64,000 nucleotides of DNA from Halococcus sediminicola (GTDB lineage: Archaea > Halobacteriota > Halobacteria > Halobacteriales > Halococcaceae): positions 1 to 64,000 of the forward strand of contig NZ_BBMP01000025.1 in NCBI RefSeq assembly GCF_000755245.1, read 5' to 3'. Below the pieces are notes generated by a model that was given only the letters and a program-made list of their open reading frames with translations, was not told the origin of the DNA and made no database searches. The position numbers and the translations under genes were made by a program. Below are positions 1-64,000 of the stretch, one piece after another. Positions within the stretch are counted from its first letter, which is position 1, and each line of letters opens with the position of its first letter.

Positions 1-226
1 GGTCGACGACGGATTCTGGCTGTACGGCAGCATACCGGTTTGGATCACTTGACTGCCGCCAAATCAGATTTCGAGCCTCGAGTCCGTTCACCACGTCGTA
101 AATACGGCCTTTTGGAACACCACTTGTATCGGAGAGCTCAGCCGCGGTTACTGATCCGGTGACCAGAAGCGTCCGATAAACCTTCTCCTCGTAACTTGAG
201 AGCCCAAGTTCGCCCAGTACCGTCAT
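1..226 (-). CDS. TrmB-family transcriptional regulator, N-terminal part (cut by window edge)
   Basis: The reading frame opens at an ATG at 226 and runs leftwards off the window, giving about 75 residues. They form the winged helix typical of TrmB regulators: the start MTVLGELGLSSYEEKVYRTL, an 'AAELSDTSGVPKGRIYDVV' recognition helix and the 'LEARNLI' wing. In this family a C-terminal sugar- or effector-binding domain follows, here outside the window. It is divergent from the SMR transporter fragment at 310, so it may once have regulated that gene (inference). Family assignment is confident; the ligand is unknown. Confidence 0.85.
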   Translation of the reverse strand, partial: MTVLGELGLSSYEEKVYRTLLVTGSVTAAELSDTSGVPKGRIYDVVNGLEARNLIWRQSSDPNRYAAVQPESVVD

Positions 227-309
227 CAATTGTTGTTGGGCACCCAAACGAATTGTAAGTGCCGTTTTGTTTCAATAGGCGTATATCGAAGACTTCGGGA
301 TATAGCGAT

Positions 310-402
310 ATGCATCCGTACATGCTGCTCGCTGGTGCAATACTCTCCGAACTAATCGGGACAACTGCCCTCAAACTCTCCGAGGCATCCGTTCTAGGCT
401 AA
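310..402 (+). pseudogene. Truncated SMR (EmrE-like) small multidrug transporter
   Basis: An ATG at 310 starts 'MHPYMLLAGAILSELIGTTA' followed by LKLSE, the first transmembrane helix of small multidrug resistance transporters, including the conserved membrane-embedded glutamate (E14). The frame then leaves the family consensus after about 25 residues and stops at 400-402, just before the IS4-type transposase. The remaining three helices are not found on the other side of the element, so this is a gene remnant cut by insertion. A TATA-like stretch lies about 25 bases upstream (about 283-287). Confidence 0.7.
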
Positions 403-460
403 CTCGGAAGCAGGCGAAGAACGCCAGCCGTTAGCGCTCTGAGAGGCCGGTGGGAAGTGT

Positions 461-1801
461 ATGCAGCTTCCACCGGATTCGGTAATCGAGGAACGGTTGG
501 TGAAGACGTTTCCGAACACCCGGCTGCGCGAGCTTGCTCGCGCAACCGGGCTGATCCAACGCGAGAGCGGGAAACTGAAAGCTGACGCTCTTTTCTGGTC
601 GCTCGCTATTGGCTTCCTCTCTGGCAACTACAGAACTCTCGAAGAGTTCCGGCAGGAGTACATCGACACCTTCGGCGGGTCGCTCGAATACTCCTCCTTC
701 CACGAGTGGTTCATGCCTTCTCTCTGTGAGTTCCTTCGAGAGGTCCTCCAGCGCGCGCTGGAGGACCTCGAACACGAGAATGACCGTCTTCAGGGTCGCT
801 TCGAGCAGTTCCGTGAGGTCTTCATCGCCGATATGACCGTCATTACGCTGTATCAGTCGTTATTCGAGACGTTTCCCGGCTATGGCGACGACCACGCTGG
901 AGCGAAGCTCCACGTGGTCGAAGCCGTTAGTAGCGGCCTCCCGGCTGAATTCAGCATCACTGACGCGCGCACGCACGAGTTCACGCAACTCTCCACTGGA
1001 CCGTGGGTAGAGAACGCGTTGCTGCTGTTCGATCAGGCCTACTTCGATTACCGGACGATGGACCTGATCGACACCAACGGCGGCTGGTTCCTCACGCGGC
1101 TCAAACCCAACGCAAACCCGGAAATAACGGCTGAACTCAGGAAATGGCGTGGCGACGCCATTTCCCTCGAAGGCAAGCAGGTGCAGAATATCCTCGACGA
1201 TCTTCACCGCGACGTCATCGACGTCGACGGTGAAGTGGGGTTCAAACGTCGCATCTACAACGGCACGCGGAGCCGTGCCGTTGAGACATTCCGTGTCGTC
1301 GGCGTTTGGAACGACGAGGAGGAGCGCTACCACCTCTACATCACGAATCTGCCCGCAGAAAATTACTGCGCGGCTGATATAGCGAAGCTCTATCAGGCGC
1401 GCTGGGAGGTGGAGCTTCTATTTCGGGAACTCAAGACCACGTATGGACTCGACGAGCTCAACTCGGGAAAACCGGAGGTAGTGGAAGCGTTGATCTTGAT
1501 CGGGCTGCTTTCGTTGGTGGTAAGCCGCACTCTGAGAGAGCTGTTCATCGAGATCATCGAGGAACAGCAGGATGACGACAGCGACGACGTTGAAGCGTCG
1601 TCGCTTCTTCCTCGGGAGCGGTGGGCACGGGCGTTCGGTCGGCGAAGTGACCGGATTCTCCGCCGAGTCGCCAAGCGACTCGGCTACGAACCGCCGAAGT
1701 TGGTCAAATCACTGCTCAACGATGCGTTGAATCCGAACGCGCACCGCATCTCGTTGCTCGACGAGGTGCAGCACGAACCGTTCGCCGCTGATCTCGCGTA
1801 A
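461..1801 (+). CDS. IS4-family (ISH8-type) DDE transposase
   Basis: The 446-residue protein is intact from ATG to stop. The catalytic triad can be read: D in 'VFIADMTVI' near residue 124, D in 'LLLFDQAYFDY' near 190, and the IS4 signature Y-x2-R-x3-E-x6-K in 'YQARWEVELLFRELK' near 315. The tail is rich in arginine and lysine. It inserted into the SMR gene at its left. Terminal inverted repeats and target duplications could not be resolved by eye, so element ends (about 395 and 1880) are approximate. This is the only transposase in the window that looks fully intact. Confidence 0.9.
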   Translation: MQLPPDSVIEERLVKTFPNTRLRELARATGLIQRESGKLKADALFWSLAIGFLSGNYRTLEEFRQEYIDTFGGSLEYSSFHEWFMPSLCEFLREVLQRALEDLEHENDRLQGRFEQFREVFIADMTVITLYQSLFETFPGYGDDHAGAKLHVVEAVSSGLPAEFSITDARTHEFTQLSTGPWVENALLLFDQAYFDYRTMDLIDTNGGWFLTRLKPNANPEITAELRKWRGDAISLEGKQVQNILDDLHRDVIDVDGEVGFKRRIYNGTRSRAVETFRVVGVWNDEEERYHLYITNLPAENYCAADIAKLYQARWEVELLFRELKTTYGLDELNSGKPEVVEALILIGLLSLVVSRTLRELFIEIIEEQQDDDSDDVEASSLLPRERWARAFGRRSDRILRRVAKRLGYEPPKLVKSLLNDALNPNAHRISLLDEVQHEPFAADLA

Positions 1802-2198
1802 TCCGGCGCGACGCGCCGGATTCGTGAGGTTCCCCAGCTACAGCACTCGGGTTCATCGAAGATTTTGGAGCGCTCACGCCGATGAGCGCTCCTGAATACG
1901 TCTTCATCGGTGAATATCGCCAACAGGCGTTCCGAATTTCTCATCGAAGAGCGGAGTTCAGACCAATTCGTCTCGATCACGATGGGATTAGCCTAGAACG
2001 GATGGGGTTCAGCTGTATCTTCGATATTGAGTCCACAAGCGGCGGTGAACTAGTCAAGATGGTTGTCACGGCCAATGAGAGGGGGAGTGTATTGATCCAA
2101 GAGGAGAAATGGGATTGTGAGACTCCCGTGAGAGTTGAGATCAGTATGTCGCCGATCCCGTGTCGGCGACATACCGAAATGGCTCACAACGATCCTTA
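1802..2198. other. Gap between IS element and PqqD gene
   Basis: This stretch holds the right end of the IS4-type element and then sequence of unknown origin. A plus-strand frame opens at 1882 ('MSAPEYVFIGEYRQQAFRI') and reads fairly convincingly to about 2140, but its last part runs antisense through the PqqD gene, so it is at best the tail of a disrupted gene. I do not recognise it. A perfect hairpin sits at 2144-2174. Confidence 0.4.
2144..2174 (-). terminator. Perfect 12-bp hairpin after the OPT-PqqD operon
   Basis: A 12-base stem (2144-2155 pairs with 2163-2174) with a 7-base loop lies 24 bases beyond the stop of the leftward PqqD gene. Position and perfect pairing suggest a transcription terminator or 3'-end stabiliser; there is no long U tract, so a bacterial-type intrinsic terminator is not claimed. 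Confidence 0.5.
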
Positions 2199-2549
2199 TC
2201 AGGCGTCCGAGTACCGAATCAGATCGAGCTCTGCCAGCTGTGCCAAAAAGTACGACAGGGTGTCGCCGACGGGCTCGATGCGCTCTTCGGGGACGGTCGC
2301 GGCGAGTTCGTCGGCGAGCTCGGCCACCGTGGTCTCGCCGTCGCAGTGACACCAGACGACACTGCCGACCGAATCGAGTTCAAGTTCGCGTTCGGTCGGT
2401 GTGTCGAACAAGTCAAAGAACAACTTGTCGACGCGGTTCCGCGGCCGGCGCGGCCGCTGGATCGTCACGCTGGGGTTACCATCGACGTGTTCACAGTTCC
2501 AATCCTCGGTCGTCCGGATTGGGGTCACGCTTTGAGACTGGCCCGACAT
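2199..2549 (-). CDS. PqqD-family protein
   Basis: A 116-residue protein from ATG at 2549. The second half carries the PqqD winged-helix pattern: 'VGSVVWCHCDGETTVAELAD' followed by the helix with 'YFLAQLAELDLI'. PqqD domains bind peptide precursors and hand them to radical-SAM enzymes in PQQ and other RiPP pathways; stand-alone archaeal members have unknown partners. The gene starts 5 bases after the stop of the OPT transporter, so both are one transcript. Longer upstream starts overlap the transporter and were rejected. No radical-SAM gene is nearby. Confidence 0.8.
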   Translation of the reverse strand: MSGQSQSVTPIRTTEDWNCEHVDGNPSVTIQRPRRPRNRVDKLFFDLFDTPTERELELDSVGSVVWCHCDGETTVAELADELAATVPEERIEPVGDTLSYFLAQLAELDLIRYSDA

Positions 2550-2554
2550 GGCGC

Positions 2555-4495
2555 TCAGTATAGCTCCTCCGTATCGCCCGTATCTTTCGCCCCGCGAATC
2601 GTGCTCGCGGCGATGAACGTGAGCAGTCCGCCGACGGCGGCGACGCCGAGCCACAGCGAGAACTGGTTGCTGATGCCGACTGGGAACGGGATCTCGCCAC
2701 CGGAACCGACACCGAGAATGCGGATCGCGCCGACGACGATGCCCATGATCGCTTCACCGGCAATCAGGCCCGCGGCCACGATACGACCGTTAAGGGTGGC
2801 CCGTTCGGTCGCCGCCTCGTCGCCCGTCCGCTCGACGTAGCGAGTGACGACTGCCTTCAACACGCCGCCGAGGAAGATCGGCGTCGCCAGGCTGATCGGG
2901 AGATACATTCCGACCGCGAACGGCAACACCGGAACGTCCATCATAATGAGGATGACCGCAAACGTCGCGCCAATCAGCACCATCCCCCAATTCGCGGTCC
3001 CGTTGAGGACGCTCTCGGCGATCAACGCCATGAGCCCGGCCTGGGGCGCGGGGAGGGTCTGACTACCGAGCCCGTAGGCTTGGTTAAAGAAGACGATAAT
3101 CCCGCCAGCGAACAGCGCCGATAGTCCGATTCCGACGAGTTGGGCAATCTGCTGTTTTCGCGGTGTCGCGCCGAGCAGATAGCCGGTCTTGAGGTCTTGT
3201 GAGGTGTCGCCAGCGACTGCAGCCGCGATGGCCACGACCGATCCCGTGACGAGCACGACGACTGGGTCCGAAACGCCGATAGAGCGGAGCACGACCGCGG
3301 CGATCAGGATCGTCGCGACGGTCATTCCCGAGACGGGGTTCGACGAACTCCCGACGATGCCGACGAGATACGAGGAGACCGCGACGAACAGGAACGCCGC
3401 GAGCACTGCGATGACCGCCCCCAACAGCCCGACGCGGACCTGGGGAATGACAACAAGCAAGATTGCGACGATGGCCGCGCCGACGACGACGATCGCCATC
3501 GGGAGGTCGCGAGCGGTGCGTTTGTAATCCGTGTTCCCGTTGAGCCCCTCGCTGAACTCCGCACTCGCCAACCGGATAGCGTCGAAGATCGTTGAGCGCA
3601 TCGAGGCGATCGCGTACAGCCCGCCGACGATCATTGCGCCCGCGCCGACGTAGCGGATGTAGCTGCTCCAGACAGCGTTCGCCTGCTCGAACAGCGTCCC
3701 GCCGACCGCATCGGGCGGCACCATCCCGCCGGTGACGAGCAGCGGGATCAGCATCATCCACGAGACTAGGCCGCCACCGAGGATGTACGCCGCGATGCGC
3801 GGCCCGATGATGTAGCCGACGCCGATGAGCGCGGGGGTGAAGTCCCCGCCGAGCGCGAACCCTCGAGTGTTGGTCACCGAGAACGCCCCCTGAATCGTCG
3901 TCTGAATCACGCCCCAGATGTTCGCGAGCGCCGTGTAGACCGCGCCCACGACGAACCCGACCGAGACGAACCGGACTCCGCGCCCGCCGTGTTCGCCCGC
4001 TTGGAGCACGTCCGCACACGCGGTCCCCTCGGGATAGGGGAGCTCTTGGTGCTGTTCGACGATGAGGTAGCGTCGCATCGGGATCATGAACAGCACGCCG
4101 AGGATCCCGCCGAGCAGCGATACCACCGCGGTGGTCACGACATCGATCGACTCGCCGAGGAAGGCGACGCCGGCGAGCGAGAAGATCACGCCGGCGGTCA
4201 GCGACGAGCCGGCCGACGTCATCGTCTGGACAATGTTGTTCTCTAGGATTGTCCCCTGGATGCCGATACGCGAGAGACTGTAAAACAGCCCCATACTGAT
4301 GACCGCCGCCGGGATAGAGGCACTGATCGTCAGCCCGGCACGCAGCCCGAGATAGGCGTTTGCCGCCATCAGTACGACGTTGAGCAAGAGTCCGAGTAGG
4401 ACCGCCTTCACTGTGAGTTCGGCCATGCTGGTGTCGGCCGCAACATACGGGTCAACCGCTGTCGTCTCCGTGGATTTGCCACGCTCGGATACCAT
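2555..4495 (-). CDS. OPT-family oligopeptide transporter
   Basis: A 646-residue, very hydrophobic protein with about 14-16 membrane segments. The N-terminal 'ELTVKAVLLGLLLNVVLMAA' followed by 'NAYLGLRAGLTISASIPAAV' is the OPT family signature, and 'YPEGTACADVLQAGE' and 'SSSNPVSGMTVATIL' are further conserved loops. OPT proteins import oligopeptides or metal-peptide chelates by proton symport across the cytoplasmic membrane. Length matches the prokaryotic OPT group (about 600-680). First gene of an operon with the PqqD-like protein downstream. The exact substrate cannot be told from sequence. Confidence 0.92.
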   Translation of the reverse strand: MVSERGKSTETTAVDPYVAADTSMAELTVKAVLLGLLLNVVLMAANAYLGLRAGLTISASIPAAVISMGLFYSLSRIGIQGTILENNIVQTMTSAGSSLTAGVIFSLAGVAFLGESIDVVTTAVVSLLGGILGVLFMIPMRRYLIVEQHQELPYPEGTACADVLQAGEHGGRGVRFVSVGFVVGAVYTALANIWGVIQTTIQGAFSVTNTRGFALGGDFTPALIGVGYIIGPRIAAYILGGGLVSWMMLIPLLVTGGMVPPDAVGGTLFEQANAVWSSYIRYVGAGAMIVGGLYAIASMRSTIFDAIRLASAEFSEGLNGNTDYKRTARDLPMAIVVVGAAIVAILLVVIPQVRVGLLGAVIAVLAAFLFVAVSSYLVGIVGSSSNPVSGMTVATILIAAVVLRSIGVSDPVVVLVTGSVVAIAAAVAGDTSQDLKTGYLLGATPRKQQIAQLVGIGLSALFAGGIIVFFNQAYGLGSQTLPAPQAGLMALIAESVLNGTANWGMVLIGATFAVILIMMDVPVLPFAVGMYLPISLATPIFLGGVLKAVVTRYVERTGDEAATERATLNGRIVAAGLIAGEAIMGIVVGAIRILGVGSGGEIPFPVGISNQFSLWLGVAAVGGLLTFIAASTIRGAKDTGDTEELY

Positions 4496-4974
4496 ATAAA
4501 AGTATAATCGACTACTTTCCAGAATTGGGAAAACATTACGTTTTCCCCTCTATCGCAGTGTCGGTAGTTCCCAATTGAAATCTCACCATCTCCTCTGAAC
4601 CGGTGAGCTGTCGAGGTGAACGTAGTAGTGGACCGGTTCACTGGAGTTCAGAAGCGCTGCTGTGTACTCAACGACCCACAGCACCGATTTCTCACGAACC
4701 CAGCTGACAGCTGGTGCTCACGAAGGGCACCCTGAGGCCGCGGGCTGGCTCAGCCCGCGGCCGCGGTGTACGCATCCGGCACGCCGACTCCGTTCATCTC
4801 GATCTTCCACCGCCGCTCCAACTCCTGCTCCAGAGCATGTCGGATCCAGTCGCAAAACACCGAGAACGTGAACTCCTCGGGCAGGTCGCGCCCGCCCCGG
4901 CGAGGGCGGGCGACGACCGCCCATCGTATACTCTCGGCCGGAAGTTTCGATAACCTCCAGCAGCAAGCCAGAGC
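4496..4974. other. Intergenic stretch with hairpin and possible gene remnant
   Basis: The first 60 bases are the AT-rich upstream region of the OPT gene (TATA-like 'gattatac' on the minus strand near 4505-4512). Further right, a 10-bp hairpin (4737-4746 with 4752-4761) overlaps the stop of a leftward frame (about 4750-4960) that encodes an acidic-looking tail ending 'MNGVGVPDAYTAAAG'. I do not recognise it; it may be the 3' end of a gene split by the adjoining IS630 element. Confidence 0.35.
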
Positions 4975-5994
4975 ATGACGAAATCCGGAAACAAGATTTC
5001 CGGTTTGACGAAAGAACGAGTCCGCGAGCAACTCGCGGACGAGGCTGATCCGAAGGCGATCAAGCGCCTTACCGCTGCCCGCGAGTACTTAGAGGGACTT
5101 TCGCCAGAAACAATCGAAGACAAGTACGGCTGGCACCACCAGACCGTCTACAACTGGTTGAACCGCTTCGAAGAGCGCGGCTTCGACGCCGCGCTCTACG
5201 ATAAATCTCGTCCCGGGCGACCTTCCGAACTTAGCGACGACCAGTTCGAACGGTTCACTACTGTACTCCATGAACCGCCTGAAGAAGCTGGATACGACGA
5301 CCCAGCGTGGAGTACAGCTCTCGCCCAGCACTACCTCATCAAGGGGTTCGATATCGCTTTCTCCCGTCGTCACACTCGCCGACTCATGCACAAGGCCGGG
5401 GTCTCACCGAAGAGACCCCGGCCGGAGCCTGCCTCTGCCAGTGAAGCCGAACGCGAGGAGTTCGAAGAGACGGTCGAAAAAAAGTAGGCCGCCGTGACGA
5501 GGACGCCACGGTCGTCACGATCGACCAGACGCGAAAACGGTTGGAGCGGATCTCTACGCGGCATGGTATCCGGTTGGCGAGAGGCCGACCGTGGGCGTGT
5601 CGGCCTCTCGCGAGGGAGTGAACCTGCTGGGAGCAGTCACTGAGTACGGTGAGACGACGGTGCTGGAGTGTGGCGGATCGTTCACCGGTGAGGTGACGAT
5701 CCGCTTTCTGGAGCATCTCCAAGCGGAGTTCGGCGAGAAGCTGGTCGTACTGCTGGACCAGGCGACGTACTTCACCGCTGGGGCGGTGAAGGACTTCGCC
5801 GCCGATGAGCCGATAGAGTTGGTGTATTTCCCGACTGGATCGCCGGATCTGAATCCAACCGAAGAATACTGGCGACGACTCAACTCGCCTTAGCAAACCG
5901 CTACTGCGGCAGTTGTGCCAAAATCCGATCAGCAGTCTGGACAGCACTCGAATCGATTAGTCCACCAGGTGTCTATCAATACCTCTGTCTCTGA
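4975..5994 (+). pseudogene. IS630-family transposase, broken by two 1-base deletions
   Basis: Frame 1 (4975-5487) gives 170 residues of the winged-helix DNA-binding part ('YGWHHQTVYNWLNRFEERGF') and ends at TAG. The DDE part continues in the -1 frame: 'VVTIDQTRK' holds the first catalytic Asp. Restoring one G near 5540 gives 'GADLYAAWYPVGERPTVGVS', the second Asp in 'LVVLLDQATYF' and the Glu in 'PDLNPTEEYW'. Restoring one A near 5882 gives the C-terminus 'ISPPGVYQYLCL' ending at 5994. The first shift looks programmed (see 5478-5519); the other two are decay mutations. Its 3' end overlaps the adjoining minus-strand transposase. Confidence 0.85.
5478..5519 (+). promoter_or_regulatory. Candidate programmed -1 frameshift signal
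   Basis: The heptamer A-AAA-AAG (5478-5484), in the correct phase (gaA AAA AAG then TAG), is the classic -1 slippery site. Eight bases later an 8-bp stem (5493-5500 pairs with 5512-5519, loop 5501-5511) follows at the usual spacing. Slipping back one base joins the DNA-binding and DDE parts of the IS630 transposase. Frameshifting is known in IS630-type elements; here it is inferred, and the gene is otherwise dead. Confidence 0.6.
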
Positions 5995-6999
5995 GTATAG
6001 CACCAGCCATAAGTTTTCAAGGAGGAAGCTCACCACCACGAACGCAAACCGCACGATCGGGTCTTGCGTCGACGTTACCGCTCGTGCGCTCCGAAACAAC
6101 CGATAGCTGGATTCGATCGCCGATCGCTTTCGGTAGCAGTGTTCGACCTGTGCAGGCGTGCGATCGTCCAGATCGCACGCCGCGTACCCTCGGACCACTT
6201 CACCATGCTTGCCGCGATTGCCGTTCTGATACGAAACTGAAACCGCGAGCGGGAAGCGTAGTTCCCGCTCGCTGTCTTTGTACATCCGGTAGGTCGTCAT
6301 GTACGATTTGTGCGTCTCGAGTTTCTCTTCGAGCCGGTCGCCTTTCTCGGCGACCGGCACGACTGTCGCAGCAATCTCGCGTGAGCGGCGGATGATGCGC
6401 TCGTTGTAGAAGCCGGAATCAGCCAACAACAGCTCGATTTCGAAGGGATAGGCCTCGACGCGGTCGAGGACGCGCTCGACCGCGTCGGCTTGCTTCTCGT
6501 CGCTGCGGACGTACGTCATCGCGAGCGTGATCGGTTTGCCGTTCGAGACGAGGTAGGCGGTGCAGTATCGGTGGCAGGTCGTGGTACCATCTTTAGGGCT
6601 CATTCGACAGAGTTCGCCTATCTCGTCGCTGTAGGTGCCGTGATAGGGGTTATCGACGAAATCGATGGAGACGATCCTCGACCCTGAGCGGTCGAGGATC
6701 GTCATGGCCAACTGCATGAACAGGAGGTTAGCGGCGAATTCGAGCCAGCCTCGATCAAGCGTATGGAGCCAGTCGAAGACAGTATCGTCGCAGGGAGCCT
6801 CGTGGTTCTCGGCACAAACCTCTCGAACGGAGCTCTGATTGGTGCTGGCAAGTATAACGACGGACCAGATGTCGCCAGGATCGAGGGGCGAGCCCTCGAT
6901 CCCTGGCAGAGGAAGCTCTCCGATCACATCCGCCGCTACACCTTTGACATCCCACGCCGAAAGGAATCCGTCTGGTTGGGGTAGCTGTAGCACATTCAC
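5929..6999 (-). CDS. DDE transposase of an ISH element, C-terminus truncated
   Basis: A frame of 356 codons from GTG at 6999. 'VSIDFVDNPYHGTYSDE' and 'LLLADSGFYNERII' carry the likely catalytic Asp residues, and 'CYRKRSAIESSYRLFRSARA' matches the Y-R-E-R/K signature of the IS4-like superfamily. I cannot name the exact ISH group. The last about 20 codons (5929-5995) run antisense through the genuine C-terminus of the neighbouring IS630 transposase, so the native tail is lost and the junction lies near 5995-6000. Probably inactive. Confidence 0.75.
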   Translation of the reverse strand: MNVLQLPQPDGFLSAWDVKGVAADVIGELPLPGIEGSPLDPGDIWSVVILASTNQSSVREVCAENHEAPCDDTVFDWLHTLDRGWLEFAANLLFMQLAMTILDRSGSRIVSIDFVDNPYHGTYSDEIGELCRMSPKDGTTTCHRYCTAYLVSNGKPITLAMTYVRSDEKQADAVERVLDRVEAYPFEIELLLADSGFYNERIIRRSREIAATVVPVAEKGDRLEEKLETHKSYMTTYRMYKDSERELRFPLAVSVSYQNGNRGKHGEVVRGYAACDLDDRTPAQVEHCYRKRSAIESSYRLFRSARAVTSTQDPIVRFAFVVVSFLLENLWLVLYSETEVLIDTWWTNRFECCPDC

Positions 7000-7071
7000 T
7001 CAACCAGACATCTGCTCCAATCAGACCGATGCGTTAGCTCCGCCTCTCAACTCGATTGGGAACTACCGAGG

Positions 7072-8205
7072 ATGTCGATGACACGAAAAAAAAAGCATGT
7101 CGTCGATCTCTCCAAGGATGAGCGCGATGAACTCGAATCATTCGTCTCCAGCGGCATTCATAGAGCCGAAGACATCACGAGAGCACGGATTTTACTCAAA
7201 GCTGACGACGGCGCGACTGATTTCAGCATCAGTCGCGCGCTTGAGTGTGGCGAATCAACTCCCTACCACGCACGCAAACGCTACGCTGACCGAGGGATTG
7301 CGGCGATTCATCGCCGCAACCCCGACCGTGAATACGAACGCAAACTCGATGGCGAAGACGAAGCTCATCTCATCGCCCTCGCGACCAGCGAGCCGCCCGA
7401 CGGGCGCGCTCGCTGGTCGCTTCGCCTTCTCGCCGACGAACTCGTTGTTCTCGAAGAGATCGAGCACGAATCGGTCTCCTACGAAACCGTTCGCCAAGTC
7501 CTAAAAAACGAGCTACAGCCTCACCGATCCAAACAATGGGTGATCCCGCCGGAGCAGAACACCGAGTTCATCTACCACATGGAGGACGTCCTCTCGCTCT
7601 ACCGCGAACCATACGACCCAGACCGGCCTCTTGTTTGTTTCGACGAGCATCCCAAACAGCTACTCAAGCAGGTCGGGCAACCGTGCCCGGTTGAGCCGGG
7701 CACGGTTGCCCGTGAAGACTACCAGTACGAGCGTAACGGCACCAAGAACCTGTTTCTGGCCTCCGAACCGCTCGCCAGCTGGCGAGCGGTCAGGGTCAAA
7801 GACCGCTGAACTACCGAAGACTGGGTACATTTCATCCAGCACCCCGTTGATCAGCACTACCCGGATGCGGACTGCATCCGGGTGGTGCTAGACAACCTCA
7901 ACACGCACAATCCGGCAGCCTTCTACGAGTATTTCGAACCAGCCGAAGCACGTCGCTTGCTCGACAAGCTCGAATTTTACTTCACGCCGGTACATGGAAG
8001 CTGGCTCAACATGGCGGAGATCGAGTTCAATACGCTCCAGCAGCAGTGTCTCGACAGACGCATCCCCGACGCGGCGACGCTCCGTCAGGAGGTCGCCGCG
8101 TGGAAAAAGGAACGAAACAGCGCTGATACCGACATTGATTGGCGGTTCACGACCGACGATGCTCGCATCAAACTGAAGCGACTATACCCTTCATTTGATG
8201 ACTGA
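7072..8205 (+). pseudogene. IS630-family transposase interrupted by one in-frame TGA
   Basis: One continuous frame of 378 codons is broken only by TGA at 7807-7809. Upstream lie the homeodomain-like DNA-binding part and the first Asp ('RPLVCFDEHPKQLL'); downstream lie the second Asp ('IRVVLDNLNTHN') and the Glu ('HGSWLNMAEIEF'), then the usual lysine-rich tail. Family members have an arginine about here, so CGA to TGA is the simplest explanation. It belongs to a different IS630 subgroup from the copy at 4975. The two halves would each lack part of the active site. Confidence 0.85.
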
Positions 8206-8539
8206 CAAGACACTAGGTAGATCTGACTTGTGCGATCGATGACCGCGTGTGACGCCCAAATCCGGATTCCAGCCGGTTTCGGGGTGTACAAATGCCCACT
8301 TCTGCCTGCACAAAAACGAGATTTCCGGCCGAAATACGTCCTTATAGCATTAATATTCTACCACAAATCAAACGTACATCTATTTAATGCCCAAAATATC
8401 CACTTTTGTAAACCGAGGGTTTATGTGCTACCATATTGTGACTCTTTCGCGTGGAACAGACGACAAATGCGGGCGAAAATTATGAAAATGTGGACGAATG
8501 GTGTATAGATAGCGTCAGATATTGCGAGGTGAGATACAA
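8206..8539. other. AT-rich upstream region of the Amt-PII gene
   Basis: No gene is supported here. The stretch is much more AT-rich than its neighbours and contains TATA-like boxes near 8409-8416 and 8474-8480. A good ribosome-binding sequence (gaggtgag, 8526-8533) precedes the ATG at 8540 and decides that start over the upstream TTG at 8522. An untranslated leader of tens of bases is therefore likely, unusual for a lineage rich in leaderless mRNAs. Confidence 0.5.
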
Positions 8540-10261
8540 ATGATAGACGTGTTCTTGCAGTCGGGAACCGATCTCAAGACGCTGGCCAGCGGCGTCAACA
8601 ACGTATGGGTCCTAACGGTGACGTTCTTGATTTTCTTCATGCATGCGGGCTTCGCCATGCTGGAGGCCGGACAGGTTAGAGCGAAAAACGTCGCCAACCA
8701 GCTCACCAAGAACATGCTCACGTGGTCGATCGGCGTGATTGCCTTCTTTCTGCTCGGGCAGGGTATCGCCAACCTTACTGCCGGACTCACTGGTCCGGCT
8801 GGGATTGGCGGTGCGTTCGGTTACATCGGTGGTGGCTCTGATGGATGGATTAGCTGGCTGTTCGGCGCGGTTTTTGCGATGACCGCCGCGACCATCGTGA
8901 GCGGGGCAGTCGCGGGTCGGTGTAAGCTCCGTGCGTACGTCACCTACACCATCGCGCTCGCGGCGGTCATCTATCCCGTCGTCGTGGGCTTTACGTGGGG
9001 CGGCGGCTTGCTCGCCGACACAGGTTTGTTGGGTACTGGCTATCAGGACTTCGCCGGCGGGATGATCGTCCACGGACTCGGCGGTATCGCCGGGCTGACC
9101 GCGGCGTGGGTACTCGGTCCGCGCATGGGCCGGTTCAATGACGACGGGAGCGTGAACGTAATCCCCGGCCACTCGATGACCTTCGCCGTTCTAGGGACTC
9201 TCATCCTCTGCTTTGGGTGGTATGGCTTCAACGTGGGCACCGCTGCAACGGTGTTCGTCGTCGAGAACGACGTGCTCGCACTCGGTGCGTTCGCCAGCGA
9301 CGTCGGGCGTGTCGCGCTCACGACCACCCTCGGGATGGCCGCCGGAGCACTCGGGGCGGGCGCAGTCTCGCTCGCCAAGACCGAGAAGGTTGATACGCTA
9401 TTCGTCGCCAACGGCATGCTTGCCGGACTCGTGGCGATTACCGCAACCACGAACGCCATCACGTGGTGGGGTGGTCTCGTAGCCGGGCTGCTCGCGGGCG
9501 CACAGCTTCCGCTCGTCTTCGAGTTCGTCGAAAAGCGCCTCAAAATCGACGACGTCTGTGCGGTCTTCCCGGTCCACGGGTCGGCGGGCGTGCTCGGTGC
9601 GCTCTTGTTCCCGTTCATCGCCGTAGATGGGTTCTCAGTGGATGCACTGGTCGGTCAGGTCGCCCTCGTTGCGGTCATCGGCGTCTGGACCGTGGCAGCT
9701 ACGGCGGCGATTTTCGGTGGCCTGAAAGCACTCGGGCAGGCTCGCGTGGCGCCCGAGCACGAACGCGACGGTCTCGACAGTTCCGAACACGGCGTTGATA
9801 CCTACCCCGAATTCGGCTTCGGCGACTCGGGGGGACCGGTCACCGACGGCGGTACGCGGGTCTACTCGGCGGCGGATGGCGAGGAACTCCGTACTGATGG
9901 TGGGTCGCCGAACGGGGGCGATATCAAGATGGTGACGGCTATCGTCCGGCCCGACAAATTAGGTGCAGTCAAGAGCGCGCTTGCGGAGGTCGGTGCGCCC
10001 TCGCTTACTGTGACGAACGTCTCCGGCCGGGGAAGCCAGCCGGTCAAGAAGGGCCAGTGGCGTGGCGAGGAATACACTGTTGACCTCCACCAGAAGATCA
10101 AAGTCGAATGCGTGGTGGCCGACATCGCCGCCGAGGATGTGGTGGATGCAATCGTCGAGCGCGCCGCGACCGGCGAACCCGGCGACGGCAAAGTATTCGT
10201 CACACCGGTCGAGGACGCCGCACAGATCCGAAACGACGTTCGTGGAACAGAGGCTGTATAG
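8540..10261 (+). CDS. amt: Ammonium transporter fused to a P-II (GlnK-like) domain
   Basis: A 573-residue protein. Residues 1 to about 400 are an Amt channel with eleven expected helices, including '[19 protein letters not shown]', '[13 protein letters not shown]' and '[19 protein letters not shown]'. An acidic linker (about 400-460) leads to a complete P-II domain (about 461-573): '[19 protein letters not shown]', a T-loop with '[11 protein letters not shown]' that keeps the modifiable Tyr, the B-loop '[15 protein letters not shown]' and the C-terminal '[11 protein letters not shown]'. P-II normally docks on Amt trimers and blocks them when 2-oxoglutarate is low; here sensor and channel are one chain. 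No separate glnK or glnA is adjacent. Confidence 0.93.
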
Positions 10262-10473
10262 ATCTACAACATTCGTCTTTACCTATGGAAATTCTGCTGG
10301 CTAAGTAGACCACCGCCGTCAGTTAGTTGTTGCGGGAAACCACTTGCTGATGCGCTTGATACGGAAAACCGCCGGAAGGTGGTGCTGTCTATCCGCATGC
10401 GGTCGGTGCTGTGCGGTGCTGTCTGTGATCTCAGTTCATTGACCAGTTGCTCACCGACCGCAGCGCCCCGTTA

Positions 10474-10502
10474 GTGAGCGACGCCGCTCAGGCGTCGCTC
10501 AC
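10474..10502 (-). terminator. Perfect 12-bp hairpin over the IS110 stop codon
   Basis: Stem 10474-10485 pairs perfectly with 10491-10502 around a 5-base loop. The TGA stop of the leftward IS110 transposase (10499-10501) lies inside the stem. It may end the transcript or be part of the element's right end. Confidence 0.5.
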
Positions 10503-11503
10503 GCAGTTACTCCTGGCGGGTCATACACCTCCTCTCGGTCAAGCATGTGGTAGATAGATACCAGCAACTTATGACCAGTTGCGACGATTGCCTTCTGCGA
10601 ACCCTTCTTTCCCACTAACCGATCATAGAACCGACTCAGATACTCATCTTCGCATGTATGGACGGCTGTCCGCGCACACTGGACAAGGATCCATCGTAAC
10701 TGCCGTGAGCCTCACTTCGATATCCCGCCCTCGATCCGCGAGTCGCCTGGCTCGCGGATCACCGGATTCAACCCAGCGTAACTCACTACTTCTTTGTCCC
10801 GGTCAAATCGGTCTATCTCGCCCACCTCCGCATAGATCATCAGCGCTGGGCAGTAGCTCACACCGGGAATCGTCATTAACAGCTGGGTCTCAGGCAGAGA
10901 CCCAGCGCGTTCTTCGATAGTAGCTTCGAGCCGTTCGATCTCATCAGTAAGCGTCTCGATCATCTCCAAGTACGACGCTAACAACGTGTTCCATGGCGTC
11001 GGGAGCGAGAGGTCCCGTAGGGATTCTCGTCCCGATACACTCAGGGGCTTGATCTCTTGGGTGATTCCATGATCAGACAGTAACCCGTGAATCTTGTTTG
11101 CGTACTCGGTGCGGTTCTCGACCAACTTCTGTCGCCCGCGCACGAGTGCGCGGGCTTCCCTGATCTCGTCGGTGGGGACGTAGCTCTCCGGCACTGAATC
11201 CAACCGAACCATCCGTGACAACTCTTTGGCATCAACGCGATCAGTCTTCTTGTCCGTGTTAGCGATCAGCGTCAGTTTGCTAGGGTGGGCAACAGTCACA
11301 TCCAGATGTTCCGACAGCGTATCGTGGATGTGGTAGTAGTTGCTGGTGGCCTCGATCGCGGCTTCAGCTCCAGCATAGTGCTGGGCGAGTTCATCGAGGT
11401 TCGCGTTCTCAACGCGAACCTCTTCGACGATCTCACCAGCTTCGCCCATTACTGCCACCTGTGCGTACCGCTTGTGGATGTCTATTCCAAGATACATAAG
11501 CAA
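10499..11503 (-). pseudogene. IS110-family transposase interrupted by one in-frame TGA
   Basis: The frame starts near 11503 with 'MYLGIDIHKRYAQVAVMG', the RuvC-like first Asp of the DEDD transposases, then E in 'AAIEATSNYY' and 'KTDRVDAKELSRMV'. The second half ('LLMTIPGVSYCPALMIYAEV', 'SYAGLNPVIREPGDS') is the IS116/IS110/IS902 domain. A TGA at 10712-10714 splits 'EGGISK' from 'GSRQLRWILVQCARTAV'; the rest reads in frame to 10499, giving 334 codons before the final stop. A CGA to TGA change is likely. IS110 elements use an RNA-guided recombinase and lack inverted repeats. Confidence 0.88.
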
Positions 11504-11846
11504 TCACTCCGGGATGCCTGTGCGTGAAACAGAGGTTCACCTATTCGGGCTTTCCCGGCTGCCGCGCCACACGGCAGCCGGGTTGTATTGCCCAAGACTC
11601 GGCTTCCTACGCACTCGGACCAGTCAGCTAAACGTGCTCGATGGCACGAAAAACGCATCGGTCTCTTGCGTCCCATATCTTGTTTCACGCTCTCATGGGA
11701 TAGCAGAATTTTTCATCGAGTCAGCTAACTCCAGCGGTTGGTTGAGCGGCGGTAGCGAACCACTCTTGGAAGATCGGACGCTCTTGATGGATCTTCTGTG
11801 CGTCGGCAACCATCCGATCTAACGGGCGATGAAGTATTGCCTATCA
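11504..11846 (-). other. Non-coding flank of the IS110 element, possible bridge-RNA region
   Basis: No gene is supported between the transposase start and pstB. On the minus strand, directly upstream of the transposase, a perfect 11-bp hairpin (11554-11564 with 11572-11582, 7-base loop) stands out. In IS110-group elements the left non-coding end encodes the bridge RNA, so this is where one would be looked for; the assignment is inference. The last part (11700-11846) is the region downstream of pstB, where phoU would usually be found. Confidence 0.4.
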
Positions 11847-12794
11847 TTACCCGAACTTGCCGGTGATGTAGTCCTCGACGCGCTGGCTCTCGGGGTTCTC
11901 GAAGATCTCGTTGGTGTCGCCGTACTCGACGAGCTCGCCGCCGGTGAGGAAGACCGCCGTTTGGTCCGAAATTCTCGCTGCCTGCTGCATGTTGTGGGTG
12001 ACGACGACCACGGTGTAGTCGTCGGCGAGCTCCTCGATGAGGTCCTCGATCTTCGCGGTCGCGATCGGGTCGAGCGCGCTCGCGGGTTCGTCCATCAGAA
12101 TGACTTCGGGGTCGACGGCGAGACAGCGTGCGATGCAAAGACGCTGTTGTTGTCCACCCGAGAGTCCGAGCGCGTTGTCGTCGAGCCGGTCGTCGACCTC
12201 CTCCCAGAGGGCGGCCTGCCGGAGCGCGTGCTCGACGAGTGCGTCCTCGTCGCCGGCGTCGTCGCCGAACAGCCGCGCGAGCAGCCCGGTCTCGACGTCG
12301 CCGTGTTTGCGCGGGCCGTACGAGACGTTCTTCCGGATGGACTTGGGGAACGGGTTCGGCTGCTGGAACACCATCCCGACGCGCTTTCTGAGCTCGACGA
12401 GGTCGACGTCGTCCGCATAGATCTTCTGGCCATCGAGCGCGACGCTGCCCTCGACACGCGCGGCCTTGATGCGGTCGTTCATCCGATTCAAACACCGAAG
12501 AAACGTCGATTTCCCGCAGCCCGACGGGCCGATGAGCGCCGTGACGCTCTCTGCGGGAATGTCGAGGCTGATCCCTTCGAGCGCCTGCTCGTCGCCGTAG
12601 AAGACGTCGAGGTCGTCGACGGCGAACTTCGTCCCGTTGTCGAGGTCGTAGTCGGTCCACTCGTCTTGACTCCGTTCGTCGCTTTCACCGACAAATGTCT
12701 CGACACTCGTTGTTCTGTTCCTTACTGAGGATTCCGTCGTGGTTCGGGTGTTTGTGGCCATTCGGAGGTCCTGATTGCTATTTTGTTCACTCAT
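11847..12794 (-). CDS. pstB: Phosphate ABC transporter ATPase PstB
   Basis: A 315-residue ABC ATPase. Walker A '[16 protein letters not shown]' (the LRCLNRMND run is typical of PstB), Q-loop '[14 protein letters not shown]', signature '[16 protein letters not shown]', Walker B '[13 protein letters not shown]' and the switch His in '[13 protein letters not shown]' are all present. An unusually long, hydrophilic N-terminal extension of about 70 residues precedes the domain, common in halophilic homologues. The ATG at 12794 overlaps the pstA stop by 8 bases, implying coupled translation. It powers phosphate uptake through PstA/PstC. It is the last gene of the operon; no phoU follows. Confidence 0.96.
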
Positions 12795-14379
12795 GATGGA
12801 GTTTCCCTCTGAAGTATTTGCGCAGCGCGATACCGACCGCATAGAACGACAGTACGACCAACAACAGCACAAGCGCTGTCCCCCAGCCGAACGCCTTCGC
12901 ATCCGCCGCGCCGACGCCGGCAGTAATGGTCGCGTACAGCTGGTAGGGAAGCGCGCTCGTAGCAGTCAGAAGCGCGTCGTTGGTCACGAACGGCGGCGTT
13001 GTGCTGAACTCGAACGCCGAGAACACGCCCGGCGTGTCGCTTGGAAATGGCGAGCCGGCCATCACGAGCAACAGCGGCGCGGTCTCGCCCGCGATACGAC
13101 CCACCCCGAGAATGACGCCCGTGATGACGCCGGGCAGCGCCGCCGGCAGCACGACACTCCTGATAGTCTGCCACTGACTCACCCCGAGCGCGGCGCTCGC
13201 GCCGCGGTACTCATCGGGGACGCTCTTGAGTGCCTCGCGGCTCGTGATGAGCACCAGTGGCAACAACATGAATCCGAGCACGAGAATGCCCGACAGCAAC
13301 GAGTTTGTGTTGCCGAATCGTGGGACTAAGAACGCGGCTCCAAATAGCCCAAAGACGATGCTCGGCGTGCTCCAGAGGCCATTGGTCGTGACCTCCACGG
13401 TACGGGTGAACCGGCCCTGTTCGGCGTACTCGGTGAGGAACACGGCCGCCCCGACGCCGAGGGGCACCGCGAACAGTATCGTGCCGATGACGATCCAGAC
13501 GGTGCCCATGATTGCCGGCAGCACGCCCGGAACATCGACGTAGATGCCTTGCGAGACGTTCATCACGAATGGCCAGTCGATGGGGAGACTCACGCCGAAG
13601 ATTGCCGGCCCGACGCCGAGACCGCTCTCGATACCCTGCAACACCTTCGAAGCGCCCTTCATCACGACGAACGTGACGAGTGCGGCCATGATCGCGACCA
13701 TCGACAGCGCGTTCAGCCCCATCAAGAGGTACGCCCCGTTCTGTCGGCCCCGACTGCCGAAACCCGAACTGGCTTTCGCGGCGGCCCACGTGACGGTCAG
13801 ACTCGACAGTGCCACCAGCGCTCCCGCGACGAGCGGTGCATAGAAGGTCGCTTCGAGGTTTGTGGGGTCCCACGACCACTCCGAGCCGACGACCCCAGTG
13901 AGCAACACGGCACCGACGGCGATTGCGATGCCGCCGGCCGGAACCGTCGAACCGATGTCCTCGCGCGGGAGTACGGTGACGGCGACCATCCCGAGGGCAG
14001 CGAGCACCGAAATCGAGAGCCAGACCGCAATCCCGAGGGCGAACGTCTGCGAGGCAATGAGTCCGCCCGCCACCCCACCCAATATCCCGAAAACGCCGCC
14101 GACGGGAAGCCCCACCGTGTCACTGGGTGTCGTTTCGACTGCGCCCAGTCGAGAGGCGACACCCAGAGCGATGACGGCCCCGCCGGCCACACACAACACG
14201 ATGGAGAAGAACGTGAACAGTCCAATGCCCAAAATTTGGGTTTCGAACCCCGTCACGTCGAACATCGACGCGATCGCGAACAAGAAGGTCAGGACGCCGA
14301 GACCGACGACGGTGGCGCTAGTTCGCTCGAACGCGGAACCTCGCCCGTTCACCAGCGCGGTCTCATGGGACTCGCTCAT
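12787..14379 (-). CDS. pstA: Phosphate ABC transporter permease PstA
   Basis: A 530-residue membrane protein, longer than bacterial PstA (about 290). The extra N-terminal about 230 residues form several added membrane helices, as in other haloarchaeal PstA proteins. The permease core lies in the C-terminal half with the coupling loop '[20 protein letters not shown]' and '[20 protein letters not shown]'. It pairs with PstC to form the phosphate channel. Its ATG overlaps the pstC stop by 4 bases and its stop overlaps pstB by 8, so the operon is translationally coupled throughout. Confidence 0.94.
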
Positions 14380-15461
14380 TGCTCACCTCCGAGCCGGCGC
14401 ACCATCCGGAGCTCGATGAGCTGTGAGACCACCGAGATGGCCATCACGGTGACGAACAACACGACGCCGGCGGCGAACAGCGCGTTCACGTGCAGGCCGC
14501 TCGCGTTGCCGTATTGGCTGGCGATGAGGCTCGTGAGCGTGACCGTGTTGTCGAAGACGTCGAAAAACGGGTTCGGTAAGTCGGTCACGTTGCCGAGAAT
14601 CACGGTCGCGGCCATCGTCTCGCCGACGGCACGGCCGACACCCAACAGGACGGCGGCGGAGATGCCCGAGAAAGCTGCCGGCATCGTAATCCCGGTCATC
14701 GTCTGCCACTCGGTCGCCCCGAGCGCGAGCGAGCCGCTTTTCATCGACTCGGGGACGCTCGAAATCGCGTCCTCGGCGACCGATACGACTGTGGGCAGCG
14801 CCATCACGCCGACGACCAGGCCCACAGCGAGCAGGCTGCCAAGCCCCGGCAGGCCGAACGCACTGCTCGACGAAAAGTACGGGTTGAGCACGACCAGCCC
14901 GAGATAACCGAACACGATTGAGGGGATGCCCGCGAGAATCTCGATGCCGGGTTTGAGTAGCTCGCGCAACCATCCCGGAGCGACCTCGCTAATGAACAGC
15001 GCACCGGCGATGCCGAGCGGCCCGGCGATGGCCACGGCGAGTAGCGTTTCGATGACCGTCCCGACGATTGCGGGCACGAGCGAGTAGATCTGCTCGCCGC
15101 CGGTTCGCCACATCGGCTCGCCGGTGTACGAGAGGAGGTCGACCAGTCCCATGTACCGAAAAGCAGACAGCGCCTCGCGCAGGATGAACGCGATGATCAG
15201 TCCCATCGTGAGCAGCGTCGAGACCGTCGCCAGGAACGTCAAGCTCTTCGCGGTGAGTGCTTGCCGGGCGTACCAGCCGTAGCCGACAGTGAGGAGAAAG
15301 CCGAGCAGAAACACGGCCGTCAGACTCGACTTGACGAGAAAGCCGACGAACGCGCCGAGGAGACACACCACGCCCGCAGCCCCCACAAAGAGTACCGTTC
15401 GGTCAATAGCCCTCATTGAGCGCGCGATTCGATTTGGCACCTTGTTATTTATGGAGGACAT
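14376..15461 (-). CDS. pstC: Phosphate ABC transporter permease PstC
   Basis: A 361-residue permease with about seven membrane helices. The region 'YSLVPAIVGTVIETLLAVAI', the 'PGIEILAGIPSIVFGYLGL' segment and the coupling loop 'EDAISSVPESMKSGSLALGA' are typical of PstC. It forms the inner-membrane channel with PstA and receives phosphate from PstS. The ATG at 15461 lies 48 bases after the pstS stop; its TGA overlaps the pstA start. Confidence 0.94.
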   Translation of the reverse strand: MSSINNKVPNRIARSMRAIDRTVLFVGAAGVVCLLGAFVGFLVKSSLTAVFLLGFLLTVGYGWYARQALTAKSLTFLATVSTLLTMGLIIAFILREALSAFRYMGLVDLLSYTGEPMWRTGGEQIYSLVPAIVGTVIETLLAVAIAGPLGIAGALFISEVAPGWLRELLKPGIEILAGIPSIVFGYLGLVVLNPYFSSSSAFGLPGLGSLLAVGLVVGVMALPTVVSVAEDAISSVPESMKSGSLALGATEWQTMTGITMPAAFSGISAAVLLGVGRAVGETMAATVILGNVTDLPNPFFDVFDNTVTLTSLIASQYGNASGLHVNALFAAGVVLFVTVMAISVVSQLIELRMVRRLGGEQ

Positions 15462-15509
15462 ATGGATGAAGGGGTCACGTCAGTCGCTGACGGACCGATT
15501 CAATCGAAG

Positions 15510-16679
15510 TTAGTTGCTCTGTGTGGTCGTCTGATTCGCGTTCGTGCTCGCACCGTAGTTGACCTGTTTGTCCGGCTTGGGGAGCTTGCTGCGCTGCTTT
15601 TCCCGGCGCTCGGGCGGGAGCGTGAAGTAGTCGTTCGCCTCGACGAATTGTTTCTGACCGTACTCGGTGAGCAGCATATTGATGAAGGCGGCCTCCTTCT
15701 TGGAAGTCCCCTTCCACGTATAGCAGTGCAGGTCGCGTGAGAGCGGGTAGCCCTTCGCACCGAGGTTTTTCCCGAGTTTGTAGGTCGTTCCGTCGAGTTC
15801 GAGCGCGACGGCAGGAGCCTGTCCGCCGACGAACGCGAGCGCCATGTACGCGATGGCGTTGTCGCTCTGTTGTACGGACGTGCGGACCTGCTGGTTTTGG
15901 CCGATGCGCGAGTCGCACTTGATAGGCGCGTCGGGACTGCCGAAGAGGTTCGCGCGGAACGCCGTATCCGTCCCAGACCCTTCAGCGCGACAAATAGCTT
16001 GTATCTCTTTGCTCGGACCAGAATACCCATCAACATTCTTCCAGTCGGTGATTTCACCCTCGTAGATAGCCTTCAGCCGGTCGCCAGTAAGCTTCGTCAC
16101 GCCAGCGTCGTAGATTGGCTTGCTGACGACGACCGGCTGGCCATCGACGCCGACCACATGATCGGTGAAGTTCTCGTAGCTCTTGCGCTCGGGCAGCTCA
16201 TCTTGGACCGGCGCGCTGGAATCACCGATGTCGACCTGACCGTTCGTGAGCTTCTCGATGCCAGTGCCAGAGTGGCTGAGACCGACGTTGACCGAAAACG
16301 GTGGCTGACTCTCGTTACTCGCTTCGAAGCCGTAGATGCCAGCGAAGAAATCCGCCATCCGTTCTTTGGTGTTAAAACCGTACTGGTCCGGTCCCCAGTA
16401 TTCCTCGTCGTCGGCCGGCGGGTTCGAGTTCCAGACTGACGCACCGTTGCTCGTGATTGGATACACCGTTGAAGAACCGTCGGCGGTCAGCGGCTCGCTG
16501 GCTGCCTGCTGGGAACCGCCACTGGTACTGTTTCCACCATCCCCACTCGCGGCGCTCCCATCTTCTGCGCTACTGCTTCCGCCGGTGTTCCTGGTTCCTC
16601 CCAAGCATCCGGCGGCTCCAATCGTGGTACTGGCCCCGACTCCCACTAAAACGCGGCGTCGCGTCGTTTTTCGCGTCAT
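15510..16679 (-). CDS. pstS: Phosphate-binding lipoprotein PstS
   Basis: A 389-residue secreted solute-binding protein. The N-terminus has a twin-arginine motif and a lipobox ('TTRRRVLVGVGASTTIGAAG' then Cys), so it is exported by Tat and lipid-anchored. A Gly/Ser-rich linker follows, then the phosphate-binding fold: 'LTADGSSTVYPIT', 'VGLSHSGTGIEKL', 'DIGDSSAPV' and 'CRAEGSGTDTAFRANLF'. It catches phosphate outside the cell and delivers it to PstCA. ATG at 16679 is preferred over the GTG one codon upstream. First gene of pstSCAB. Confidence 0.94.
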   Translation of the reverse strand: MTRKTTRRRVLVGVGASTTIGAAGCLGGTRNTGGSSSAEDGSAASGDGGNSTSGGSQQAASEPLTADGSSTVYPITSNGASVWNSNPPADDEEYWGPDQYGFNTKERMADFFAGIYGFEASNESQPPFSVNVGLSHSGTGIEKLTNGQVDIGDSSAPVQDELPERKSYENFTDHVVGVDGQPVVVSKPIYDAGVTKLTGDRLKAIYEGEITDWKNVDGYSGPSKEIQAICRAEGSGTDTAFRANLFGSPDAPIKCDSRIGQNQQVRTSVQQSDNAIAYMALAFVGGQAPAVALELDGTTYKLGKNLGAKGYPLSRDLHCYTWKGTSKKEAAFINMLLTEYGQKQFVEANDYFTLPPERREKQRSKLPKPDKQVNYGASTNANQTTTQSN

Positions 16680-16700
16680 CACCAGAACCGTCCGCTGCTG

Positions 16701-16710
16701 AATATATAGT
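16701..16710 (-). promoter_or_regulatory. TATA box of the pst operon
   Basis: On the minus strand 'actatatatt' lies 22-31 bases before the pstS ATG, the right place for a leaderless archaeal mRNA. Two more ATATAT-type stretches upstream (16725-16730 and 16756-16764) may be regulator sites responding to phosphate (inference). Confidence 0.6.
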
Positions 16711-16877
16711 TGCTGCTAATTTTGATATATCTTACCCTAAATACCCATGTTCTTCTATATATACATATGATTCTGAGTTCGGAAGGAGGAATCAATTGTA
16801 GATCCAGTTCAATGAGCAATAGATCAGTATTCTGCGAAAGGACTACAACACCAAAAATCCTTCCTCAGTTCGCCAGC

Positions 16878-17156
16878 ATGGAGTTCGCTTACAATGCTAT
16901 CGACGCCGCCTACGTCTGGACCCGAGGCGGCTACCAAGTCTCGCGCAACGAAACGGACTACCCGCTGTTCATTGCTATCCTCGAACGGTTCGGGATTCCC
17001 ACAGCTTAACAGCGCCAGTCACCCGACGAAATCGATGGGGCGCTACAAATCGTTCTCGAACCGCGTGCGCAGATCGATCCAGAGGCCATCGACGGGCGGC
17101 CAGTCATCTCTCGTTCGGAAACGTTGCGTTCGTGCGAACCATCTGTGTTCGGTTAA
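16878..17156 (+). pseudogene. Fragment of an unrecognised haloarchaeal protein with in-frame TAA
   Basis: The frame reads 'MEFAYNAIDAAYVWTRGGYQ' and continues through 'ETDYPLFIAILERFGIPTA' to TAA at 17007-17009, then onwards in the same frame with 'SPDEIDGALQIVLEPRAQID' to a stop at 17154-17156. The protein-like character on both sides of the stop argues for a single nonsense mutation in a gene tail of about 92 residues. I do not recognise the family. It abuts IS debris, so it is probably also truncated at its 5' end. Confidence 0.5.
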
Positions 17157-17222
17157 GCTGAGAAACCAAGAGACTGCGCCCTATTGATAAAGTTATCGCT
17201 GTAGGCCGCATGGGGAGAGATT

Positions 17223-17589
17223 GTGCTATCCGAACTCTCCCCGGACCTCATTCGACGGCGGCTGACTTCTCTCTTTCCAGCAGCGCTTATCGAAGACATC
17301 GCGCGCGCGAGCGCGATGTCGTCCAGCGCGAACGGACGATCGACATTACGATGCTCGTCTGGACGCTTATCGTGGGCTTCGCCGTCGACGGCGAAGCCCG
17401 CACTATCGCCGGATTTCAGCGCGCCTACTCCGCCGCTACCAACCAGACTGTTGCTCGCTCCAGCTTCTACGATCGGTTTACACCAGCACTCGCTGCATTG
17501 TTGAGCGACCTCCTCGAGCACGCTCTCGAGGAGGTCGCGGTTCCCCACACGATCGCTCCACAGTTCGAGTTGTTTCGTGAGGTACTGAG
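17223..17589 (+). pseudogene. ISH8-like (IS4) transposase remnant, N-terminal part
   Basis: The start 'LSELSPDLIRRRLTSLFPAA' continues after a frameshift near 17310 as 'RERTIDITMLVWTLIVGFAV' and 'AATNQTVARSSFYDRFTPAL', ending 'IAPQFELFREVL'. This is the N-terminal third of an ISH8-type transposase related to, but different from, the intact one at 461. No catalytic domain follows; the sequence jumps directly into a sulfatase tail, so a deletion removed the rest. Confidence 0.75.
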
Positions 17590-17925
17590 ACTAGTGAGGC
17601 TGAGATTGGTCATGCGATTCGCACACGCCGCTGGAAGTACTCGGTTGCCGCACCGATAACCGACGGTTGGCGGGGTGGGATGGGCGAACAAGCTAGTGAC
17701 TATTACGTCGAACGCTATCTCTACGATCTGTCATCCGATCCGGCCGAGACCGTGAATCTCGTTGGTCGGGCGGACTACCGTAGCGTGGCCGAGGACCTCC
17801 GAGAACAACTCCGTGAGCGAATCATCGCAGCCGGCGAACCGAACCCCGAGATTCATCCATTCGTGGACCTGGCTACCGGGAGTTCTGATGGCGAGACGCC
17901 ACGTGTCACGAGATGTCGGTCCTGA
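17590..17925 (+). pseudogene. Sulfatase C-terminal fragment
   Basis: The frame has no start of its own and begins in the IS remnant. 'AIRTRRWKYSVAAP' and 'YYVERYLYDLSSDPAETVNL' followed by 'REQLRERIIAAGE' are the characteristic C-terminal end of arylsulfatase-like alkaline phosphatase-superfamily enzymes ('LYDLxxDPxExxNL'). The metal-binding N-terminal part with the formylglycine site is missing, so the piece is non-functional. Confidence 0.75.
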
Positions 17926-18342
17926 TCGTGTGCTCTCGTCTATCGGAGTTTCCTACGCTCATGTAGCATGTCGGCATTCACAAGAAAAGCCGACTAAGGG
18001 CAGCCTCAGCCGCCGCTGCAACAAGACAGGTAATGTTCTAATTTTTGAGTTCGTCTCGCGCCTCGTGATTCTTGCAGTGTTCATTCGTTTGCTACTACAT
18101 GCCAAGAAGGACGTATCCTATAGTTCATCGCCACATTGACCATTTGGCACCGTTCTGCCTTGCGAATGGCTGAGAAACCCACTAGGTTGACACATTACTT
18201 CAATCGACTTACTTATGCTTAGCTCTCCAAGCTCGAGTTAAGCTCGATATCCGTTCTCAGCCAGTAAATCACGGAATCCAAACACAACAGGGATATCCGT
18301 TTCAACGCTATTCGCCGACGAATTGGTCATTAATCGCTACGG
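17926..18342. other. Intergenic, no gene seen
   Basis: Between the sulfatase tail and the convergent PIN gene there is no supported frame on either strand, no clear repeat and no RNA-like fold that I can defend. The right half (about 18030-18340) is AT-rich. Confidence 0.5.
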
Positions 18343-18903
18343 TTAGTCTCTCAAATACTTGTGACGGAGCCGGTTGAGGTACTGTTCATCCCACTGTTTC
18401 GTGTCGCCATAGTAACTCAGGGCAGCATCGACATACTCAGGAGGAATAATCCCTTGCGATGCAAACTTACAGAGCACGTGTGGCGTTGTAAACAGCGTAT
18501 TGCGGTCATCGAGTGCCAGACTAACGAACAGATAGTTCGTTGAGTTGAACTCATCGGTAATGAACAACGCCGCCTCAAGATCGTTCGCTAGCCAGATACC
18601 ATCTGATTCGCCTTGGTCAAGCCCATAGTCGAGTGGTTCGTCGATTTTGGCATCGACATCATGTGTCGTCAGGTGGTGAGACGCGTTCAACACCAGCTTA
18701 GCGGCCGCCGAGAGCAGATCATCACTCCCCGTCGCCATACTCAGTTCACCAACGACGCTCGCAGGCACATGAACGTTATAAGTGACGAGCAATGCTTTGA
18801 GCGGGTCGGCACCAGTGGGGGCCGCTGGTCTTCCATCGACAACTGGTGTTGCAAGGTTCAACAGGACATTGGTATCGACAACACTGATGGGTCTGTCAGC
18901 CAC
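18343..18903 (-). CDS. PIN-domain protein, probable toxin nuclease
   Basis: A 186-residue protein from GTG at 18903. The N-terminal 'SVVDTNVLLNLATPV' supplies the first acidic PIN residue; further acidic residues come from 'VVGELSMA', 'LDQGESDGIWLANDLEAALF' and 'ITDEFNS', fitting a metal-dependent RNase fold. It starts 2 bases after the stop of the upstream gene, which looks like a DNA-binding antitoxin, so the pair resembles VapBC. PIN toxins usually are about 130 residues; this one has about 50 extra C-terminal residues. RNA target unknown. Confidence 0.8.
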   Translation of the reverse strand: MADRPISVVDTNVLLNLATPVVDGRPAAPTGADPLKALLVTYNVHVPASVVGELSMATGSDDLLSAAAKLVLNASHHLTTHDVDAKIDEPLDYGLDQGESDGIWLANDLEAALFITDEFNSTNYLFVSLALDDRNTLFTTPHVLCKFASQGIIPPEYVDAALSYYGDTKQWDEQYLNRLRHKYLRD

Positions 18904-18905
18904 TG

Positions 18906-19307
18906 TTAGGCGCTTGACTCGACATCTTCGTTGTCGGCTGCCTCCTCAGACTGCCAGACAGGAACCTCGCCGTCGTAGAACTTTTCATCGGTGGGTAGTT
19001 CCGCTTTCAGCTGGGGTTCGGGTGGTTCCCTATCGATCGATGCTCGAAGGAGGTTCATTCGCATCGCTTCCTCCTGCCCGAGAACGGATTTCACGGTCTG
19101 AAAATCGATTCGCTCATCATAGTACGCGTCTCGAAGATGAGCTCGGAATCCTTCTTCGTTGATGAGTTCGTCGAGTTCGTCTTGGAGAGCATCGATAAGG
19201 AGTCGAGTGCGAGAGATGTCGAGCAACTCGGCGACATTGTCGGCCCGCTCGACGATCGAAGCAGGTGCGTTGAAATCAACCCGTGTTTTCTCTTCGGGCA
19301 TATTCAT
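18906..19307 (-). CDS. Ribbon-helix-helix-type antitoxin partner of the PIN protein
   Basis: A 133-residue acidic protein; a second in-frame ATG at 19301 would shorten it by two residues. The N-terminal part ('EKTRVDFNAPASIVERADNV' then 'AELLDISRTRLLIDAL') has the strand-helix-helix look of CopG/RHH DNA-binding domains; the C-terminal half is long and charged, as expected for a toxin-neutralising tail. It is the first gene of the pair and carries a palindrome over its start codon (19305-19325), suggesting self-repression by the toxin-antitoxin complex. Confidence 0.7.
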   Translation of the reverse strand: MNMPEEKTRVDFNAPASIVERADNVAELLDISRTRLLIDALQDELDELINEEGFRAHLRDAYYDERIDFQTVKSVLGQEEAMRMNLLRASIDREPPEPQLKAELPTDEKFYDGEVPVWQSEEAADNEDVESSA

Positions 19308-19325
19308 GTGTAAAGTCTACACATG
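19305..19325 (-). promoter_or_regulatory. Palindromic operator at the antitoxin start
   Basis: The sequence catgtgta-aagtc-tacacatg is a perfect 8-bp inverted repeat with a 5-base centre. It covers the start region of the antitoxin gene, where toxin-antitoxin complexes usually bind to repress their own operon. Confidence 0.6.
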
Positions 19326-19528
19326 GATAACTGTTCTCCCTCTATTGTCGATAGGAGAGAATTCTATGATGACCACTCCGCATCGAGCAGCGTCTGCTGG
19401 ACAACTTCTTCACCAACAGCGTTGATGAGCGCCTCGAAGCCCGCGCTCGCTCCGGTCACTCGCGTTCGCTACCAATCGTGAGACAGTGACGGACCCGTGG
19501 CTGGCAGGCGAAAGAGACGAACGAGGAG

Positions 19529-19795
19529 TTACAGAAAATATACACTCACCAACCCAAGGTACACACCAAGACTTGTTGCTACAGCTTGTCTCCCCGAACC
19601 GCCGAAAACCGACACCTCAACGAGCGTCAGCCCAACGAAAACGGAAAGCAGCCCATCGACTCCAAACGGTCGTCCGAACACTATAACCGTCGAGAACAAC
19701 ACCGTGACTCCGAGGAAACCAGCAACCAACCGCTGAGTGCGAGAGTTTTGCCAGAGTGCAGGCACTGCCGGCCTCAACAGCAACGGATCGTCCAT
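19529..19795 (-). CDS. Small hypothetical membrane protein
   Basis: An 88-residue protein with a short polar N-terminus and two to three hydrophobic segments ('LVAGFLGVTVLFSTVIVFG', 'GLLSVFVGLTLVEVSVFG', 'ATSLGVYLGLVSVYFL'). I recognise no family. It stands alone, with about 230 bases of non-coding DNA on each side. The good hydrophobic periodicity supports a real gene, but coding status is only moderately sure. Confidence 0.5.
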   Translation of the reverse strand: MDDPLLLRPAVPALWQNSRTQRLVAGFLGVTVLFSTVIVFGRPFGVDGLLSVFVGLTLVEVSVFGGSGRQAVATSLGVYLGLVSVYFL

Positions 19796-20031
19796 ACCTA
19801 TCTCTCACCAACCTCACCACATGAATACTTTTATGAAATGCTGGTATAAAGCCACACTGTGGGAAAATACGCCTCTAGATACCGAATTACAAAAGTAAAC
19901 GGCTGGAATTTTGTTTGTTTATATTCAATATGGAATCAGAATCTCATTACAGGAGGATTGCTCGCACAGCACAGTCACCGGTTTTCCAGATATGAGAGCG
20001 ACCGAGATCGCGACCCCACTTGAGCACTGGC

Positions 20032-20490
20032 TCAGGTGTCATCCGTAGCGACCGATTGTCCGGCGGGTCGTGAATTCGCAATATCCCTCCGTCCGCCTCG
20101 GCCCCGACGAACAAACGTGAGTGCAACGGCGAGTGCTGCGAGCGTATGGAAGGCGTACCCAACGACGATTAGCAGACCAGCTGGGCTTCCGGCCCCAACG
20201 ATTGTACCGAGGTAGATTCCGATCGGAACACCCCACTGGCCACCAAGGGCGGCGAGTGTCAGGAGGTCAACCCACCCTCGGAACACCTCGTCCAAGACTG
20301 TTCCATAGAATAGCACTGCGAGCGACCCACCAAGCAGGGGAAAGATGAGTTCACTCATCCATCCCGGCACGCTCTGTGCACCATCGAGAAGGATTGGATC
20401 TCGAAGTAATGCGATAGTGAGTTGGACAGCGAAGCTAGCGACTAACCCAACGAATCCGGAGGCTTTGAGTATGTATGTAAATCGGCTCAT
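20032..20490 (-). CDS. Hypothetical membrane protein, about four helices
   Basis: A 152-residue protein: 'YILKASGFVGLVASFAVQLT', 'ELIFPLLGGSLAVLFYGTVL', 'LLTLAALGGQWGVPIGIYLG' and 'LLIVVGYAFHTLAALAVALT' are likely membrane helices, followed by a short arginine-rich cytoplasmic tail. No known family recognised. It follows the Tat-exported protein gene on the same strand by 22 bases and is probably cotranscribed with it, so a role in the same envelope process is possible. Confidence 0.65.
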   Translation of the reverse strand: MSRFTYILKASGFVGLVASFAVQLTIALLRDPILLDGAQSVPGWMSELIFPLLGGSLAVLFYGTVLDEVFRGWVDLLTLAALGGQWGVPIGIYLGTIVGAGSPAGLLIVVGYAFHTLAALAVALTFVRRGRGGRRDIANSRPAGQSVATDDT

Positions 20491-20512
20491 GATAGTGTGG
20501 AAACCAAGTGGC

Positions 20513-21226
20513 TTAGACCGTCGTGGTGGTTTCGTCCGCCGAATCGGCGCCGGTTGCGGCGGCGTTCGAGGAGTCGATGGTTGCGGTCATGGTCCCATCG
20601 GGGTTCTCAACAGTGACATCGAAGCTGAGGGTAGCTGCTTCGGCGGAGACGTTTGTTCCGCCCATCGAGGTAACACCGCTCGCAGCAAGCGAGAGGCCCA
20701 CGGTCTGGGTTTCGGAAGCGCCCTGTGCGACCGAGGTCGGGAACGAGGAGCTCGAGATGGTGTTGCCCATAATGCTGGTTTCGGGGAACGTGACCGTAGT
20801 CGAGCCAGTGTAGTTTCCAGGACCGTCACCCTGAATCGACGCAACACCCGGAGATGCAAACGACCCACTGTCAGACGTGAGGTTCACATCGAGCGGTGTA
20901 TTGGCATCTCCATTCACATCCGCGCTGACAGCTAGATCTAGCGCATCGACACCACCACCGAAGTTGTCCCAGTTGAGCGTGACAACGGGGGCGATCATGA
21001 CGTCGATGACCTCACCGGCGTTGGTGGTGACGGTGACGTTCCCATCCTCGCCTGCTTCATAGGTGCTGGCGGCGAGGGCGGGCTGGGTCCCGTACCAGAG
21101 GCCCATGCCGGCGAGCGCGCCTGCGCCAATGACACCGGCGGCTCCTTTCATGACGCCGCGGCGGCTGAAGAAGGTGGTTGGTTCGGTAGTGGTGCTGCTG
21201 GATTGGGTGTCTGCGTTGTCTGCCAT
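20513..21226 (-). CDS. Tat-exported hypothetical surface protein
   Basis: From ATG at 21226 the protein has 237 residues. The N-terminus carries a twin-arginine signal ('FFSRRGVMKGAAGVIGAGAL') with a hydrophobic core ending 'ATQPALA-AS'-like at the cleavage region. The mature part is rich in Thr, Ser, Asp and beta-prone stretches ('VTVTTNAGEVIDVMIAPVVT'), as in cell-surface beta-sandwich proteins, and ends in a threonine run. No enzyme motif is seen. A clear TATA box lies about 100 bases upstream, implying a leader. Function unknown. Confidence 0.75.
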   Translation of the reverse strand: MADNADTQSSSTTTEPTTFFSRRGVMKGAAGVIGAGALAGMGLWYGTQPALAASTYEAGEDGNVTVTTNAGEVIDVMIAPVVTLNWDNFGGGVDALDLAVSADVNGDANTPLDVNLTSDSGSFASPGVASIQGDGPGNYTGSTTVTFPETSIMGNTISSSSFPTSVAQGASETQTVGLSLAASGVTSMGGTNVSAEAATLSFDVTVENPDGTMTATIDSSNAAATGADSADETTTTV

Positions 21227-21594
21227 TGTCGATTTTCCTTGCACAGGCTTCATTCCCATGCGAAACCAAATGAATCCCAAGTTGTGTTAAGGCTGATTTG
21301 GTTATTACAATAGCCGTTCCGGAAGTATATATAATTATCTCTGTCCCCTGTGTTGACATAGCACTCTTTAGGGTTAGTATAATCTGTGATGATAGAAGAA
21401 TACATTGTGCTTGATTCGGAATGAGCATGAGCTGACATCAGACGATATCGTTCTCAGGAGAGAGGTACAAAACCTGTGGACGCCGGATCGACAGCGAGCG
21501 CAACGGTTGTTGTGCATTACTCTCTGAAATCGTCCATCACGATCCAGAACATAAGCAACACCCGCAAGTTGCTCCAGTGCTCTACTCTTACACG
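21227..21594. promoter_or_regulatory. Divergent intergenic region with TATA box at 21325-21336
   Basis: This AT-rich region separates the leftward Tat-protein gene from the rightward zinc-finger gene. The stretch 'agtatatataat' at 21325-21336 is a strong TATA-type element about 100 bases from the Tat-protein start. A clear promoter for the rightward small gene was not identified. Confidence 0.45.
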
Positions 21595-21723
21595 ATGACC
21601 GTCTACCAGCGCTGTCCATTTTGTCATCGAACATTCGAAATCGGCTCTACAGGCTACAAGCCACTAAAGAAGCATATCAGACACAAACACAGCGAGAAAA
21701 AACAGAAAATCCCCCTTGCGTGA
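21595..21723 (+). CDS. Very small C2H2-type zinc-finger protein (42 residues)
   Basis: The frame ATG 21595 to TGA 21723 encodes 42 residues. 'CPFCHRTFEI' supplies a Cys-x2-Cys pair and 'LKKHIRHKH' the His-x3-His pair, with 19 residues between, a C2H2-like finger; the tail is basic (SEKKQK). Haloarchaea encode many such one-finger proteins, several of which are regulators, but their targets are mostly unknown. It stands alone upstream of the convergent tbsP-like gene. The tight metal-binding pattern in so short a frame is the main evidence. Confidence 0.7.
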   Translation: MTVYQRCPFCHRTFEIGSTGYKPLKKHIRHKHSEKKQKIPLA

Positions 21724-21960
21724 TATGTCCTGTATCCTCAACCCACATCAAGCAACACGAAGACGGACGAGAGCCCGAATGGGGAACAGCCACCGCGACA
21801 GCACCACCGAGGAATCCCGGCCCGAAGGGCCAGCCAAAGCCTGACCACGTACCCACGGAAGCCCTCACTGTCACGTCCTGCTCGCGCACAACGCGCTCTG
21901 TGGGCTTTCGTCGATAGAAATGAGAGAGCTACCCTCGAAGAGCCACTCGATACATACCCG

Positions 21961-22791
21961 TTAGGCCGGAACCGCCGAAGGTAGCTCCCGCACCACACTC
22001 GGCAACTCGTCGATATCCGCTTCACGCAGCCGATCATCGCCCACCAGCAAGCGCAACCGTGGCCGCCCAACGTCGATCGGCACTTTCTCGGTCTCAATCA
22101 ACCCTCGCTCTTCGAGGCGGGTTTTCGTCCGCGAAAACGTCGCCTTGCTCGCCACGCCGGTGTCCTCGCCCCATTTCGAAATGTCGTACAACATCTTCTC
22201 ATGTCTGGCTGCCACGAGTAAACTCACCCCTACCTCGTCCAGAACGGTCTCATCGCGCGTACTCCCGAGCGAGTCCAGTACCACCCGGAAGTCCGATTCG
22301 ACCTCTGAGCCGAACTCCTCGCCAAGCGACTGCTCGACACGCGAGCGCGCTGGCGTCCGCAAATCGAACTCCTCGCTGCTCTCCCACGCGCTGTACCAGC
22401 GCTCGCGGGCCGCCTCGACGAACTCCGCATCGTCAGTCCCGAGTGCACCGACGAGTCCTTCCGATGTGACAACCGATACCACCGTCTCGTCGGTCACTAA
22501 CAGCGTATTCTCTAACTCCTCTGTGGCGGCCCGTATTTCGAGCATCTCTGCTTCGATCAACTCCGCTGCCGTGCTCGCCAGCACGAAATCCTCCCGGAGC
22601 CATTTCAGCACGTCTTCTCTAACGAGCAAGCGTACTTCCGGTGACTCTTCACTCTCGGAGAGTACCTCGACGAGCCCACTCGTTGCCTGTTCGCTGAAGT
22701 TGACCGCGAGAATCTCCCCAACCTCTCCATCGAGAAGGGCGCGAAGACTCTTACTAACGGACGTCTCTATGCTGTGTGATGCTGTGGTCAT
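21961..22791 (-). CDS. TbsP-like transcriptional regulator (DUF5821), copy 1
   Basis: A 276-residue haloarchaeal regulator. The N-terminal two thirds are the DUF5821 domain ('EILAVNFSEQATSGLVEVLS', 'LLVREDVLKWLREDFVLAST'); the C-terminal part is a winged helix ('KWGEDTGVASKATFSRTKTR' then 'LEERGLIETEKVPIDVGRPR'). TbsP was described in Haloferax as acting together with TrmB in sugar metabolism regulation. A paralogue of identical length lies 2.1 kb to the right; the two share a conserved 30-base stretch just upstream of the ATG. Which one keeps the ancestral role cannot be told. Confidence 0.88.
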   Translation of the reverse strand: MTTASHSIETSVSKSLRALLDGEVGEILAVNFSEQATSGLVEVLSESEESPEVRLLVREDVLKWLREDFVLASTAAELIEAEMLEIRAATEELENTLLVTDETVVSVVTSEGLVGALGTDDAEFVEAARERWYSAWESSEEFDLRTPARSRVEQSLGEEFGSEVESDFRVVLDSLGSTRDETVLDEVGVSLLVAARHEKMLYDISKWGEDTGVASKATFSRTKTRLEERGLIETEKVPIDVGRPRLRLLVGDDRLREADIDELPSVVRELPSAVPA

Positions 22792-22976
22792 ACAGTATCA
22801 GTAAGCGGTGAAGCTATATCCCCATTGTGCCATTATCTTAGCTCACTCGACCATGCATCAATAGGATGGAGGTTCACACGCGACGGGTTCGGGATTCGCT
22901 CCCTTCGCCAGCAATCTATCACAAAAAACTCAATCGAGCCTCACGAGTGGCCAGCCCAGCCGCTGCTGCTGAACAT

Positions 22977-23023
22977 CCTTATGTAACTCTTCGTGGGCAG
23001 TAGATGGCGATTGTTACACAAGG
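22977..23023. repeat. Inverted repeat with CCTTRTGTAAC / GTTACACAAGG arms
   Basis: Arm 22977-22987 (ccttatgtaac) and arm 23013-23023 (gttacacaagg) pair with one mismatch across 25 bases. The same arrangement recurs at 28782-28829 and a single arm at 23419-23429. It lies just beyond the stop of the DUF6788 gene. Confidence 0.6.
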
Positions 23024-23036
23024 CGCGCTGGCTCGC

Positions 23037-23405
23037 TCACGGTTTTCCGAGGTACTCCGAAGTGAGCGTCCCGCCCTCGCGATAATATCGGTAGAGGTAC
23101 GGCCCGTGCTTTTCGCCGTCGGTCATGCACGCACACGACTCGTCGCCACAGGTCACCATCTCCTCGACCACTGTTCCCTGCCCGTGGGTAGATTCGTCGA
23201 CTGGCTCGGCTGCTTCAGGAAGATCGTCCTCGTCGACCGGCCGCTCTCTCCACGCGAGCAACTCCTCGATGTACTCGCGGGTCTCTGCAAGCGTCTCGCT
23301 GTCCTGTTTAGGCAGGCCTTCGGCGAGGTATTTCGGCAACCGCCCCGGCGGATCTGGTGGGTCCGGTTCGATCGTGGTTGCCTTATGTAGAATTCGAGGG
23401 CACAT
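23037..23405 (-). CDS. DUF6788-type hypothetical protein
   Basis: A 122-residue protein. The centre 'GRLPKYLAEGLPKQDSETLA' and the C-terminal motif 'VTCGDESCACMTDGEKHGPY' with 'LYRYYREGGTLTSEYLGK' match a small conserved family of unknown function (DUF6788) that is widespread in haloarchaea and bacteria. The three cysteines suggest metal binding. The gene is bracketed by copies of a GTTACAYAAGG motif (downstream pair 22977-23023, upstream arm 23419-23429), which suggests it may belong to a small mobile or site-specifically regulated unit. The true start could lie a few codons inside. Confidence 0.7.
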   Translation of the reverse strand: MCPRILHKATTIEPDPPDPPGRLPKYLAEGLPKQDSETLAETREYIEELLAWRERPVDEDDLPEAAEPVDESTHGQGTVVEEMVTCGDESCACMTDGEKHGPYLYRYYREGGTLTSEYLGKP

Positions 23406-23418
23406 GAAGCCATCGGGT

Positions 23419-23429
23419 GTTACATAAGG
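23419..23429. repeat. Single GTTACATAAGG arm upstream of DUF6788
   Basis: This 11-base motif lies 14 bases upstream of the DUF6788 start codon and matches the arms of the inverted repeats at 22977-23023 and 28782-28829. It may be an operator or one end of a repeat unit. Confidence 0.45.
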
Positions 23430-23593
23430 TCAAATCCTAACGCCCTGCAAGGAGAGATCACCACCAGAACACAACCGTCCGTAGTCGCCGTCTCAACCGC
23501 TTTCCACCTGCGTCTCGAACGAACTCGCCAGCGAGAACGAATTAATGGCTTCCAGTATATTTATCAGACAGTTGTGAGAGAAATTACGGTACG

Positions 23594-24259
23594 ATGAGCA
23601 TGTCGAATGTCTCCGAGGAAGAGATGGAAAGCGCTCGTTCACCAGGAGTGATTGAGGTTCTCAAAGAAGGGGCGTCAATTGCGACAAACGTCCCGATCCT
23701 GTTTGGTCTCTACGTTATTGCGGCTATAGCAACCGTCTTCTCAAGCAGTCTCAGCGGATTCGTCTCGATAATCGTCACCGCGATCGGGACGCTAGTCGCC
23801 TACAAAGGGATGGGGAAAAACATCGATACGGAGGGGTCGCGGGTCATCTTGATCGTGTACACGTTTCTCGCATCGTTGGTTGCGGGTATTATCGGTGGAT
23901 TCGCGACGCTTCTGTTAGTGATACCGGGTATCTACGTTACATTGCGATTCCAGTTCACGACGGCGGCTGTGATGCTCGATGAGCGGGGTCCGAGCAGCGG
24001 TCTCCAGCAAAGCTGGGCGATCAGTAGTGGGAATGTCTGGACGATTTTCGGTATCGCTGCGGTGTTTTTCGGTATCTCGCTGGTCTTTTCGGGTGGCTCG
24101 ATTCTCGCGACAGGGGGTATTCCGATGGGAACGACTACAGAGGTGGTCGAGAGCCTTTCCAACCAGATTGTCTATGGGAGCGCTGTTCAGTCAGTCCTGC
24201 TCGGGCCGGTACAGCTTTGCTGTACGGTCTATATGTATGAAGCCTTCCGAGCAAAGTAA
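23594..24259 (+). CDS. Polytopic membrane protein of the DUF7847/YciC-like type
   Basis: A 221-residue protein with five to six membrane helices, including 'ILFGLYVIAAIATVFSSSLS', 'LIVYTFLASLVAGIIGGFAT' and a Gly/Ser-rich last third. The stretch 'LRFQFTTAAVMLDERGPSSG' followed by 'LQQSWAIS' resembles the signature of YciC-like or DUF7847 membrane proteins, which have no settled function. The frame is in a monocistronic setting with an AT-rich upstream region (23540-23590). Confidence 0.7.
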   Translation: MSMSNVSEEEMESARSPGVIEVLKEGASIATNVPILFGLYVIAAIATVFSSSLSGFVSIIVTAIGTLVAYKGMGKNIDTEGSRVILIVYTFLASLVAGIIGGFATLLLVIPGIYVTLRFQFTTAAVMLDERGPSSGLQQSWAISSGNVWTIFGIAAVFFGISLVFSGGSILATGGIPMGTTTEVVESLSNQIVYGSAVQSVLLGPVQLCCTVYMYEAFRAK

Positions 24260-24522
24260 GTCGAAAACCAGCTCTTCGAAGAATCCGATGAGCTTCGAAA
24301 CCTGCTCTCGCTGTACTCAATTCCATTGAATCGTTGAACCTATTCACGTATTGCGTCCGTGAATATCTGATAGCTGTAATCAGCCCCTGACATCACATCT
24401 TCCGTCATCATTCCACTCAGGAATTGGTGTTGATTCCAGCCGCAGTCATGCGATTCGTCTCTTAGCTAACGACAGATGGCTTTATGCTACCGTATCGAAA
24501 GCAAGCAAAATCAGTCAGCGTG

Positions 24523-24684
24523 CTATCCGCGACTCAGGACATTCGCACTCCCACACTCCGGACACTGTGTCATCGTTCCGAGCGGCGGAGCCTCCACGTG
24601 GTCCCACTCGTCGCTACCAGGGGCTGCTTCGAATCTACACTCCAGACACCGCGACGGCAACACTGTCGAGTCACGCTGACTCAT
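24523..24684 (-). CDS. Small zinc-ribbon protein (53 residues)
   Basis: From ATG at 24684 the protein is 53 residues with two Cys pairs: 'RCLECRFEAA' and 'TQCPECGSANVLSRG', separated by an acidic loop. This four-cysteine ribbon is typical of the many tiny haloarchaeal zinc proteins. Upstream in-frame extension to 24747 has an unlikely basic composition and was rejected. No partner is evident; function unknown. Confidence 0.7.
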   Translation of the reverse strand: MSQRDSTVLPSRCLECRFEAAPGSDEWDHVEAPPLGTMTQCPECGSANVLSRG

Positions 24685-24844
24685 ATCGATTCCCTGGTTG
24701 TGGGAGCGACTCCAACGCTTCGATTTCCGACTCTGCATCGTCATCAACCCGGATGAGTCCTCCTATCATACTGACAGCCACCACGCCATACTCTGTAAAA
24801 GTTGCTCCCACCCCTCAGAATGATCGTTCGACCCGCTCCGTTGG

Positions 24845-25675
24845 TTAAGCCGGAACCGCCGACAACAACTCACGAGCGACGCTTGCTAACTCCTCAGCAT
24901 CCGCCTCGCGCAGGCGCTCATCGCCCAGCAGTAGACGCAAGCGCGGACGTCCGACCTCAATCGGTACCTTCTCCGTCTCGATCAACCCCTGCTCTTCGAG
25001 GCGGGTCTTCGTTCGTGAGAACGTCGCCCTACTCGCGACGCCAATATCCTCACCCCACTGAGAAATATCGTACAGTAACTGGTTGTGTTTCGCTGCCACC
25101 AGCAGGCTCACGTCGACCTCATCCAGTTCATCGTCGTCCATCTCCCCAACTGACTCCAGCACAGTCCGAAACTCCGACACCATCTCCGAGCTGAATTCCT
25201 CGCCGAGCGAGTCCAAGACGCGCGTGTACGCCGGCGTTCGCAGAGCGAACTCCTCACCGCCCTCCCAGAGGTCGTTCCGGTGGTTACGAGCCGTCCCAAC
25301 GAATTCCTCGTCGTCGGTCACAAGCGCGGCACTATGCTCGTCATCCGGCGTCAGAAGCGAGATAACTCTCTCCCCAGTCACCACTACCGCGCCATCTAAC
25401 CGATCGGTGGCCGCCCGTACTTCCAGGATATCCGATTCGAGCAATTCCGCCGCTGTACTCGCCAGTTCGAAATCATCGCGCACCCATTTCAGCACGTCTT
25501 CCTCGACGAGCAGGCGCGCTTTCGGCGGGTCGTCGCTCTCGGCGAGTATCTCGACGAGCTCGCGCGTCGAATCTTCGTCGAGATCGACAGCAATGATCTC
25601 TCCACTCTCCTCGGCAAGGATCGTCCGGAGGTTCTTGTCAACCGATGTTCTCACTTGGCTCGATCTAATTGTCAT
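24845..25675 (-). CDS. TbsP-like transcriptional regulator (DUF5821), copy 2
   Basis: A 276-residue paralogue of the protein at 21961, same length and domain order: DUF5821 domain ('EIIAVDLDEDSTRELVEILA', 'VEEDVLKWVRDDFELASTAA') then winged helix ('QWGEDIGVASRATFSRTKTR'). The recognition helix is nearly identical between the copies, so both should bind similar DNA. The N-terminal domains differ more and may sense different partners. The bases just upstream of the ATG are conserved with copy 1, suggesting shared autoregulation. Confidence 0.88.
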   Translation of the reverse strand: MTIRSSQVRTSVDKNLRTILAEESGEIIAVDLDEDSTRELVEILAESDDPPKARLLVEEDVLKWVRDDFELASTAAELLESDILEVRAATDRLDGAVVVTGERVISLLTPDDEHSAALVTDDEEFVGTARNHRNDLWEGGEEFALRTPAYTRVLDSLGEEFSSEMVSEFRTVLESVGEMDDDELDEVDVSLLVAAKHNQLLYDISQWGEDIGVASRATFSRTKTRLEEQGLIETEKVPIEVGRPRLRLLLGDERLREADAEELASVARELLSAVPA

Positions 25676-25852
25676 AGAGTATCGGTAGCCGTTGAAGCTA
25701 CATCCACCTTTTGGCTATATTAATGAAAATCTACGAGAATGAATATGGTAGAGAATCTCAAACGCCTGTTTTCGAACGAACGCTTCTCAAGGGAAATCAG
25801 CAGCGCACAATAGCTGAACCAACTGACGAGATAGGGAATCCATGCTCTCTTC

Positions 25853-26869
25853 TCAGCCTTGCTCTGGCTGTGTCTCGAACGAACTCGCCGGCGAGAACTC
25901 GGTCAGCTCCTCGATCTCCTGCTCTAAGCGCTCGACTTCCTGCCGGAGGACATCCGCCTCGGGATCATCGCTGACCGCCAGCCGATCTTTCAACCCCTGT
26001 AAGCGCGTCTCTTTGCGCTGTTCATCCACCTCAGCCTTGCGCACGTACTCGCTCTCGCTCACGTCGTACACCGCTGATTCGGACACTGGGACGACATCCA
26101 GCGCTTCCTCGACCTTGCTCCGATCGACACCGAGCAGTTGCTCGCGGCCGATGCCAGTCTTCGCGAACGCCTCGAGCACTTCCTCGTCGTCCTTGAGCGA
26201 GCGGTTCCGCCGTGTCGTTCGCTGGACCGATCCATACTGACCGTGCAGCGGCCGGTCGTGTCCGACACGCTCTAACAGAACATCGGTTACATCCTTGCGC
26301 AGGTCGTTGGCGTTGCGCTGGACATCCGAGAGTAGCGTGTAGAGGTTGACCAACACGGGCGTCTCGACATCGCTGAGAGCACTCATATCTTCGCGTTCGA
26401 GTGCATCGATCAACAGCAGCATGTCCGAGTAGACATCGATCTCGGGCACCTCGCGGGAACTATCCTGTTGATCGTCTGTACCCGCAGTCGTCGACAGGTG
26501 GGGTTCATCATCCAACACCGCGCTCTCGTCAGCCTCGTCAAGCTCGGTTAACGTGTTCTCGCGTTCGTCGAGTACGTAGCGTGGATGGAGTGCGAGCACT
26601 GCGGCATACGGCTCGGCTTTCGGCGGGAGGCGTTCGAGGTCGTAGCCCTCGCTCGCGTCGCGTGTGTGCTCGACGAGCGCTTCGAACTGCTCACGCTGGA
26701 GAGGTTGTGATTCGCCCGAATCGACGTCCTCGATAATGATGCGCTGGTCCTGGACACCGGTCACTCGGAATCGTTTCGACGCCAACGGCGTGATGAGCGT
26801 CGCCTCTGCAGGGAGTTCCTCGCAACGCTCGATCAACGTTCCCCACGTCGCGCCGAACGGAATCGTCAT
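25853..26869 (-). CDS. Hypothetical protein with C-terminal coiled coil
   Basis: From ATG at 26869 the product has 338 residues. A compact N-terminal domain (1 to about 110, 'PFGATWGTLIERCEELPAEA') is followed by an acidic linker and a helical C-terminal half with a charged coiled coil ('RQEVERLEQEIEELTEF'). I do not recognise the family. Basic patches ('VQRTTRRNRSLKDDEE') sit in the middle. It lies directly upstream of, and on the same strand as, TbsP copy 2 but with a 177-base gap, so cotranscription is uncertain. Confidence 0.7.
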   Translation of the reverse strand: MTIPFGATWGTLIERCEELPAEATLITPLASKRFRVTGVQDQRIIIEDVDSGESQPLQREQFEALVEHTRDASEGYDLERLPPKAEPYAAVLALHPRYVLDERENTLTELDEADESAVLDDEPHLSTTAGTDDQQDSSREVPEIDVYSDMLLLIDALEREDMSALSDVETPVLVNLYTLLSDVQRNANDLRKDVTDVLLERVGHDRPLHGQYGSVQRTTRRNRSLKDDEEVLEAFAKTGIGREQLLGVDRSKVEEALDVVPVSESAVYDVSESEYVRKAEVDEQRKETRLQGLKDRLAVSDDPEADVLRQEVERLEQEIEELTEFSPASSFETQPEQG

Positions 26870-26985
26870 GCCACTACTCAGAGAGGCGCTATCTAAAGAG
26901 CCGTGGGCCACACACCCGATTCCGAGTGTAAGTCCAGCGCTTCGAACGATCTGCCGCACGACGAGAGCAAATTATCAATGGCCGC

Positions 26986-27216
26986 TCATTCGTCGGTTGG
27001 GGTGATGCGGACCTGCTCTTCGACGAAGTAGATGTAGCCGCGGCTTTCGAGCTGGGCGAGCGCGTCTTCGGCGTCCGCTTCGGTGAAATGCTCGACGTCG
27101 GTGATCGCGTCGACAGCTTCGTCTCTCGGAAGTTCTTCGCCGGTCCCGCCGGCCGCTTCCGTCAACAGGGCAAGCGTATCTTCGGCGAACGGCGGTATCC
27201 GCCGCTCCTCATCCAT
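26986..27216 (-). CDS. Small winged-helix-like hypothetical protein
   Basis: A 76-residue acidic protein. The order 'EAVDAITDVEHFTEADAEDA' followed by 'LAQLESRGYIYFVEEQVRIT' is a helix-turn-helix followed by a beta wing, resembling the small wHTH proteins that read or buffer DNA in haloarchaea. A 3' fragment of a close paralogue occurs at 30237-30340. No operon partner is obvious. DNA binding is inferred only from the pattern. Confidence 0.65.
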   Translation of the reverse strand: MDEERRIPPFAEDTLALLTEAAGGTGEELPRDEAVDAITDVEHFTEADAEDALAQLESRGYIYFVEEQVRITPTDE

Positions 27217-27265
27217 ACTTAGTGTTTCAGCCGGCTGTATATGTATCTGTATTCGTCAACCGAGA

Positions 27266-27571
27266 TTACAATTCTTCAAGATGCTCGATACCCTCTTTCG
27301 AGACGTTCGCTTCGGTAATCGTCTCAGGCATCCAGTCGGGTTTGTCATCTGGGGCGTCGCTGCGCCACGCCCACCCCTCGTAGTTGTGCAGTTTCTTCGT
27401 TCCTTTCTCCCGGAGACGGAACTGACTGCGTGATGCCTGTTCTTCGCTCTCTGCCGGGTCGAATTTCCGAGCGGCTTTGAGCGCTGCCTGTCGTGGTACC
27501 TGTCCCGAGTACACGCTCGTCTCCTCGCCGTTCTCCTCGCGCAAAACGAAGTTTCGCTTGTCGCTTGCCAT
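27266..27571 (-). CDS. MC1-family archaeal chromosomal protein
   Basis: From ATG at 27571 the protein has 101 residues and matches MC1 along its full length: 'KRNFVLREENGEETSVYSG', 'QVPRQAALKAARKFDPAES', 'FRLREKGTKKLHNYEGWAW' and 'KPDWMPETI'. MC1 is a monomeric, DNA-bending architectural protein known from Methanosarcina and haloarchaea. Compared with the methanogen protein it is more acidic, with the basic DNA-facing residues kept. A longer start at 27595 lacks family similarity. Confidence 0.9.
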   Translation of the reverse strand: MASDKRNFVLREENGEETSVYSGQVPRQAALKAARKFDPAESEEQASRSQFRLREKGTKKLHNYEGWAWRSDAPDDKPDWMPETITEANVSKEGIEHLEEL

Positions 27572-27670
27572 GAGTTTCTCACCCGAATATCGCACTACTA
27601 TGTGATAAATGTACTCCAGTCCAGCGATTTTCCACGACAGATAGCCGCTCTCTACGGCCGAATAGGACTG

Positions 27671-28099
27671 TTATCGATCTGGAGAACTGTCTGAGTCGTT
27701 CTGCACTCGCGTGAACGCGAAATTCTCGCGAACATCGGTGATCTCGACGGTCACTTCATCCTCGGGGCGCGCTTCTGGGACGATCAGCACGTATCCGCGC
27801 TCGACTTTCGCGATCCCATCGCCTTGGTCGCCCAGCGTCTCGATGGTCACCTCGCGGATGTCACCGCTCGATACCGGTGGCGTTGACGGCGACGACGTCA
27901 CTGCTGTCGCCGACGGTTCAGCCGGTTGACTCTCACTTCTTGGCTGGGGCTCGTCCAAGATCACCACGCGATAGGTCTCGCCAGCCGAAACCCGCCCCAT
28001 GTCGAGTTCCTCTCGTGGTATCTCGATACTGTAAGAGCCTTCATCCTCTTCGACCGATGCGGTGAACAGACACTCCAGCTGGTCAGGGATCTCGACCAT
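27671..28099 (-). CDS. TRAM-domain protein
   Basis: A 142-residue protein. Residues about 1-55 form a small beta domain ('ECLFTASVEEDEGSYSIEIP'), a Pro/Ser-rich linker follows, and the C-terminal about 60 residues are a TRAM domain: 'TIETLGDQGDGIAKVERGYV' then 'EVTVEITDVRENFAFTRV'. TRAM domains bind RNA; stand-alone archaeal members are proposed RNA chaperones. No adjacent tRNA- or RNA-modifying enzyme is present, so it probably acts on its own. Confidence 0.85.
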   Translation of the reverse strand: MVEIPDQLECLFTASVEEDEGSYSIEIPREELDMGRVSAGETYRVVILDEPQPRSESQPAEPSATAVTSSPSTPPVSSGDIREVTIETLGDQGDGIAKVERGYVLIVPEARPEDEVTVEITDVRENFAFTRVQNDSDSSPDR

Positions 28100-28193
28100 T
28101 AGACGCTCTCCGTACTGGTAGTGTTCAATACCGTTCTTGAGGAGTAGCTTCCCAAAGATCGAATACCGCGAAGAGAAACCCTATTCATGGATT

Positions 28194-28481
28194 TCAGGCT
28201 TCGGCTTCAACAGTCACGTACTGCTCTTCCCACTCGCGGCGGGCTTCGATCTCGCGGTGGCCTCGCTGGGTGACCTCGTAGGAGTTCGTTCGCTTGTCGA
28301 TCTGGTCCTTCTCGATAAGTCCCTTCTCGACGAGTGTATCGAGGTTCGGGTAGAGGCGTCCATGGTGGACTTCTGTCTCATAGTAGTCGTCGAGTTCGTC
28401 CTTGATTGCCAGCCCTTTCGGCTCGTCTTGTCCGGCAGCAGCGTACAGCAGATCGCGCTGGAAGCCAGTCAGATCATACAT
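28194..28481 (-). CDS. PadR-family transcriptional regulator
   Basis: A 95-residue single-domain PadR protein. 'LTGFQRDLLYAAAGQDEPKG' then 'AIKDELDDYY' and 'HHGRLYPNLDTLVEKGLIEK' match the winged helix with the family's Y-P-x-L signature. The short C-terminal helix gives the dimer. A perfect 12-base palindrome (28513-28524) sits 32 bases upstream of the start and probably serves as TATA box and autoregulatory site. No regulated target gene is adjacent. Confidence 0.9.
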   Translation of the reverse strand: MYDLTGFQRDLLYAAAGQDEPKGLAIKDELDDYYETEVHHGRLYPNLDTLVEKGLIEKDQIDKRTNSYEVTQRGHREIEARREWEEQYVTVEAEA

Positions 28482-28512
28482 GCTCCAAAGGTGGTTGTTC
28501 TATCAGTTAAAA

Positions 28513-28524
28513 TATATCGATATA
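28513..28524 (-). promoter_or_regulatory. TATA-containing palindrome upstream of padR-like gene
   Basis: tatatcgatata is a perfect 12-base palindrome 32-43 bases upstream of the PadR start codon, where a TATA box is expected. A dimeric regulator bound there would block the promoter. Confidence 0.5.
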
Positions 28525-28990
28525 CAGATGTCGGGCGAACTATTGAACCTATACACTCTTCGAAACTGCCAAGAAACTTCATAACAGAGGCGTTGTCCTG
28601 CCAACTCTCATCACACATCATCTCCGAGAAGACGGTTTGCACCTTAGACCAATCCTAACCAGGCGAATTTCTCAAAGTCGCACTCTCGCCGAAGATGAAT
28701 AGGTCAGCTGTGAACAACGGGGGTTGGAGCTACTCCCAACAACGATGTGAGTGGCACCAGTGGATCTTTTTGTCATGACTACCTTGTGTAACAGACGAAG
28801 GTCATAGGGCCACCAATTGTTACACAAGGCTAGCTGTCAACGTCAGAAGGTAGATCCATCCCCCTGAGACGCAGCATCCTCGGTATCTCTCATCCCACCT
28901 GCTTTCTGCCGGTCTCGAACGTGCTCCATACAGTCCAAATTTCGATAATTGGTCGATAGAATAAAGTGTCACGGCTCAACCGACTCTACT
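28525..28990. other. Intergenic region with inverted repeat
   Basis: No gene is supported. It includes the inverted repeat at 28782-28829 and, near 28950-28965, an AT-rich stretch that could be the promoter of the small gene at 28991. The sequence right of the PadR palindrome has stops in all frames. Confidence 0.45.
28782..28829. repeat. Inverted repeat with perfect GTTACACAAGG arms
   Basis: Arms 28782-28792 (ccttgtgtaac) and 28819-28829 (gttacacaagg) are perfect inverted copies separated by 26 bases. The layout copies that at 22977-23023, but no DUF6788 gene is present here. Confidence 0.65.
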
Positions 28991-29146
28991 ATGCCCGACT
29001 GTCTGAATTGTGGTGCGGTCGTCACCGAACAGTACGTTCGCGTGTTCGCTCCCACGGGAATGGAATCAGTCCGCGTCTGTCCGAACTGCCCCGACATGGT
29101 TCGAGAGGGAAGCGAAGTGCGCGAGGCGAGATCGTCTCGACAGTGA
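28991..29146 (+). CDS. DUF7563-like small zinc-ribbon protein (51 residues)
   Basis: The protein starts 'MPDCLNCGAVVTEQYVRVFA' and has a second Cys pair in 'VRVCPNCPDMVREG'. The spacing and the 'C-x2-CGA-V-T-x-x-Y-x-RVF' pattern match a haloarchaeal family of about 50-residue zinc proteins (DUF7563-like). ATG at 28991 is chosen because similarity begins there. No neighbour in the same direction; probable single-gene transcript of unknown role. Confidence 0.75.
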   Translation: MPDCLNCGAVVTEQYVRVFAPTGMESVRVCPNCPDMVREGSEVREARSSRQ

Positions 29147-29423
29147 CCGCTGACCGCTCCGCTGATCACCCCGACATCAGTCCCTCTCAATAGCGACGAG
29201 TGTCGAAACAACCACCTATGTGCCAGAGAGTAGCATTGCCATCTGAGTCTCACATCGCAGGGTGCTGTCTTGTTGAAATCGGCCTGCGAGATGGAGCGAG
29301 AGTGCCTGCTACCCTGTTGCAGTTGGGTTCGTATTCGGGGGCAAAAACGAGTTCCGCATAGTCATTATAGCCGTTGTTGGAGGATGAGACGTAGCTTTGA
29401 GTGCTCGGGTTCAGTTGTTGAGG

Positions 29424-29708
29424 TCAAATCACGTCGTCTGGATCGTGAGTGTCTTGCATTCGCTGTACTTCGGCAGTGTATTGCTCTTGAAGGTCGGGAT
29501 CGTCGACAGAGCCGAGATTGTTCGGATCAGCGTTGACGGCCGCCGTGGTGTCGCGGGCATCAGTAAAGGAGGTTAGTGCCCGTTCTTTGCGGTAGTACTG
29601 CTCACCATCGGGAGTTGCGTAGGTGAGGATAATCAGATTCTGCTCGTCGTCAGAGTAGGTTCGTTCGACCAGCCATACACGGACACCATTGTCCAGTTGC
29701 TCCGTCAT
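29424..29708 (-). CDS. Hypothetical acidic protein (94 residues)
   Basis: From ATG at 29708 ('MTEQLDNGVRVWLVERTYSD') the protein is strongly acidic, with a predicted beta-strand N-terminal half and helical C-terminal half ending 'VQRMQDTHDPDDVI'. The composition and codon pattern are typical of real haloarchaeal genes. I recognise no domain. The longer frame up to 29774 has an atypical composition and was rejected as a start. Confidence 0.6.
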   Translation of the reverse strand: MTEQLDNGVRVWLVERTYSDDEQNLIILTYATPDGEQYYRKERALTSFTDARDTTAAVNADPNNLGSVDDPDLQEQYTAEVQRMQDTHDPDDVI

Positions 29709-29794
29709 ATTCGCCTGATTACTGCGCCGCAGGATTAAATGGTGGAGATGGTAGATGAGTGAATTGCCAGACACACAGAAAACAGATTTGCAAG

Positions 29795-29813
29795 ATACGC
29801 GCCCTGTATCTCA
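29795..29813. repeat. Dispersed repeat motif GATACGCGCCCTGTATCTC
   Basis: This 19-base motif recurs exactly at 52889-52907, inside and just left of the 69-base repeat copy at 52899-52967. It looks like the end of an insertion sequence or a MITE-like remnant; nothing else of an element is recognisable here. Confidence 0.45.
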
Positions 29814-29956
29814 CACGCTGTATCTCTCAACTGCTGGAGAGGACTCGTGCAAAACTATGGATTGTTCCGATAATCCCCATAGCTTCTTCCGTATTCAGAG
29901 TCCATCGACCGTCGATCTAGATGCTCCCCCATTCCGGCTCAGAGAAGCCACTCAGT

Positions 29957-30106
29957 TCATGGGTCGATCTCGTAGTGTGCGATCTCAGTCGAGGCGCAGA
30001 ATGGGCATGTCTCAGTCTTCGGTTCGACGTTCGCCCCGCAGTTGCGGCACTCGACGACGGACTCCTGTGTCGAGTGTGAGAGCATCCGTTTGACTGTCTG
30101 TATCAT
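29957..30106 (-). CDS. Small zinc-ribbon protein (49 residues)
   Basis: From ATG at 30106 the product is 49 residues: a short basic N-terminal helix ('MIQTVKRMLSHS') then a ribbon with 'ECRNCGANVEPKTETCPFCA' and the tail 'STEIAHYEIDP'. The two Cys-x2-Cys pairs are spaced as in zinc-ribbon proteins common in haloarchaea. Upstream extension to 30244 is compositionally unlikely. Function unknown. Confidence 0.7.
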   Translation of the reverse strand: MIQTVKRMLSHSTQESVVECRNCGANVEPKTETCPFCASTEIAHYEIDP

Positions 30107-30236
30107 GAAAGGGAAAGAGAGCGTGTGACAGTGCTCTTTCGAGGTCCAGACTGTGGTCCTCAGCGTGGATAGCTCCCAGCTGATTATAGAAGCTTTCGAA
30201 GCGCACTGAAAGTGAACTCTCGTCAATTTCGATGTG

Positions 30237-30340
30237 CTGGTCACCCGTCGGTCGGCGTAATGCGAACCTGCTCGTCGACGAAGTAAATGTACCCGCGGCT
30301 TTCGAACTGTGCGAGCGCGTCTTCAGCGTCCGCCTTGAAG
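30237..30340 (-). pseudogene. 3' fragment duplicated from the 76-residue gene at 26986
   Basis: The minus-strand reading 'ADAEDALAQFESRGYIYFVD' followed by 'EQVRITPTDG' and a stop matches the C-terminal half of the protein at 26986-27216 with only a few changes; the DNA is also alike. Upstream the similarity ends abruptly and the frame meets a stop with no start codon, so this is a partial, dead duplicate. Confidence 0.8.
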
Positions 30341-30523
30341 GCCCGGTGCGAGCAATACTATTCATACTATCTATACTAGCCATTCAACTCATATTTTCCA
30401 TAAGATTCATGGCAAGAGAGATGATATAACCACGTGAACCAATGCGACCGTTTTCGCGCCGATGTCAACGACGACTTCGACGAGGTGGAGTATGAGAGTT
30501 AATCGGCGAGGGGGACGGCAGTG

Positions 30524-32455
30524 ATGCACCGCCGCGGTCATATCGGAATAACGATGCTCGCGTACGCCCCTATCGCTTTCTTTCTCCTTCGTGAGCGCCG
30601 ATTGAGTCTCGCTTTGCTGGGCTTATTAGGTGTGATCGTCGTCGAGCCGCTCCCAGACAACGATATGTGGATTCCTGGTCTCTCTCATCGTGGAACCAGC
30701 CACTCGCTGTTCGCAGCACTGGTAATCGGAAGCGTGCTCGGAGCGCTCGGCTGGGCCGTTGGCGACCAACTGGGCGCGTTCCTCGCCGGTCTCGACCCAT
30801 CGGCGATCGGACCCTTCGCCGCTGTCTTCGAGATCGTCGGCGAGCAGCTGCGCGGACTCGACGAGCGTGCGCTCGCCACGTTCGGCTTTGCGGTCGGAGT
30901 CTTCGGTGTTCTCGGTCATCTGCTCGGCGACGTCATCACCGTTTCCGGCATCAAGCCACTCCTCCCGCTCTCACGCTGGCGTCTCTCGCTCAGTTCACTC
31001 CGCGCCAAGAACACGCTCGCGAACAACACGCTGCTCATCCTCGGTGTGGGGGTGCTCGTGCTCATCGCGTTCATAACTGCGCCGGCAGGCATCGCGATGC
31101 CTGCCGATGTCTCGCCGGTCGGAACCGCCGCTGGCCAGAGCACCAACGCGACGAACGCGACTATCGAGTTCGCAAACCAGACGTCTAACGGGTCGAACGT
31201 CACTATCAAGAGCGTAACGCTCCCCGAGGGCGGCTTCATTGCGCTTCACAGCAGCGGCTATACGACCGGAGCCGCGTCCGCAGAATCCTCGATTATCGCT
31301 ACGTCAGGATATCTCGACGCGGGCGAGCACACGAACCTCACTCTCCCAGTTGACCAAGCACCGTGGGGCAACTATCCGGGCTTGAATCGTTCACAACTGA
31401 ACGAATCGGCACCGCTGACGATGGTCGCCTACCGGGACACGAACAATAACGAGCGGATGGACTACGTCGCCTCAGTCGGCGCGAACGATACGGCCTACAC
31501 CATCAATGGAAGCCCGGTTGCAGACTCGGCGGGCGTCAGCGTGCCGACCAAATCCCCCGAGCAAGCATCGGTGACCGTTCGTAACCAGACGTTTCAGGAT
31601 GATTCGCTGACGATCGAGAACGCGACGCTCCCCGAGGGTGGATACATCGTCATCCACAACGACAGTTACCTCCCGCCGGAGAGCGCGCCCACCGAGAGCG
31701 CGGTCGGCATCACGTCATATCTCGAACCGGGCAACTACACCAACGTCGACGCCCCGCTGATTAAGGGCGCTGTCGCATCCGATCAGACGCTGGTCGCGGT
31801 GCCCTACCGAGACACGAACGACAACCAGCGCTACGATTACGTCGCCAGTGATGGCTTCCAAGACACAGCCTACGAGAACCGAACGCGAAACCAGACAACA
31901 GTCGTCAACGACACGGCCAGCATCGTCGTCGAGGAGGCTGAAAGCGGCTCCGAGAGCATGGCGGGTACGGAGACCACCGAACGCCCAGCCAATACCTCGA
32001 CGCCGTTCCTCATCACGAACCTCTCGGTGAGCAACCGGACAGCGTACGTCGACGACGAAATCATGGTCACAGCATGGGTTGAAAATCCCACGAACAGCCG
32101 TCTCGAAGGCGAGCTCGCGCTCGCTACGGCTGGAGACACGGCCGAGACACAGGACGTTGCGCTCTTTCCGGACGAGAGCCGGGCCGTAACGTTCGAACAT
32201 TCGTACGATTCGGCCGGCGAGTACGTCATCAAGGTCGGGAACCGGACCGAGCGCGTTCGCATCGCCGAAGAGGGCGCACCGCTGACCACGACCGCAGCCC
32301 CGGAGACGAACGCGAGCGCGAACGGGTCGGCGAAGGGTGCTCAGTCCGGCGGGGCAATCGGCCTTACCAGTCCGCCGGTCCTCATCGCGGCGGCGCTCCT
32401 GCTCATCGGGGTTGGCTGGTACGTCAAGCGCCAACAGAATCAGAACGATTTCTGA
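30524..32455 (+). CDS. Membrane hydrolase (YdjM/DUF457-like) with two DUF7282 surface repeats
   Basis: A 643-residue protein. Residues about 1-190 are a polytopic LexA-binding/DUF457-type putative metal-dependent hydrolase with His/Asp motifs 'MHRRGHIGITML', 'PDNDMWIPGLSHRGTSHS' and 'GHLLGDVIT'. Then come two extracellular DUF7282 repeats (about 205-335 and 345-475), each with 'TLPEGG(F/Y)I' and a 'YRDTN(N/D)N' segment, a CARDB-like beta domain ('TNLSVSNRTAYVDDEIMVTA') and a C-terminal membrane anchor. Many Asn-x-Thr/Ser sites suggest glycosylation. It heads the putative transfer island, 1 base before the next gene. Confidence 0.8.
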   Translation: MHRRGHIGITMLAYAPIAFFLLRERRLSLALLGLLGVIVVEPLPDNDMWIPGLSHRGTSHSLFAALVIGSVLGALGWAVGDQLGAFLAGLDPSAIGPFAAVFEIVGEQLRGLDERALATFGFAVGVFGVLGHLLGDVITVSGIKPLLPLSRWRLSLSSLRAKNTLANNTLLILGVGVLVLIAFITAPAGIAMPADVSPVGTAAGQSTNATNATIEFANQTSNGSNVTIKSVTLPEGGFIALHSSGYTTGAASAESSIIATSGYLDAGEHTNLTLPVDQAPWGNYPGLNRSQLNESAPLTMVAYRDTNNNERMDYVASVGANDTAYTINGSPVADSAGVSVPTKSPEQASVTVRNQTFQDDSLTIENATLPEGGYIVIHNDSYLPPESAPTESAVGITSYLEPGNYTNVDAPLIKGAVASDQTLVAVPYRDTNDNQRYDYVASDGFQDTAYENRTRNQTTVVNDTASIVVEEAESGSESMAGTETTERPANTSTPFLITNLSVSNRTAYVDDEIMVTAWVENPTNSRLEGELALATAGDTAETQDVALFPDESRAVTFEHSYDSAGEYVIKVGNRTERVRIAEEGAPLTTTAAPETNASANGSAKGAQSGGAIGLTSPPVLIAAALLLIGVGWYVKRQQNQNDF

Positions 32456-32456
32456 T

Positions 32457-34127
32457 ATGGGGACGTCCAGACGGAGGTTCCTTGCCGGATGCGCTGGCTG
32501 CGCGGCGGCGGTAGCGATGCCGACCGCGGCCGAAGCGCGGACGTTCGGCGACGAGAACGGGCCGAGTAGGCCGGATTTGCCGAGTTCGTCAGTAGGAGAT
32601 GTCTCGCTTGAAGGCCAAGCGGCGATGGCCGATGTCGGGCGTCGCTTTCAGCAGCAGCGCCCGCAGATGCAGCGCACGGTCAGCGCCGTCGACGATCTTG
32701 GTCTTGATCCCACAGGCAACGAGCCGGTCAACGGCACGCTCGGTTCGGCCCTGTCGGGCATGTCGAACACGCGCGTCGTCTTTCCGAGCGGCGGGACGTT
32801 CGCTCTCTCAGGACAAGTGACGGCCCGGCCGAGCGGTCCTATCGAACTCGTCGGCAACGGTAGTTCGTTCGTCATTCCAGCAGGAGAGGAGACAAAGAGT
32901 CTGACGCTCGTATTGGAGGGCGGCAGTCTCGTACGCGATATCGTTATCGACCAGAGCACCGAGGGAGTCGTCCAAGAACTCAGCATTCAGGCGGGTAACG
33001 GGGTTGTTCGTGCCGAGAACGTGACTATCAAAGGCTACGCGCCGGCGAAGTCGAACGTCGGCCCGACGGGCAATGACCCGGAGGTGGACGCAATGTTTTC
33101 GCCCATCGCACGGAGTAGTGGTTCGGTCGTTCAGGTCCGTAACCTCACCGCGGTCGGTGGGACGGCCGCCGGGACGCACGACGAGGCGGACCTCCCCGAA
33201 TCAGCGCCGGAAAATCGTCTCGGAGCGCCGATGGGGGTCTGGGTCGGGAAGGCCAACGCGGGCACGATCCAACTCGTTAATCCAGAACTCCGGGCTTGGT
33301 CGAACGGCATCTACGGCGGACGGACAACCGGAATCGTCGAAATCCGTGGCGGGACGTTCGTCAACAACTTCAACGCACAGACGCGCGTCGGCGGTGGATC
33401 GGTCGTCGACGGGGCCTCGATGCTACTCGATGACCGCCAGTGGTCGGACAAGGGACCGTTCAAAATCGGCCATCAGGGCGTCTATGCGGTGCGAGTAGAT
33501 GCGAAATACGGGAACCAAACCGACCCGGCGGAGTTCAAGAATCTCAAGATAGTGGCGAACTCGATGCGCGAAGGATCCTCGCTATTCGATTGGGAGAGCG
33601 CGTCTGGCCCCGGTATCGTTCGCAACTGCCACATTACGAACCACCTCGACCGCCCGGTGTTCCTCGGTGAGAGTCCGTCGGCTCCGGCAACGACGAACAT
33701 CATGGTCGACCAGTGCCTCATCGACGGGAACTCCTCAGCGGCTGTGATGGAGATGCAGGGCCGTCCGCAGTCGAAGATTCAGCGAACATGCGTCACGACG
33801 CCCGAGGCGGGCCCAGAAGGCGTCAGCGGGGCGCAAATCGGGCCGGGGATGAGTTTCGGGCAGTGCACGAGCGCGGGTGGATTGGCTGCGCCGGACAAGG
33901 TCGGTGCCGGCGGAAACATCAGCGCGCTCCCCGCGCCGAGCTACAACGGCACCGGAGCGGCTGGCATGGGCGGAATGGGTGGGGCTGGCATCGGAAAAGC
34001 AGCGCTCGCCGCGGCTGGGTTACTGGTTCTCGTCGGGGCTGCTATCCTAATCGGCGTGCCGGCGGGAGCGGCGGGGCTGGGGGTGCTCTCGTCGCTGATT
34101 TTAAGCTATCTCCTCGACGATGACTGA
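32457..34127 (+). CDS. Tat-exported right-handed beta-helix surface protein
   Basis: From ATG at 32457 the protein has 556 residues. 'SRRRFLAGCAGCAAAVAMPT' is a Tat signal. The body (about 100-440) has the repeated short strands and Asn/Gly turns of a pectate-lyase-like parallel beta-helix ('VRNLTAVGG', 'GIVEIRGGTFVNNF', 'IVRNCHITNHLDRPVF'). A Gly/Met-rich hinge leads to two C-terminal hydrophobic segments that anchor it. Such helices bind or cut polysaccharide or act as adhesins. Its place directly ahead of the transfer operon makes a cell-contact role attractive but unproven. Confidence 0.7.
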   Translation: MGTSRRRFLAGCAGCAAAVAMPTAAEARTFGDENGPSRPDLPSSSVGDVSLEGQAAMADVGRRFQQQRPQMQRTVSAVDDLGLDPTGNEPVNGTLGSALSGMSNTRVVFPSGGTFALSGQVTARPSGPIELVGNGSSFVIPAGEETKSLTLVLEGGSLVRDIVIDQSTEGVVQELSIQAGNGVVRAENVTIKGYAPAKSNVGPTGNDPEVDAMFSPIARSSGSVVQVRNLTAVGGTAAGTHDEADLPESAPENRLGAPMGVWVGKANAGTIQLVNPELRAWSNGIYGGRTTGIVEIRGGTFVNNFNAQTRVGGGSVVDGASMLLDDRQWSDKGPFKIGHQGVYAVRVDAKYGNQTDPAEFKNLKIVANSMREGSSLFDWESASGPGIVRNCHITNHLDRPVFLGESPSAPATTNIMVDQCLIDGNSSAAVMEMQGRPQSKIQRTCVTTPEAGPEGVSGAQIGPGMSFGQCTSAGGLAAPDKVGAGGNISALPAPSYNGTGAAGMGGMGGAGIGKAALAAAGLLVLVGAAILIGVPAGAAGLGVLSSLILSYLLDDD

Positions 34128-34141
34128 CCCGAAACGCTTCG

Positions 34142-34429
34142 TCAGACCCACGGACGAGCAACGAGTACCGTGGCGAACACGAGCGCCGCCCACAGGAGCA
34201 GCGACACGAAGTCGTGTAGATGGCGACCGACTCTCAGCTGGCCGAGCGTCACAATCGGGCGCGTCAGCGGGAATGCGACCGCGCCCGCGACTATCATCGG
34301 AATCGCTGCCCACAGGTAGCCAGTCATCACGAGCATCCAGACGCCCAACAGCAGGCAGAACCCGCCGACGAGGGTCGCCGACGTCGAGTCGACACTCGAC
34401 CGGAGACTCTGTGGCTGATTCGTTCTCAT
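34142..34429 (-). CDS. Small membrane protein, antisense to the island direction
   Basis: From ATG at 34429 the product is 95 residues with three hydrophobic segments ('ATLVGGFCLLLGVWMLVMTG', 'IPMIVAGAVAFPLTRPIV', 'FVSLLLWAALVFATVLVARP'). It lies between two rightward genes and is convergent with the beta-helix gene (15 bases apart) and divergent from the pilin-like gene. No family recognised. An entry-exclusion or regulatory role would be typical of such a position in conjugative elements, but that is guesswork. Confidence 0.55.
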   Translation of the reverse strand: MRTNQPQSLRSSVDSTSATLVGGFCLLLGVWMLVMTGYLWAAIPMIVAGAVAFPLTRPIVTLGQLRVGRHLHDFVSLLLWAALVFATVLVARPWV

Positions 34430-34506
34430 GCCGGCCTTTTCACGTCGCTGACCTTTATTGTTCCGACGATTCAATACATACGTCGTATGGGAAATATTGG
34501 TAGCAA

Positions 34507-34515
34507 AATATTTAT
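34507..34515 (+). promoter_or_regulatory. TATA box of the transfer operon
   Basis: atatttatg at 34507-34515, preceded by a purine-rich BRE-like gcaaa, lies about 22-30 bases before the ATG at 34537. This fits a leaderless archaeal promoter driving the eight-gene operon. Confidence 0.6.
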
Positions 34516-34536
34516 GCACCGAATTCAAAGCGGAAA

Positions 34537-34962
34537 ATGGACATGGCAGACAGACCGGACGAATGGATTGAGGAGGCAAAACACATCGTAACTGAGCATG
34601 AACGGCCGGCTGGAGCGGCCCTCATCGTCCAAGGAGTGGCGCTGGCGCTACTCTACTTCTCGGCTGCAATCCCCGCAGCGGCACAGGAGAACGTCTGTGC
34701 AACGCCAATCGGCGACTTCACGAACGGGCTGATTACGGCCGCACTCGGAGTCGGGCTGGCGCTGGTGTTTCTGGGCCTCATCGTGAGCTTTGGCGGCCGC
34801 CCGCTCGCCTTTTCGGGGAACGCAATGGGCAAGCTCTCGTCGATGTCTTCGAACGCCATCATTGGCCTCATCGGCATCGTGTTCGTCGCCGTGATTTTCT
34901 CGTGGGTGCTCGCGTACGCGCCCATCGACATCCCGCAGGGCTGCGTCCCGCTGGGAGGATAG
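34537..34962 (+). CDS. VirB2/TrbC-like pilin candidate
   Basis: A 141-residue protein. A charged N-terminus leads to a hydrophobic segment (about 26-46) ending in an Ala-rich cleavage-like site ('FSAAIPAAAQEN'). The mature part has two long membrane helices (about 62-86 and 107-128) joined by a short polar loop ('GGRPLAFSGNAMGKLSSM'), plus two cysteines (54, 136). Signal peptide plus hairpin of two helices is the layout of VirB2/TrbC conjugative pilins and archaeal DNA-import pilins. No sequence homology can be proven by eye. First gene of the operon; its stop shares one base with the next start. Confidence 0.6.
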   Translation: MDMADRPDEWIEEAKHIVTEHERPAGAALIVQGVALALLYFSAAIPAAAQENVCATPIGDFTNGLITAALGVGLALVFLGLIVSFGGRPLAFSGNAMGKLSSMSSNAIIGLIGIVFVAVIFSWVLAYAPIDIPQGCVPLGG

Positions 34963-36356
34963 TGACCCGAGCAGCTGCCCGACGGCTCTGTGTTGTTGCT
35001 GTCGGATTTTTTCTCGTCGCAAGCCTCGCCACCATGGGTATCTCCGGCGGTGGAGTAGTAGCGGGGCAGGCGACAAACGGGACGAACGCCTCCGCGACCA
35101 CACCCGACGGGCAACTCGGCCAGCTCAACGGATCGAACGATACCGACACGGATTCAAACCAGACGACGCCGCTCGATGCGTCGAATCAGCGCAATCAGAC
35201 GGGTGCTATCGGCGGGGCGAGCGGTGGGCTGACCGGCGGGAACGTGAGTGCGAGCATTCAGGGAAACGGCAGTAGCACCACCAGCGGCAGCAGCGGTGGC
35301 GGGCTGTTCGGCTTCTCGATGAAGAAGGACGTCATTCGGCCGACGATGAACTCGACGCGGACGATGCTCGCCAACGGCACGGTGTGGATGCTCAATCAGT
35401 CGCTCGAAACGACTGTCGGCACGCCGGTCCCACAGGACGACAACGACGACGGTATCGTGTTCGTGCCGACGAACGACCCGTGGCAGGGTCTCTACAACGA
35501 CTTCTTCATCCCGTACATCTTCCCGCTGGCGACCGTCCTCGCACTGCTCGGGATGATCATCGAGTGTGGTATCATGCCATGGGAGGCGCTGCGGAATCCG
35601 ACCTACTCACAAACCCGCGCGTTCGTCACGTTCGTGCTGACGCTCGTGGCGATTGTATTCACGATGCCGATTATCACCGTGATGCACGCCTTCGTCGACG
35701 TGCTGGCGACGAACGTCGCACCCGATGCGGCGGAGCTGATCCAGAGTACGAAGGGATTGATGAACCTCGGTGCGGGGTCGATTCTCGGCATCGTCACCGC
35801 CTACGCAGTTGGCTACACCGAGGTACTCATCCTCGCGTTCATCTACGCGCTTCGCTACGGCGCGCTGTTCATCCTGCCGTGGTTCCTCCCGCTACTGATT
35901 GCGCTTGCGTACAACGCGCCGCACGACCGCCTGTCGAACCTCTCGTCGGAGCTGCTCTGGCAGTACATTGGCCTGTTGATTCAGGCGGTGCCGGTGGCCT
36001 TCCTGTTCCGCGGCGCGTACGAGATGGAATGGGACTTCGGCATCGGCGGGCTAATGGGACTGCTGGCTTCGGCGGCCATCTTCCTCGTCGCGGCCGCACT
36101 CCCGATTGTCACGTCGATTGGGATGTTCAAAGCAGCCCCATCAGTCCAGTCGGTAGCATCGGGCGCGGCCGGCTACGTCGCCGGTTCGTCGGCGAGTGAC
36201 TACGCTCGCCAAGCGCCCGGACAAGCCGCTCGCGGTGGCTATCAGCGCATGGCGAACGTGAAAACAAGCATTAAGGAGCGTGTGGCATCGCTCACCGAAA
36301 CGGACGAAGACGGGGATCCATACAGAAACGGAATCCCCGCAAGTGGAGAACTCTAA
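34962..36356 (+). CDS. VirB6/CedA-like polytopic membrane protein
   Basis: From GTG at 34962 (overlapping the previous stop) the protein has 464 residues: a signal-like segment ('RRLCVVAVGFFLVASLATMG'), a long Asn/Ser/Gly/Thr-rich extracellular region to about 150 with many glycosylation sites, then five to six membrane helices (about 178-390, 'IFPLATVLALLGMIIECGIM', 'YGALFILPWFLPLLIALAYN') and a cytoplasmic basic tail. VirB6, TrbL and archaeal CedA are polytopic channel components encoded near VirB4; topology and position match, sequence family is not proven. The GTG start gives a proper signal; upstream starts do not. Confidence 0.6.
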   Translation: MTRAAARRLCVVAVGFFLVASLATMGISGGGVVAGQATNGTNASATTPDGQLGQLNGSNDTDTDSNQTTPLDASNQRNQTGAIGGASGGLTGGNVSASIQGNGSSTTSGSSGGGLFGFSMKKDVIRPTMNSTRTMLANGTVWMLNQSLETTVGTPVPQDDNDDGIVFVPTNDPWQGLYNDFFIPYIFPLATVLALLGMIIECGIMPWEALRNPTYSQTRAFVTFVLTLVAIVFTMPIITVMHAFVDVLATNVAPDAAELIQSTKGLMNLGAGSILGIVTAYAVGYTEVLILAFIYALRYGALFILPWFLPLLIALAYNAPHDRLSNLSSELLWQYIGLLIQAVPVAFLFRGAYEMEWDFGIGGLMGLLASAAIFLVAAALPIVTSIGMFKAAPSVQSVASGAAGYVAGSSASDYARQAPGQAARGGYQRMANVKTSIKERVASLTETDEDGDPYRNGIPASGEL

Positions 36357-36359
36357 ACC

Positions 36360-36722
36360 ATGTCACACCAAGACACACCCAGCGAGGAGCACGTTGACGA
36401 CCGCATCCTGTCGGATTTTTCGACTGACCCGGAGCTGGTCGGCTATTCACACAAGACGTGGGCGCTGGCAGTCCTGTTCGTCGGTATCATGACGTTCGTG
36501 CTGCCGCAGTTCTTCCCGTTGCCCGTCGCCCTCATTGGCGGTCTCGGGGTCGTGGCCGGTGTCGGCATCCTCTTTTCGGCGACGCCGCCGCATCTCACCC
36601 CATGGGAGTTCGCCTATCGGCGTCTCACTTCCCATACTCAGCAGCAAATTTATGTTCCAGATGGAAGTGGTAGCGGATGGAGCAGACATACAGACCATAC
36701 CAAGTATACTAACAATGAGTGA
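36360..36722 (+). CDS. VirB3-like small membrane protein
   Basis: A 120-residue protein starting 3 bases after the previous stop. A polar N-terminus is followed by two adjacent membrane helices (about 32-50 and 53-73) and a cytoplasmic tail with 'TPWEFAYRRLTSHTQQQIYV'. VirB3 proteins are about 100 residues with a helical hairpin and sit directly upstream of, and often fuse to, VirB4. This gene overlaps the VirB4 start by 8 bases. Assignment rests on size, topology and gene order. Confidence 0.6.
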   Translation: MSHQDTPSEEHVDDRILSDFSTDPELVGYSHKTWALAVLFVGIMTFVLPQFFPLPVALIGGLGVVAGVGILFSATPPHLTPWEFAYRRLTSHTQQQIYVPDGSGSGWSRHTDHTKYTNNE

Positions 36723-39700
36723 TGACGCTACGAATCCAAACTCGAACTCGCAGCAGCGCGGTAGCGACGGCGGTATCGAGCAGCCGGCCAACGAGACGGT
36801 TCCGGGGAGAATCGCCCGGCTCCCGGGCGTGCGCTCGATGCCGGTCATTGGTGCCGGGCGACCAACGTCCGGCGAGGATCACATCCCACTTCAGGACGCC
36901 GTTCGCGGCGAGTACGCCATCCGACGCGACGACGGGACGTATATCGGGGTCATCGAGGTCGAGCCGGCGAACATGGCGACCGTCGACGATAGCGAGTGGG
37001 AGGCGCAGGTCGAGCGCTTATCAAGCGTCCTAATGTCGAACACGAACGGCTCGGTCCAGATTTACTCTCCGATGCGCTCAGTCGACTACGGTGACCGCCA
37101 CGAGACCTACAGCGAGCAGGCCCAAGAGCGCCATCTCACCGGCGATACGACCAACAGCAAAGCTCTCGCGGACATCGCCCAAGAGCGCGCGAAGAACGTC
37201 AGCCTCCACGAACAGACCACGCTCTCGCGCACGCACTACGTCATCGTCTCGGTTTCGGAGCTGGATACGACCGCACGATTCACCGAAGATCGCGGCGGGC
37301 TAGCGACGGTGCCCGTCGTCGGGTCGATGGTTAAACAGCACGAGCGCGAACAGAAAGACGACGCCGCTCACGCGCGAGCGATGTGCGATAAGCTCACCAC
37401 GCGCGTCGAGCAGATGGCATCGGCGATTCGTGGAATGGAGGGCGTCTCGGCGACACCGCTCTCCTCGACGAAGGCGACGCAGGTCATCGACGACCACTAC
37501 GGCCGCGGCGATGCCTTCGCCTACGACGACTACGCCAGCCTCGTCCGACAGGCTCCGCTCGTCTACGGTGACGAGGATGACCCCGAGTACCCAATCGCCC
37601 ACGAACATGAGCAGGTCGAAGGCGACGCCACGGGCGGGCGTGCAGTCGCTGACGACGGCGCGCAGGCCCGATACCAGCCCGGCGTCTCGCCGCCCGATCG
37701 GACGACCGCCGACGTCGTGCGCGACGAGCCGGATGCGCTCGCCGATCACTACAAGTCGCTACTCGCGGCGAAGTTCGACACTACCGACCCCGGCCATGTC
37801 CGCATCGACGACCGGACGCTCACCAGTACCATCGCCGTTCGCAATTGGCCGCGCGTGCCGACCTACGGGATGTTCAGCCACATTCTGGCGTCCTCGAAGC
37901 CGGGCGTCGAGGTCATCCTCTCGGTGCAGGCCGAGCGCGACGAGACCGACGACATGGACCAGAAGGTGCTCTCGCTTGAGCAGAAGTGGAAGAAGGCGGA
38001 GGAAAAGGAGTCGTTCACCCGCGACCGCGATCGCCAGAAATACGAGACGGCGAAGGACATCAACGAGACCCGGAAGGCCCCGAACAAGGCGATGTTCGAA
38101 GTCGCGGCCTACATCACGGTCAAATCCGACGTCACCGCCGCACCCAGCAACGAGGACCGCGTAGAGTGGCACAACGACACGGTGGCGAGCGTCAAGCGCA
38201 AGCTCCAGGAAAAGCCGGCGAACGCCGGCGGGGTGCGCGTCGACCACAACCAGATGAACGGGCTGCACTCTTCGGCCCCGATAGCGAAAGACGTCATCGG
38301 CGAGACGGCGCTCATGAAGGACATGGGCCTCGCGTCGGTCTATCCGTGGCACGCGAAGAATCTCACCGAGCCGAACGGCGTGGTCGTCGGCAAGCACCGC
38401 GAGCGCGACGAGCCGACGGTGCTCGACATCTACAACCGGCCGACGGGCTACAACATCGGCATCTTCGGCACCATTGGCAGCGGGAAGACGACCTCGCTCA
38501 AGCAGTTGCTCACACGGCGAAAACTCCGCAACCCCGAGACCACTATCGTTGTCATCGACCCGTTGCAGGATTTCGCCGGACTCACCAAACTGTTCGACGG
38601 TGAGCGCATCGTCATCGGCGGCGACACGGCCATTAATCCCTTCCACATCGAGCCGACGCCCGAGGACGTGCTACGGGACATCGGCCGCGAGATACCGTTC
38701 AAGACGGCCGTCCGGCAGGCGAAAGCGTTCGTCGAGACCTACTACCAGCTGGAGGGGATGAACTACGAGAACCGTAAGGGTACGTGGGAGAAGGCCATCA
38801 AGCTCGCCTACAAGTGGGCGGGCATCACCGAAGATCCCGACACCCACGACCGAAAGAGTCCAACGGTCATGACCGCCATCTGGTTCATCCGCGACATGGC
38901 CCGTAACCCCGGCAACTACGTCGACGACGCGCTCGAAAACGTCGAATCGGCGAAGAAAAACCGGGAACAAACCGCGGTCGAGATTCTCAACAACGACATC
39001 GAGCCACTACTGGAGGGCGGCGAGTACCACAACCTCACCCAGCAGACCGACATCACGGACATTGAGAACACCGGCTTCCTGTATCTCGACCTCCAGCAGT
39101 ACGATTCGGACCGCGAGGCCGGCGGGCTGATGATGCAACTGCTGATTTCGCAGGTCTACGAGCAAGCGAAAACATCGGCGAACCCGACCGTGACGGCCTT
39201 CGACGAGGCTCACTACATGTTCTCGAACACGGCCGACCTGCGCTTCCTGCGCCAGATCGTTCGCCACTCCCGGCATTACGACCTCTCGATGATATTCAGC
39301 ACCCAGCAGATGGGCGATTTCTTTGAGGAGCGCGAAGACGAGGGTGAGACGGTCAAAGAGTCGGCGAAGGACATCATCGACAACACCTCGATGACACTCT
39401 TTCACTACCTGAAAGAGATGAACAGCACATGGGGCAAAGCATTCGACCTCAGTGAGGCCGAACAGAAGTTCATCAAGGACGCCGAGCCAGGCGAGCGCGA
39501 AATCGGCTACGCCGAGGCGCTCCTACAGATCGACCGTGAGGGCTGCTTCCCGCTGCGTGTCGAGATGGACGAGGACGTGAACCCGCGCGAGTTCGCTCTC
39601 TATCGTTACGATCCGCAGAAACACGGCGAGGACATGGCCGCCTACCTTCGCCATCACGACGACGTGTGTAACTGGCGCTGGGCGAGCGAATCGGGCTTCC

Positions 39701-40482
39701 GGCCGGAGTTGGCGGACGAAACGGAACCGGATTCGGAACCATCCACACAGCCCGCTCAGAGCGACGAGGGCGACGGCACGGACGACGAAAGGGAGGCTGG
39801 GCCATCGGACCCAGAAGCCACTGAGGGTGATGAGCGAGCCACTGGGAGCATAGATGACGCCGAGAGGCGAGCCGACGCGAGCGGCATCAGGAGCGCCGAA
39901 GAGGTCATCGCACAGACCGGCGCAGCGGACAGAAAGCAGTCGGACAAGCCAACGGATGAACTGACGCTCGGTGACATCCACGGCACCGTTGACGCGCCCG
40001 TTGCCGCTTCGCTCCGCGACGCTGGCTTCGAAAGTGTCGAGGCAGTCTATGGGGCCGACAACAGCGCGCTCGCTGACGTCGAGGGCTTCGACCCCACTAA
40101 GGCCGCGTGGCTCCAACGGAACGCAGCACGGACACTCGGGTGGTCCGAGGATCTCATCGAGGATCCAGAGAGTGCGGAGACTAACGAACGCCAGCAACAA
40201 AAAGACGAATCGAGCGATGAGAATGCGAATGGAGAAACCAAGGACGGCGCTCAGCCCGCGCTGACGGACATCAAACACATTGGTGAGGACCGTGCAGCCA
40301 CACTCCGCGAAGCCAGCTTCGAGTCGGTTGGCGACGTAGCAAGTGCCGAGTGCGACGAGCTGACCGTGGTTGGAGGCGTCGGCCCGACGCGCGCCGAGCA
40401 ACTCATCGAGAGCGCAAGCGACCTTCTCGCCGAATGGCCGGCAAAAGATAAAATATCCGCCGGTGAGAGTCGAAGCGAATGA
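36715..40482 (+). CDS. VirB4-like transfer ATPase with C-terminal helix-hairpin-helix domains
   Basis: From ATG at 36715 the product is 1255 residues. The N-terminal about 560 residues form the VirB4/CagE N-domain; the ATPase core has Walker A 'GTIGSGKTTSLKQLL' (about 585-599), 'IVVIDPLQDFAGL', Walker B 'TVTAFDEAHYMFSNTADLRF' (about 826-845) and 'SRHYDLSMIFSTQQMGDFF'. After an acidic linker, two helix-hairpin-helix units (about 1083-1143, 1182-1240; 'LTDIKHIGEDRAATLREASF', 'VVGGVGPTRAEQL') add likely DNA or protein binding. VirB4 powers pilus assembly and substrate transfer at the membrane. The added HhH tail is unusual. Confidence 0.85.
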   Translation: MSDDATNPNSNSQQRGSDGGIEQPANETVPGRIARLPGVRSMPVIGAGRPTSGEDHIPLQDAVRGEYAIRRDDGTYIGVIEVEPANMATVDDSEWEAQVERLSSVLMSNTNGSVQIYSPMRSVDYGDRHETYSEQAQERHLTGDTTNSKALADIAQERAKNVSLHEQTTLSRTHYVIVSVSELDTTARFTEDRGGLATVPVVGSMVKQHEREQKDDAAHARAMCDKLTTRVEQMASAIRGMEGVSATPLSSTKATQVIDDHYGRGDAFAYDDYASLVRQAPLVYGDEDDPEYPIAHEHEQVEGDATGGRAVADDGAQARYQPGVSPPDRTTADVVRDEPDALADHYKSLLAAKFDTTDPGHVRIDDRTLTSTIAVRNWPRVPTYGMFSHILASSKPGVEVILSVQAERDETDDMDQKVLSLEQKWKKAEEKESFTRDRDRQKYETAKDINETRKAPNKAMFEVAAYITVKSDVTAAPSNEDRVEWHNDTVASVKRKLQEKPANAGGVRVDHNQMNGLHSSAPIAKDVIGETALMKDMGLASVYPWHAKNLTEPNGVVVGKHRERDEPTVLDIYNRPTGYNIGIFGTIGSGKTTSLKQLLTRRKLRNPETTIVVIDPLQDFAGLTKLFDGERIVIGGDTAINPFHIEPTPEDVLRDIGREIPFKTAVRQAKAFVETYYQLEGMNYENRKGTWEKAIKLAYKWAGITEDPDTHDRKSPTVMTAIWFIRDMARNPGNYVDDALENVESAKKNREQTAVEILNNDIEPLLEGGEYHNLTQQTDITDIENTGFLYLDLQQYDSDREAGGLMMQLLISQVYEQAKTSANPTVTAFDEAHYMFSNTADLRFLRQIVRHSRHYDLSMIFSTQQMGDFFEEREDEGETVKESAKDIIDNTSMTLFHYLKEMNSTWGKAFDLSEAEQKFIKDAEPGEREIGYAEALLQIDREGCFPLRVEMDEDVNPREFALYRYDPQKHGEDMAAYLRHHDDVCNWRWASESGFRPELADETEPDSEPSTQPAQSDEGDGTDDEREAGPSDPEATEGDERATGSIDDAERRADASGIRSAEEVIAQTGAADRKQSDKPTDELTLGDIHGTVDAPVAASLRDAGFESVEAVYGADNSALADVEGFDPTKAAWLQRNAARTLGWSEDLIEDPESAETNERQQQKDESSDENANGETKDGAQPALTDIKHIGEDRAATLREASFESVGDVASAECDELTVVGGVGPTRAEQLIESASDLLAEWPAKDKISAGESRSE

Positions 40483-40673
40483 GCGACGACAGTAGTTCAG
40501 GACGAAGCTCGATTTCGACCAGTTCGGAAACCAAATCGCGTTTTGATTCGTTTCGGCGGCAACTTTCCGCACACATTGACAAAGACATGACGGGTGACGA
40601 TACGCTTGCGTACCTACTGGATGAGTTCGAAGACGAATACGACTGGGTTAACTTGGGCGGTGGCGATTCGTGA
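40479..40673 (+). CDS. Small accessory protein of the transfer operon
   Basis: A 64-residue protein whose ATG overlaps the VirB4 stop by 4 bases. Serine-rich N-terminus then 'SRFDSFRRQLSAHIDKDMTG' and 'LAYLLDEFEDEYDWV', reminiscent of short ribbon-helix-helix or VapB-like proteins in haloarchaea, but too short to be sure. The tight overlap on both sides argues for a real gene and a role in the same complex or its control. Confidence 0.6.
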   Translation: MSDDSSSGRSSISTSSETKSRFDSFRRQLSAHIDKDMTGDDTLAYLLDEFEDEYDWVNLGGGDS

Positions 40674-41839
40674 GTCTACTTGGCAGCCGACAATCTCCCG
40701 ATACTGCTGAAGTGACCCGCGAACTCGCCGACGATGTTCACGAGTCGGTTGCCGAGCACGGTGACGTGCTGAACGTTCGCCCCTACCGCGATGATGGAGA
40801 TATGCGGGCGGCAAAGCAATTGCTCACCGCTATTCACGACGTTAAGTCATCGGATGGGCTTCGAAGTACGAATGAGACACCACCCATCGCCTTCGAGCCG
40901 ACCTACGCGAATGAAGGTATCGGGTATCGGTTCGCGCCCGTCGACGAGCATGTGCTCGAAGAACTGGAGCGGCTCGTCCCGAACTTCTACCGCGACGCCG
41001 ATGTGACGCGCGATCCGGCCGAATTCATCCCAATCAAAGAGGGCCAGTATCTGGCGGCTGCACGGCTTGAACTCGCCGATGATAACTACTTCAAGCCCAT
41101 CAAGCATTTCGAAATCGATCCCGAGGAGTTCGAGACTGATCCCTACGGAGCCATCATCCCTGAGATGATCGGCCGGCGCGAGGGCGGTGATGATGTCTCG
41201 ACGATGGTGCAAGTACTAATTCGGCCGGCGTGGTCGAACCATTCACGCGACCGCAAGAACTGGTATCACGGCGTCGGGCACACCGCCGAGCAGTTGAAGA
41301 AAGGCGAGGTAGGCTGGCGGCCCAGTGCCGTCCTCGAAGGCTTCGCCACGGCGCTCACCGGCGGCAATGCTGAGGAAATCGATCACACGAAGAAGCGACC
41401 GACGACGAGCGCACAGAAGCAGGCCGCCGACGTCGTTGGTGACCAGCGCGGCGCGAAGGGCTACCATCTAAACGTGCGCGTCATCGCCACCGCGAACAGC
41501 CCCGAGGAAGCCGAAGAGCGCGTACGAGACACCGCCGGAATGTACCGTCGGTTCTATACTAGCACCTACGAGCAGGGCTTCGAGCCGATTTGGGCCGGCC
41601 CAGATGGCGCGACGACGCTCGTTCGCCGGATGGCAAAGCGCGAGTGGGTCGACCGAGAGATGATACTCTCGGCGGGTGCTCTCGCTGGTGTCTGTCACGT
41701 CCCGACGACGCTCGCCACACCCGAAATCGACTACTCGCGAACAAGCGGTTCGGGGAGCACGCCGAGCGAAGCGCCCGCGTTCGAATCGTTCCAGGACGAA
41801 GCCGATAGCGAGAGCGAAAGCGGGGCAAGCGGCGAATGA
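40670..41839 (+). CDS. Conserved protein preceding the coupling ATPase
   Basis: From GTG at 40670 (overlapping the previous stop by 4 bases) the protein has 389 residues and no membrane segment. Two repeated alpha/beta parts, 'DVSTMVQVLIRPAWSNHSRD' and 'KGYHLNVRVIATANSPEEAE', look like the domain that elsewhere precedes HerA/FtsK-type transfer ATPases, sometimes fused to them (DUF8128-like; uncertain). The C-terminal 40 residues are acidic and disordered. It probably docks on the VirD4-like ATPase two genes downstream. Confidence 0.6.
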   Translation: MSLLGSRQSPDTAEVTRELADDVHESVAEHGDVLNVRPYRDDGDMRAAKQLLTAIHDVKSSDGLRSTNETPPIAFEPTYANEGIGYRFAPVDEHVLEELERLVPNFYRDADVTRDPAEFIPIKEGQYLAAARLELADDNYFKPIKHFEIDPEEFETDPYGAIIPEMIGRREGGDDVSTMVQVLIRPAWSNHSRDRKNWYHGVGHTAEQLKKGEVGWRPSAVLEGFATALTGGNAEEIDHTKKRPTTSAQKQAADVVGDQRGAKGYHLNVRVIATANSPEEAEERVRDTAGMYRRFYTSTYEQGFEPIWAGPDGATTLVRRMAKREWVDREMILSAGALAGVCHVPTTLATPEIDYSRTSGSGSTPSEAPAFESFQDEADSESESGASGE

Positions 41840-42006
41840 AACCGAAGCCCCACTCCGTGCTCCTGTTCGCTGGCATAGCGGTGTACGTCGGCCGTGGCGC
41901 GCTGCTGGGCGGGTGGACAGTCCACCCCGGCCATCTCGTGGCGTTCGCCGCCCTCTACGTTGGCGTGTACGCGCTCCGAGACGACCACCATCCCATCCAT
42001 GAGTGA
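41836..42006 (+). CDS. Tiny two-helix membrane protein (56 residues)
   Basis: The frame ATG 41836 to TGA 42006 encodes 'MKPKPHSVLLFAGIAVYVGR' followed by GALLGG, a turn, and 'HLVAFAALYVGVYALRDDHH'. Two membrane helices with positive N-terminus. It overlaps the upstream gene by 4 and the downstream ATPase by 8 bases. Coupling ATPases of the VirD4 class are membrane-anchored; the next protein has no membrane segment, so this hairpin could be its separate anchor (inference). Confidence 0.65.
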   Translation: MKPKPHSVLLFAGIAVYVGRGALLGGWTVHPGHLVAFAALYVGVYALRDDHHPIHE

Positions 42007-45000
42007 AACAGCTGACACCGAAACCGAGGCCGAAGCAGAGACCGAAGACTGGCCGTATGCAGTAACGCCGGCGAGCGAAGACGAACAGCGCCAATTCACG
42101 CGCCGGGAGATGAAGATGATAGCGGAGAACGGCAACATCTACGCCGGATCTCGAGCGCGGGCGATGGTCGAGTACGCCGAGCAGGTTCCCGACCAGCCGC
42201 GCTGGATAGGTGCAACCGAGCGCGACAACAAAGACGTCTCGCTGCCGTACAGCCTACTCTTTCGGCACATCTTCATTGGCGGACTGACTGGAATGGGGAA
42301 GTCGACGCTGGAGAAGAACATCGTCCAGCAGCACATCTACGCCGGAAAGGGCGTCTGCTATATCGACCCGAAGGGCGATGACGTGCTTGACATCCTCATG
42401 TCGATTCCCAAAGAACGCTGGGACGACGTGATCTTCATCTCGCCGGGCAGCGACGCTTTCCGCAAACAGGTCGGTTTCAACCTGCTGGAGACTCATTCTG
42501 ATCCCGGCGATCCCGGATTCGACGGCGAGGTAGAGGGCATCGTCAACGACCTCAAAGCGTTGCTCGCCGCCGACGACTATTGGGGGCCGCGCATGGACGG
42601 GATCGCCTCCAATATGCTGCGCGGGATGATTCGCCACGAGTTCGATTTCACACTCGCCGATATGTTCGGCGCACTGCTTGATGAGGAGAGCCGGGCGGAG
42701 TACGCGAACCTGATTCAAGCCAGCGACGAAGACCTCTCGTTCATTCAGGGCTATACGAAGAAAATTGCCGAACTCGATGACATCGACCTCGACGCGATTC
42801 GCCGGCGATTGAAGGATTGGGTCGAGGAGCCGACCATGCGCCAAATCGTCGCCCAGCGCGACGCGAAGACGTCCATCCCGCAGGCCGTCGAGGACGAGAA
42901 AATCATCCTCGTGAACAACAACCTCCCCGACGAGCCGAAGGAAGCGGTTGCGACCGCGATACTCCGCCAGATATGGACTGCCGTGGATTCGCGGCCATCC
43001 GCACGCGACCAGCTGATGCAGGACATGGCCGAGGCCGACGACGGCGGCGTGGGCGAGTTCGACGAGGAGGCCGTCGACGAGGCTGTCCGAGAGCACGAGG
43101 AGAGCGGTGGGTCGTTCGACGCGGACTACACCCCCTACTTCCTCGTCATCGACGAGGCCCACGACGTGCTCAGCGAGGGGAGCAAGGTCGAGAAGATGCT
43201 GGCGAAGGCACGCTCGAAGCGGCTGGGCCTGACCATCGCCACGCAGCAGCTACGGCAGTTGGACCAAGACGCGCAGGATGCAATTCTCGGCAACTGTAAT
43301 TCTCTCATCTCCTACGACCCCGGCCACCCGGATGAGGCGAAACTGCTCTCGCGGCGCTTCGGCGAAAAAGACGACCAAGACCTACTGGAGACCGACCAGT
43401 TCCACGCATGGATGCGGACGGCGACCGGACCGGGTAAGCGCTCGCGGCCGTTCCTCGCCGAAGCGTTTCCACCGTACCCACCGCTGCATAGCATCAAGGA
43501 CGCCTACCGGCTCATCGTCAAGAGCCTCGACGAGTATGGGACAGTCCCGCCAACGAGTGAGGAGGTGCAGGACAAGATGCACTTCTCGACGGCTGGCAGT
43601 GTTGAGGAACAAGTTGAGGAGAGCCAAGAGATAGACGATCAGCAGGCCGCGCAGGTCGCAAAGGCCGCCTACGACGAGTGGCTTCGCCGGGAGAACAAGG
43701 AGAGCCAGAACAACGAGAGAAACCAGCAAAACCAGAACAACGAAGATAACGAGGACAGCCAGCAGAACGGAGAGGGCGAGCGCTGGGTCCTGGTCGAGAA
43801 GCCGGCGATCCGGAAGCGGGTGGACCGCTACCTGCCGACCGTCGACGTCAGCCACGTCAGCCTACTCTGGCACGTCATCGACCACGTTCCCGATGACCTG
43901 CTGGAGGTCGCCGAACGCGACGGCAAGATGTTCATGCGCTGCACCGAGCGCGGCAAGAACAGGATCTTCGAGACCGGTTCGGCGGGGAGCGCTGGCGGTG
44001 GCAAGCACCGGACGCTACTGAAGGACGGCTACGCGCCGCTGTTTCGGGCAGGGATGGTCGTCTCGCTACCGACGCAGGGAGACGGTGATATGCCCGACGG
44101 CGTGGCCGACCTCTCGGACGTGGCGATGCTCGATTTCGAGATCGGCGAGCGCACCCACCGGGATGTCCGCAACGTCAGCCAGCAGTTCGAGCAGCAGTAC
44201 CCGCTGCTGGACCGTTTCGCCATCCCCCAGGGTGCGAACCCGGTCATCATACGGCGGACGGACGGCCCGGCGGTCGCCATCGAGGCCGAGAGCAGCACCG
44301 GCGACTCGAAGCCGGCGCAGTCGCTGTTCAACCTCGCACAGGCGTACAACAAGGGCCAGCACTGCCTGTTTACCTGTCGTGAGCGCGTCGCCGGAACGCT
44401 CTGGCAGACGCTCACCGAGAACAGCTACTACTCGCACAGCTGGGACGGCGAGCACCAGCGCTGCTACAACAGTGGCGAGCTCATGGTCAACGGCCAGATG
44501 ATGCTTCGCCCGAAGGGCGCTCGCCAGACCGTCTGGCTCCACGATGAGGAAAGCGGCGAGTACCTGCTCCGAGATAGCGATGGTGAGGAACACGCCCGCT
44601 TCGAGAGCGCCACCGAGGTGTTCGAGCAGCCCGAGAAGTACCCGGCGACCAGTGAGGTCGTGCCGGACGACCAGCGTGACAAGTACGTGCCCGTGTACCG
44701 GCCGTTCATCCCGGAGTACCACTTTGACCGAAGGGTGTCCGAGAGCGCGTGGGACATCGTAGTGGTTCCCGAGGACGCGGACCAACCCGAGGACCTGCAC
44801 CTCTACCGTGGCCCCGATGTCGAGCAGCTGCCCATCACCGAAGCCGTCGGCGAGGAGCAGTCGGCGAGCGTGAGCGTTGACGAGAACGAGGACGATAGTA
44901 GGGCCGAGCCGGCGGACGCGGGCGCTGCGCGCGAAGAGACGGCGACCAGCGGTAGTGAGCTATCCGACGAGCAGCGCGAACAGATGGAAAAAGCGTTCCC

Positions 45001-45046
45001 CGGCGACGAAGACAGCGACAGTTCTCCGGTACTCGAAAAACTCTGA
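41999..45046 (+). CDS. VirD4/TraD-like coupling ATPase
   Basis: From ATG at 41999 the protein has 1015 residues. Walker A 'GGLTGMGKSTLEKNIVQQHI' (about 93-112), 'GVCYIDPKGDDVLDILMSIP', Walker B 'PYFLVIDEAHDVLSEGSKVE' (about 378-397) and 'RLGLTIATQQLRQLDQDAQD' place it in the TraD/HerA branch of FtsK-like ATPases. A Gln/Asn/Glu-rich spacer (about 562-597) separates a second, unrecognised C-terminal half of about 400 residues. Coupling proteins bring the DNA substrate to the channel. No own transmembrane segment is seen. Last gene of the operon. Confidence 0.82.
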   Translation: MSETADTETEAEAETEDWPYAVTPASEDEQRQFTRREMKMIAENGNIYAGSRARAMVEYAEQVPDQPRWIGATERDNKDVSLPYSLLFRHIFIGGLTGMGKSTLEKNIVQQHIYAGKGVCYIDPKGDDVLDILMSIPKERWDDVIFISPGSDAFRKQVGFNLLETHSDPGDPGFDGEVEGIVNDLKALLAADDYWGPRMDGIASNMLRGMIRHEFDFTLADMFGALLDEESRAEYANLIQASDEDLSFIQGYTKKIAELDDIDLDAIRRRLKDWVEEPTMRQIVAQRDAKTSIPQAVEDEKIILVNNNLPDEPKEAVATAILRQIWTAVDSRPSARDQLMQDMAEADDGGVGEFDEEAVDEAVREHEESGGSFDADYTPYFLVIDEAHDVLSEGSKVEKMLAKARSKRLGLTIATQQLRQLDQDAQDAILGNCNSLISYDPGHPDEAKLLSRRFGEKDDQDLLETDQFHAWMRTATGPGKRSRPFLAEAFPPYPPLHSIKDAYRLIVKSLDEYGTVPPTSEEVQDKMHFSTAGSVEEQVEESQEIDDQQAAQVAKAAYDEWLRRENKESQNNERNQQNQNNEDNEDSQQNGEGERWVLVEKPAIRKRVDRYLPTVDVSHVSLLWHVIDHVPDDLLEVAERDGKMFMRCTERGKNRIFETGSAGSAGGGKHRTLLKDGYAPLFRAGMVVSLPTQGDGDMPDGVADLSDVAMLDFEIGERTHRDVRNVSQQFEQQYPLLDRFAIPQGANPVIIRRTDGPAVAIEAESSTGDSKPAQSLFNLAQAYNKGQHCLFTCRERVAGTLWQTLTENSYYSHSWDGEHQRCYNSGELMVNGQMMLRPKGARQTVWLHDEESGEYLLRDSDGEEHARFESATEVFEQPEKYPATSEVVPDDQRDKYVPVYRPFIPEYHFDRRVSESAWDIVVVPEDADQPEDLHLYRGPDVEQLPITEAVGEEQSASVSVDENEDDSRAEPADAGAAREETATSGSELSDEQREQMEKAFPGDEDSDSSPVLEKL

Positions 45047-45047
45047 G

Positions 45048-45602
45048 CTACTGCTCGGGGGCCTGTCCTTCATCGAGGTCTCGAATCACATCGACCATAT
45101 CGTTGTAGGCCTCGTGCATCCGCTCTATCTCACTCTCCAACTCCTTGACGTTGGCTTCCAATTCCTCGATGCGCTCGTGGTCCGTCTCCTGCCCAGCTCC
45201 GGACCCAGCTTCCAGTTTATCGACGCGCTGCTGGAGGTCGCGGACATCGCTGGCCTGCACGCCGACATCATCTACCAACTCCTCGAACAGTCTTTCACCC
45301 GTCTCAGTTAGCCCGAACTGACGGGCCGGAACAGGGGTGCCGACGTGGGCCTCCCCGACGACCTCAACCGGTGGCTCACCGTCCATCCACTCGACCGACG
45401 CCCACAGGTCTTCCGGTGGATTGAGTAGCGCATTTATGTGGTGGTTGAAGCTCCCACGCTCCAGCCCAGTGTATTCTCTGAGTTCTGAGGTGTTGGCCTC
45501 GCCGCTGTGGAAGCGTAGTGCCTGTAGGATGACCCGGCGACGGCCGCTCACCCACGCGGCGAGGTCCGGTTCCGACTCTTGCTCGTCAGCAGTGGTCGCC
45601 AT
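45048..45602 (-). CDS. Winged-helix regulator with coiled-coil tail
   Basis: A 184-residue protein convergent with the coupling ATPase gene (1 base between stops). The N-terminal half is a winged helix ('ILQALRFHSGEANTSELREY' then 'TGLERGSFNHHINALLNPPE'), the C-terminal half a heptad-rich coiled coil ('RIEELEANVKELESEIERMH'). This composition is common among regulators encoded on haloarchaeal plasmids. It is a good candidate for control of the transfer or partition genes. Confidence 0.8.
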   Translation of the reverse strand: MATTADEQESEPDLAAWVSGRRRVILQALRFHSGEANTSELREYTGLERGSFNHHINALLNPPEDLWASVEWMDGEPPVEVVGEAHVGTPVPARQFGLTETGERLFEELVDDVGVQASDVRDLQQRVDKLEAGSGAGQETDHERIEELEANVKELESEIERMHEAYNDMVDVIRDLDEGQAPEQ

Positions 45603-45736
45603 ACAACATGCAATAACTCCCTACTGTAAATAACAAACGTGTCCTACTGAAAGGCTCCCCAGTAGCGAAGGCAGTAGCTGTGAAGACAGGGGGAGGGGGT
45701 GGCTGAAACGAGGCCAAGGCCGAGGAAAATAGCGGT

Positions 45737-45855
45737 GGCGAACAAACGTAGAAAACTGGGCGAACTGGACGAACAAGTTAGGCAAGATGAACCGGGCAAA
45801 CCGGCTGTGCGAGGAGAGCCGAGCAAACGAAACGAACTGAGTGAGCCGGGCGAAG
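45737..45855. repeat. Iteron-like repeats of G-R-S-C-R-A-A-C type
   Basis: Six related octamers lie on one strand: ggcgaac (45737), gggcgaac (45758), gacgaac (45768), gggcaaac (45794), gagcaaac (45821) and gggcgaag (45848). They occupy a non-coding, purine-rich 284-base gap downstream of the parA pair. Such arrays serve as partition sites or replication iterons; that role is inferred. Confidence 0.45.
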
Positions 45856-45886
45856 AGTATATATCAGTAAGGTGGTATCACAACGG

Positions 45887-46249
45887 TCACGGGTCGAACT
45901 CAGCGAGACGCTCTTCCAACGCATTGTCATCCATATTCTCGATAGCCTCCAGACCGAGCGCGACGACTAGCGGCTCAAAATGCCGTATCTTCTCGACCTT
46001 CTTTCCGTTCCGACGCTGACGCTGTGTGTCTATTTCACTGGCGACGAGATCGAACTCCTGACGGAGGTCTTCAGGGAGATACATATACGTACCCTGATAT
46101 AGGTCCTTGGCGCTCTGTGGCTTCTCCTGTTGTTCTTGTTCTTCTGGTTCTGCTGATTGTTCTGGTTTTTCTTGTTCTTCCGATTCTGCTGGCTGTTCCG
46201 AGGACCGACCCTTCCGACGACTGCTCAGTCTGTCAGCGCGGTCTCCCAT
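45887..46249 (-). CDS. ParA partner protein (probable centromere-binding protein)
   Basis: A 120-residue protein whose ATG overlaps the parA stop by one base (TAATG). The N-terminal half is a low-complexity Glu/Gln/Pro stretch; the C-terminal half ('DLYQGTYMYLPEDLRQEFDL' then 'KVEKIRHFEPLVVALGLEAI') has the strand-helix-helix look of ribbon-helix-helix DNA-binding proteins. Coupled to ParA it most likely binds the partition site, perhaps the repeats just downstream at 45737-45855. Confidence 0.65.
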   Translation of the reverse strand: MGDRADRLSSRRKGRSSEQPAESEEQEKPEQSAEPEEQEQQEKPQSAKDLYQGTYMYLPEDLRQEFDLVASEIDTQRQRRNGKKVEKIRHFEPLVVALGLEAIENMDDNALEERLAEFDP

Positions 46250-47106
46250 TACTGGGCCTCCCGAATGGATGCTGTTTCTGCCGGGGGCAGTCCAAACTGC
46301 TCATCGAGCGTGGCGGCAATCTCTAAGAAGACGTCGCACATGTCCACTCCCGGGTCATACTCGAAAAGCGAGCTGCCGGCACTGTGTGCACGCTGGAGGG
46401 CGACCCGTTTCCGAACCTCGAAGCGGGGCGTGTCATCGAATGCGCGAGCGAACCAGTCCATCATTTCCGATGCTTCATTGGTCTGCTCGACTCTGTTGGC
46501 GACGAGCGCACGCTCCTGAATCGAGATGTCGAAGTCCCGCTCTATCGAGGTCACGTGGTCGAACAGTAGCTCCACAGCGCGCTTACTGGTAGATTCTGCG
46601 AGCGCCGGGATGAGAAGGTTCTGGGCAGCATAGAGCGCGTTGTCCGTCAGATGGCCAAGCGACGGAGGGCAGTCAATCAGCACGTAATCATACTGCTGGT
46701 CGAGTTCCTCAAGCGCGAGCGCCAACTGCTCCGTGGGTCGGCGGACATGGGTCATCTCGCGTTCCGTATGGTGATGGTCGACGTTGCTGGGTACGATGTC
46801 CATCTCCGCGTGCTCCTCAACGAGGCGCTTGATTTCTCCGCGCTGTTCCGAGTCCGTCAGCACGTCGAAGAGGCTAGGCGGTTCCGCGTCGTAGGCCTCA
46901 GCGAATCCGAGGCCCTCCGTGGCGTTGCCCTGTGGGTCGAGGTCGACGAGCAGGACGTCACGACCGCGCTGATTCAGCGCCCCGGCGACGTTCACGGCAA
47001 TCGTGGTCTTTCCGACGCCGCCTTTCTGGTTGCTCACGGCGATTGTAACCGGGTGTTTCACGTCATCGAGTTCTTCTGGTTCTGCTTGTTTTTCTGGTTG
47101 TGCCAT
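46249..47106 (-). CDS. parA: ParA-family partition ATPase
   Basis: A 285-residue protein with the deviant Walker A 'SNQKGGVGKTTIAVNVAGAL', 'DVLLVDLDPQGNATEGLGF' and 'YDYVLIDCPPSLGHLTDNAL', the full ParA/Soj set. Such ATPases move DNA or protein cargo and stabilise plasmids and integrated elements. It is the first gene of a two-gene operon with a small DNA-binding partner. Together with the transfer genes it suggests the block replicates or is maintained as an independent unit at least part of the time. Confidence 0.93.
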   Translation of the reverse strand: MAQPEKQAEPEELDDVKHPVTIAVSNQKGGVGKTTIAVNVAGALNQRGRDVLLVDLDPQGNATEGLGFAEAYDAEPPSLFDVLTDSEQRGEIKRLVEEHAEMDIVPSNVDHHHTEREMTHVRRPTEQLALALEELDQQYDYVLIDCPPSLGHLTDNALYAAQNLLIPALAESTSKRAVELLFDHVTSIERDFDISIQERALVANRVEQTNEASEMMDWFARAFDDTPRFEVRKRVALQRAHSAGSSLFEYDPGVDMCDVFLEIAATLDEQFGLPPAETASIREAQ

Positions 47107-47242
47107 ACGAACCGATTTTCATAGGCAAACCACTTAGTTCTACGTCAGACGCCACACCGGATTTCGAGTGTAACACCCCGATAGAGCCAGCGAGAGTCGT
47201 GAGAATAGACAGTTTGACGGAGACAGACACGAGAAATCGTCT

Positions 47243-47410
47243 GTGACGAACCTCATCGTCAAATCGGCTGTGAAGGACAAGCTGAGCGATATGAACGTGT
47301 CCTCGGATTTCTACGACGCCCTCGACGAGGACGTGAGCGAACTGCTCGAAAACGCGGCCCAGCGAGCTGATGCAAACGAGCGGAAGACGGTGCAGGCGCG
47401 CGACCTGTAG
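47243..47410 (+). CDS. DUF1931 histone-fold protein (55 residues)
   Basis: The frame GTG 47243 to TAG 47410 encodes 55 residues: 'TNLIVKSAVKDKLSDMNVSS', 'DFYDALDEDVSELLENAAQR' and 'ADANERKTVQARDL'. This is the compact histone-fold family DUF1931, close to archaeal histones (the terminal 'RKTVQxRDL' is diagnostic). It is divergent from parA with 136 bases between starts. The start is GTG because similarity begins exactly there. A chromatin-like or plasmid-packing role is possible. Confidence 0.85.
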   Translation: MTNLIVKSAVKDKLSDMNVSSDFYDALDEDVSELLENAAQRADANERKTVQARDL

Positions 47411-48051
47411 GGATCGACGTCGTCGACGCTGGGACCGAACCGAGAGCATTCTTTCCGAAGCAGCGCAATAGCCAGCCGGACTGCCAGCGAGCAGTAGCCA
47501 GCGATAGCCAGTGGGGATGACGAGTGGGTGTAGAGAGCGAGAGATAGGAGATTTCACGATGGCACAGATCGTATGGTAGGATTGGGATTGGAACAAGAGA
47601 GAAGGGTAGAAGCGAGACTCCATAGCAGATAGGTGCGGACGAGACGGAAAGCAGCGAGCCTTGAAAGAAATCGAGAGCAGCGGGAGATAGTCAAACCGTC
47701 CAGTAGGGAGATTATCCAATCCAGCGGTCCACTGGAGCGCTTGACGACAAGAGATTATCAGAGCAACCCATAGTTTTGCGCGAATCCATCCTATAGGGAT
47801 CAGCAGAGTATCTCGTAGATGCTCGTCTGCACTTGCTACCGTTGTCCGTTGAGTGTGAGTTTGTCGCCACGTTGTCGGATACACTGAAAGAGAAACTCCG
47901 AGAATGAGTTCTGATTCCTATAATATTGTATAGAGAGAATGATTTGTCACCGCTGGTGATCTAGTTCCAAGTTAAGATGGATTAGACCGTGTGAGATGGC
48001 GAGGTTCGAGAGACTAGCCTTTGTCAGACGCGGGGCCGACGCTAAACTTGA
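47411..48051. other. Intergenic, no gene seen
   Basis: After the histone-fold gene about 640 bases hold no frame with convincing composition on either strand. Left part is purine-rich (many GAGA/AGAG runs on the plus strand around 47530-47640); the rest is AT-rich. This may mark an edge of the integrated block. Confidence 0.45.
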
Positions 48052-49188
48052 CTACGACTGCAGTGGGAGTCCATCCACCGTCTCGGTGTAGCTCGGATGA
48101 GACGGCTGCTGCCGGGCCGTCGACGTCAAGTGATCGACCACGTACTCCGCATCCCTGCCGACACCGGTGAACAGCCCTGACGTCATCGCATACAGGAAGA
48201 ATAGGCCGACGAAGTACAATCCTGGCTCATCCGGAACGACGCCGCGAACGTGGATAGGCTCCTTAGGCCGTTCTTTTCCGTCGAATATCGAGAGATCTAT
48301 CCACGAAAAGTCAGGGTGAAATCCAGTGCACCAGATGACGTTCTCAACGTCGAGAACGGCATCTCCGACGACGGGGCGGCCGTCGCGGACGCCAGTCATT
48401 CGAGGCACCCGCTCGACGCCAGCCGCGTCTAAGTCATTTGGTTTGACCCGGACTAGCTGGATACCCTGGGACAGCATCTTCGGACGCTTGCGGCGCCCGA
48501 TGGGCGTCCCCGTCGTGAGGATCCGATGGAAGAGCACGCGCATCACAAACGGAATCCCAAGGTGGCGGCCCACCCACGAGTCGATCTGGAACGGCACGTG
48601 GCCGACGTCCCGGCCCGACAACTTCGTCTCGTGCTCGTCGGCGACGTCAAGTGCGATCTCGGCACCGGAGTTGCCCGCCCCGACGACGAGCACGTCCCCG
48701 TCCTGGAGCTGATCGGGGTTGCGGTAGTCACTCGTGTGCAGTTGGACGACGTCGTCGGGGAGATCCGCTGCGAAATCCGGGATCTTCGGGACCTGGTAAC
48801 TTGCCATCGCCACTACGACGTTGTCCGTCTCGATCCGTCGGTCACTCGCAGTGACGAGGAAGCCATCGTCGCTCCGTTCCAGCCCGTCCACGCGGACGCC
48901 GAGTTCGACGGGCAGGTCGAACCGTTGGGCGTAAGTCTCCAAGTAGTCGGCCACCTCGTCCTTCGTGGGGAAGGCGTACGGTGAGCTCAGATAGTCCATC
49001 CCCGGTAGGCTCGAGTAGCGGGCGGGGGTGAACACTCGGAGGGAGTCCCAGCGGGCTCGCCATGCGTCGCCAACGTGGTCGCTCGCATCAAGGATTACGA
49101 AATCTTGATCATGCTGCTGCAGGTAGTACCCGGTTGCCAGTCCGGCCTGGCCACCACCGATAACGACGGTATCGTATTGTTCGATCAT
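48052..49188 (-). CDS. FAD-dependent monooxygenase (FMO/CzcO-like)
   Basis: A 378-residue flavoprotein. The FAD site 'TVVIGGGQAGLATGYYLQQH' is at the N-terminus, the NADPH site 'VLVVGAGNSGAEIALDVADE' in the middle, and 'NVIWCTGFHPDFSWID' near the C-terminus matches the F/L-ATGY-like motif of flavin monooxygenases. These oxidise soft nucleophiles or ketones with NADPH and O2; similar proteins are annotated CzcO in metal-efflux clusters, but no metal genes are nearby. A regulator gene lies upstream on the same strand. Confidence 0.85.
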   Translation of the reverse strand: MIEQYDTVVIGGGQAGLATGYYLQQHDQDFVILDASDHVGDAWRARWDSLRVFTPARYSSLPGMDYLSSPYAFPTKDEVADYLETYAQRFDLPVELGVRVDGLERSDDGFLVTASDRRIETDNVVVAMASYQVPKIPDFAADLPDDVVQLHTSDYRNPDQLQDGDVLVVGAGNSGAEIALDVADEHETKLSGRDVGHVPFQIDSWVGRHLGIPFVMRVLFHRILTTGTPIGRRKRPKMLSQGIQLVRVKPNDLDAAGVERVPRMTGVRDGRPVVGDAVLDVENVIWCTGFHPDFSWIDLSIFDGKERPKEPIHVRGVVPDEPGLYFVGLFFLYAMTSGLFTGVGRDAEYVVDHLTSTARQQPSHPSYTETVDGLPLQS

Positions 49189-49345
49189 GCATTTGTTCCT
49201 CGATGAGCGTACGCGTTGCTGGAAAGTGATGATGCCGGATGCAAGATTTCACGCCCTGAAATCTCGGGTAAGTCAGGTGTCTGCTACGTCAGGGTTCCCG
49301 GCTGACCGGTTTACAAGTCTGATGGTGGTGGTCATCGCTAGGGCG

Positions 49346-50158
49346 TTATGACGACTCGTGGGAATCGAAGGCGGCAGGGTCGACCGGCGTCGCCTCCTCG
49401 CGAACCTGCTCGAAGACTGAAATGGCCCACTCGCGGGCCTCTGGGGCGTCGGTGTCGATGATCGCCGTCAGCGCCCCGGTCTCGGCGTCGTGACAGCAGA
49501 TGCCGGCCCGGTCGTCCACGATGCCGAGGCCGCAGCGGTCGCCGTCGGGAAGGTGGTCGTGGACGAGGACGGTAGCGTTCTCACAGGCGGTGACTTCCAT
49601 GATCCGATCAGGATTCCAGGCGAACGTCCCCTCCAGGGCCTTGGGCGTGAACACGTACTCGAACGTCATTCCTTCGAGGACCGCTCCGCAGGCCGTCTCC
49701 AGGTTGCTTGATTTGTAGACGATGTTGTCGAACCCGCGCAACGAGGAGGTCGACGCGATGAGCTGGCCGAGACGCTCAACGGGCTCGTAGGGGTAGCCTG
49801 GTCCAGGGTAGGAAACCACCGCGTCGGCGAAGAGCTCGGCGGAGAAGCCCGGCATCTCGCCCGGCAGCCACTGCCAGACATCGCGAAGCTTCTCCTCGAT
49901 CTCCATCGCGTCCCTGAAAGCCAGGAACCGGTCGGCGACGTATTCACCGAGGGGGGTCAGTCCGTACGTGGGGCCATCCCTGTTGAGCCACCGACGCTCT
50001 TTGAAGTCGGCGAGCACCCGTCCGACGGTTGGCGAGGAGGCGCCGGTGGCCTCACAAAGCTCTCGACGGTCGGTTGGTCCGTCGGCCAACGCTTCGAGGA
50101 CGCCGACGCGGTGGGCCGACGTGGCTAGGAATTGGATGTTGTCGATTCCCGCGGTCAT
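49346..50158 (-). CDS. HTH transcriptional regulator with FilR1-like effector domain
   Basis: A 270-residue protein. Residues about 10-75 are a winged helix ('HRVGVLEALADGPTDRRELC' then 'EATGASSPTVGRVLADFKER'). The remainder resembles the FilR1/DUF1724-type effector domain of archaeal regulators ('VLVHDHLPDGDRCGLGIVDD', 'AGICCHDAETGALTAIIDTD'). It is read towards the monooxygenase gene 157 bases downstream and may control it. The ligand is not known. Confidence 0.8.
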   Translation of the reverse strand: MTAGIDNIQFLATSAHRVGVLEALADGPTDRRELCEATGASSPTVGRVLADFKERRWLNRDGPTYGLTPLGEYVADRFLAFRDAMEIEEKLRDVWQWLPGEMPGFSAELFADAVVSYPGPGYPYEPVERLGQLIASTSSLRGFDNIVYKSSNLETACGAVLEGMTFEYVFTPKALEGTFAWNPDRIMEVTACENATVLVHDHLPDGDRCGLGIVDDRAGICCHDAETGALTAIIDTDAPEAREWAISVFEQVREEATPVDPAAFDSHESS

Positions 50159-50341
50159 ATGTGATGAAGGGAGGCGAGGAGCTTAGCGCTTCTCCGTGGG
50201 AGAGATACAGGCGACTCTACGATCGAGGGGTTCGGGCGGTTCGAGTGGCGTGCCCTATGCCTGCTTCCCAGCCCGCACCGATTGTGGCGACGCACTCGGC
50301 CGTGGTGCTATCGTGGCAGTACCACTTACTGCATTCGCACT
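50159..50341. other. Non-coding spacer left of the 69-base repeat
   Basis: No supported frame. It is the upstream side of the regulator gene at 49346-50158. The whole non-coding interval 50159-50495 also includes repeat copy A (50342-50410) and the AT-rich upstream region of the tandem GIY-YIG gene (about 50440-50490), whose TATA-like 'aattaatgtgttaat' lies at 50461-50475. Confidence 0.4.
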
Positions 50342-50410
50342 CTGTATCTCGCACGCAGAGTTCAACAGGGCAATAGTCGTATGATATGAGAACTCCGAAG
50401 ATGAGTGCTA
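50342..50410. repeat. 69-base direct repeat, copy A
   Basis: Aligns without gaps to 52899-52967 with 61 of 69 bases identical; the first 21 and last 18 bases are identical. The two copies bracket the GIY-YIG gene, an IS1182 remnant and a zinc-protein gene, so they may be attachment sites, IS ends or products of a duplication. Confidence 0.75.
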
Positions 50411-50495
50411 GCTTCGGTCATTGCTCTGAAAAACCGAAATCCCTCCCTTCATGAAGGCAAAATTAATGTGTTAATTAGCTAATAAACACAATTAC

Positions 50496-51875
50496 ATGCC
50501 CAACTCAAAAGCGAATTTGTGGACTACATGGCTGGAAAATAATATGCTCCAAGATATCCAGGACTCCAACCGCCCGGATCCGGTCCCATTCTTGATGACA
50601 GTCGACGAACAACTCGACACCACTGATGCAGTCGATAGCTATCGATACGGGAAAAACGACGGCGAGTACCTGTATCTCATCTACTTAGCGGATGATCCAC
50701 TCGACACTGCGTCCGATATCACCCCCGTCTACGTCGGTGAATCGCGCAACATCGGCTCCCGGATCTACCAACACTACAAGAAAATCGACGACGCGCTCCC
50801 GGTCGATGGCTGGGAAGACGACGGCTCGTGGGGTAGCTTCTCGAAATACGACCACATCGCTGCGGTCCGGGATGCCGCCGACTCACAACTCTACGTGTGG
50901 ATTCTCGACGTCGATACGGTAGAGAAATCGCCCTACGGTGTGGAGACGTACCGACAGGAACTCGAGGCGAAGCTGGTCGGACTCATCTTCGCACATCCGA
51001 AGTATCGACAAACGATGACGAACCGTGAGTTCGCACCGAATCAAGCGCTCTACGAGATCGGCAACGCCGGTCACGAGTGGCTCACGACCGATTTCGCGAG
51101 ACCAGGAACTTCGACTGAGCCCCCTCGAGAAACAGTACCCACCACAGAAAACTCGAAAGCGGAACTCTGGGACCACTGGCTCGAAAAGTACGTTTACACT
51201 GACCTTACGGACGAATCGACAGCTGACCCGATCCCCTTGTTCGCCACCGATGAACAACTAACGGTCGAACGGACCGACACGGGTCGTCTCAAACGCTCGG
51301 CAGCCATCGACGAGCGAATTCGCACAGAGGGGAAAAAGTGCGTCCATGCCGGGGGACTGAGAGAAGATGGGTATGAGGGAGTCATCTATCTCATGTATCA
51401 GCTCGAAGACTTCGAAGAGCGCAGTCGGCCGAGCATCGTGCCGCGATACATTGGGAAAGCAGAAGCGTACGGGAAGAAAAACGAGCTGAGCGCGAACTTC
51501 ACAGAAATCGCCGCTGAACGGTCGAGTACTCGGAGCTTCGCTCGCTGGGGCGATGGGGACTACTGGCACATCGGCGAACTCTCCATGGCACTCTTCGAAA
51601 ACGATTCGCGGAAAGTGGCGTGGGCGAGCGAGCTGTTCGAACCAGGGACCCACCGACTCAAGGAACAGACGTACCTCTGGGTGCGGGCATGGGAACAGGG
51701 CGTGGACACCGGACCATATGGTTACGAGGCGTATCTCGCCGAGCTCGAACCACAGCTCATCGGCGTTGCTCAGGCTAGCCACCCGAAGCAATTACTGAAC
51801 AAGAGCAACGTCCCCGATGACGCTCCAATCAATTCGGCTGAATTCTCGTTCGAAGGTGTCCAGGAACTATCGTAG
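50496..51875 (+). CDS. Protein with two tandem GIY-YIG-like nuclease modules
   Basis: A 459-residue soluble protein built from two copies of one unit (about 3-181 and 219-438). Each unit opens with an 'SKA-x-LW-x-x-WLE' helix and then 'DPxPxxxxxDEQL'. Copy 1: 'YLYLIYLADD' (58-67), 'PVYVGESRNIGSRIYQHY' (77-94), 'TYRQELEAKLVGLI' with the metal Glu (about 155-157). Copy 2: 'VIYLMYQLED' (296-305), 'PRYIGKAEAYGKKNEL' (316-331), 'YLAELEPQLIGVA' (413-425). The two-strand/Arg/Glu order is that of GIY-YIG endonucleases; the Arg is less clear in copy 2. Lies alone, with IS debris downstream. Confidence 0.7.
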   Translation: MPNSKANLWTTWLENNMLQDIQDSNRPDPVPFLMTVDEQLDTTDAVDSYRYGKNDGEYLYLIYLADDPLDTASDITPVYVGESRNIGSRIYQHYKKIDDALPVDGWEDDGSWGSFSKYDHIAAVRDAADSQLYVWILDVDTVEKSPYGVETYRQELEAKLVGLIFAHPKYRQTMTNREFAPNQALYEIGNAGHEWLTTDFARPGTSTEPPRETVPTTENSKAELWDHWLEKYVYTDLTDESTADPIPLFATDEQLTVERTDTGRLKRSAAIDERIRTEGKKCVHAGGLREDGYEGVIYLMYQLEDFEERSRPSIVPRYIGKAEAYGKKNELSANFTEIAAERSSTRSFARWGDGDYWHIGELSMALFENDSRKVAWASELFEPGTHRLKEQTYLWVRAWEQGVDTGPYGYEAYLAELEPQLIGVAQASHPKQLLNKSNVPDDAPINSAEFSFEGVQELS

Positions 51876-51887
51876 TTGCTGCCACTC

Positions 51888-52420
51888 AGGACCTTCGCGT
51901 CTAAGGACGGCAAGACAGCGCAAATCCAGGCCGGTGCCGAGACGGCTCAATCAATCGGGGACAATCCCGAGTCCGATCGCGTCGGCCTGAAAGAGGCCGA
52001 CGAGATCGAGAGTGGGTCGATGCAGAATCCCCACGACATGGACGCGACTTACCACCGGAAGGGCGGTGAGTCTCACCGCGGGTACAAATCGAACGTTGCA
52101 GAGACCTGTGGCGGTGAAAACCCATTTCGGCTGATCACGACGGTTCGGGTTGGTACAAACAACACCGACGATGGTGACCTGCTAGCCGAAGATGTCGCCG
52201 AGTTACCGAACGAGACCGGATTGAGTGATCTCCTCGTTGACGGTGGCTACACGCACAGAGACGTCGAGTCGCGCTGCGGTGATCACGAGATCACGCAGCA
52301 CTTTACGGGATTGACGGGACAGCGACCGTCTGCGGAGAAGTTGTCGCTGGCAGATGCGGAGTGGGACGGGCACCGAATGGTTGCGTGTCCTGCCAGCAAA
52401 ACACCCTCGATGAGCCGATG
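51888..52420 (+). pseudogene. IS1182-family transposase fragment
   Basis: The frame, without a start codon of its own, reads 'MQNPHDMDATYHRKGGESHR' followed by 'GYKSNVAETC', then 'LITTVRVGTNNTDDGDLLAE' and 'TGLSDLLVDGGYTHRDVESR', the central DDE part of IS1182-type transposases. Similarity fades after 'VACPASK' near 52400. Both ends of the gene are missing. It begins immediately after the GIY-YIG stop codon. Confidence 0.75.
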
Positions 52421-52587
52421 TGCAAGAGATGCGCTATCTATTCAGCACCATCTTACAGAACTACCGTACCTCTGCCAGTTCTCGCCTGACCGATTCAGAG
52501 GATGTATTCGGCAGACAATCGTCGTCGGTCTCAGTCTGTCAGCACCAATAACGGGGTCAAGTGAGATAGACGAGTTCGTTATGAGGA

Positions 52588-52794
52588 TTATTCTGGTGAC
52601 CACTCGCAAGCGTCACCGTAGGTCAGTTGGTTCTCATTGATGTACGTCGACAGACAGGCATAATTGCAAAAGTAACTGGGCGACCCACAGTCAGCGGTGC
52701 AGTCACGCACGCAAATCGGGTCGTGGCCGAAGATGTGTGAACCACAATATGCACACGTCTCGTCAGTGTCGGGGGTTTCGATTGTCGTGGACAT
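52588..52794 (-). CDS. Cysteine-rich metal-binding protein (DUF7576/TRASH-like)
   Basis: From ATG at 52794 the protein has 68 residues and seven cysteines: 'CAYCGSHIFGHDPICVRDC', 'CGSPSYFCNYACLSTYI' and the conserved end 'LTYGDACEWSPE'. The spacing resembles TRASH/MYM zinc modules and a haloarchaeal family (DUF7576-like). Such proteins are thought to sense or carry metal. The longer in-frame start at 52842 adds a dissimilar basic stretch and was not chosen. Lies inside the interval bounded by the two 69-base repeats. Confidence 0.75.
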   Translation of the reverse strand: MSTTIETPDTDETCAYCGSHIFGHDPICVRDCTADCGSPSYFCNYACLSTYINENQLTYGDACEWSPE

Positions 52795-52898
52795 ACGACC
52801 CATTGCCAATTGATGACTGAAAGCATTGCGACGGTCCTTCAACGATAGTAGACGGAAGCACTATCCCAAATGCAGAGATCGCGTGACCGATACGCGCC

Positions 52899-52967
52899 CT
52901 GTATCTCGCACGCAGAGTTGAACAGGGCAAAAATATTATGATAGAAGAGCTCCGAAGATGAGTGCTA
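52899..52967. repeat. 69-base direct repeat, copy B
   Basis: Same orientation as copy A at 50342-50410 with 8 mismatches. Copy B is preceded by a 19-base motif (52889-52907) that also occurs at 29795-29813, hinting that the repeat is part of a once-mobile sequence. Confidence 0.75.
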
Positions 52968-53050
52968 TTCTCGTACCATCGAGTGAACTGTATCCCACTT
53001 GTTGACTCCTTGCCCACGAGAATGGGCTACGAAGATCAGAAGAGAGTGTA

Positions 53051-53611
53051 TTATTCTGTCTGATCGGGCCTGAACGACCAAGAGGGCGCTGGCCCGTACA
53101 GTCGCTCGTCAGTATCGTCAGCGTACGGCATTCTGTCGGGTGTTTCGAGAAGTTCAACGTAGAGTCCCCATTCCACCCGACAGTACACGTACTGCAACCC
53201 CTCTGTCGGCCCACTATCGTTCGTCTTCGGTTCATTGAGGACCGTCACATCACCCCGATCAGCCATTGTATCTACTGCTGTCCCAAGATCTTCAACGTGA
53301 AGCGCGAGGTGCATCCCTCCGACGTCGGAATTTTTCGGCGGCGTTTCGTCTTGATCGGGAGCATCCCATTCGAACAGTTCGAGATTCAGTGTCGGTCCAC
53401 AGCGCAACATCGCCAGTGACGCCCGTGCGTCAGGATGGACATCGAGACGTCGCTCCATCGAATCGCCATCGGGGTCGCCGAATGGACCCTTTCGATACAG
53501 GACATCGCAATCGAGAGCATCGACGAAGAACGTGACCGCTTCGTCAAGATCTGGAACCGTGACTCCAACGTGGTGAACGTTTCTCGCCGTCAAGGGATGA
53601 TCGTTGGCCAC
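53051..53611 (-). CDS. VOC-superfamily (glyoxalase-like) protein
   Basis: A 186-residue protein starting at GTG 53611, one base after the stop of the TIR-like/methyltransferase gene. 'NVHHVGVTVPDLDEAVTFFV' and 'GGMHLALHVEDLGTAVDTMA' are the paired beta-alpha-beta-beta-beta modules of the vicinal-oxygen-chelate fold, with metal residues H14, E75-like ('LNLELFEW'), H110-like ('MHLALHV') and E ('GLYVELLE'). Members include glyoxalase I, dioxygenases and antibiotic-binding proteins; the substrate cannot be told. Its tight coupling to the fusion protein upstream suggests they work together. Confidence 0.85.
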   Translation of the reverse strand: MANDHPLTARNVHHVGVTVPDLDEAVTFFVDALDCDVLYRKGPFGDPDGDSMERRLDVHPDARASLAMLRCGPTLNLELFEWDAPDQDETPPKNSDVGGMHLALHVEDLGTAVDTMADRGDVTVLNEPKTNDSGPTEGLQYVYCRVEWGLYVELLETPDRMPYADDTDERLYGPAPSWSFRPDQTE

Positions 53612-53612
53612 A

Positions 53613-54962
53613 TTACTTCACCGCAACCACGAGAGGAACACTCTTGGCATCGAAAACATGCTCGTTGCCGACGATTTTCTCTTTGAGACGCTCCATTTGC
53701 TCCGACATGGTCTCGTAAAGGCGTTTGTCGTCTCTCGTCGCGTTATCTCGTTCGGCGCGAACTTTCGCATAGTGTAGCCGATTAGAGTGGAAGACGTTCC
53801 AGTAGTTACGTCGCTCCGAACGATCTCGTCCTGCAGTATGGTAATTTTGCAGATCCAGCCAGACGTCGGTTGGTGGAGGCGAGAGACGCTTCATGTGGGT
53901 CGGGAGTCGTCGACCGTGTGTTCGATCACTACTGCCGGGAATTTCATCGGTAATATCGACAATCCAGTCCATATCCTCATCAGGTGGATAATGCAGGTGC
54001 TGTCCGTCGTCACAGCTTCGTATTGCCATGGTACCGTCCTCCCGAACGTGCTCCCAGAGAAGGGACAGTACAGCTTCTTGATTGGCAATATGGTGGAAGA
54101 GATAGCTTACGAAGACGACGTCAAACGTACCGAGGTCCGCTTCGTCGATGTTGTTGACGTCCAACCAACGGTATTGGATATTCTCCGCTGGATAGCTCTC
54201 CTTGGCAATCTTCAGTACTTCCTGAGCGTCATCGATCGCTACAACCTTAAACCGGTCATCGTCGCCAAATCGGGACTGTGTCACGGTCCCGTATCCGCAT
54301 CCCGCGTCAAGGACACGATAGGGTTGTTCAATACCACTGCACTGGAGATGCTCGGCGATTTGATTGAGATTGCGGTCGTCTTGCTCTCGATGTACCTCTG
54401 CTGAGAGCTGGAGGCGGTCGTGGTCGACTTCTGGGTCATATTCACTTGGCCCTTCGTCTTCTTCGAAGGTTCGTGAAACAGATTCTGATGAGAGCAGCTG
54501 ATCCATTACTCGCGCCAGTGCGTTTTCCAAGCGTTCTTCGTACTCTTCGTCGTCAGCATAAGTAAAATAGCCCGCTTCACGACACTCATCTCTGAATTCT
54601 TGCAATCGTTCGTACTCTTCGGCGTCTAGCCGATTAGTTGGGATATCGCGTTCCGAGAACCCGATCATCGCTGGAATGTCGTCGTCAATTGCGAGTTCTC
54701 TTACGACATCAGCAAGGTTCGTACCGCTCGCTGTCTCATCAGCTTTAGTCCAGAACGACCCCAATACGATATCGACGTCTTCTGCGAGATCCGCTCGATC
54801 CGTATCGACATGTCTGGCATCAATTGGTCCTAGATGGATGTTTTGTTGTCGTCCAACTGCAGTATTCCAGTTTAGAAGAACACTTTTAGCAAGCCGTCGT
54901 TCTTCTAGTAGCTCAGAGGGCATAACCAGCAGTACTCGGTATACAGTAGACTCGACTGGCAT
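53613..54962 (-). CDS. TIR-like (DUF4062-type) domain fused to a SAM methyltransferase
   Basis: A 449-residue protein. Residues about 6-155 look like the TIR-like domain found at the N-terminus of bacterial defence proteins: 'RVLLVMPSELLEERRLAKSV', 'DVDIVLGSFWTKADETASGT' (62-81), 'PAMIGFSERDIPTNRLDAEE' followed by 'YERLQEFRDECREAGYFTYA'. Residues about 185-340 are a class I methyltransferase: motif I 'YRVLDAGCGYGTVTQ' (215-229), 'VVAIDDAQEVL', 'FDVVFVSYLFHHIANQEAVL'. A helical C-terminal part follows. I know of no established name for this pairing. It lies between a winged-helix gene (43 bases upstream) and a VOC gene (1 base downstream). Confidence 0.75.
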   Translation of the reverse strand: MPVESTVYRVLLVMPSELLEERRLAKSVLLNWNTAVGRQQNIHLGPIDARHVDTDRADLAEDVDIVLGSFWTKADETASGTNLADVVRELAIDDDIPAMIGFSERDIPTNRLDAEEYERLQEFRDECREAGYFTYADDEEYEERLENALARVMDQLLSSESVSRTFEEDEGPSEYDPEVDHDRLQLSAEVHREQDDRNLNQIAEHLQCSGIEQPYRVLDAGCGYGTVTQSRFGDDDRFKVVAIDDAQEVLKIAKESYPAENIQYRWLDVNNIDEADLGTFDVVFVSYLFHHIANQEAVLSLLWEHVREDGTMAIRSCDDGQHLHYPPDEDMDWIVDITDEIPGSSDRTHGRRLPTHMKRLSPPPTDVWLDLQNYHTAGRDRSERRNYWNVFHSNRLHYAKVRAERDNATRDDKRLYETMSEQMERLKEKIVGNEHVFDAKSVPLVVAVK

Positions 54963-55005
54963 CGATATTCTCTAGTCCAAATCCCGGGATAAAATGCGTA
55001 CCGAC

Positions 55006-55302
55006 TCATATATCCGAAGGATCAAAATCCTCTAACTGCTGACGTTCGTCGTCCGTCAAATCGCCAGCTAAATAGCGTTTACCTGTGGCTGTGATTCGGT
55101 AGTAGCCACGGTCGTCATCAGTCCGATCAATAAGTCCAGCAGCATTCAGCACTCGCACTCGATTCCAGACGGTACCTTCAGCTAGATCCATGTTGACCGC
55201 AATAACGGTAGGCGGAACCTCATAGTTTTCAAGCGAATGGCCATCGAGAAATTCGAGAATATCCAGGTCGCTCATTCGCAACCATGCGATTCGCGCTCTC
55301 AT
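55006..55302 (-). CDS. PhiH1-repressor-like winged-helix regulator
   Basis: From ATG at 55302 the protein has 98 residues: 'RARIAWLRMSDLDILEFLDG', 'VPPTVIAVNMDLAEGTVWNR' and 'GLIDRTDDDRGYYRITATGK', a winged helix of the type seen in haloviral repressors and many haloarchaeal regulators. It is 43 bases upstream of the TIR-like/methyltransferase gene on the same strand and is probably its operon leader and repressor. Upstream, repeated TGCTCATT (55375-55382, 55389-55396) and an ATATGC/GCATAT inverted pair may be its operator. Confidence 0.8.
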   Translation of the reverse strand: MRARIAWLRMSDLDILEFLDGHSLENYEVPPTVIAVNMDLAEGTVWNRVRVLNAAGLIDRTDDDRGYYRITATGKRYLAGDLTDDERQQLEDFDPSDI

Positions 55303-56188
55303 AGGAGTAGCAAGTACTCCGTTATTGGATAGCATTGGCTAAAAACCCCTGCAAAGCCATTTTCACTATTTGCTTGCTCATTAGTATATGCTCATTCGAA
55401 ATAGGGCATATCCAAACAATTTATTGCAGATGCCTACGTGGTGGAGGATGTGAGCCAATTCAACGTCGCACCTGGTGGGTGTAGACAGAATCAACAAACG
55501 CCATCAAACAGGTGCGCTGAGGCGCGGCTCACTGGTGTTCTATGTCGGTGCGGAGATCGACTTCCCAACCTGAATGGAAACCAGCCATTCAGAATCCGTC
55601 GAACCCGCACAGGACACCTCTAGCGCTACCGAATCCCGGTCACGAATCCATAGTGAATTCAAGACCGGACTCCTAAGACAATGCACCAGAGCAATCACAC
55701 TCTCACGTCGAACACATGTAAAGCTACCGCGAAGGCGTCCTCTCGTCGAACCGACGTCGACCGCAGTCGGATAGACGAATTCGCCGCGGAGAGACAGAAG
55801 CGTAGAAGCACGACTGAGAGTTGCACGCCCGGTGGATGGATATATTCTGAACATCGTGAATACTACTGGAGTAGACAGACCATTGATCAGATCGCGCCAT
55901 CTGCTATTCCTTCAATAGCAATTATCCAGCAGCAAGTATACGATCGTCGCTATCACGGTGGTAGGAGGCGGCGATGAGTGACGATCGAGTAACAGCATCG
56001 GCGTTTTGCTGGTCAAAGTATGCCACCCGATTTGGCTGGAGAGGGACAATGCTATTTGAGAGTTCCAAGCGGGCCCAACACGGGCAGTGGAGCGCTGCAC
56101 AAGAAACCATCACTGTGGACGGTGAGGGCGAATGAGTGCTCTCACCTTTGTATCGCGCTCTATAGTTTATCAGTGTGATAGCAAACAA
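55303..56188. other. Long stretch without a convincing gene
   Basis: The left end (55303-55415) is the promoter side of the winged-helix gene, with two TGCTCATT direct repeats. The remainder has several short plus-strand frames that overlap in ATGAGTGA fashion (for example 55974-56135, 53 codons, 'MSDDRVTASAFCWSKYATRF'), but composition is poor and no family is recognised. It may be decayed viral or plasmid sequence. Confidence 0.4.
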
Positions 56189-56455
56189 TCACTCATCGTC
56201 AAGCGCAGCCTCTCGTCGGTCTTTGTCGATGAGAGCCTGCTGAACTTGGTGACGCAGCGATGCGCCGCTGGGATCGTAGGGAAAGTCGTCGACAGTCTCC
56301 TGGACGACGATAGCGAGCCGCATCGCTTCTTTGATCTCCTCGGAGCGCGACCCCGCGTGGTTTGGGCCGCATTCGAGAGTGTCGTCGAAGCGCTCCAAGA
56401 CATCGTCGCGTTCGCCGATCCAGACGCCGATAGTCTGGCCGCTGTCGTCTGCCAT
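56189..56455 (-). CDS. Small acidic DNA-binding-like protein
   Basis: An 88-residue protein: 'TIGVWIGERDDVLERFDDTL' (strand then helix) and 'RSEEIKEAMRLAIVVQETVD', reminiscent of ribbon-helix-helix proteins common on haloarchaeal mobile elements. Acidic composition and the strand-helix-helix order favour this frame over the longer plus-strand frame that covers the same bases. It is divergent from the small zinc genes and integrase to its right. Confidence 0.7.
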   Translation of the reverse strand: MADDSGQTIGVWIGERDDVLERFDDTLECGPNHAGSRSEEIKEAMRLAIVVQETVDDFPYDPSGASLRHQVQQALIDKDRREAALDDE

Positions 56456-56521
56456 GCGCCGAGTGAGACCTGCAAGGACCTAAAGTCCTGCGAGAGGGTT
56501 CAAACGATAGATGGTACACCG

Positions 56522-56725
56522 CTGCGCGAACAGGTAAGAGTTGGACAGGAATTCGCTCGCGAACAGCGCCGCCGTGGCTTTGGCGGATCGGGTTGTGTCG
56601 ACTGTGGTGTCGTTCCGGCTTCCGCGTGGGAGATGATCGGCACGGCTGTCGCGCGCCTGCGACTGTGTTCGGAGTGTCGGATATACCGTGAGATCGCTGA
56701 GCGCAGGGAGTCCGTCAATGAGTAA
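56522..56725 (+). CDS. Small zinc-ribbon protein, start uncertain
   Basis: The C-terminal about 45 residues carry two Cys pairs, 'GCVDCGVVPASAWEMIG' and 'LRLCSECRIYREIAERRESV', a convincing ribbon. The stop overlaps the next gene's ATG by 8 bases. No ATG, GTG or TTG lies in the right place upstream (a CTG at 56522 is the nearest candidate), so the start is a guess; the frame is open further left but there it is antisense to a better gene. Confidence 0.5.
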   Translation: MREQVRVGQEFAREQRRRGFGGSGCVDCGVVPASAWEMIGTAVARLRLCSECRIYREIAERRESVNE

Positions 56726-56891
56726 TGCACGCACGCGCCCGCGACAACCGGGCGACATCCGCTGTCCCGAATGCGACGCCGTCGTCGAGGATCGTGACGA
56801 GTTGGCCGACCACCTGACCGAGGTCCACGACGCCTTTGACTGGCTCATGAAGGGACGGCCCGTGGGGTTTAAGGAGGCGGGCGGCCAGTGA
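56718..56891 (+). CDS. C2H2 zinc-finger protein (57 residues)
   Basis: From ATG at 56718 (overlapping the previous stop by 8 bases): 'IRCPECDAVVEDRDELADHL' and 'TEVHDAFDWLMKGRP'. The C-x2-C...H-x4-H arrangement is a classic finger of the kind found in haloarchaeal virus and plasmid regulators. It is placed upstream of the DUF5805-integrase pair and may regulate integration or excision. Confidence 0.75.
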   Translation: MSNARTRPRQPGDIRCPECDAVVEDRDELADHLTEVHDAFDWLMKGRPVGFKEAGGQ

Positions 56892-57101
56892 ATCGTGACT
56901 CGGTGGTTCGGTCCGGGATCGAAAATCCGGTCCGGACCTGCAAGCCTTGCAGCCAATCCTTGCAGGAACGCCCGCACCCACCTGCAAGGACGCGCGAGAA
57001 CCGCCATACTGCGTGGGGTTTTCGTTATACCACATTGCTCGATAAGAACGCTTATAGAGTAAGGGAGAACGTTGATTGGGAAGGAGGTCGTTCAGCCGGC
57101 G

Positions 57102-57497
57102 ATGAGCGAGAGCGACACCGAACGAACGGTCGTCAAGACGTACGTTCCAGCCTACCAGAAAGAGCGGTGGCGCGAGCACGCAGACGAACTGGCGATGAGC
57201 CAGAGCGAGTTCGTGCGGTCGATGATACAGGCCGGCCGACGCGACTTCACCATCGATGACGACGAACCCGGGCAAGAGGGTGCTGAAGACGAAACCCCGG
57301 GGGTAGACGGCCTCGAAGGCCGGGTGCTCGGCGTTCTCGACGACGGCTACTGTTCGTGGGACGGACTCGTCGAAGCGCTCACCGACGACATCGAGGAGCG
57401 GCTCGAAACCGTTCTTCAACAACTGCAGCGGAAGAACCGCATCCAGTACAGCGGCCGCCACGGCGGGTACACTATCGAGGACGATAATGGCCGCTGA
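57102..57497 (+). CDS. DUF5805 protein, integrase partner
   Basis: A 131-residue protein. The N-terminal 'ERTVVKTYVPAYQKERWREH' and 'ADELAMSQSEFVRSMIQAGR' form a ribbon-helix-helix DNA-binding domain; the C-terminal half is a small winged helix ('ERLETVLQQLQRKNRIQYSG'). DUF5805 genes precede XerC/D-type integrases in many haloarchaeal genomes, so a directionality or accessory role is likely. A Shine-Dalgarno ggaggt lies at 57083-57088. It overlaps the integrase start by 11 bases. Confidence 0.85.
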   Translation: MSESDTERTVVKTYVPAYQKERWREHADELAMSQSEFVRSMIQAGRRDFTIDDDEPGQEGAEDETPGVDGLEGRVLGVLDDGYCSWDGLVEALTDDIEERLETVLQQLQRKNRIQYSGRHGGYTIEDDNGR

Positions 57498-58527
57498 GGC
57501 GACCGACGACGCGATTGCCTACTTCGTCGAGGATCTCGAATACCACGGCCGCTCGGAACGAACGCGCGAGGCCTACGAACGGGTGCTCCGCCGGTTCGAG
57601 GCGTTTCTCGAAAGTCCTCGCTGCCCTAGCGAGGATGCGCTCGCACCTGCCGAGGCTGGCCAGCGCGAGTGTATGGCGTGGGTTCACTCGCTTCGGGACA
57701 CACACAGTCGAAGCACGGTGGCGACCTACGCCTCCTACCTGCATCGGTTCTATGCCTACATGATGCAGGTCGAGGCGTTCGAGTCGAACCCGATGGTGCT
57801 CGTCGTCGAGGAAATGGACGAAACCATCGAGAAGGATCCTCAACGGCGGGAAATCTCGTTGGCGACCATGCGCGAGTTCGTCGGGGAAATCCATCATCCG
57901 CTCGATCGGGCGGTGATCGTGCTGTTGCTGAAGACGGGGATGCGCGTCGGCGAACTCTGTAATCTCGACCTGCGGGACCTCACTCTCGACGACAAAGACC
58001 TCGAATCGGCGTATTCGCTTGGTACCCGCGGCCAGTTGAGCGGGCGGCCCGACTCGATATACGTCGCCAGCGACGTGGACCGCGGTGCCGTCGTCAACGG
58101 CGAGGAACGCCACGCGGCGAACAAACGACGGCGCGCGACGGTCGTTCCGGTCGATACGGAGCTTCGTCTAACGCTCCGTCGGTGGCTCGCCATCCGTCCG
58201 GATGCAGTGTCGACCGCGGAACCGCTGTTTCTCAGCACGCGAGACGACTGGGGCGAACGCCTCACGCCACCGATGGTGCGCTCGCTCGTGACGAAACACG
58301 CCCGCTCGATGGGTTGGTATCGTTCGGGCGGCGATGCGGCCGAAAACGTCACACCTCACTACTTCCGGCATTTCTTCACGACCCATCTCCGCGACCGCAC
58401 CGGGGACCGCGGCATCGTGAAGTACCTCCGGGGCGACGTCGCCGACGACATCATCGACACCTACACCCACAACTGGGGCGATCGTGTCCGCGAACTCTAT
58501 CTGAAAAATATCTACAGTCTGATGTAG
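57487..58527 (+). CDS. Tyrosine recombinase/integrase (XerC/D-like)
   Basis: A 346-residue recombinase. The SAM-like N-terminal DNA-binding part ('YFVEDLEYHGRSERTREAYE') is followed by the catalytic domain with Arg in 'LLKTGMRVGELCNLDLRDL', the H-x-x-R box in 'VTPHYFRHFFTTHLRDRTG' and the C-terminal tyrosine in 'RVRELYLKNIYSLM'. These enzymes insert and excise genetic elements by strand exchange. It overlaps the DUF5805 gene and closes the mobile block. No tRNA or attachment repeat was found next to it, so the attachment site remains unknown. Confidence 0.93.
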   Translation: MAAEATDDAIAYFVEDLEYHGRSERTREAYERVLRRFEAFLESPRCPSEDALAPAEAGQRECMAWVHSLRDTHSRSTVATYASYLHRFYAYMMQVEAFESNPMVLVVEEMDETIEKDPQRREISLATMREFVGEIHHPLDRAVIVLLLKTGMRVGELCNLDLRDLTLDDKDLESAYSLGTRGQLSGRPDSIYVASDVDRGAVVNGEERHAANKRRRATVVPVDTELRLTLRRWLAIRPDAVSTAEPLFLSTRDDWGERLTPPMVRSLVTKHARSMGWYRSGGDAAENVTPHYFRHFFTTHLRDRTGDRGIVKYLRGDVADDIIDTYTHNWGDRVRELYLKNIYSLM

Positions 58528-58881
58528 TCCCGATACAGCTGTTGTATACCAAACCCATAAACCGCAAGTGACTATATAGATATGGGGTCGGCCGAGGGAG
58601 TCATGGACGTCCCGGAACGACTCGGCACGCGCCTCGGCAGTCAAAACACTCGATAGAACAGCCGGATCGTCCCAATCGCACGATTGAGGTTCATATCCGA
58701 AGCAGTGGTGCACGTTTAGCTGACTGTTCGCGTCATCGAGCGGTAACCACTACGAGCGCCGGCGTCCACACCGCCGTTCCATCCGTTGAGACGACTTGAG
58801 CGAAATCGACCGAACCACCGAATCCAAAGGCACTATCCGTTGGCACCCGTCTCGATCGCTACATATGTGGAGGCGATACGA
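58528..58881. other. Intergenic, candidate right edge of the mobile block
   Basis: No supported gene. An AT-rich box (agtgactatataga, 58568-58581) resembles a TATA element. Attachment sites often lie directly beside the integrase, so this gap is a reasonable place to look, but I see no repeat in it that recurs elsewhere in the window. Confidence 0.35.
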
Positions 58882-60216
58882 ATGGCAGACACGTGCTATC
58901 TGATCAGTGACCTCCACATCGGGGGCGACGAGCAACTCACACAGGTCGACTTCCTCGACGAACTCCTTGTGTTCCTCCGGGATCTCGAAGAGAGCGACGA
59001 GGACGCCGAACTCGTCATCAACGGCGATGCGTTCGGTCTGTGGGAGTTCACGGAGATCGAGGGCCCGGAGAAGTTCGACGCGCTCCTCGATCGGTACCCC
59101 GAACTGTTCGAACAGCTCCGGGCGACCGGGAAACGGGTTCCCATCACGCTCATCCCGGGCAACCACGATTACGAGCTCGCGGCACACACGGAATACGTCG
59201 ATCGACTGGCGGAGTACAACGTCGATCTCGAACAGGAGATCGCCATCACCCGCGACATCGGGGAGCACACGATCCACATCGAACACGGCATGCAGGAGGA
59301 CCCGAGCAACCGGATACCGGATTTCGGGAACCCGTACGCGAACCCGCCGGGCTATTTCGTGAATAGGCACATCACGAGTCGGGCCGGCCGCCTCTCGGGG
59401 CGCGGGAAGTACAACTGGCTCAAAGACATCCAGGCCGTGACACCTATGACCCAGATCCCGGACTGGCTGGTCTCGAACTACTTCTACCGCGAGATGAGTG
59501 GCTGGCTCAGATACGCCTCGGTACCCTTCCTCCTCCTGTTCAACCTGAGTCTCGTCTACGTCGGCATCTACGCGCTGGACGCACTCGGCATCTGGTCGCT
59601 CCCGATGACGGTCGTGAGGGATGTGCTGGATCTGTTCGGGCCGGTGGGGACGCTGATAGACATCGTTTTCGCCGCCAACGTCGTGTTCATCGTTCTTCTA
59701 ATTCTCGTTTCCATCCCGTTGTACGTCTTCTTCAGAGACATTCGCAAGACACTCCGGCGGTTCGGGCTCGGTCGAAGGGACGGTGACGAGCGTGATCCGA
59801 CCGCGAAGTACAACGACCGGGCCCGCGAAGTCTTCGCCGAGAACCCGGACGTCGCAGTGTTCCTCTACGGTCACACCCACCGAGCCTCGGTCACGGAGAT
59901 CGACGACCGGCTCGTGATCAATACGGGCACGTGGCTGAAGCGCCTCCGGCGGGTTGATCCCGTTCTCGGTATCTTCCCGCCGGTTTTCTACTCGTCGTAT
60001 CGACTCAGCTACGTCCGATTGACGGGAGCGGATGACGGGAGCGTCGTCGTGGATTGCAATATCGTCGATAAGCCAGACCCCGGTGACGAGACGTTGCTCG
60101 AACGGCTGATCACCCGCACACCGAAACCGTACGAGGGGTTCCCGGTCCACGAAAGAGTCGATCCGGACGACCGAACCGGACCCGAATCGGGCGCTCCGTC
60201 CTCGAACACTCGCTAG
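58882..60216 (+). CDS. Membrane-anchored metallophosphoesterase
   Basis: From ATG at 58882 the protein has 444 residues. The calcineurin-like metal sites are present: 'CYLISDLHIGG' (D-x-H), 'LVINGDAFGLWEF' (GD), 'ITLIPGNHDYELA' (GNHD), 'IHIEHGMQ' and 'VAVFLYGHTHRASVTEID' (GHxH). Two membrane helices interrupt the domain (about 215-240 and 265-290, 'NVVFIVLLILVSIPLYVFF'), placing the active site at the membrane. Related proteins hydrolyse nucleotides or lipid intermediates such as UDP-diacylglucosamine; the substrate here is unknown. Confidence 0.85.
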   Translation: MADTCYLISDLHIGGDEQLTQVDFLDELLVFLRDLEESDEDAELVINGDAFGLWEFTEIEGPEKFDALLDRYPELFEQLRATGKRVPITLIPGNHDYELAAHTEYVDRLAEYNVDLEQEIAITRDIGEHTIHIEHGMQEDPSNRIPDFGNPYANPPGYFVNRHITSRAGRLSGRGKYNWLKDIQAVTPMTQIPDWLVSNYFYREMSGWLRYASVPFLLLFNLSLVYVGIYALDALGIWSLPMTVVRDVLDLFGPVGTLIDIVFAANVVFIVLLILVSIPLYVFFRDIRKTLRRFGLGRRDGDERDPTAKYNDRAREVFAENPDVAVFLYGHTHRASVTEIDDRLVINTGTWLKRLRRVDPVLGIFPPVFYSSYRLSYVRLTGADDGSVVVDCNIVDKPDPGDETLLERLITRTPKPYEGFPVHERVDPDDRTGPESGAPSSNTR

Positions 60217-60376
60217 GAGCAATGAGTCGGCGACCGAAATCGGGAATATGAATCACGTGCCATTCCTCGATTCTGTACCGATATTGTCTCGTATTCGATT
60301 TTTAATAGTATTTGAGAGGGGTTTCCGGCCGGATAGTGCCCTTCGAACTATATGACCGTACGGCGTAGTGTGTCAC

Positions 60377-61156
60377 ATGGCCTATGAGACCGTCGTAGTG
60401 GATGAAACCGAGCACGTCGGGACGATCACGCTGGACCGTCCCGAGGCGATGAACACGTTCAGCACGGCACTTGCACAGGATCTGGACAGTGCCCTCAGGG
60501 ACCTCGACGAGAACGACGAGGTTCGAGCCATCATCGTCGCCGGTGCCGGGGACGCGTTCTCGGCGGGGATCGATCTCACCGAACACGGGGAGTTCGACAG
60601 CCAGCGCGAGTACAGAAAGTGGGTCGGGCAAATGGAAGCGCCGTTTTTGACGCTCAAAAACATGTCTACACCCGTGATAGCGGCGGCCCACGGCCACGCT
60701 GCCGCCAACGGGATCGGGCTGGTGGCCGCCTGCGACCTCGCAGTCCTCGCCGAGGGGACCATGCTCGGCGCGACCGCTCCCAAGGTGGGGCTGTTCTGCA
60801 TGGGACCAGCCGTCCCGTTGATGGGGTCGCTCACCCAGAAGCGCTGTCTCGAACTGCTCTTGACCGGCGAGCTCATCGACGCCGAGACGGCTCTCGACTG
60901 GGGACTGGTCAATCGTGTCGTTCCCGAAGAGAACCTCGAAGACGCGGCGCGGACGCTCGCCGAATCGATGACCCAAAAGAGTCCGGTTGCCGTCCAGATG
61001 GGCAAGGAAGCCTATTACGTGATGAACGATCTGGACTACGAGACGGCGCTCGAATACTCCAACGAGCAGTTCGCGACACTGTGTACGACCGGCGACGCGA
61101 ACGAGGGTATCGACGCGTTCCTCAGTGGCCGTGAACCCGAGTGGCCGGGAGAATAA
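60377..61156 (+). CDS. Enoyl-CoA hydratase/isomerase family protein
   Basis: A 259-residue crotonase-fold enzyme. 'VGTITLDRPEAMNTFSTALA' and 'AIIVAGAGDAFSAGIDLTEH' form the first oxyanion-hole strand, 'STPVIAAAHGHAAANGIGLV' the second, and 'AACDLAVLAEGTMLGATAPK' follows. One expected catalytic Glu of true hydratases lies where the chain reads 'KVGLFCMGPAV', so an isomerase or related activity cannot be excluded. It fits the CoA-ester chemistry of the genes at 62263-64000. ATG at 60377 is preferred to an upstream GTG. Confidence 0.88.
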   Translation: MAYETVVVDETEHVGTITLDRPEAMNTFSTALAQDLDSALRDLDENDEVRAIIVAGAGDAFSAGIDLTEHGEFDSQREYRKWVGQMEAPFLTLKNMSTPVIAAAHGHAAANGIGLVAACDLAVLAEGTMLGATAPKVGLFCMGPAVPLMGSLTQKRCLELLLTGELIDAETALDWGLVNRVVPEENLEDAARTLAESMTQKSPVAVQMGKEAYYVMNDLDYETALEYSNEQFATLCTTGDANEGIDAFLSGREPEWPGE

Positions 61157-61434
61157 CGCACAGGAGAGTGTCGTACAGCGGTTCTCGTACCCGTTCTCCA
61201 CCCTCTATCGCTCCCGCCCACACGTGGGTCGGTCGGTGTCGAGTCAGTCGTGCGCTGCGACGACCTCCCGCACGACAACCCATCGAACGGAGACGCACCC
61301 CCCGAACAGCGGGTGGGGGTGTGCTCGTTGCTATCATCGGATTGAGGTGAGGAAGCCAGTAACGAACGAGATAGTTGAACAGAGGAGCAATCGAGAGCAT
61401 CGTCACCACGGCTGCTCATCGACGTCGTTCTTCC

Positions 61435-62052
61435 CTATCGTGACGCACCACTTAGCGTCTCATCGATGAGTTTTCGTTCGGCCTTTCGGAGATGTTCGAG
61501 AAACGTCGCGTGTGTGATGTCGAGTTCGCTGGCCAGTGTCTCGGCATCGGCACGTCGGGGCCAGTCGAAGTAGCCCGCTTCGTTGGCGAGGACGATGACT
61601 TCCAATTGACGGGCCGATAGCAACCGAGTGGGGCCACCAAGCGGTTGGAGGCGTCCGAGGTGAACGTCGCCCAACTCTCGTAGTTCCTCGATCATCCGTT
61701 TGAGTTCCTCACGACTGAAGGCAACGACATCGAACGTACGGTGTGTTCCATTGAATCGATTTATCTTCTGGAACATGCCGTGATTCGCCCGGATGATCGG
61801 GAGGACTCCGGAGGAGCGTTTGGTGATGACCAACTGCGAGTCCGGCACGTATCGTACGTCTTGGACTGCATCGCTCTCCCGGAGGACGGCGGCGATGGCG
61901 TCGCGATGCTCGCCAGCGTCCATGACGAATCGAATGTTCTCGTTGTCGATACTCTCGAAGTAGTAGATAGAAAAGGCTCCGTTGGCGATCTCGCTCAACT
62001 CGCTGAGCACGTGGTCGCTGTCCAAGTTAATGTGAATGGTAGCTGTGAACAT
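61435..62052 (-). CDS. HTH-10 (bacterio-opsin activator-like) regulator
   Basis: A 205-residue protein. The C-terminal 'LSARQLEVIVLANEAGYFDW' with 'PRRADAETLASELDITHATF' and 'LEHLRKAERKL' is the HTH-10 domain, unique to haloarchaea and named after Bat. The N-terminal about 140 residues are the small-molecule sensing part common to these regulators. It lies between the enoyl-CoA hydratase gene and the leftward synthase/CoA-transferase genes and may regulate one or both. Confidence 0.9.
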   Translation of the reverse strand: MFTATIHINLDSDHVLSELSEIANGAFSIYYFESIDNENIRFVMDAGEHRDAIAAVLRESDAVQDVRYVPDSQLVITKRSSGVLPIIRANHGMFQKINRFNGTHRTFDVVAFSREELKRMIEELRELGDVHLGRLQPLGGPTRLLSARQLEVIVLANEAGYFDWPRRADAETLASELDITHATFLEHLRKAERKLIDETLSGASR

Positions 62053-62262
62053 GGCTCTCGAAACGACGAGGATAGGGTTTTCGCCAGTATCAATGAAGCG
62101 GTTTTCGCTGTATTACGACCCCCTGTGCTCTTCGATCGAATCTCGGAGTGGAGAGACCGCGACCGGGAGGTGGGTCGGTCGCATCCGTCCCCGTCAACGG
62201 TCTCACGACCATCGGTTACGGGGACTCGAACGCAAAACCGTGAGCACTGGTGGATTTGCTGA

Positions 62263-63357
62263 CTATCCCTCGCCAAGGTGTTTGCGTGCGAGCGTGAGTG
62301 CTTCGGCCAGCCCGAGCGGACCGTGATCGGCCAGCGCGTCGATGTATGCAGCCACCGCCTCGTCGGTCGTCTCGACGTCCGCCCTGTCGAGTAGTTTTCG
62401 TGCGCCGCTCGTCCCCGTCGAGGCACCGAAGACGAGACGTCGTTCGGCCCCGAAACGTGTCGGGTCGTACGCTTCCATCGTTGCGGGATCGCTGAGCATC
62501 GCCGTGGTGTGGATTGCGGATTCGTGTTCAGTGACTGTACCCCCAAGCACTGCTCGGCGGTCATCCCAATCTTCGCCCAGTGTCTCTAACACACGCCGGC
62601 AGGTGGGAACGAGTTCCGATTCCGTGATGCCGAACCCAAGTTCGTAGTCGACACCGGCGGCAACGACGACCGATTCGAGAGGACTGTTGCCCGCCCGCTC
62701 ACCGAGACCAGCGACACTCACATCGGCTTTCCCTACACCGGCATCAGCCGCAGCGAGAACGTTTGCGGTTGCACAGTCGAGGTCATCGTGGAAATGAACG
62801 CCGATGCGACCCAGATCGAGATGCTCGCCGAGCGTGTCGAGGTACTTCCGAACAGTCCGTGGTGTCCGTGCGCCAACGGTGTCCGCGAGCGTGAGGAAGG
62901 GGATCGTCGGAATAGCCCCGTCAACCGCGAGAATCACCTCCGGATCCGTCCTGAACGCATCGGCCAGCGTAACGTGTACCTCCGCTCCACGGTCGTGGGC
63001 GTACTCGACTGCAGTCCCCAACATGGCGTGCATCTCTTCGCGGGATTTGCCCAGTAAGTGTTCCAGATGGCGGTCGGACACCGAGACGAACAGTTCGACG
63101 ATATCGATGTCGGTATCGACGACGGCGTCGATGTCACCTTCGAGCGCTCGAGCAAGACCGATGAGTTGCCCGTCGGTCGTCCCCGCAAGTTCCGAGAGAA
63201 CACGTCTGTCTTTCGTCCCCGTCACCGGAAACCCCGCCTGTATGTAGTCGAGACCGAGGTCATCGAGCGCTCGCGCGGACTCGATTTTTTCATCTATGCC
63301 GAAGTCACGGTTCGGGAGCTGGTCTCCCTCTCGAAGGGTGACGTCTGAGAGCTTCAT
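62263..63357 (-). CDS. LeuA-like acyltransferase (citramalate/isopropylmalate/homocitrate synthase family)
   Basis: A 364-residue TIM-barrel enzyme of the DRE-TIM family. 'DVTLREGDQLP' holds the metal Asp and catalytic Arg, 'RIGVHFHDDLDCATANVL' the His-x-His metal pair, and 'ADVSVAGLGERAGNSPLES' the Gly-Glu-Arg-Ala-Gly-Asn box that separates synthases from HMG-CoA lyases. The LeuA regulatory domain is missing. These enzymes condense acetyl-CoA with a 2-oxoacid. It directly follows the CoA-transferase gene (ATG immediately after its stop), which suggests action on the same CoA ester pathway. Confidence 0.85.
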   Translation of the reverse strand: MKLSDVTLREGDQLPNRDFGIDEKIESARALDDLGLDYIQAGFPVTGTKDRRVLSELAGTTDGQLIGLARALEGDIDAVVDTDIDIVELFVSVSDRHLEHLLGKSREEMHAMLGTAVEYAHDRGAEVHVTLADAFRTDPEVILAVDGAIPTIPFLTLADTVGARTPRTVRKYLDTLGEHLDLGRIGVHFHDDLDCATANVLAAADAGVGKADVSVAGLGERAGNSPLESVVVAAGVDYELGFGITESELVPTCRRVLETLGEDWDDRRAVLGGTVTEHESAIHTTAMLSDPATMEAYDPTRFGAERRLVFGASTGTSGARKLLDRADVETTDEAVAAYIDALADHGPLGLAEALTLARKHLGEG

Positions 63358-64000
63358 CTAAATGATATCCTCCGCTTCAAGACTTGCGAGTTCCTCCTCG
63401 GAGAAGCCGAGTTCACCGCGGTAGATGGTCTCGTTGTGCTCGCCGTGCTGTGGACCAAGGAATTCCACTTCGCCGGGTGTTCGCGAAAATTTCGGAATCG
63501 GAGCAAACGTCTTGAGCGAACCAACATCCGGATCGTCGACCTCGACGAAGTCCCCTCGTGCCCGGAACTGCTCGTCCTCGAAGATGTCCTCCATGTCGTA
63601 GACCGGACCGACGATGGCATCATGCGATTCGAGGATCTCGATCGCTTCCTCGGTCGTGTGTCGGCGCGTCCACGACGCTATTTCTTCGTCGAGCGCCTCG
63701 ACGTGTTCGATACGACTCCCGTTGTCTTCGAATCGGGGATCCTCAATGAGTTCGGGCTTCTCGATAGCGTGAGCAACCCGCTCGAAGATCTTCTGGTTGG
63801 AAGCCGACATGGTCATGTAGCCATCGGCAGTCTCGTAGATGTTTCGTGGGGCGGTGCTGGAGTGACGATTGCCGTTTCGCTCGGAGACGTATTCCATGCG
63901 GTCGTACGCCTCGACTTCGCCGAAGAAGAGCCGCCAGAGCGGTTCGGTGAGCGAGACATCGATAACCTGTCCCTTTCCACTCCCACCCCGTCCCAGATCA
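63358..64000 (-). CDS. CaiB/BaiF family CoA-transferase, C-terminal part (cut by window edge)
   Basis: The frame is open from the right edge ('GKGQVIDVSLTEPLWRLFFG') to TAG at 63358. 'NIYETADGYMTMSASNQKIF' and 'HDAIVGPVYDMEDIFEDEQF' are conserved in family III CoA-transferases, which move CoA between organic acids through an Asp-bound intermediate; the catalytic Asp lies in the missing N-terminal part. It is the first visible gene of an operon with the LeuA-like synthase, whose ATG abuts its stop. Confidence 0.88.
   Translation of the reverse strand, partial: DLGRGGSGKGQVIDVSLTEPLWRLFFGEVEAYDRMEYVSERNGNRHSSTAPRNIYETADGYMTMSASNQKIFERVAHAIEKPELIEDPRFEDNGSRIEHVEALDEEIASWTRRHTTEEAIEILESHDAIVGPVYDMEDIFEDEQFRARGDFVEVDDPDVGSLKTFAPIPKFSRTPGEVEFLGPQHGEHNETIYRGELGFSEEELASLEAEDII

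Follow-up and report, generated by a model that had tools for sequence, protein, structure and literature searches.

A haloarchaeal type IV secretion operon with a split coupling protein whose conserved C-terminal domain may stand in for a missing relaxase

Eight genes of Halococcus sediminicola (g1 to g8) encode what is, by sequence comparison, a bona fide type IV secretion system (T4SS) with a VirB6-like pore, a VirB4 motor and a VirD4-type coupling ATPase. The machine is of a known kind and it is the coupling protein that is unusual. As a whole, the operon is best explained, with fair probability, as a plasmid or mobile-element T4SS of the monoderm-bacterial kind whose coupling protein is split between g6 and g8. 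What is new here is the conserved D...ExE domain at the C-terminus of g8 (g8C) and its replacement, together with g6, by a relaxase module in pNG500 and a relative, the kind of T4SS itself being already known. This exchange of g6 and g8C with a relaxase and TrwB-type protein on closely related channels points to a concrete candidate for the absent DNA-processing step, one that can be tested at the level of three residues. The features of the window, i.e. the whole 64,000-nucleotide stretch that was analysed, are given in Table 1.

Table 1. Features of the secretion operon and its surroundings (positions within the window)
Feature	Position	Strand	Assignment	Basis
Upstream companion 1	30554..32455	+	YdjM + DUF7282 membrane/secreted protein, companion of T4SS	Pfam PF23951 6.9e-53, PF04307 1.7e-12
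Upstream companion 2	32457..34127	+	Secreted protein, twin-arginine-type leader, weak beta-helix similarity	Weak PF13229
g1	34537..34962	+	VirB2-like pilin candidate	Signal segment 24-49, helices 61-93 and 100-133 (hydropathy)
g2	34962..36356	+	VirB6/TrbL-like channel	PF19590; signal segment and ~7 TM-like segments (hydropathy)
g3	36360..36722	+	VirB3-like two-TM protein (candidate)	Fused to VirB4 in relatives
g4	36715..40482	+	VirB4 ATPase, two C-terminal helix-hairpin-helix domains	NCBIfam, PDB, Pfam
g5	40479..40673	+	64-aa soluble protein	Only in close Halococcus relatives
g6	40670..41839	+	389-residue N-terminal half of coupling protein	Fusions to g8, hhalign, Foldseek
g7	41836..42006	+	56-aa hydrophobic ORF, window-specific insertion	Missing from L046, L154
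g8, whole ORF	41999..45046	+	VirD4/TraG-type motor and C-terminal domain (g8C)	
g8 residues 1-560	41999..43678	+	VirD4/TraG-type coupling ATPase	PF12696, TIGR03743, DotL/IcmO
g8 residues 561-1015 (g8C)	43679..45046	+	Winged-helix-like part and D700...E762-x-E764	Invariant in 34/34 readable relatives
g8C motif codons	D700 44096-44098; E762 44282-44284; E764 44288-44290	+		
Regulator	45048..45602	-	Winged-helix regulator, convergent with operon	Weak HTH_5; conserved in L046
ParA	46249..47106	-	ParA-type partition ATPase	PF13614 1.3e-44; 91% identical in L046
Recombinase	57487..58527	+	Tyrosine recombinase	PF00589 1.3e-15

The eight overlapping or abutting forward-strand ORFs described in an earlier, sequence-only reading were reproduced exactly, with spacings of -1, +3, -8, -4, -4, -4 and -8 bases. 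Because pN/pS against Halococcus thailandensis (locus L046) is low for g1-g6 and g8 (0.16-0.57) and the same gene arrangement is found in two further Halococcus genomes and on many plasmids, these are real genes and not chance ORFs; dN/dS in the same comparison is 0.09-0.27, with synonymous sites close to saturation. The small g5 is 95% identical in locus L154 and 57% in L046, with a dN/dS of 0.21. The two-helix peptide g7, previously counted among the components, lies within a ~160 bp stretch absent from these two closest relatives, in which g6 overlaps g8 directly, and judged from this alignment it is probably not part of the secretion system.

The proposed channel and motor were borne out by profile searches. 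The polytopic g2 matches PF19590 (TrbL_3) above the cut-off, with an E-value of 2.8e-12, and has relatives on 33 plasmids; its VirB6 profile found no match in the PDB. For g4, the NCBIfam models VirB4_plasma (2.1e-45) and TIGR00929 (4.2e-20) agree with the best PDB sequence match, the VirB4 structure 4ag5 (E 1.5e-18), and the highest-scoring models are those for VirB4 of the mycoplasma ICE and CD1110 types. Pfam adds DUF87 (2.6e-7) and HHH_5 (6.5e-14), and a second helix-hairpin-helix domain lies at ~40258-40422. Grouping of the VirB4-like ATPase with HerA or FtsK was not seen, as no HerA or FtsK structure scored better than E 0.49 (the best HerA) against its profile, and related VirB4s occur in Patescibacteria, Actinomycetota and Chloroflexota. 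The two smaller proteins are assigned from position and relatives. The pilin call on g1 falls below threshold for PF18895 (T4SS_pilin) in the window (E 0.024), and the protein at the same position is above threshold in Halorussus limi (7e-10) and has a sub-threshold TrbC/VirB2 match in Halococcus dombrowskii (1.1e-4); g1 is thus a candidate VirB2-like pilin. While g3 has no HMM match, a homologous stretch is fused onto the VirB4 N-terminus at loci L040, L042 and L038, which supports the earlier suggestion of VirB3 and makes g3 a candidate VirB3-like anchor.

The VirD4/TraD-like ATPase was likewise recovered in the motor part of g8, which matches PF12696 (1.8e-9) and TIGR03743 (1.4e-15). TraD models are the best, the best PDB match is DotL/IcmO (3.9e-9), and the motor profile is closer to DotL and HerA than to FtsK. 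Sequence comparison indicates that g6 is the N-terminal domain of the same coupling protein, separated from g8: the two are fused at many loci (L038-L040, L047-L049, L059, L069, L070, L075, L007, L156, L157 and L177), and g6 is homologous to the N-termini of Chloroflexota and Actinomycetota coupling proteins (hhalign 96.4%). The predicted g6 fold resembles a VirB4 N-terminal domain (Foldseek match to TrwK/VirB4 of R388, E 3.5e-5), a link made by structure alone, with no similarity to the N-terminus of the operon's own VirB4 by hhalign. The ferredoxin-like strand order of the g6 model also raised the candidate of an HUH relaxase, which was rejected because the closest structural counterpart of g6 is that same VirB4 domain; PF03432 has no match among eight members of the g6 family.

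Given the coupling protein, a kinship with the Ced/Ted import machines, as first suggested, did not survive. Import of DNA for chromosomal repair would fit the minimal VirB2/VirB6/VirB4 set common to both and the lack of a relaxase (PMC9905601); however, Ced/Ted have no coupling protein, the only Ced match is at 2e-5 against 2e-45 for VirB4, relatives of the operon sit on plasmids, and one genome holds four different copies, so that we regard this explanation as most improbable. Nor is such a set rare in haloarchaea, as had been supposed: VirB4 relatives were found on 209 plasmids, mainly haloarchaeal, many with the same gene order and from many genera, and the literature on them goes back to 2011.

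The C-terminal 455 residues of g8 form the conserved domain g8C. Of its full alignment columns, 63 have an acidic majority, and among these only D700, E762 and E764 are invariant. In the AF2 model, which is weak (mean pLDDT 66.9, pTM 0.60), g8C is apparently a winged-helix plus D...ExE domain. The three invariant residues follow the order of a PD-(D/E)XK-like core, but ExE takes the place of ExK, and no lysine is conserved, although a catalytic one is typical of PD-(D/E)XK enzymes. These enzymes also do not form the covalent DNA link of relaxases. There was no match to g8C in Pfam, among PDB sequences, or, with the low-confidence model as the Foldseek query, in the PDB and the BFVD viral models, and tblastn found it nowhere outside haloarchaeal plasmids. 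Nevertheless, g8C may be nuclease-like, and is a candidate stand-in for the missing DNA-nicking enzyme. Replic_Relax (PF13814) was rejected as its identity (no Pfam match, hhalign 0.1%). A second coupling protein type (L172-type), found on 102 plasmids, has its own wHTH-like end with D...ExE...DYDKL; hhalign gave no significant similarity between this end and g8C, so that homology of the two D...ExE domains cannot be claimed. The sequence-only reading had passed over the g8C motif, the role of g6 as a coupling-protein half and the two helix-hairpin-helix domains of VirB4.

A winged-helix-like segment in a pump without a relaxase would also suit an FtsK-like mode of transfer for double-stranded DNA, as for Streptomyces TraB, in which the g8 winged helix reads plasmid repeats and uncut DNA is pumped. 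The presence of VirB4 and VirB6 and the motor profile described above speak against it, and it leaves the invariant D...ExE without explanation; we consider it very unlikely.

Genome-wide searches covered two relaxase families, and neither PF03432 nor Replic_Relax was found in the 3.76-Mb assembly, in keeping with the initial impression that no relaxase is visible; the genes scanned against Pfam hold no relaxase. PF03432 is also missing from the T4SS-bearing Halococcus relatives G196 and G199 and from 13 of 16 complete plasmids carrying the T4SS, and no other gene co-conserved with the operon was seen at the relaxase position in relatives. In pNG500 and Haloarcula JP-L23, a relaxase and a TrwB-type coupling protein take the place of g6 and g8C next to a closely related channel. 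In the VirB4 tree this relaxase-bearing clade is nested among g8C-bearing lineages, as sister to L044/L173/L174/L176 (SH-aLRT 100); the two relaxase loci are a small count and not phylogenetically independent. As g6 and g8C are exchanged for the relaxase and TrwB-type protein, this pattern suggests that g8C may process the transfer DNA. The absence of PF03432 and of a co-conserved gene at the relaxase position argues against conventional relaxase-dependent conjugation, in which a relaxase of an unrecognised family would lie at another site of the element, or a relaxase would come in trans from another replicon, and g8C would just bind DNA or the relaxosome. C-terminal domains of coupling proteins do commonly bind substrates, and the PDB and Foldseek searches of g8C did not support a nuclease fold. 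With unknown archaeal relaxases also proposed by Guglielmini et al. 2011 (PMC3158045), conventional conjugation is possible, if doubtful.

The surroundings of the operon fit a mobile-element setting, with ParA in the conserved 30.4-47.7 kb block, close to its right end, and a tyrosine recombinase nearby, a possible candidate integrase of the accessory region. The two upstream companion genes occur as a pair in Halococcus dombrowskii and belong to the conserved block in both H. thailandensis and G196, and in Haladaptatus halobius a beta-helix protein (PF13229 1.4e-13) lies upstream of the same operon. The block lies between two inverted copies of a 35-nt repeat (29841-29875 / 47753-47787); as the repeat is dispersed in the genome and close pairs elsewhere have the opposite polarity, it is no evidence for a composite transposon. 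The flanks, a Pst operon up to 16.7 kb and a phosphoesterase from 58.9 kb, are both present in relatives, among which no contiguous empty site was found, and thus the att site cannot be fixed. No oriT was identified, and there is no primase in the window; in several relatives primase genes follow the coupling protein. Those primases, the neighbouring ParA, the plasmid location of relatives, the winged-helix-like segment of g8C and the HHH DNA-binding domains of VirB4 all weigh against a protein-secreting T4SS that delivers effectors or toxins to rivals and needs no relaxase. In bacteria, protein secretion is a role often ascribed to T4SSs without a relaxase (PMC3158045), and a related T4SS poor in relaxases is retained by Patescibacteria (PMC12102498), but we find this explanation unlikely here.

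In the mobile-element T4SS that we favour, the pore, VirB4 motor and coupling ATPase are supported by homology, and the VirB3-like anchor and VirB2-like pilin would complete them. The machine probably sends DNA of the element itself out by way of the pore and into another cell. Tentatively, in place of a relaxase, the winged-helix and D...ExE parts of g8C might recognise and cut the transfer origin, such that the coupling protein itself would prepare the DNA that it pumps. We are slightly more hesitant about the general extension, that most haloarchaeal conjugation systems could be relaxase-free, with a g8C nuclease that marks and cuts the DNA which the same protein passes into the channel, and that was swapped in the pNG500 lineage for a relaxase and TrwB-type protein.

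Since 2011, archaeal T4SSs that have VirB4 and a coupling protein yet lack a relaxase have posed a puzzle (PMC3158045), which persists today (PMC12857230). The plasmid pNG500 of Haloarcula marismortui resembles the Halococcus operon in its pilin (a candidate in the operon), VirB6-like protein, VirB4 (with fused VirB3-like N-terminus) and coupling protein; it differs in that its coupling protein is of TrwB type, in carrying a relaxase of family PF03432 and in lacking g6 and g8C. Haloarchaeal fusexin-bearing integrated elements likewise carry VirB4 and TraG/VirD4 genes and XerC/D recombinases (PMC9259645), while no fusexin was noticed in the window. With the monoderm (MPF_FATA) and Patescibacteria T4SSs (PMC12102498), the operon shares VirB4 kinship, a candidate member of the T4SS_pilin family and a g6 homologue at the coupling protein N-terminus, whereas the coupling proteins examined from bacteria, at 831-910 aa, stop after the motor and the haloarchaeal one adds g8C; the VirB3-VirB4 fusions of haloarchaeal relatives are unseen in Patescibacteria. 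The Ced/Ted systems of Thermoproteota (PMC9905601) have the VirB2/VirB6/VirB4 core in common with the operon, where VirB2 is a candidate, but little sequence similarity to it. The haloarchaeal plasmid machines are placed here with monoderm-bacterial T4SSs instead. Finally, pT33-3 and the Sulfolobus conjugative plasmids (PMC12857230) have VirB4 and VirD4 homologues and no recognised relaxase, as here, but g8C distinguishes the haloarchaeal plasmids, on which alone tblastn matches to it were found.

The genes g1–g8, overlapping on the plus strand at 34537–45046, were all found in the sequence with the coordinates and spacings of the sequence-only reading, and the best-supported interpretation is that they encode the type IV secretion system (T4SS) of a mobile element. 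Gene order is also retained in two Halococcus genomes, and comparison of g1–g6 and g8 with Halococcus thailandensis (locus L046) gave pN/pS of 0.16–0.57 and dN/dS of 0.09–0.27, with synonymous sites near saturation. The conserved block (~30.4–47.7 kb) exceeds the operon. On the 5′ side it adds two genes, one for a YdjM/DUF7282 protein and one for a secreted protein resembling a beta-helix, which may serve the machine at the cell surface or in adhesion; on the 3′ side lie a winged-helix regulator and then ParA. The two-helix peptide g7, previously counted as an operon component, lies outside what is conserved, and g6 and g8 overlap directly in both closest relatives. The block is flanked by a 35-nt inverted repeat pair (29841–29875 and 47753–47787), and the rest of the genome has ~10 near-perfect copies of its core, several of which form pairs that face each other 1–15 kb apart.

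The assignment of g4 (36715–40482) as a VirB4 ATPase was borne out by NCBIfam models (VirB4_plasma 2.1e-45, CD1110 5.2e-24, TIGR00929 4.2e-20, TraC 2.6e-16), all under the full-length equivalog cut-offs, so that they place g4 in the superfamily but not in one particular subfamily; the Ced model reached just 2.1e-5, and Pfam DUF87 matches too. Its family profile retrieved the VirB4 structure 4ag5 from the PDB (1.5e-18) and no HerA or FtsK below 0.49. The C-terminal helix-hairpin-helix (HHH) DNA-binding domains (two in g4, the second at ~40258–40422) are a feature of Halococcus loci (L046, L154, L038, L007, L156); VirB4 in most loci of other genera stops near residue 990. The proposed channel g2 is of VirB6/TrbL type, scoring 46.7 bits with PF19590, for which the cut-off is 23. 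As a pilin candidate, g1 has a signal plus hairpin topology, and same-slot proteins elsewhere match T4SS_pilin (7e-10) and, under cut-off, TrbC/VirB2 (1.1e-4), while its own T4SS_pilin match is sub-threshold. The VirB3-like label of g3 found no match in HMM searches and draws support from a homologous stretch that forms the VirB4 N-terminus in several relatives, a fusion known in other T4SSs (PMC12102498).

Profile matches identify g8 residues 1–560 as the expected VirD4/TraD motor. The 389-residue g6 is fused to the g8 N-terminus in Haladaptatus, Halococcus dombrowskii and this genome's three other loci, and resembles N-termini of Chloroflexota/Actinomycetota coupling proteins (hhalign 96.4%, database of one; BLAST 2e-5 with Halorussus g6). 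Its AlphaFold2 model (pLDDT 71) matched the TrwK/VirB4 N-terminal domain of R388 in Foldseek (E 3.5e-5, probability 1.00). Taken together, these data show a coupling protein built of two domains, like VirB4, and here divided between two genes.

The C-terminal domain of g8 (g8C, residues 561–1015), conserved in almost every coupling protein of this type from haloarchaea, matched no Pfam family and no PDB sequence. Only 20 columns are invariant among 17 aligned sequences; in proteins that are 22% acidic, with 63 fully occupied acidic-majority columns, just three acidic residues never vary, D140, E202 and E204 (g8 D700, E762 and E764), and all three are present in 34/34 readable loci within PDG.A ... 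IExE(S/T)T(G)...P.QT..NL..A. The model, with a winged-helix-like segment ahead of helix, (P)D-strand, ExE-strand, helix and strand, has an element order compatible with a PD-(D/E)XK core; Foldseek against the PDB and viral models gave no significant match, leaving a nuclease fold unconfirmed. A resemblance to Replic_Relax received no support from profile comparison.

In pNG500 (Haloarcula marismortui) and Haloarcula JP-L23, a PF03432 relaxase fills the slot between VirB4 and a TrwB-like coupling protein that lacks g6 and g8C. PF03432 occurs in three of 16 plasmids examined whole, adjoining the T4SS in these two; the third, Halalkalicoccus jeotgali plasmid 2 (NC_014299), has a T4SS of the g8C type and, distant from it, three relaxase copies that are separate from one another. 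g8C is present in 13 of the 16 loci, the remaining one without it being Halorubrum L172, whose different coupling protein (a type found in 102 plasmids) ends in its own winged-helix-like segment and D...ExE...DYDKL. The chance of both relaxase loci falling among the three is 3/120 = 0.025, a weak figure that assumes independent loci. In a VirB4 tree (quick method, midpoint root), the relaxase-bearing pair forms a clade within g8C-bearing loci, sister to four of them (SH-aLRT 100). Among 22 relaxase plasmids, most have a TrwB-type coupling protein within ~1 kb of the relaxase, and just one is also in the g8C list. The invariant residues and this module exchange suggest that g8C might cut the transfer origin; it is also possible that a relaxase of a different kind serves the system.

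From ParA, the plasmid location of relatives, the HHH domains and the primase genes after relatives' coupling proteins, we infer that the T4SS probably exports DNA. Other possible readings are that it imports DNA, secretes protein or transfers double-stranded DNA. An NrS-1-type primase lies just 3′ of the coupling protein in six loci, and a primase pair in L172, L184, L185 and L186. Such genes often follow relaxase-less T4SS loci; none follows the window's operon.

Features recorded in the window and beside relatives' T4SS loci
Feature	Locus	Coordinates	Remark
YdjM/DUF7282 membrane protein and secreted beta-helix protein	window	30554–34127	recur upstream of operon
g7	window	41836–42006	hydrophobic 56-aa ORF in ~160 bp window-specific insertion, between g6 and g8
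Tyrosine recombinase	window	57487–58527	
NrS-1-polymerase-like gene	L044	16410–17684	
NrS-1-polymerase-like gene	L171	17536–18747	
NrS-1-polymerase-like gene	L173	17488–18759	
NrS-1-polymerase-like gene	L174	12391–13722	
NrS-1-polymerase-like gene	L176	17541–18812	
NrS-1-polymerase-like gene	L178	17504–18910	
Primase	L172	16767–19171	

The window covers 64 kb of a 117-kb contig in a 3.76 Mb genome, and the ends of a mobile element were sought and none could be fixed. This one Halococcus genome holds four different T4SS loci (contigs C25, C5, C9 and C24), all with g8C-type coupling proteins. Two copies of a TbsP-type regulator lie close together (21961–22791 and 24845–25654; 75% identity over 283 nt), and the accessory region has a 78-nt direct repeat (86%; 50333–50410 and 52890–52967) with a partial third copy at 29794–29818.

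No published description of g6 or g8C was found in a search outside subscription journals and preprints. A 2011 study (PMC3158045) described haloarchaea that have VirB4 and a coupling protein but no relaxase, and reported pNG500 to be conjugative; a 2022 paper places VirB4 and VirD4 in integrated elements of haloarchaea (PMC9259645). In 2025 the missing archaeal relaxase was noted again (PMC12857230), and a T4SS of the same broad class was described that year in Patescibacteria (PMC12102498).
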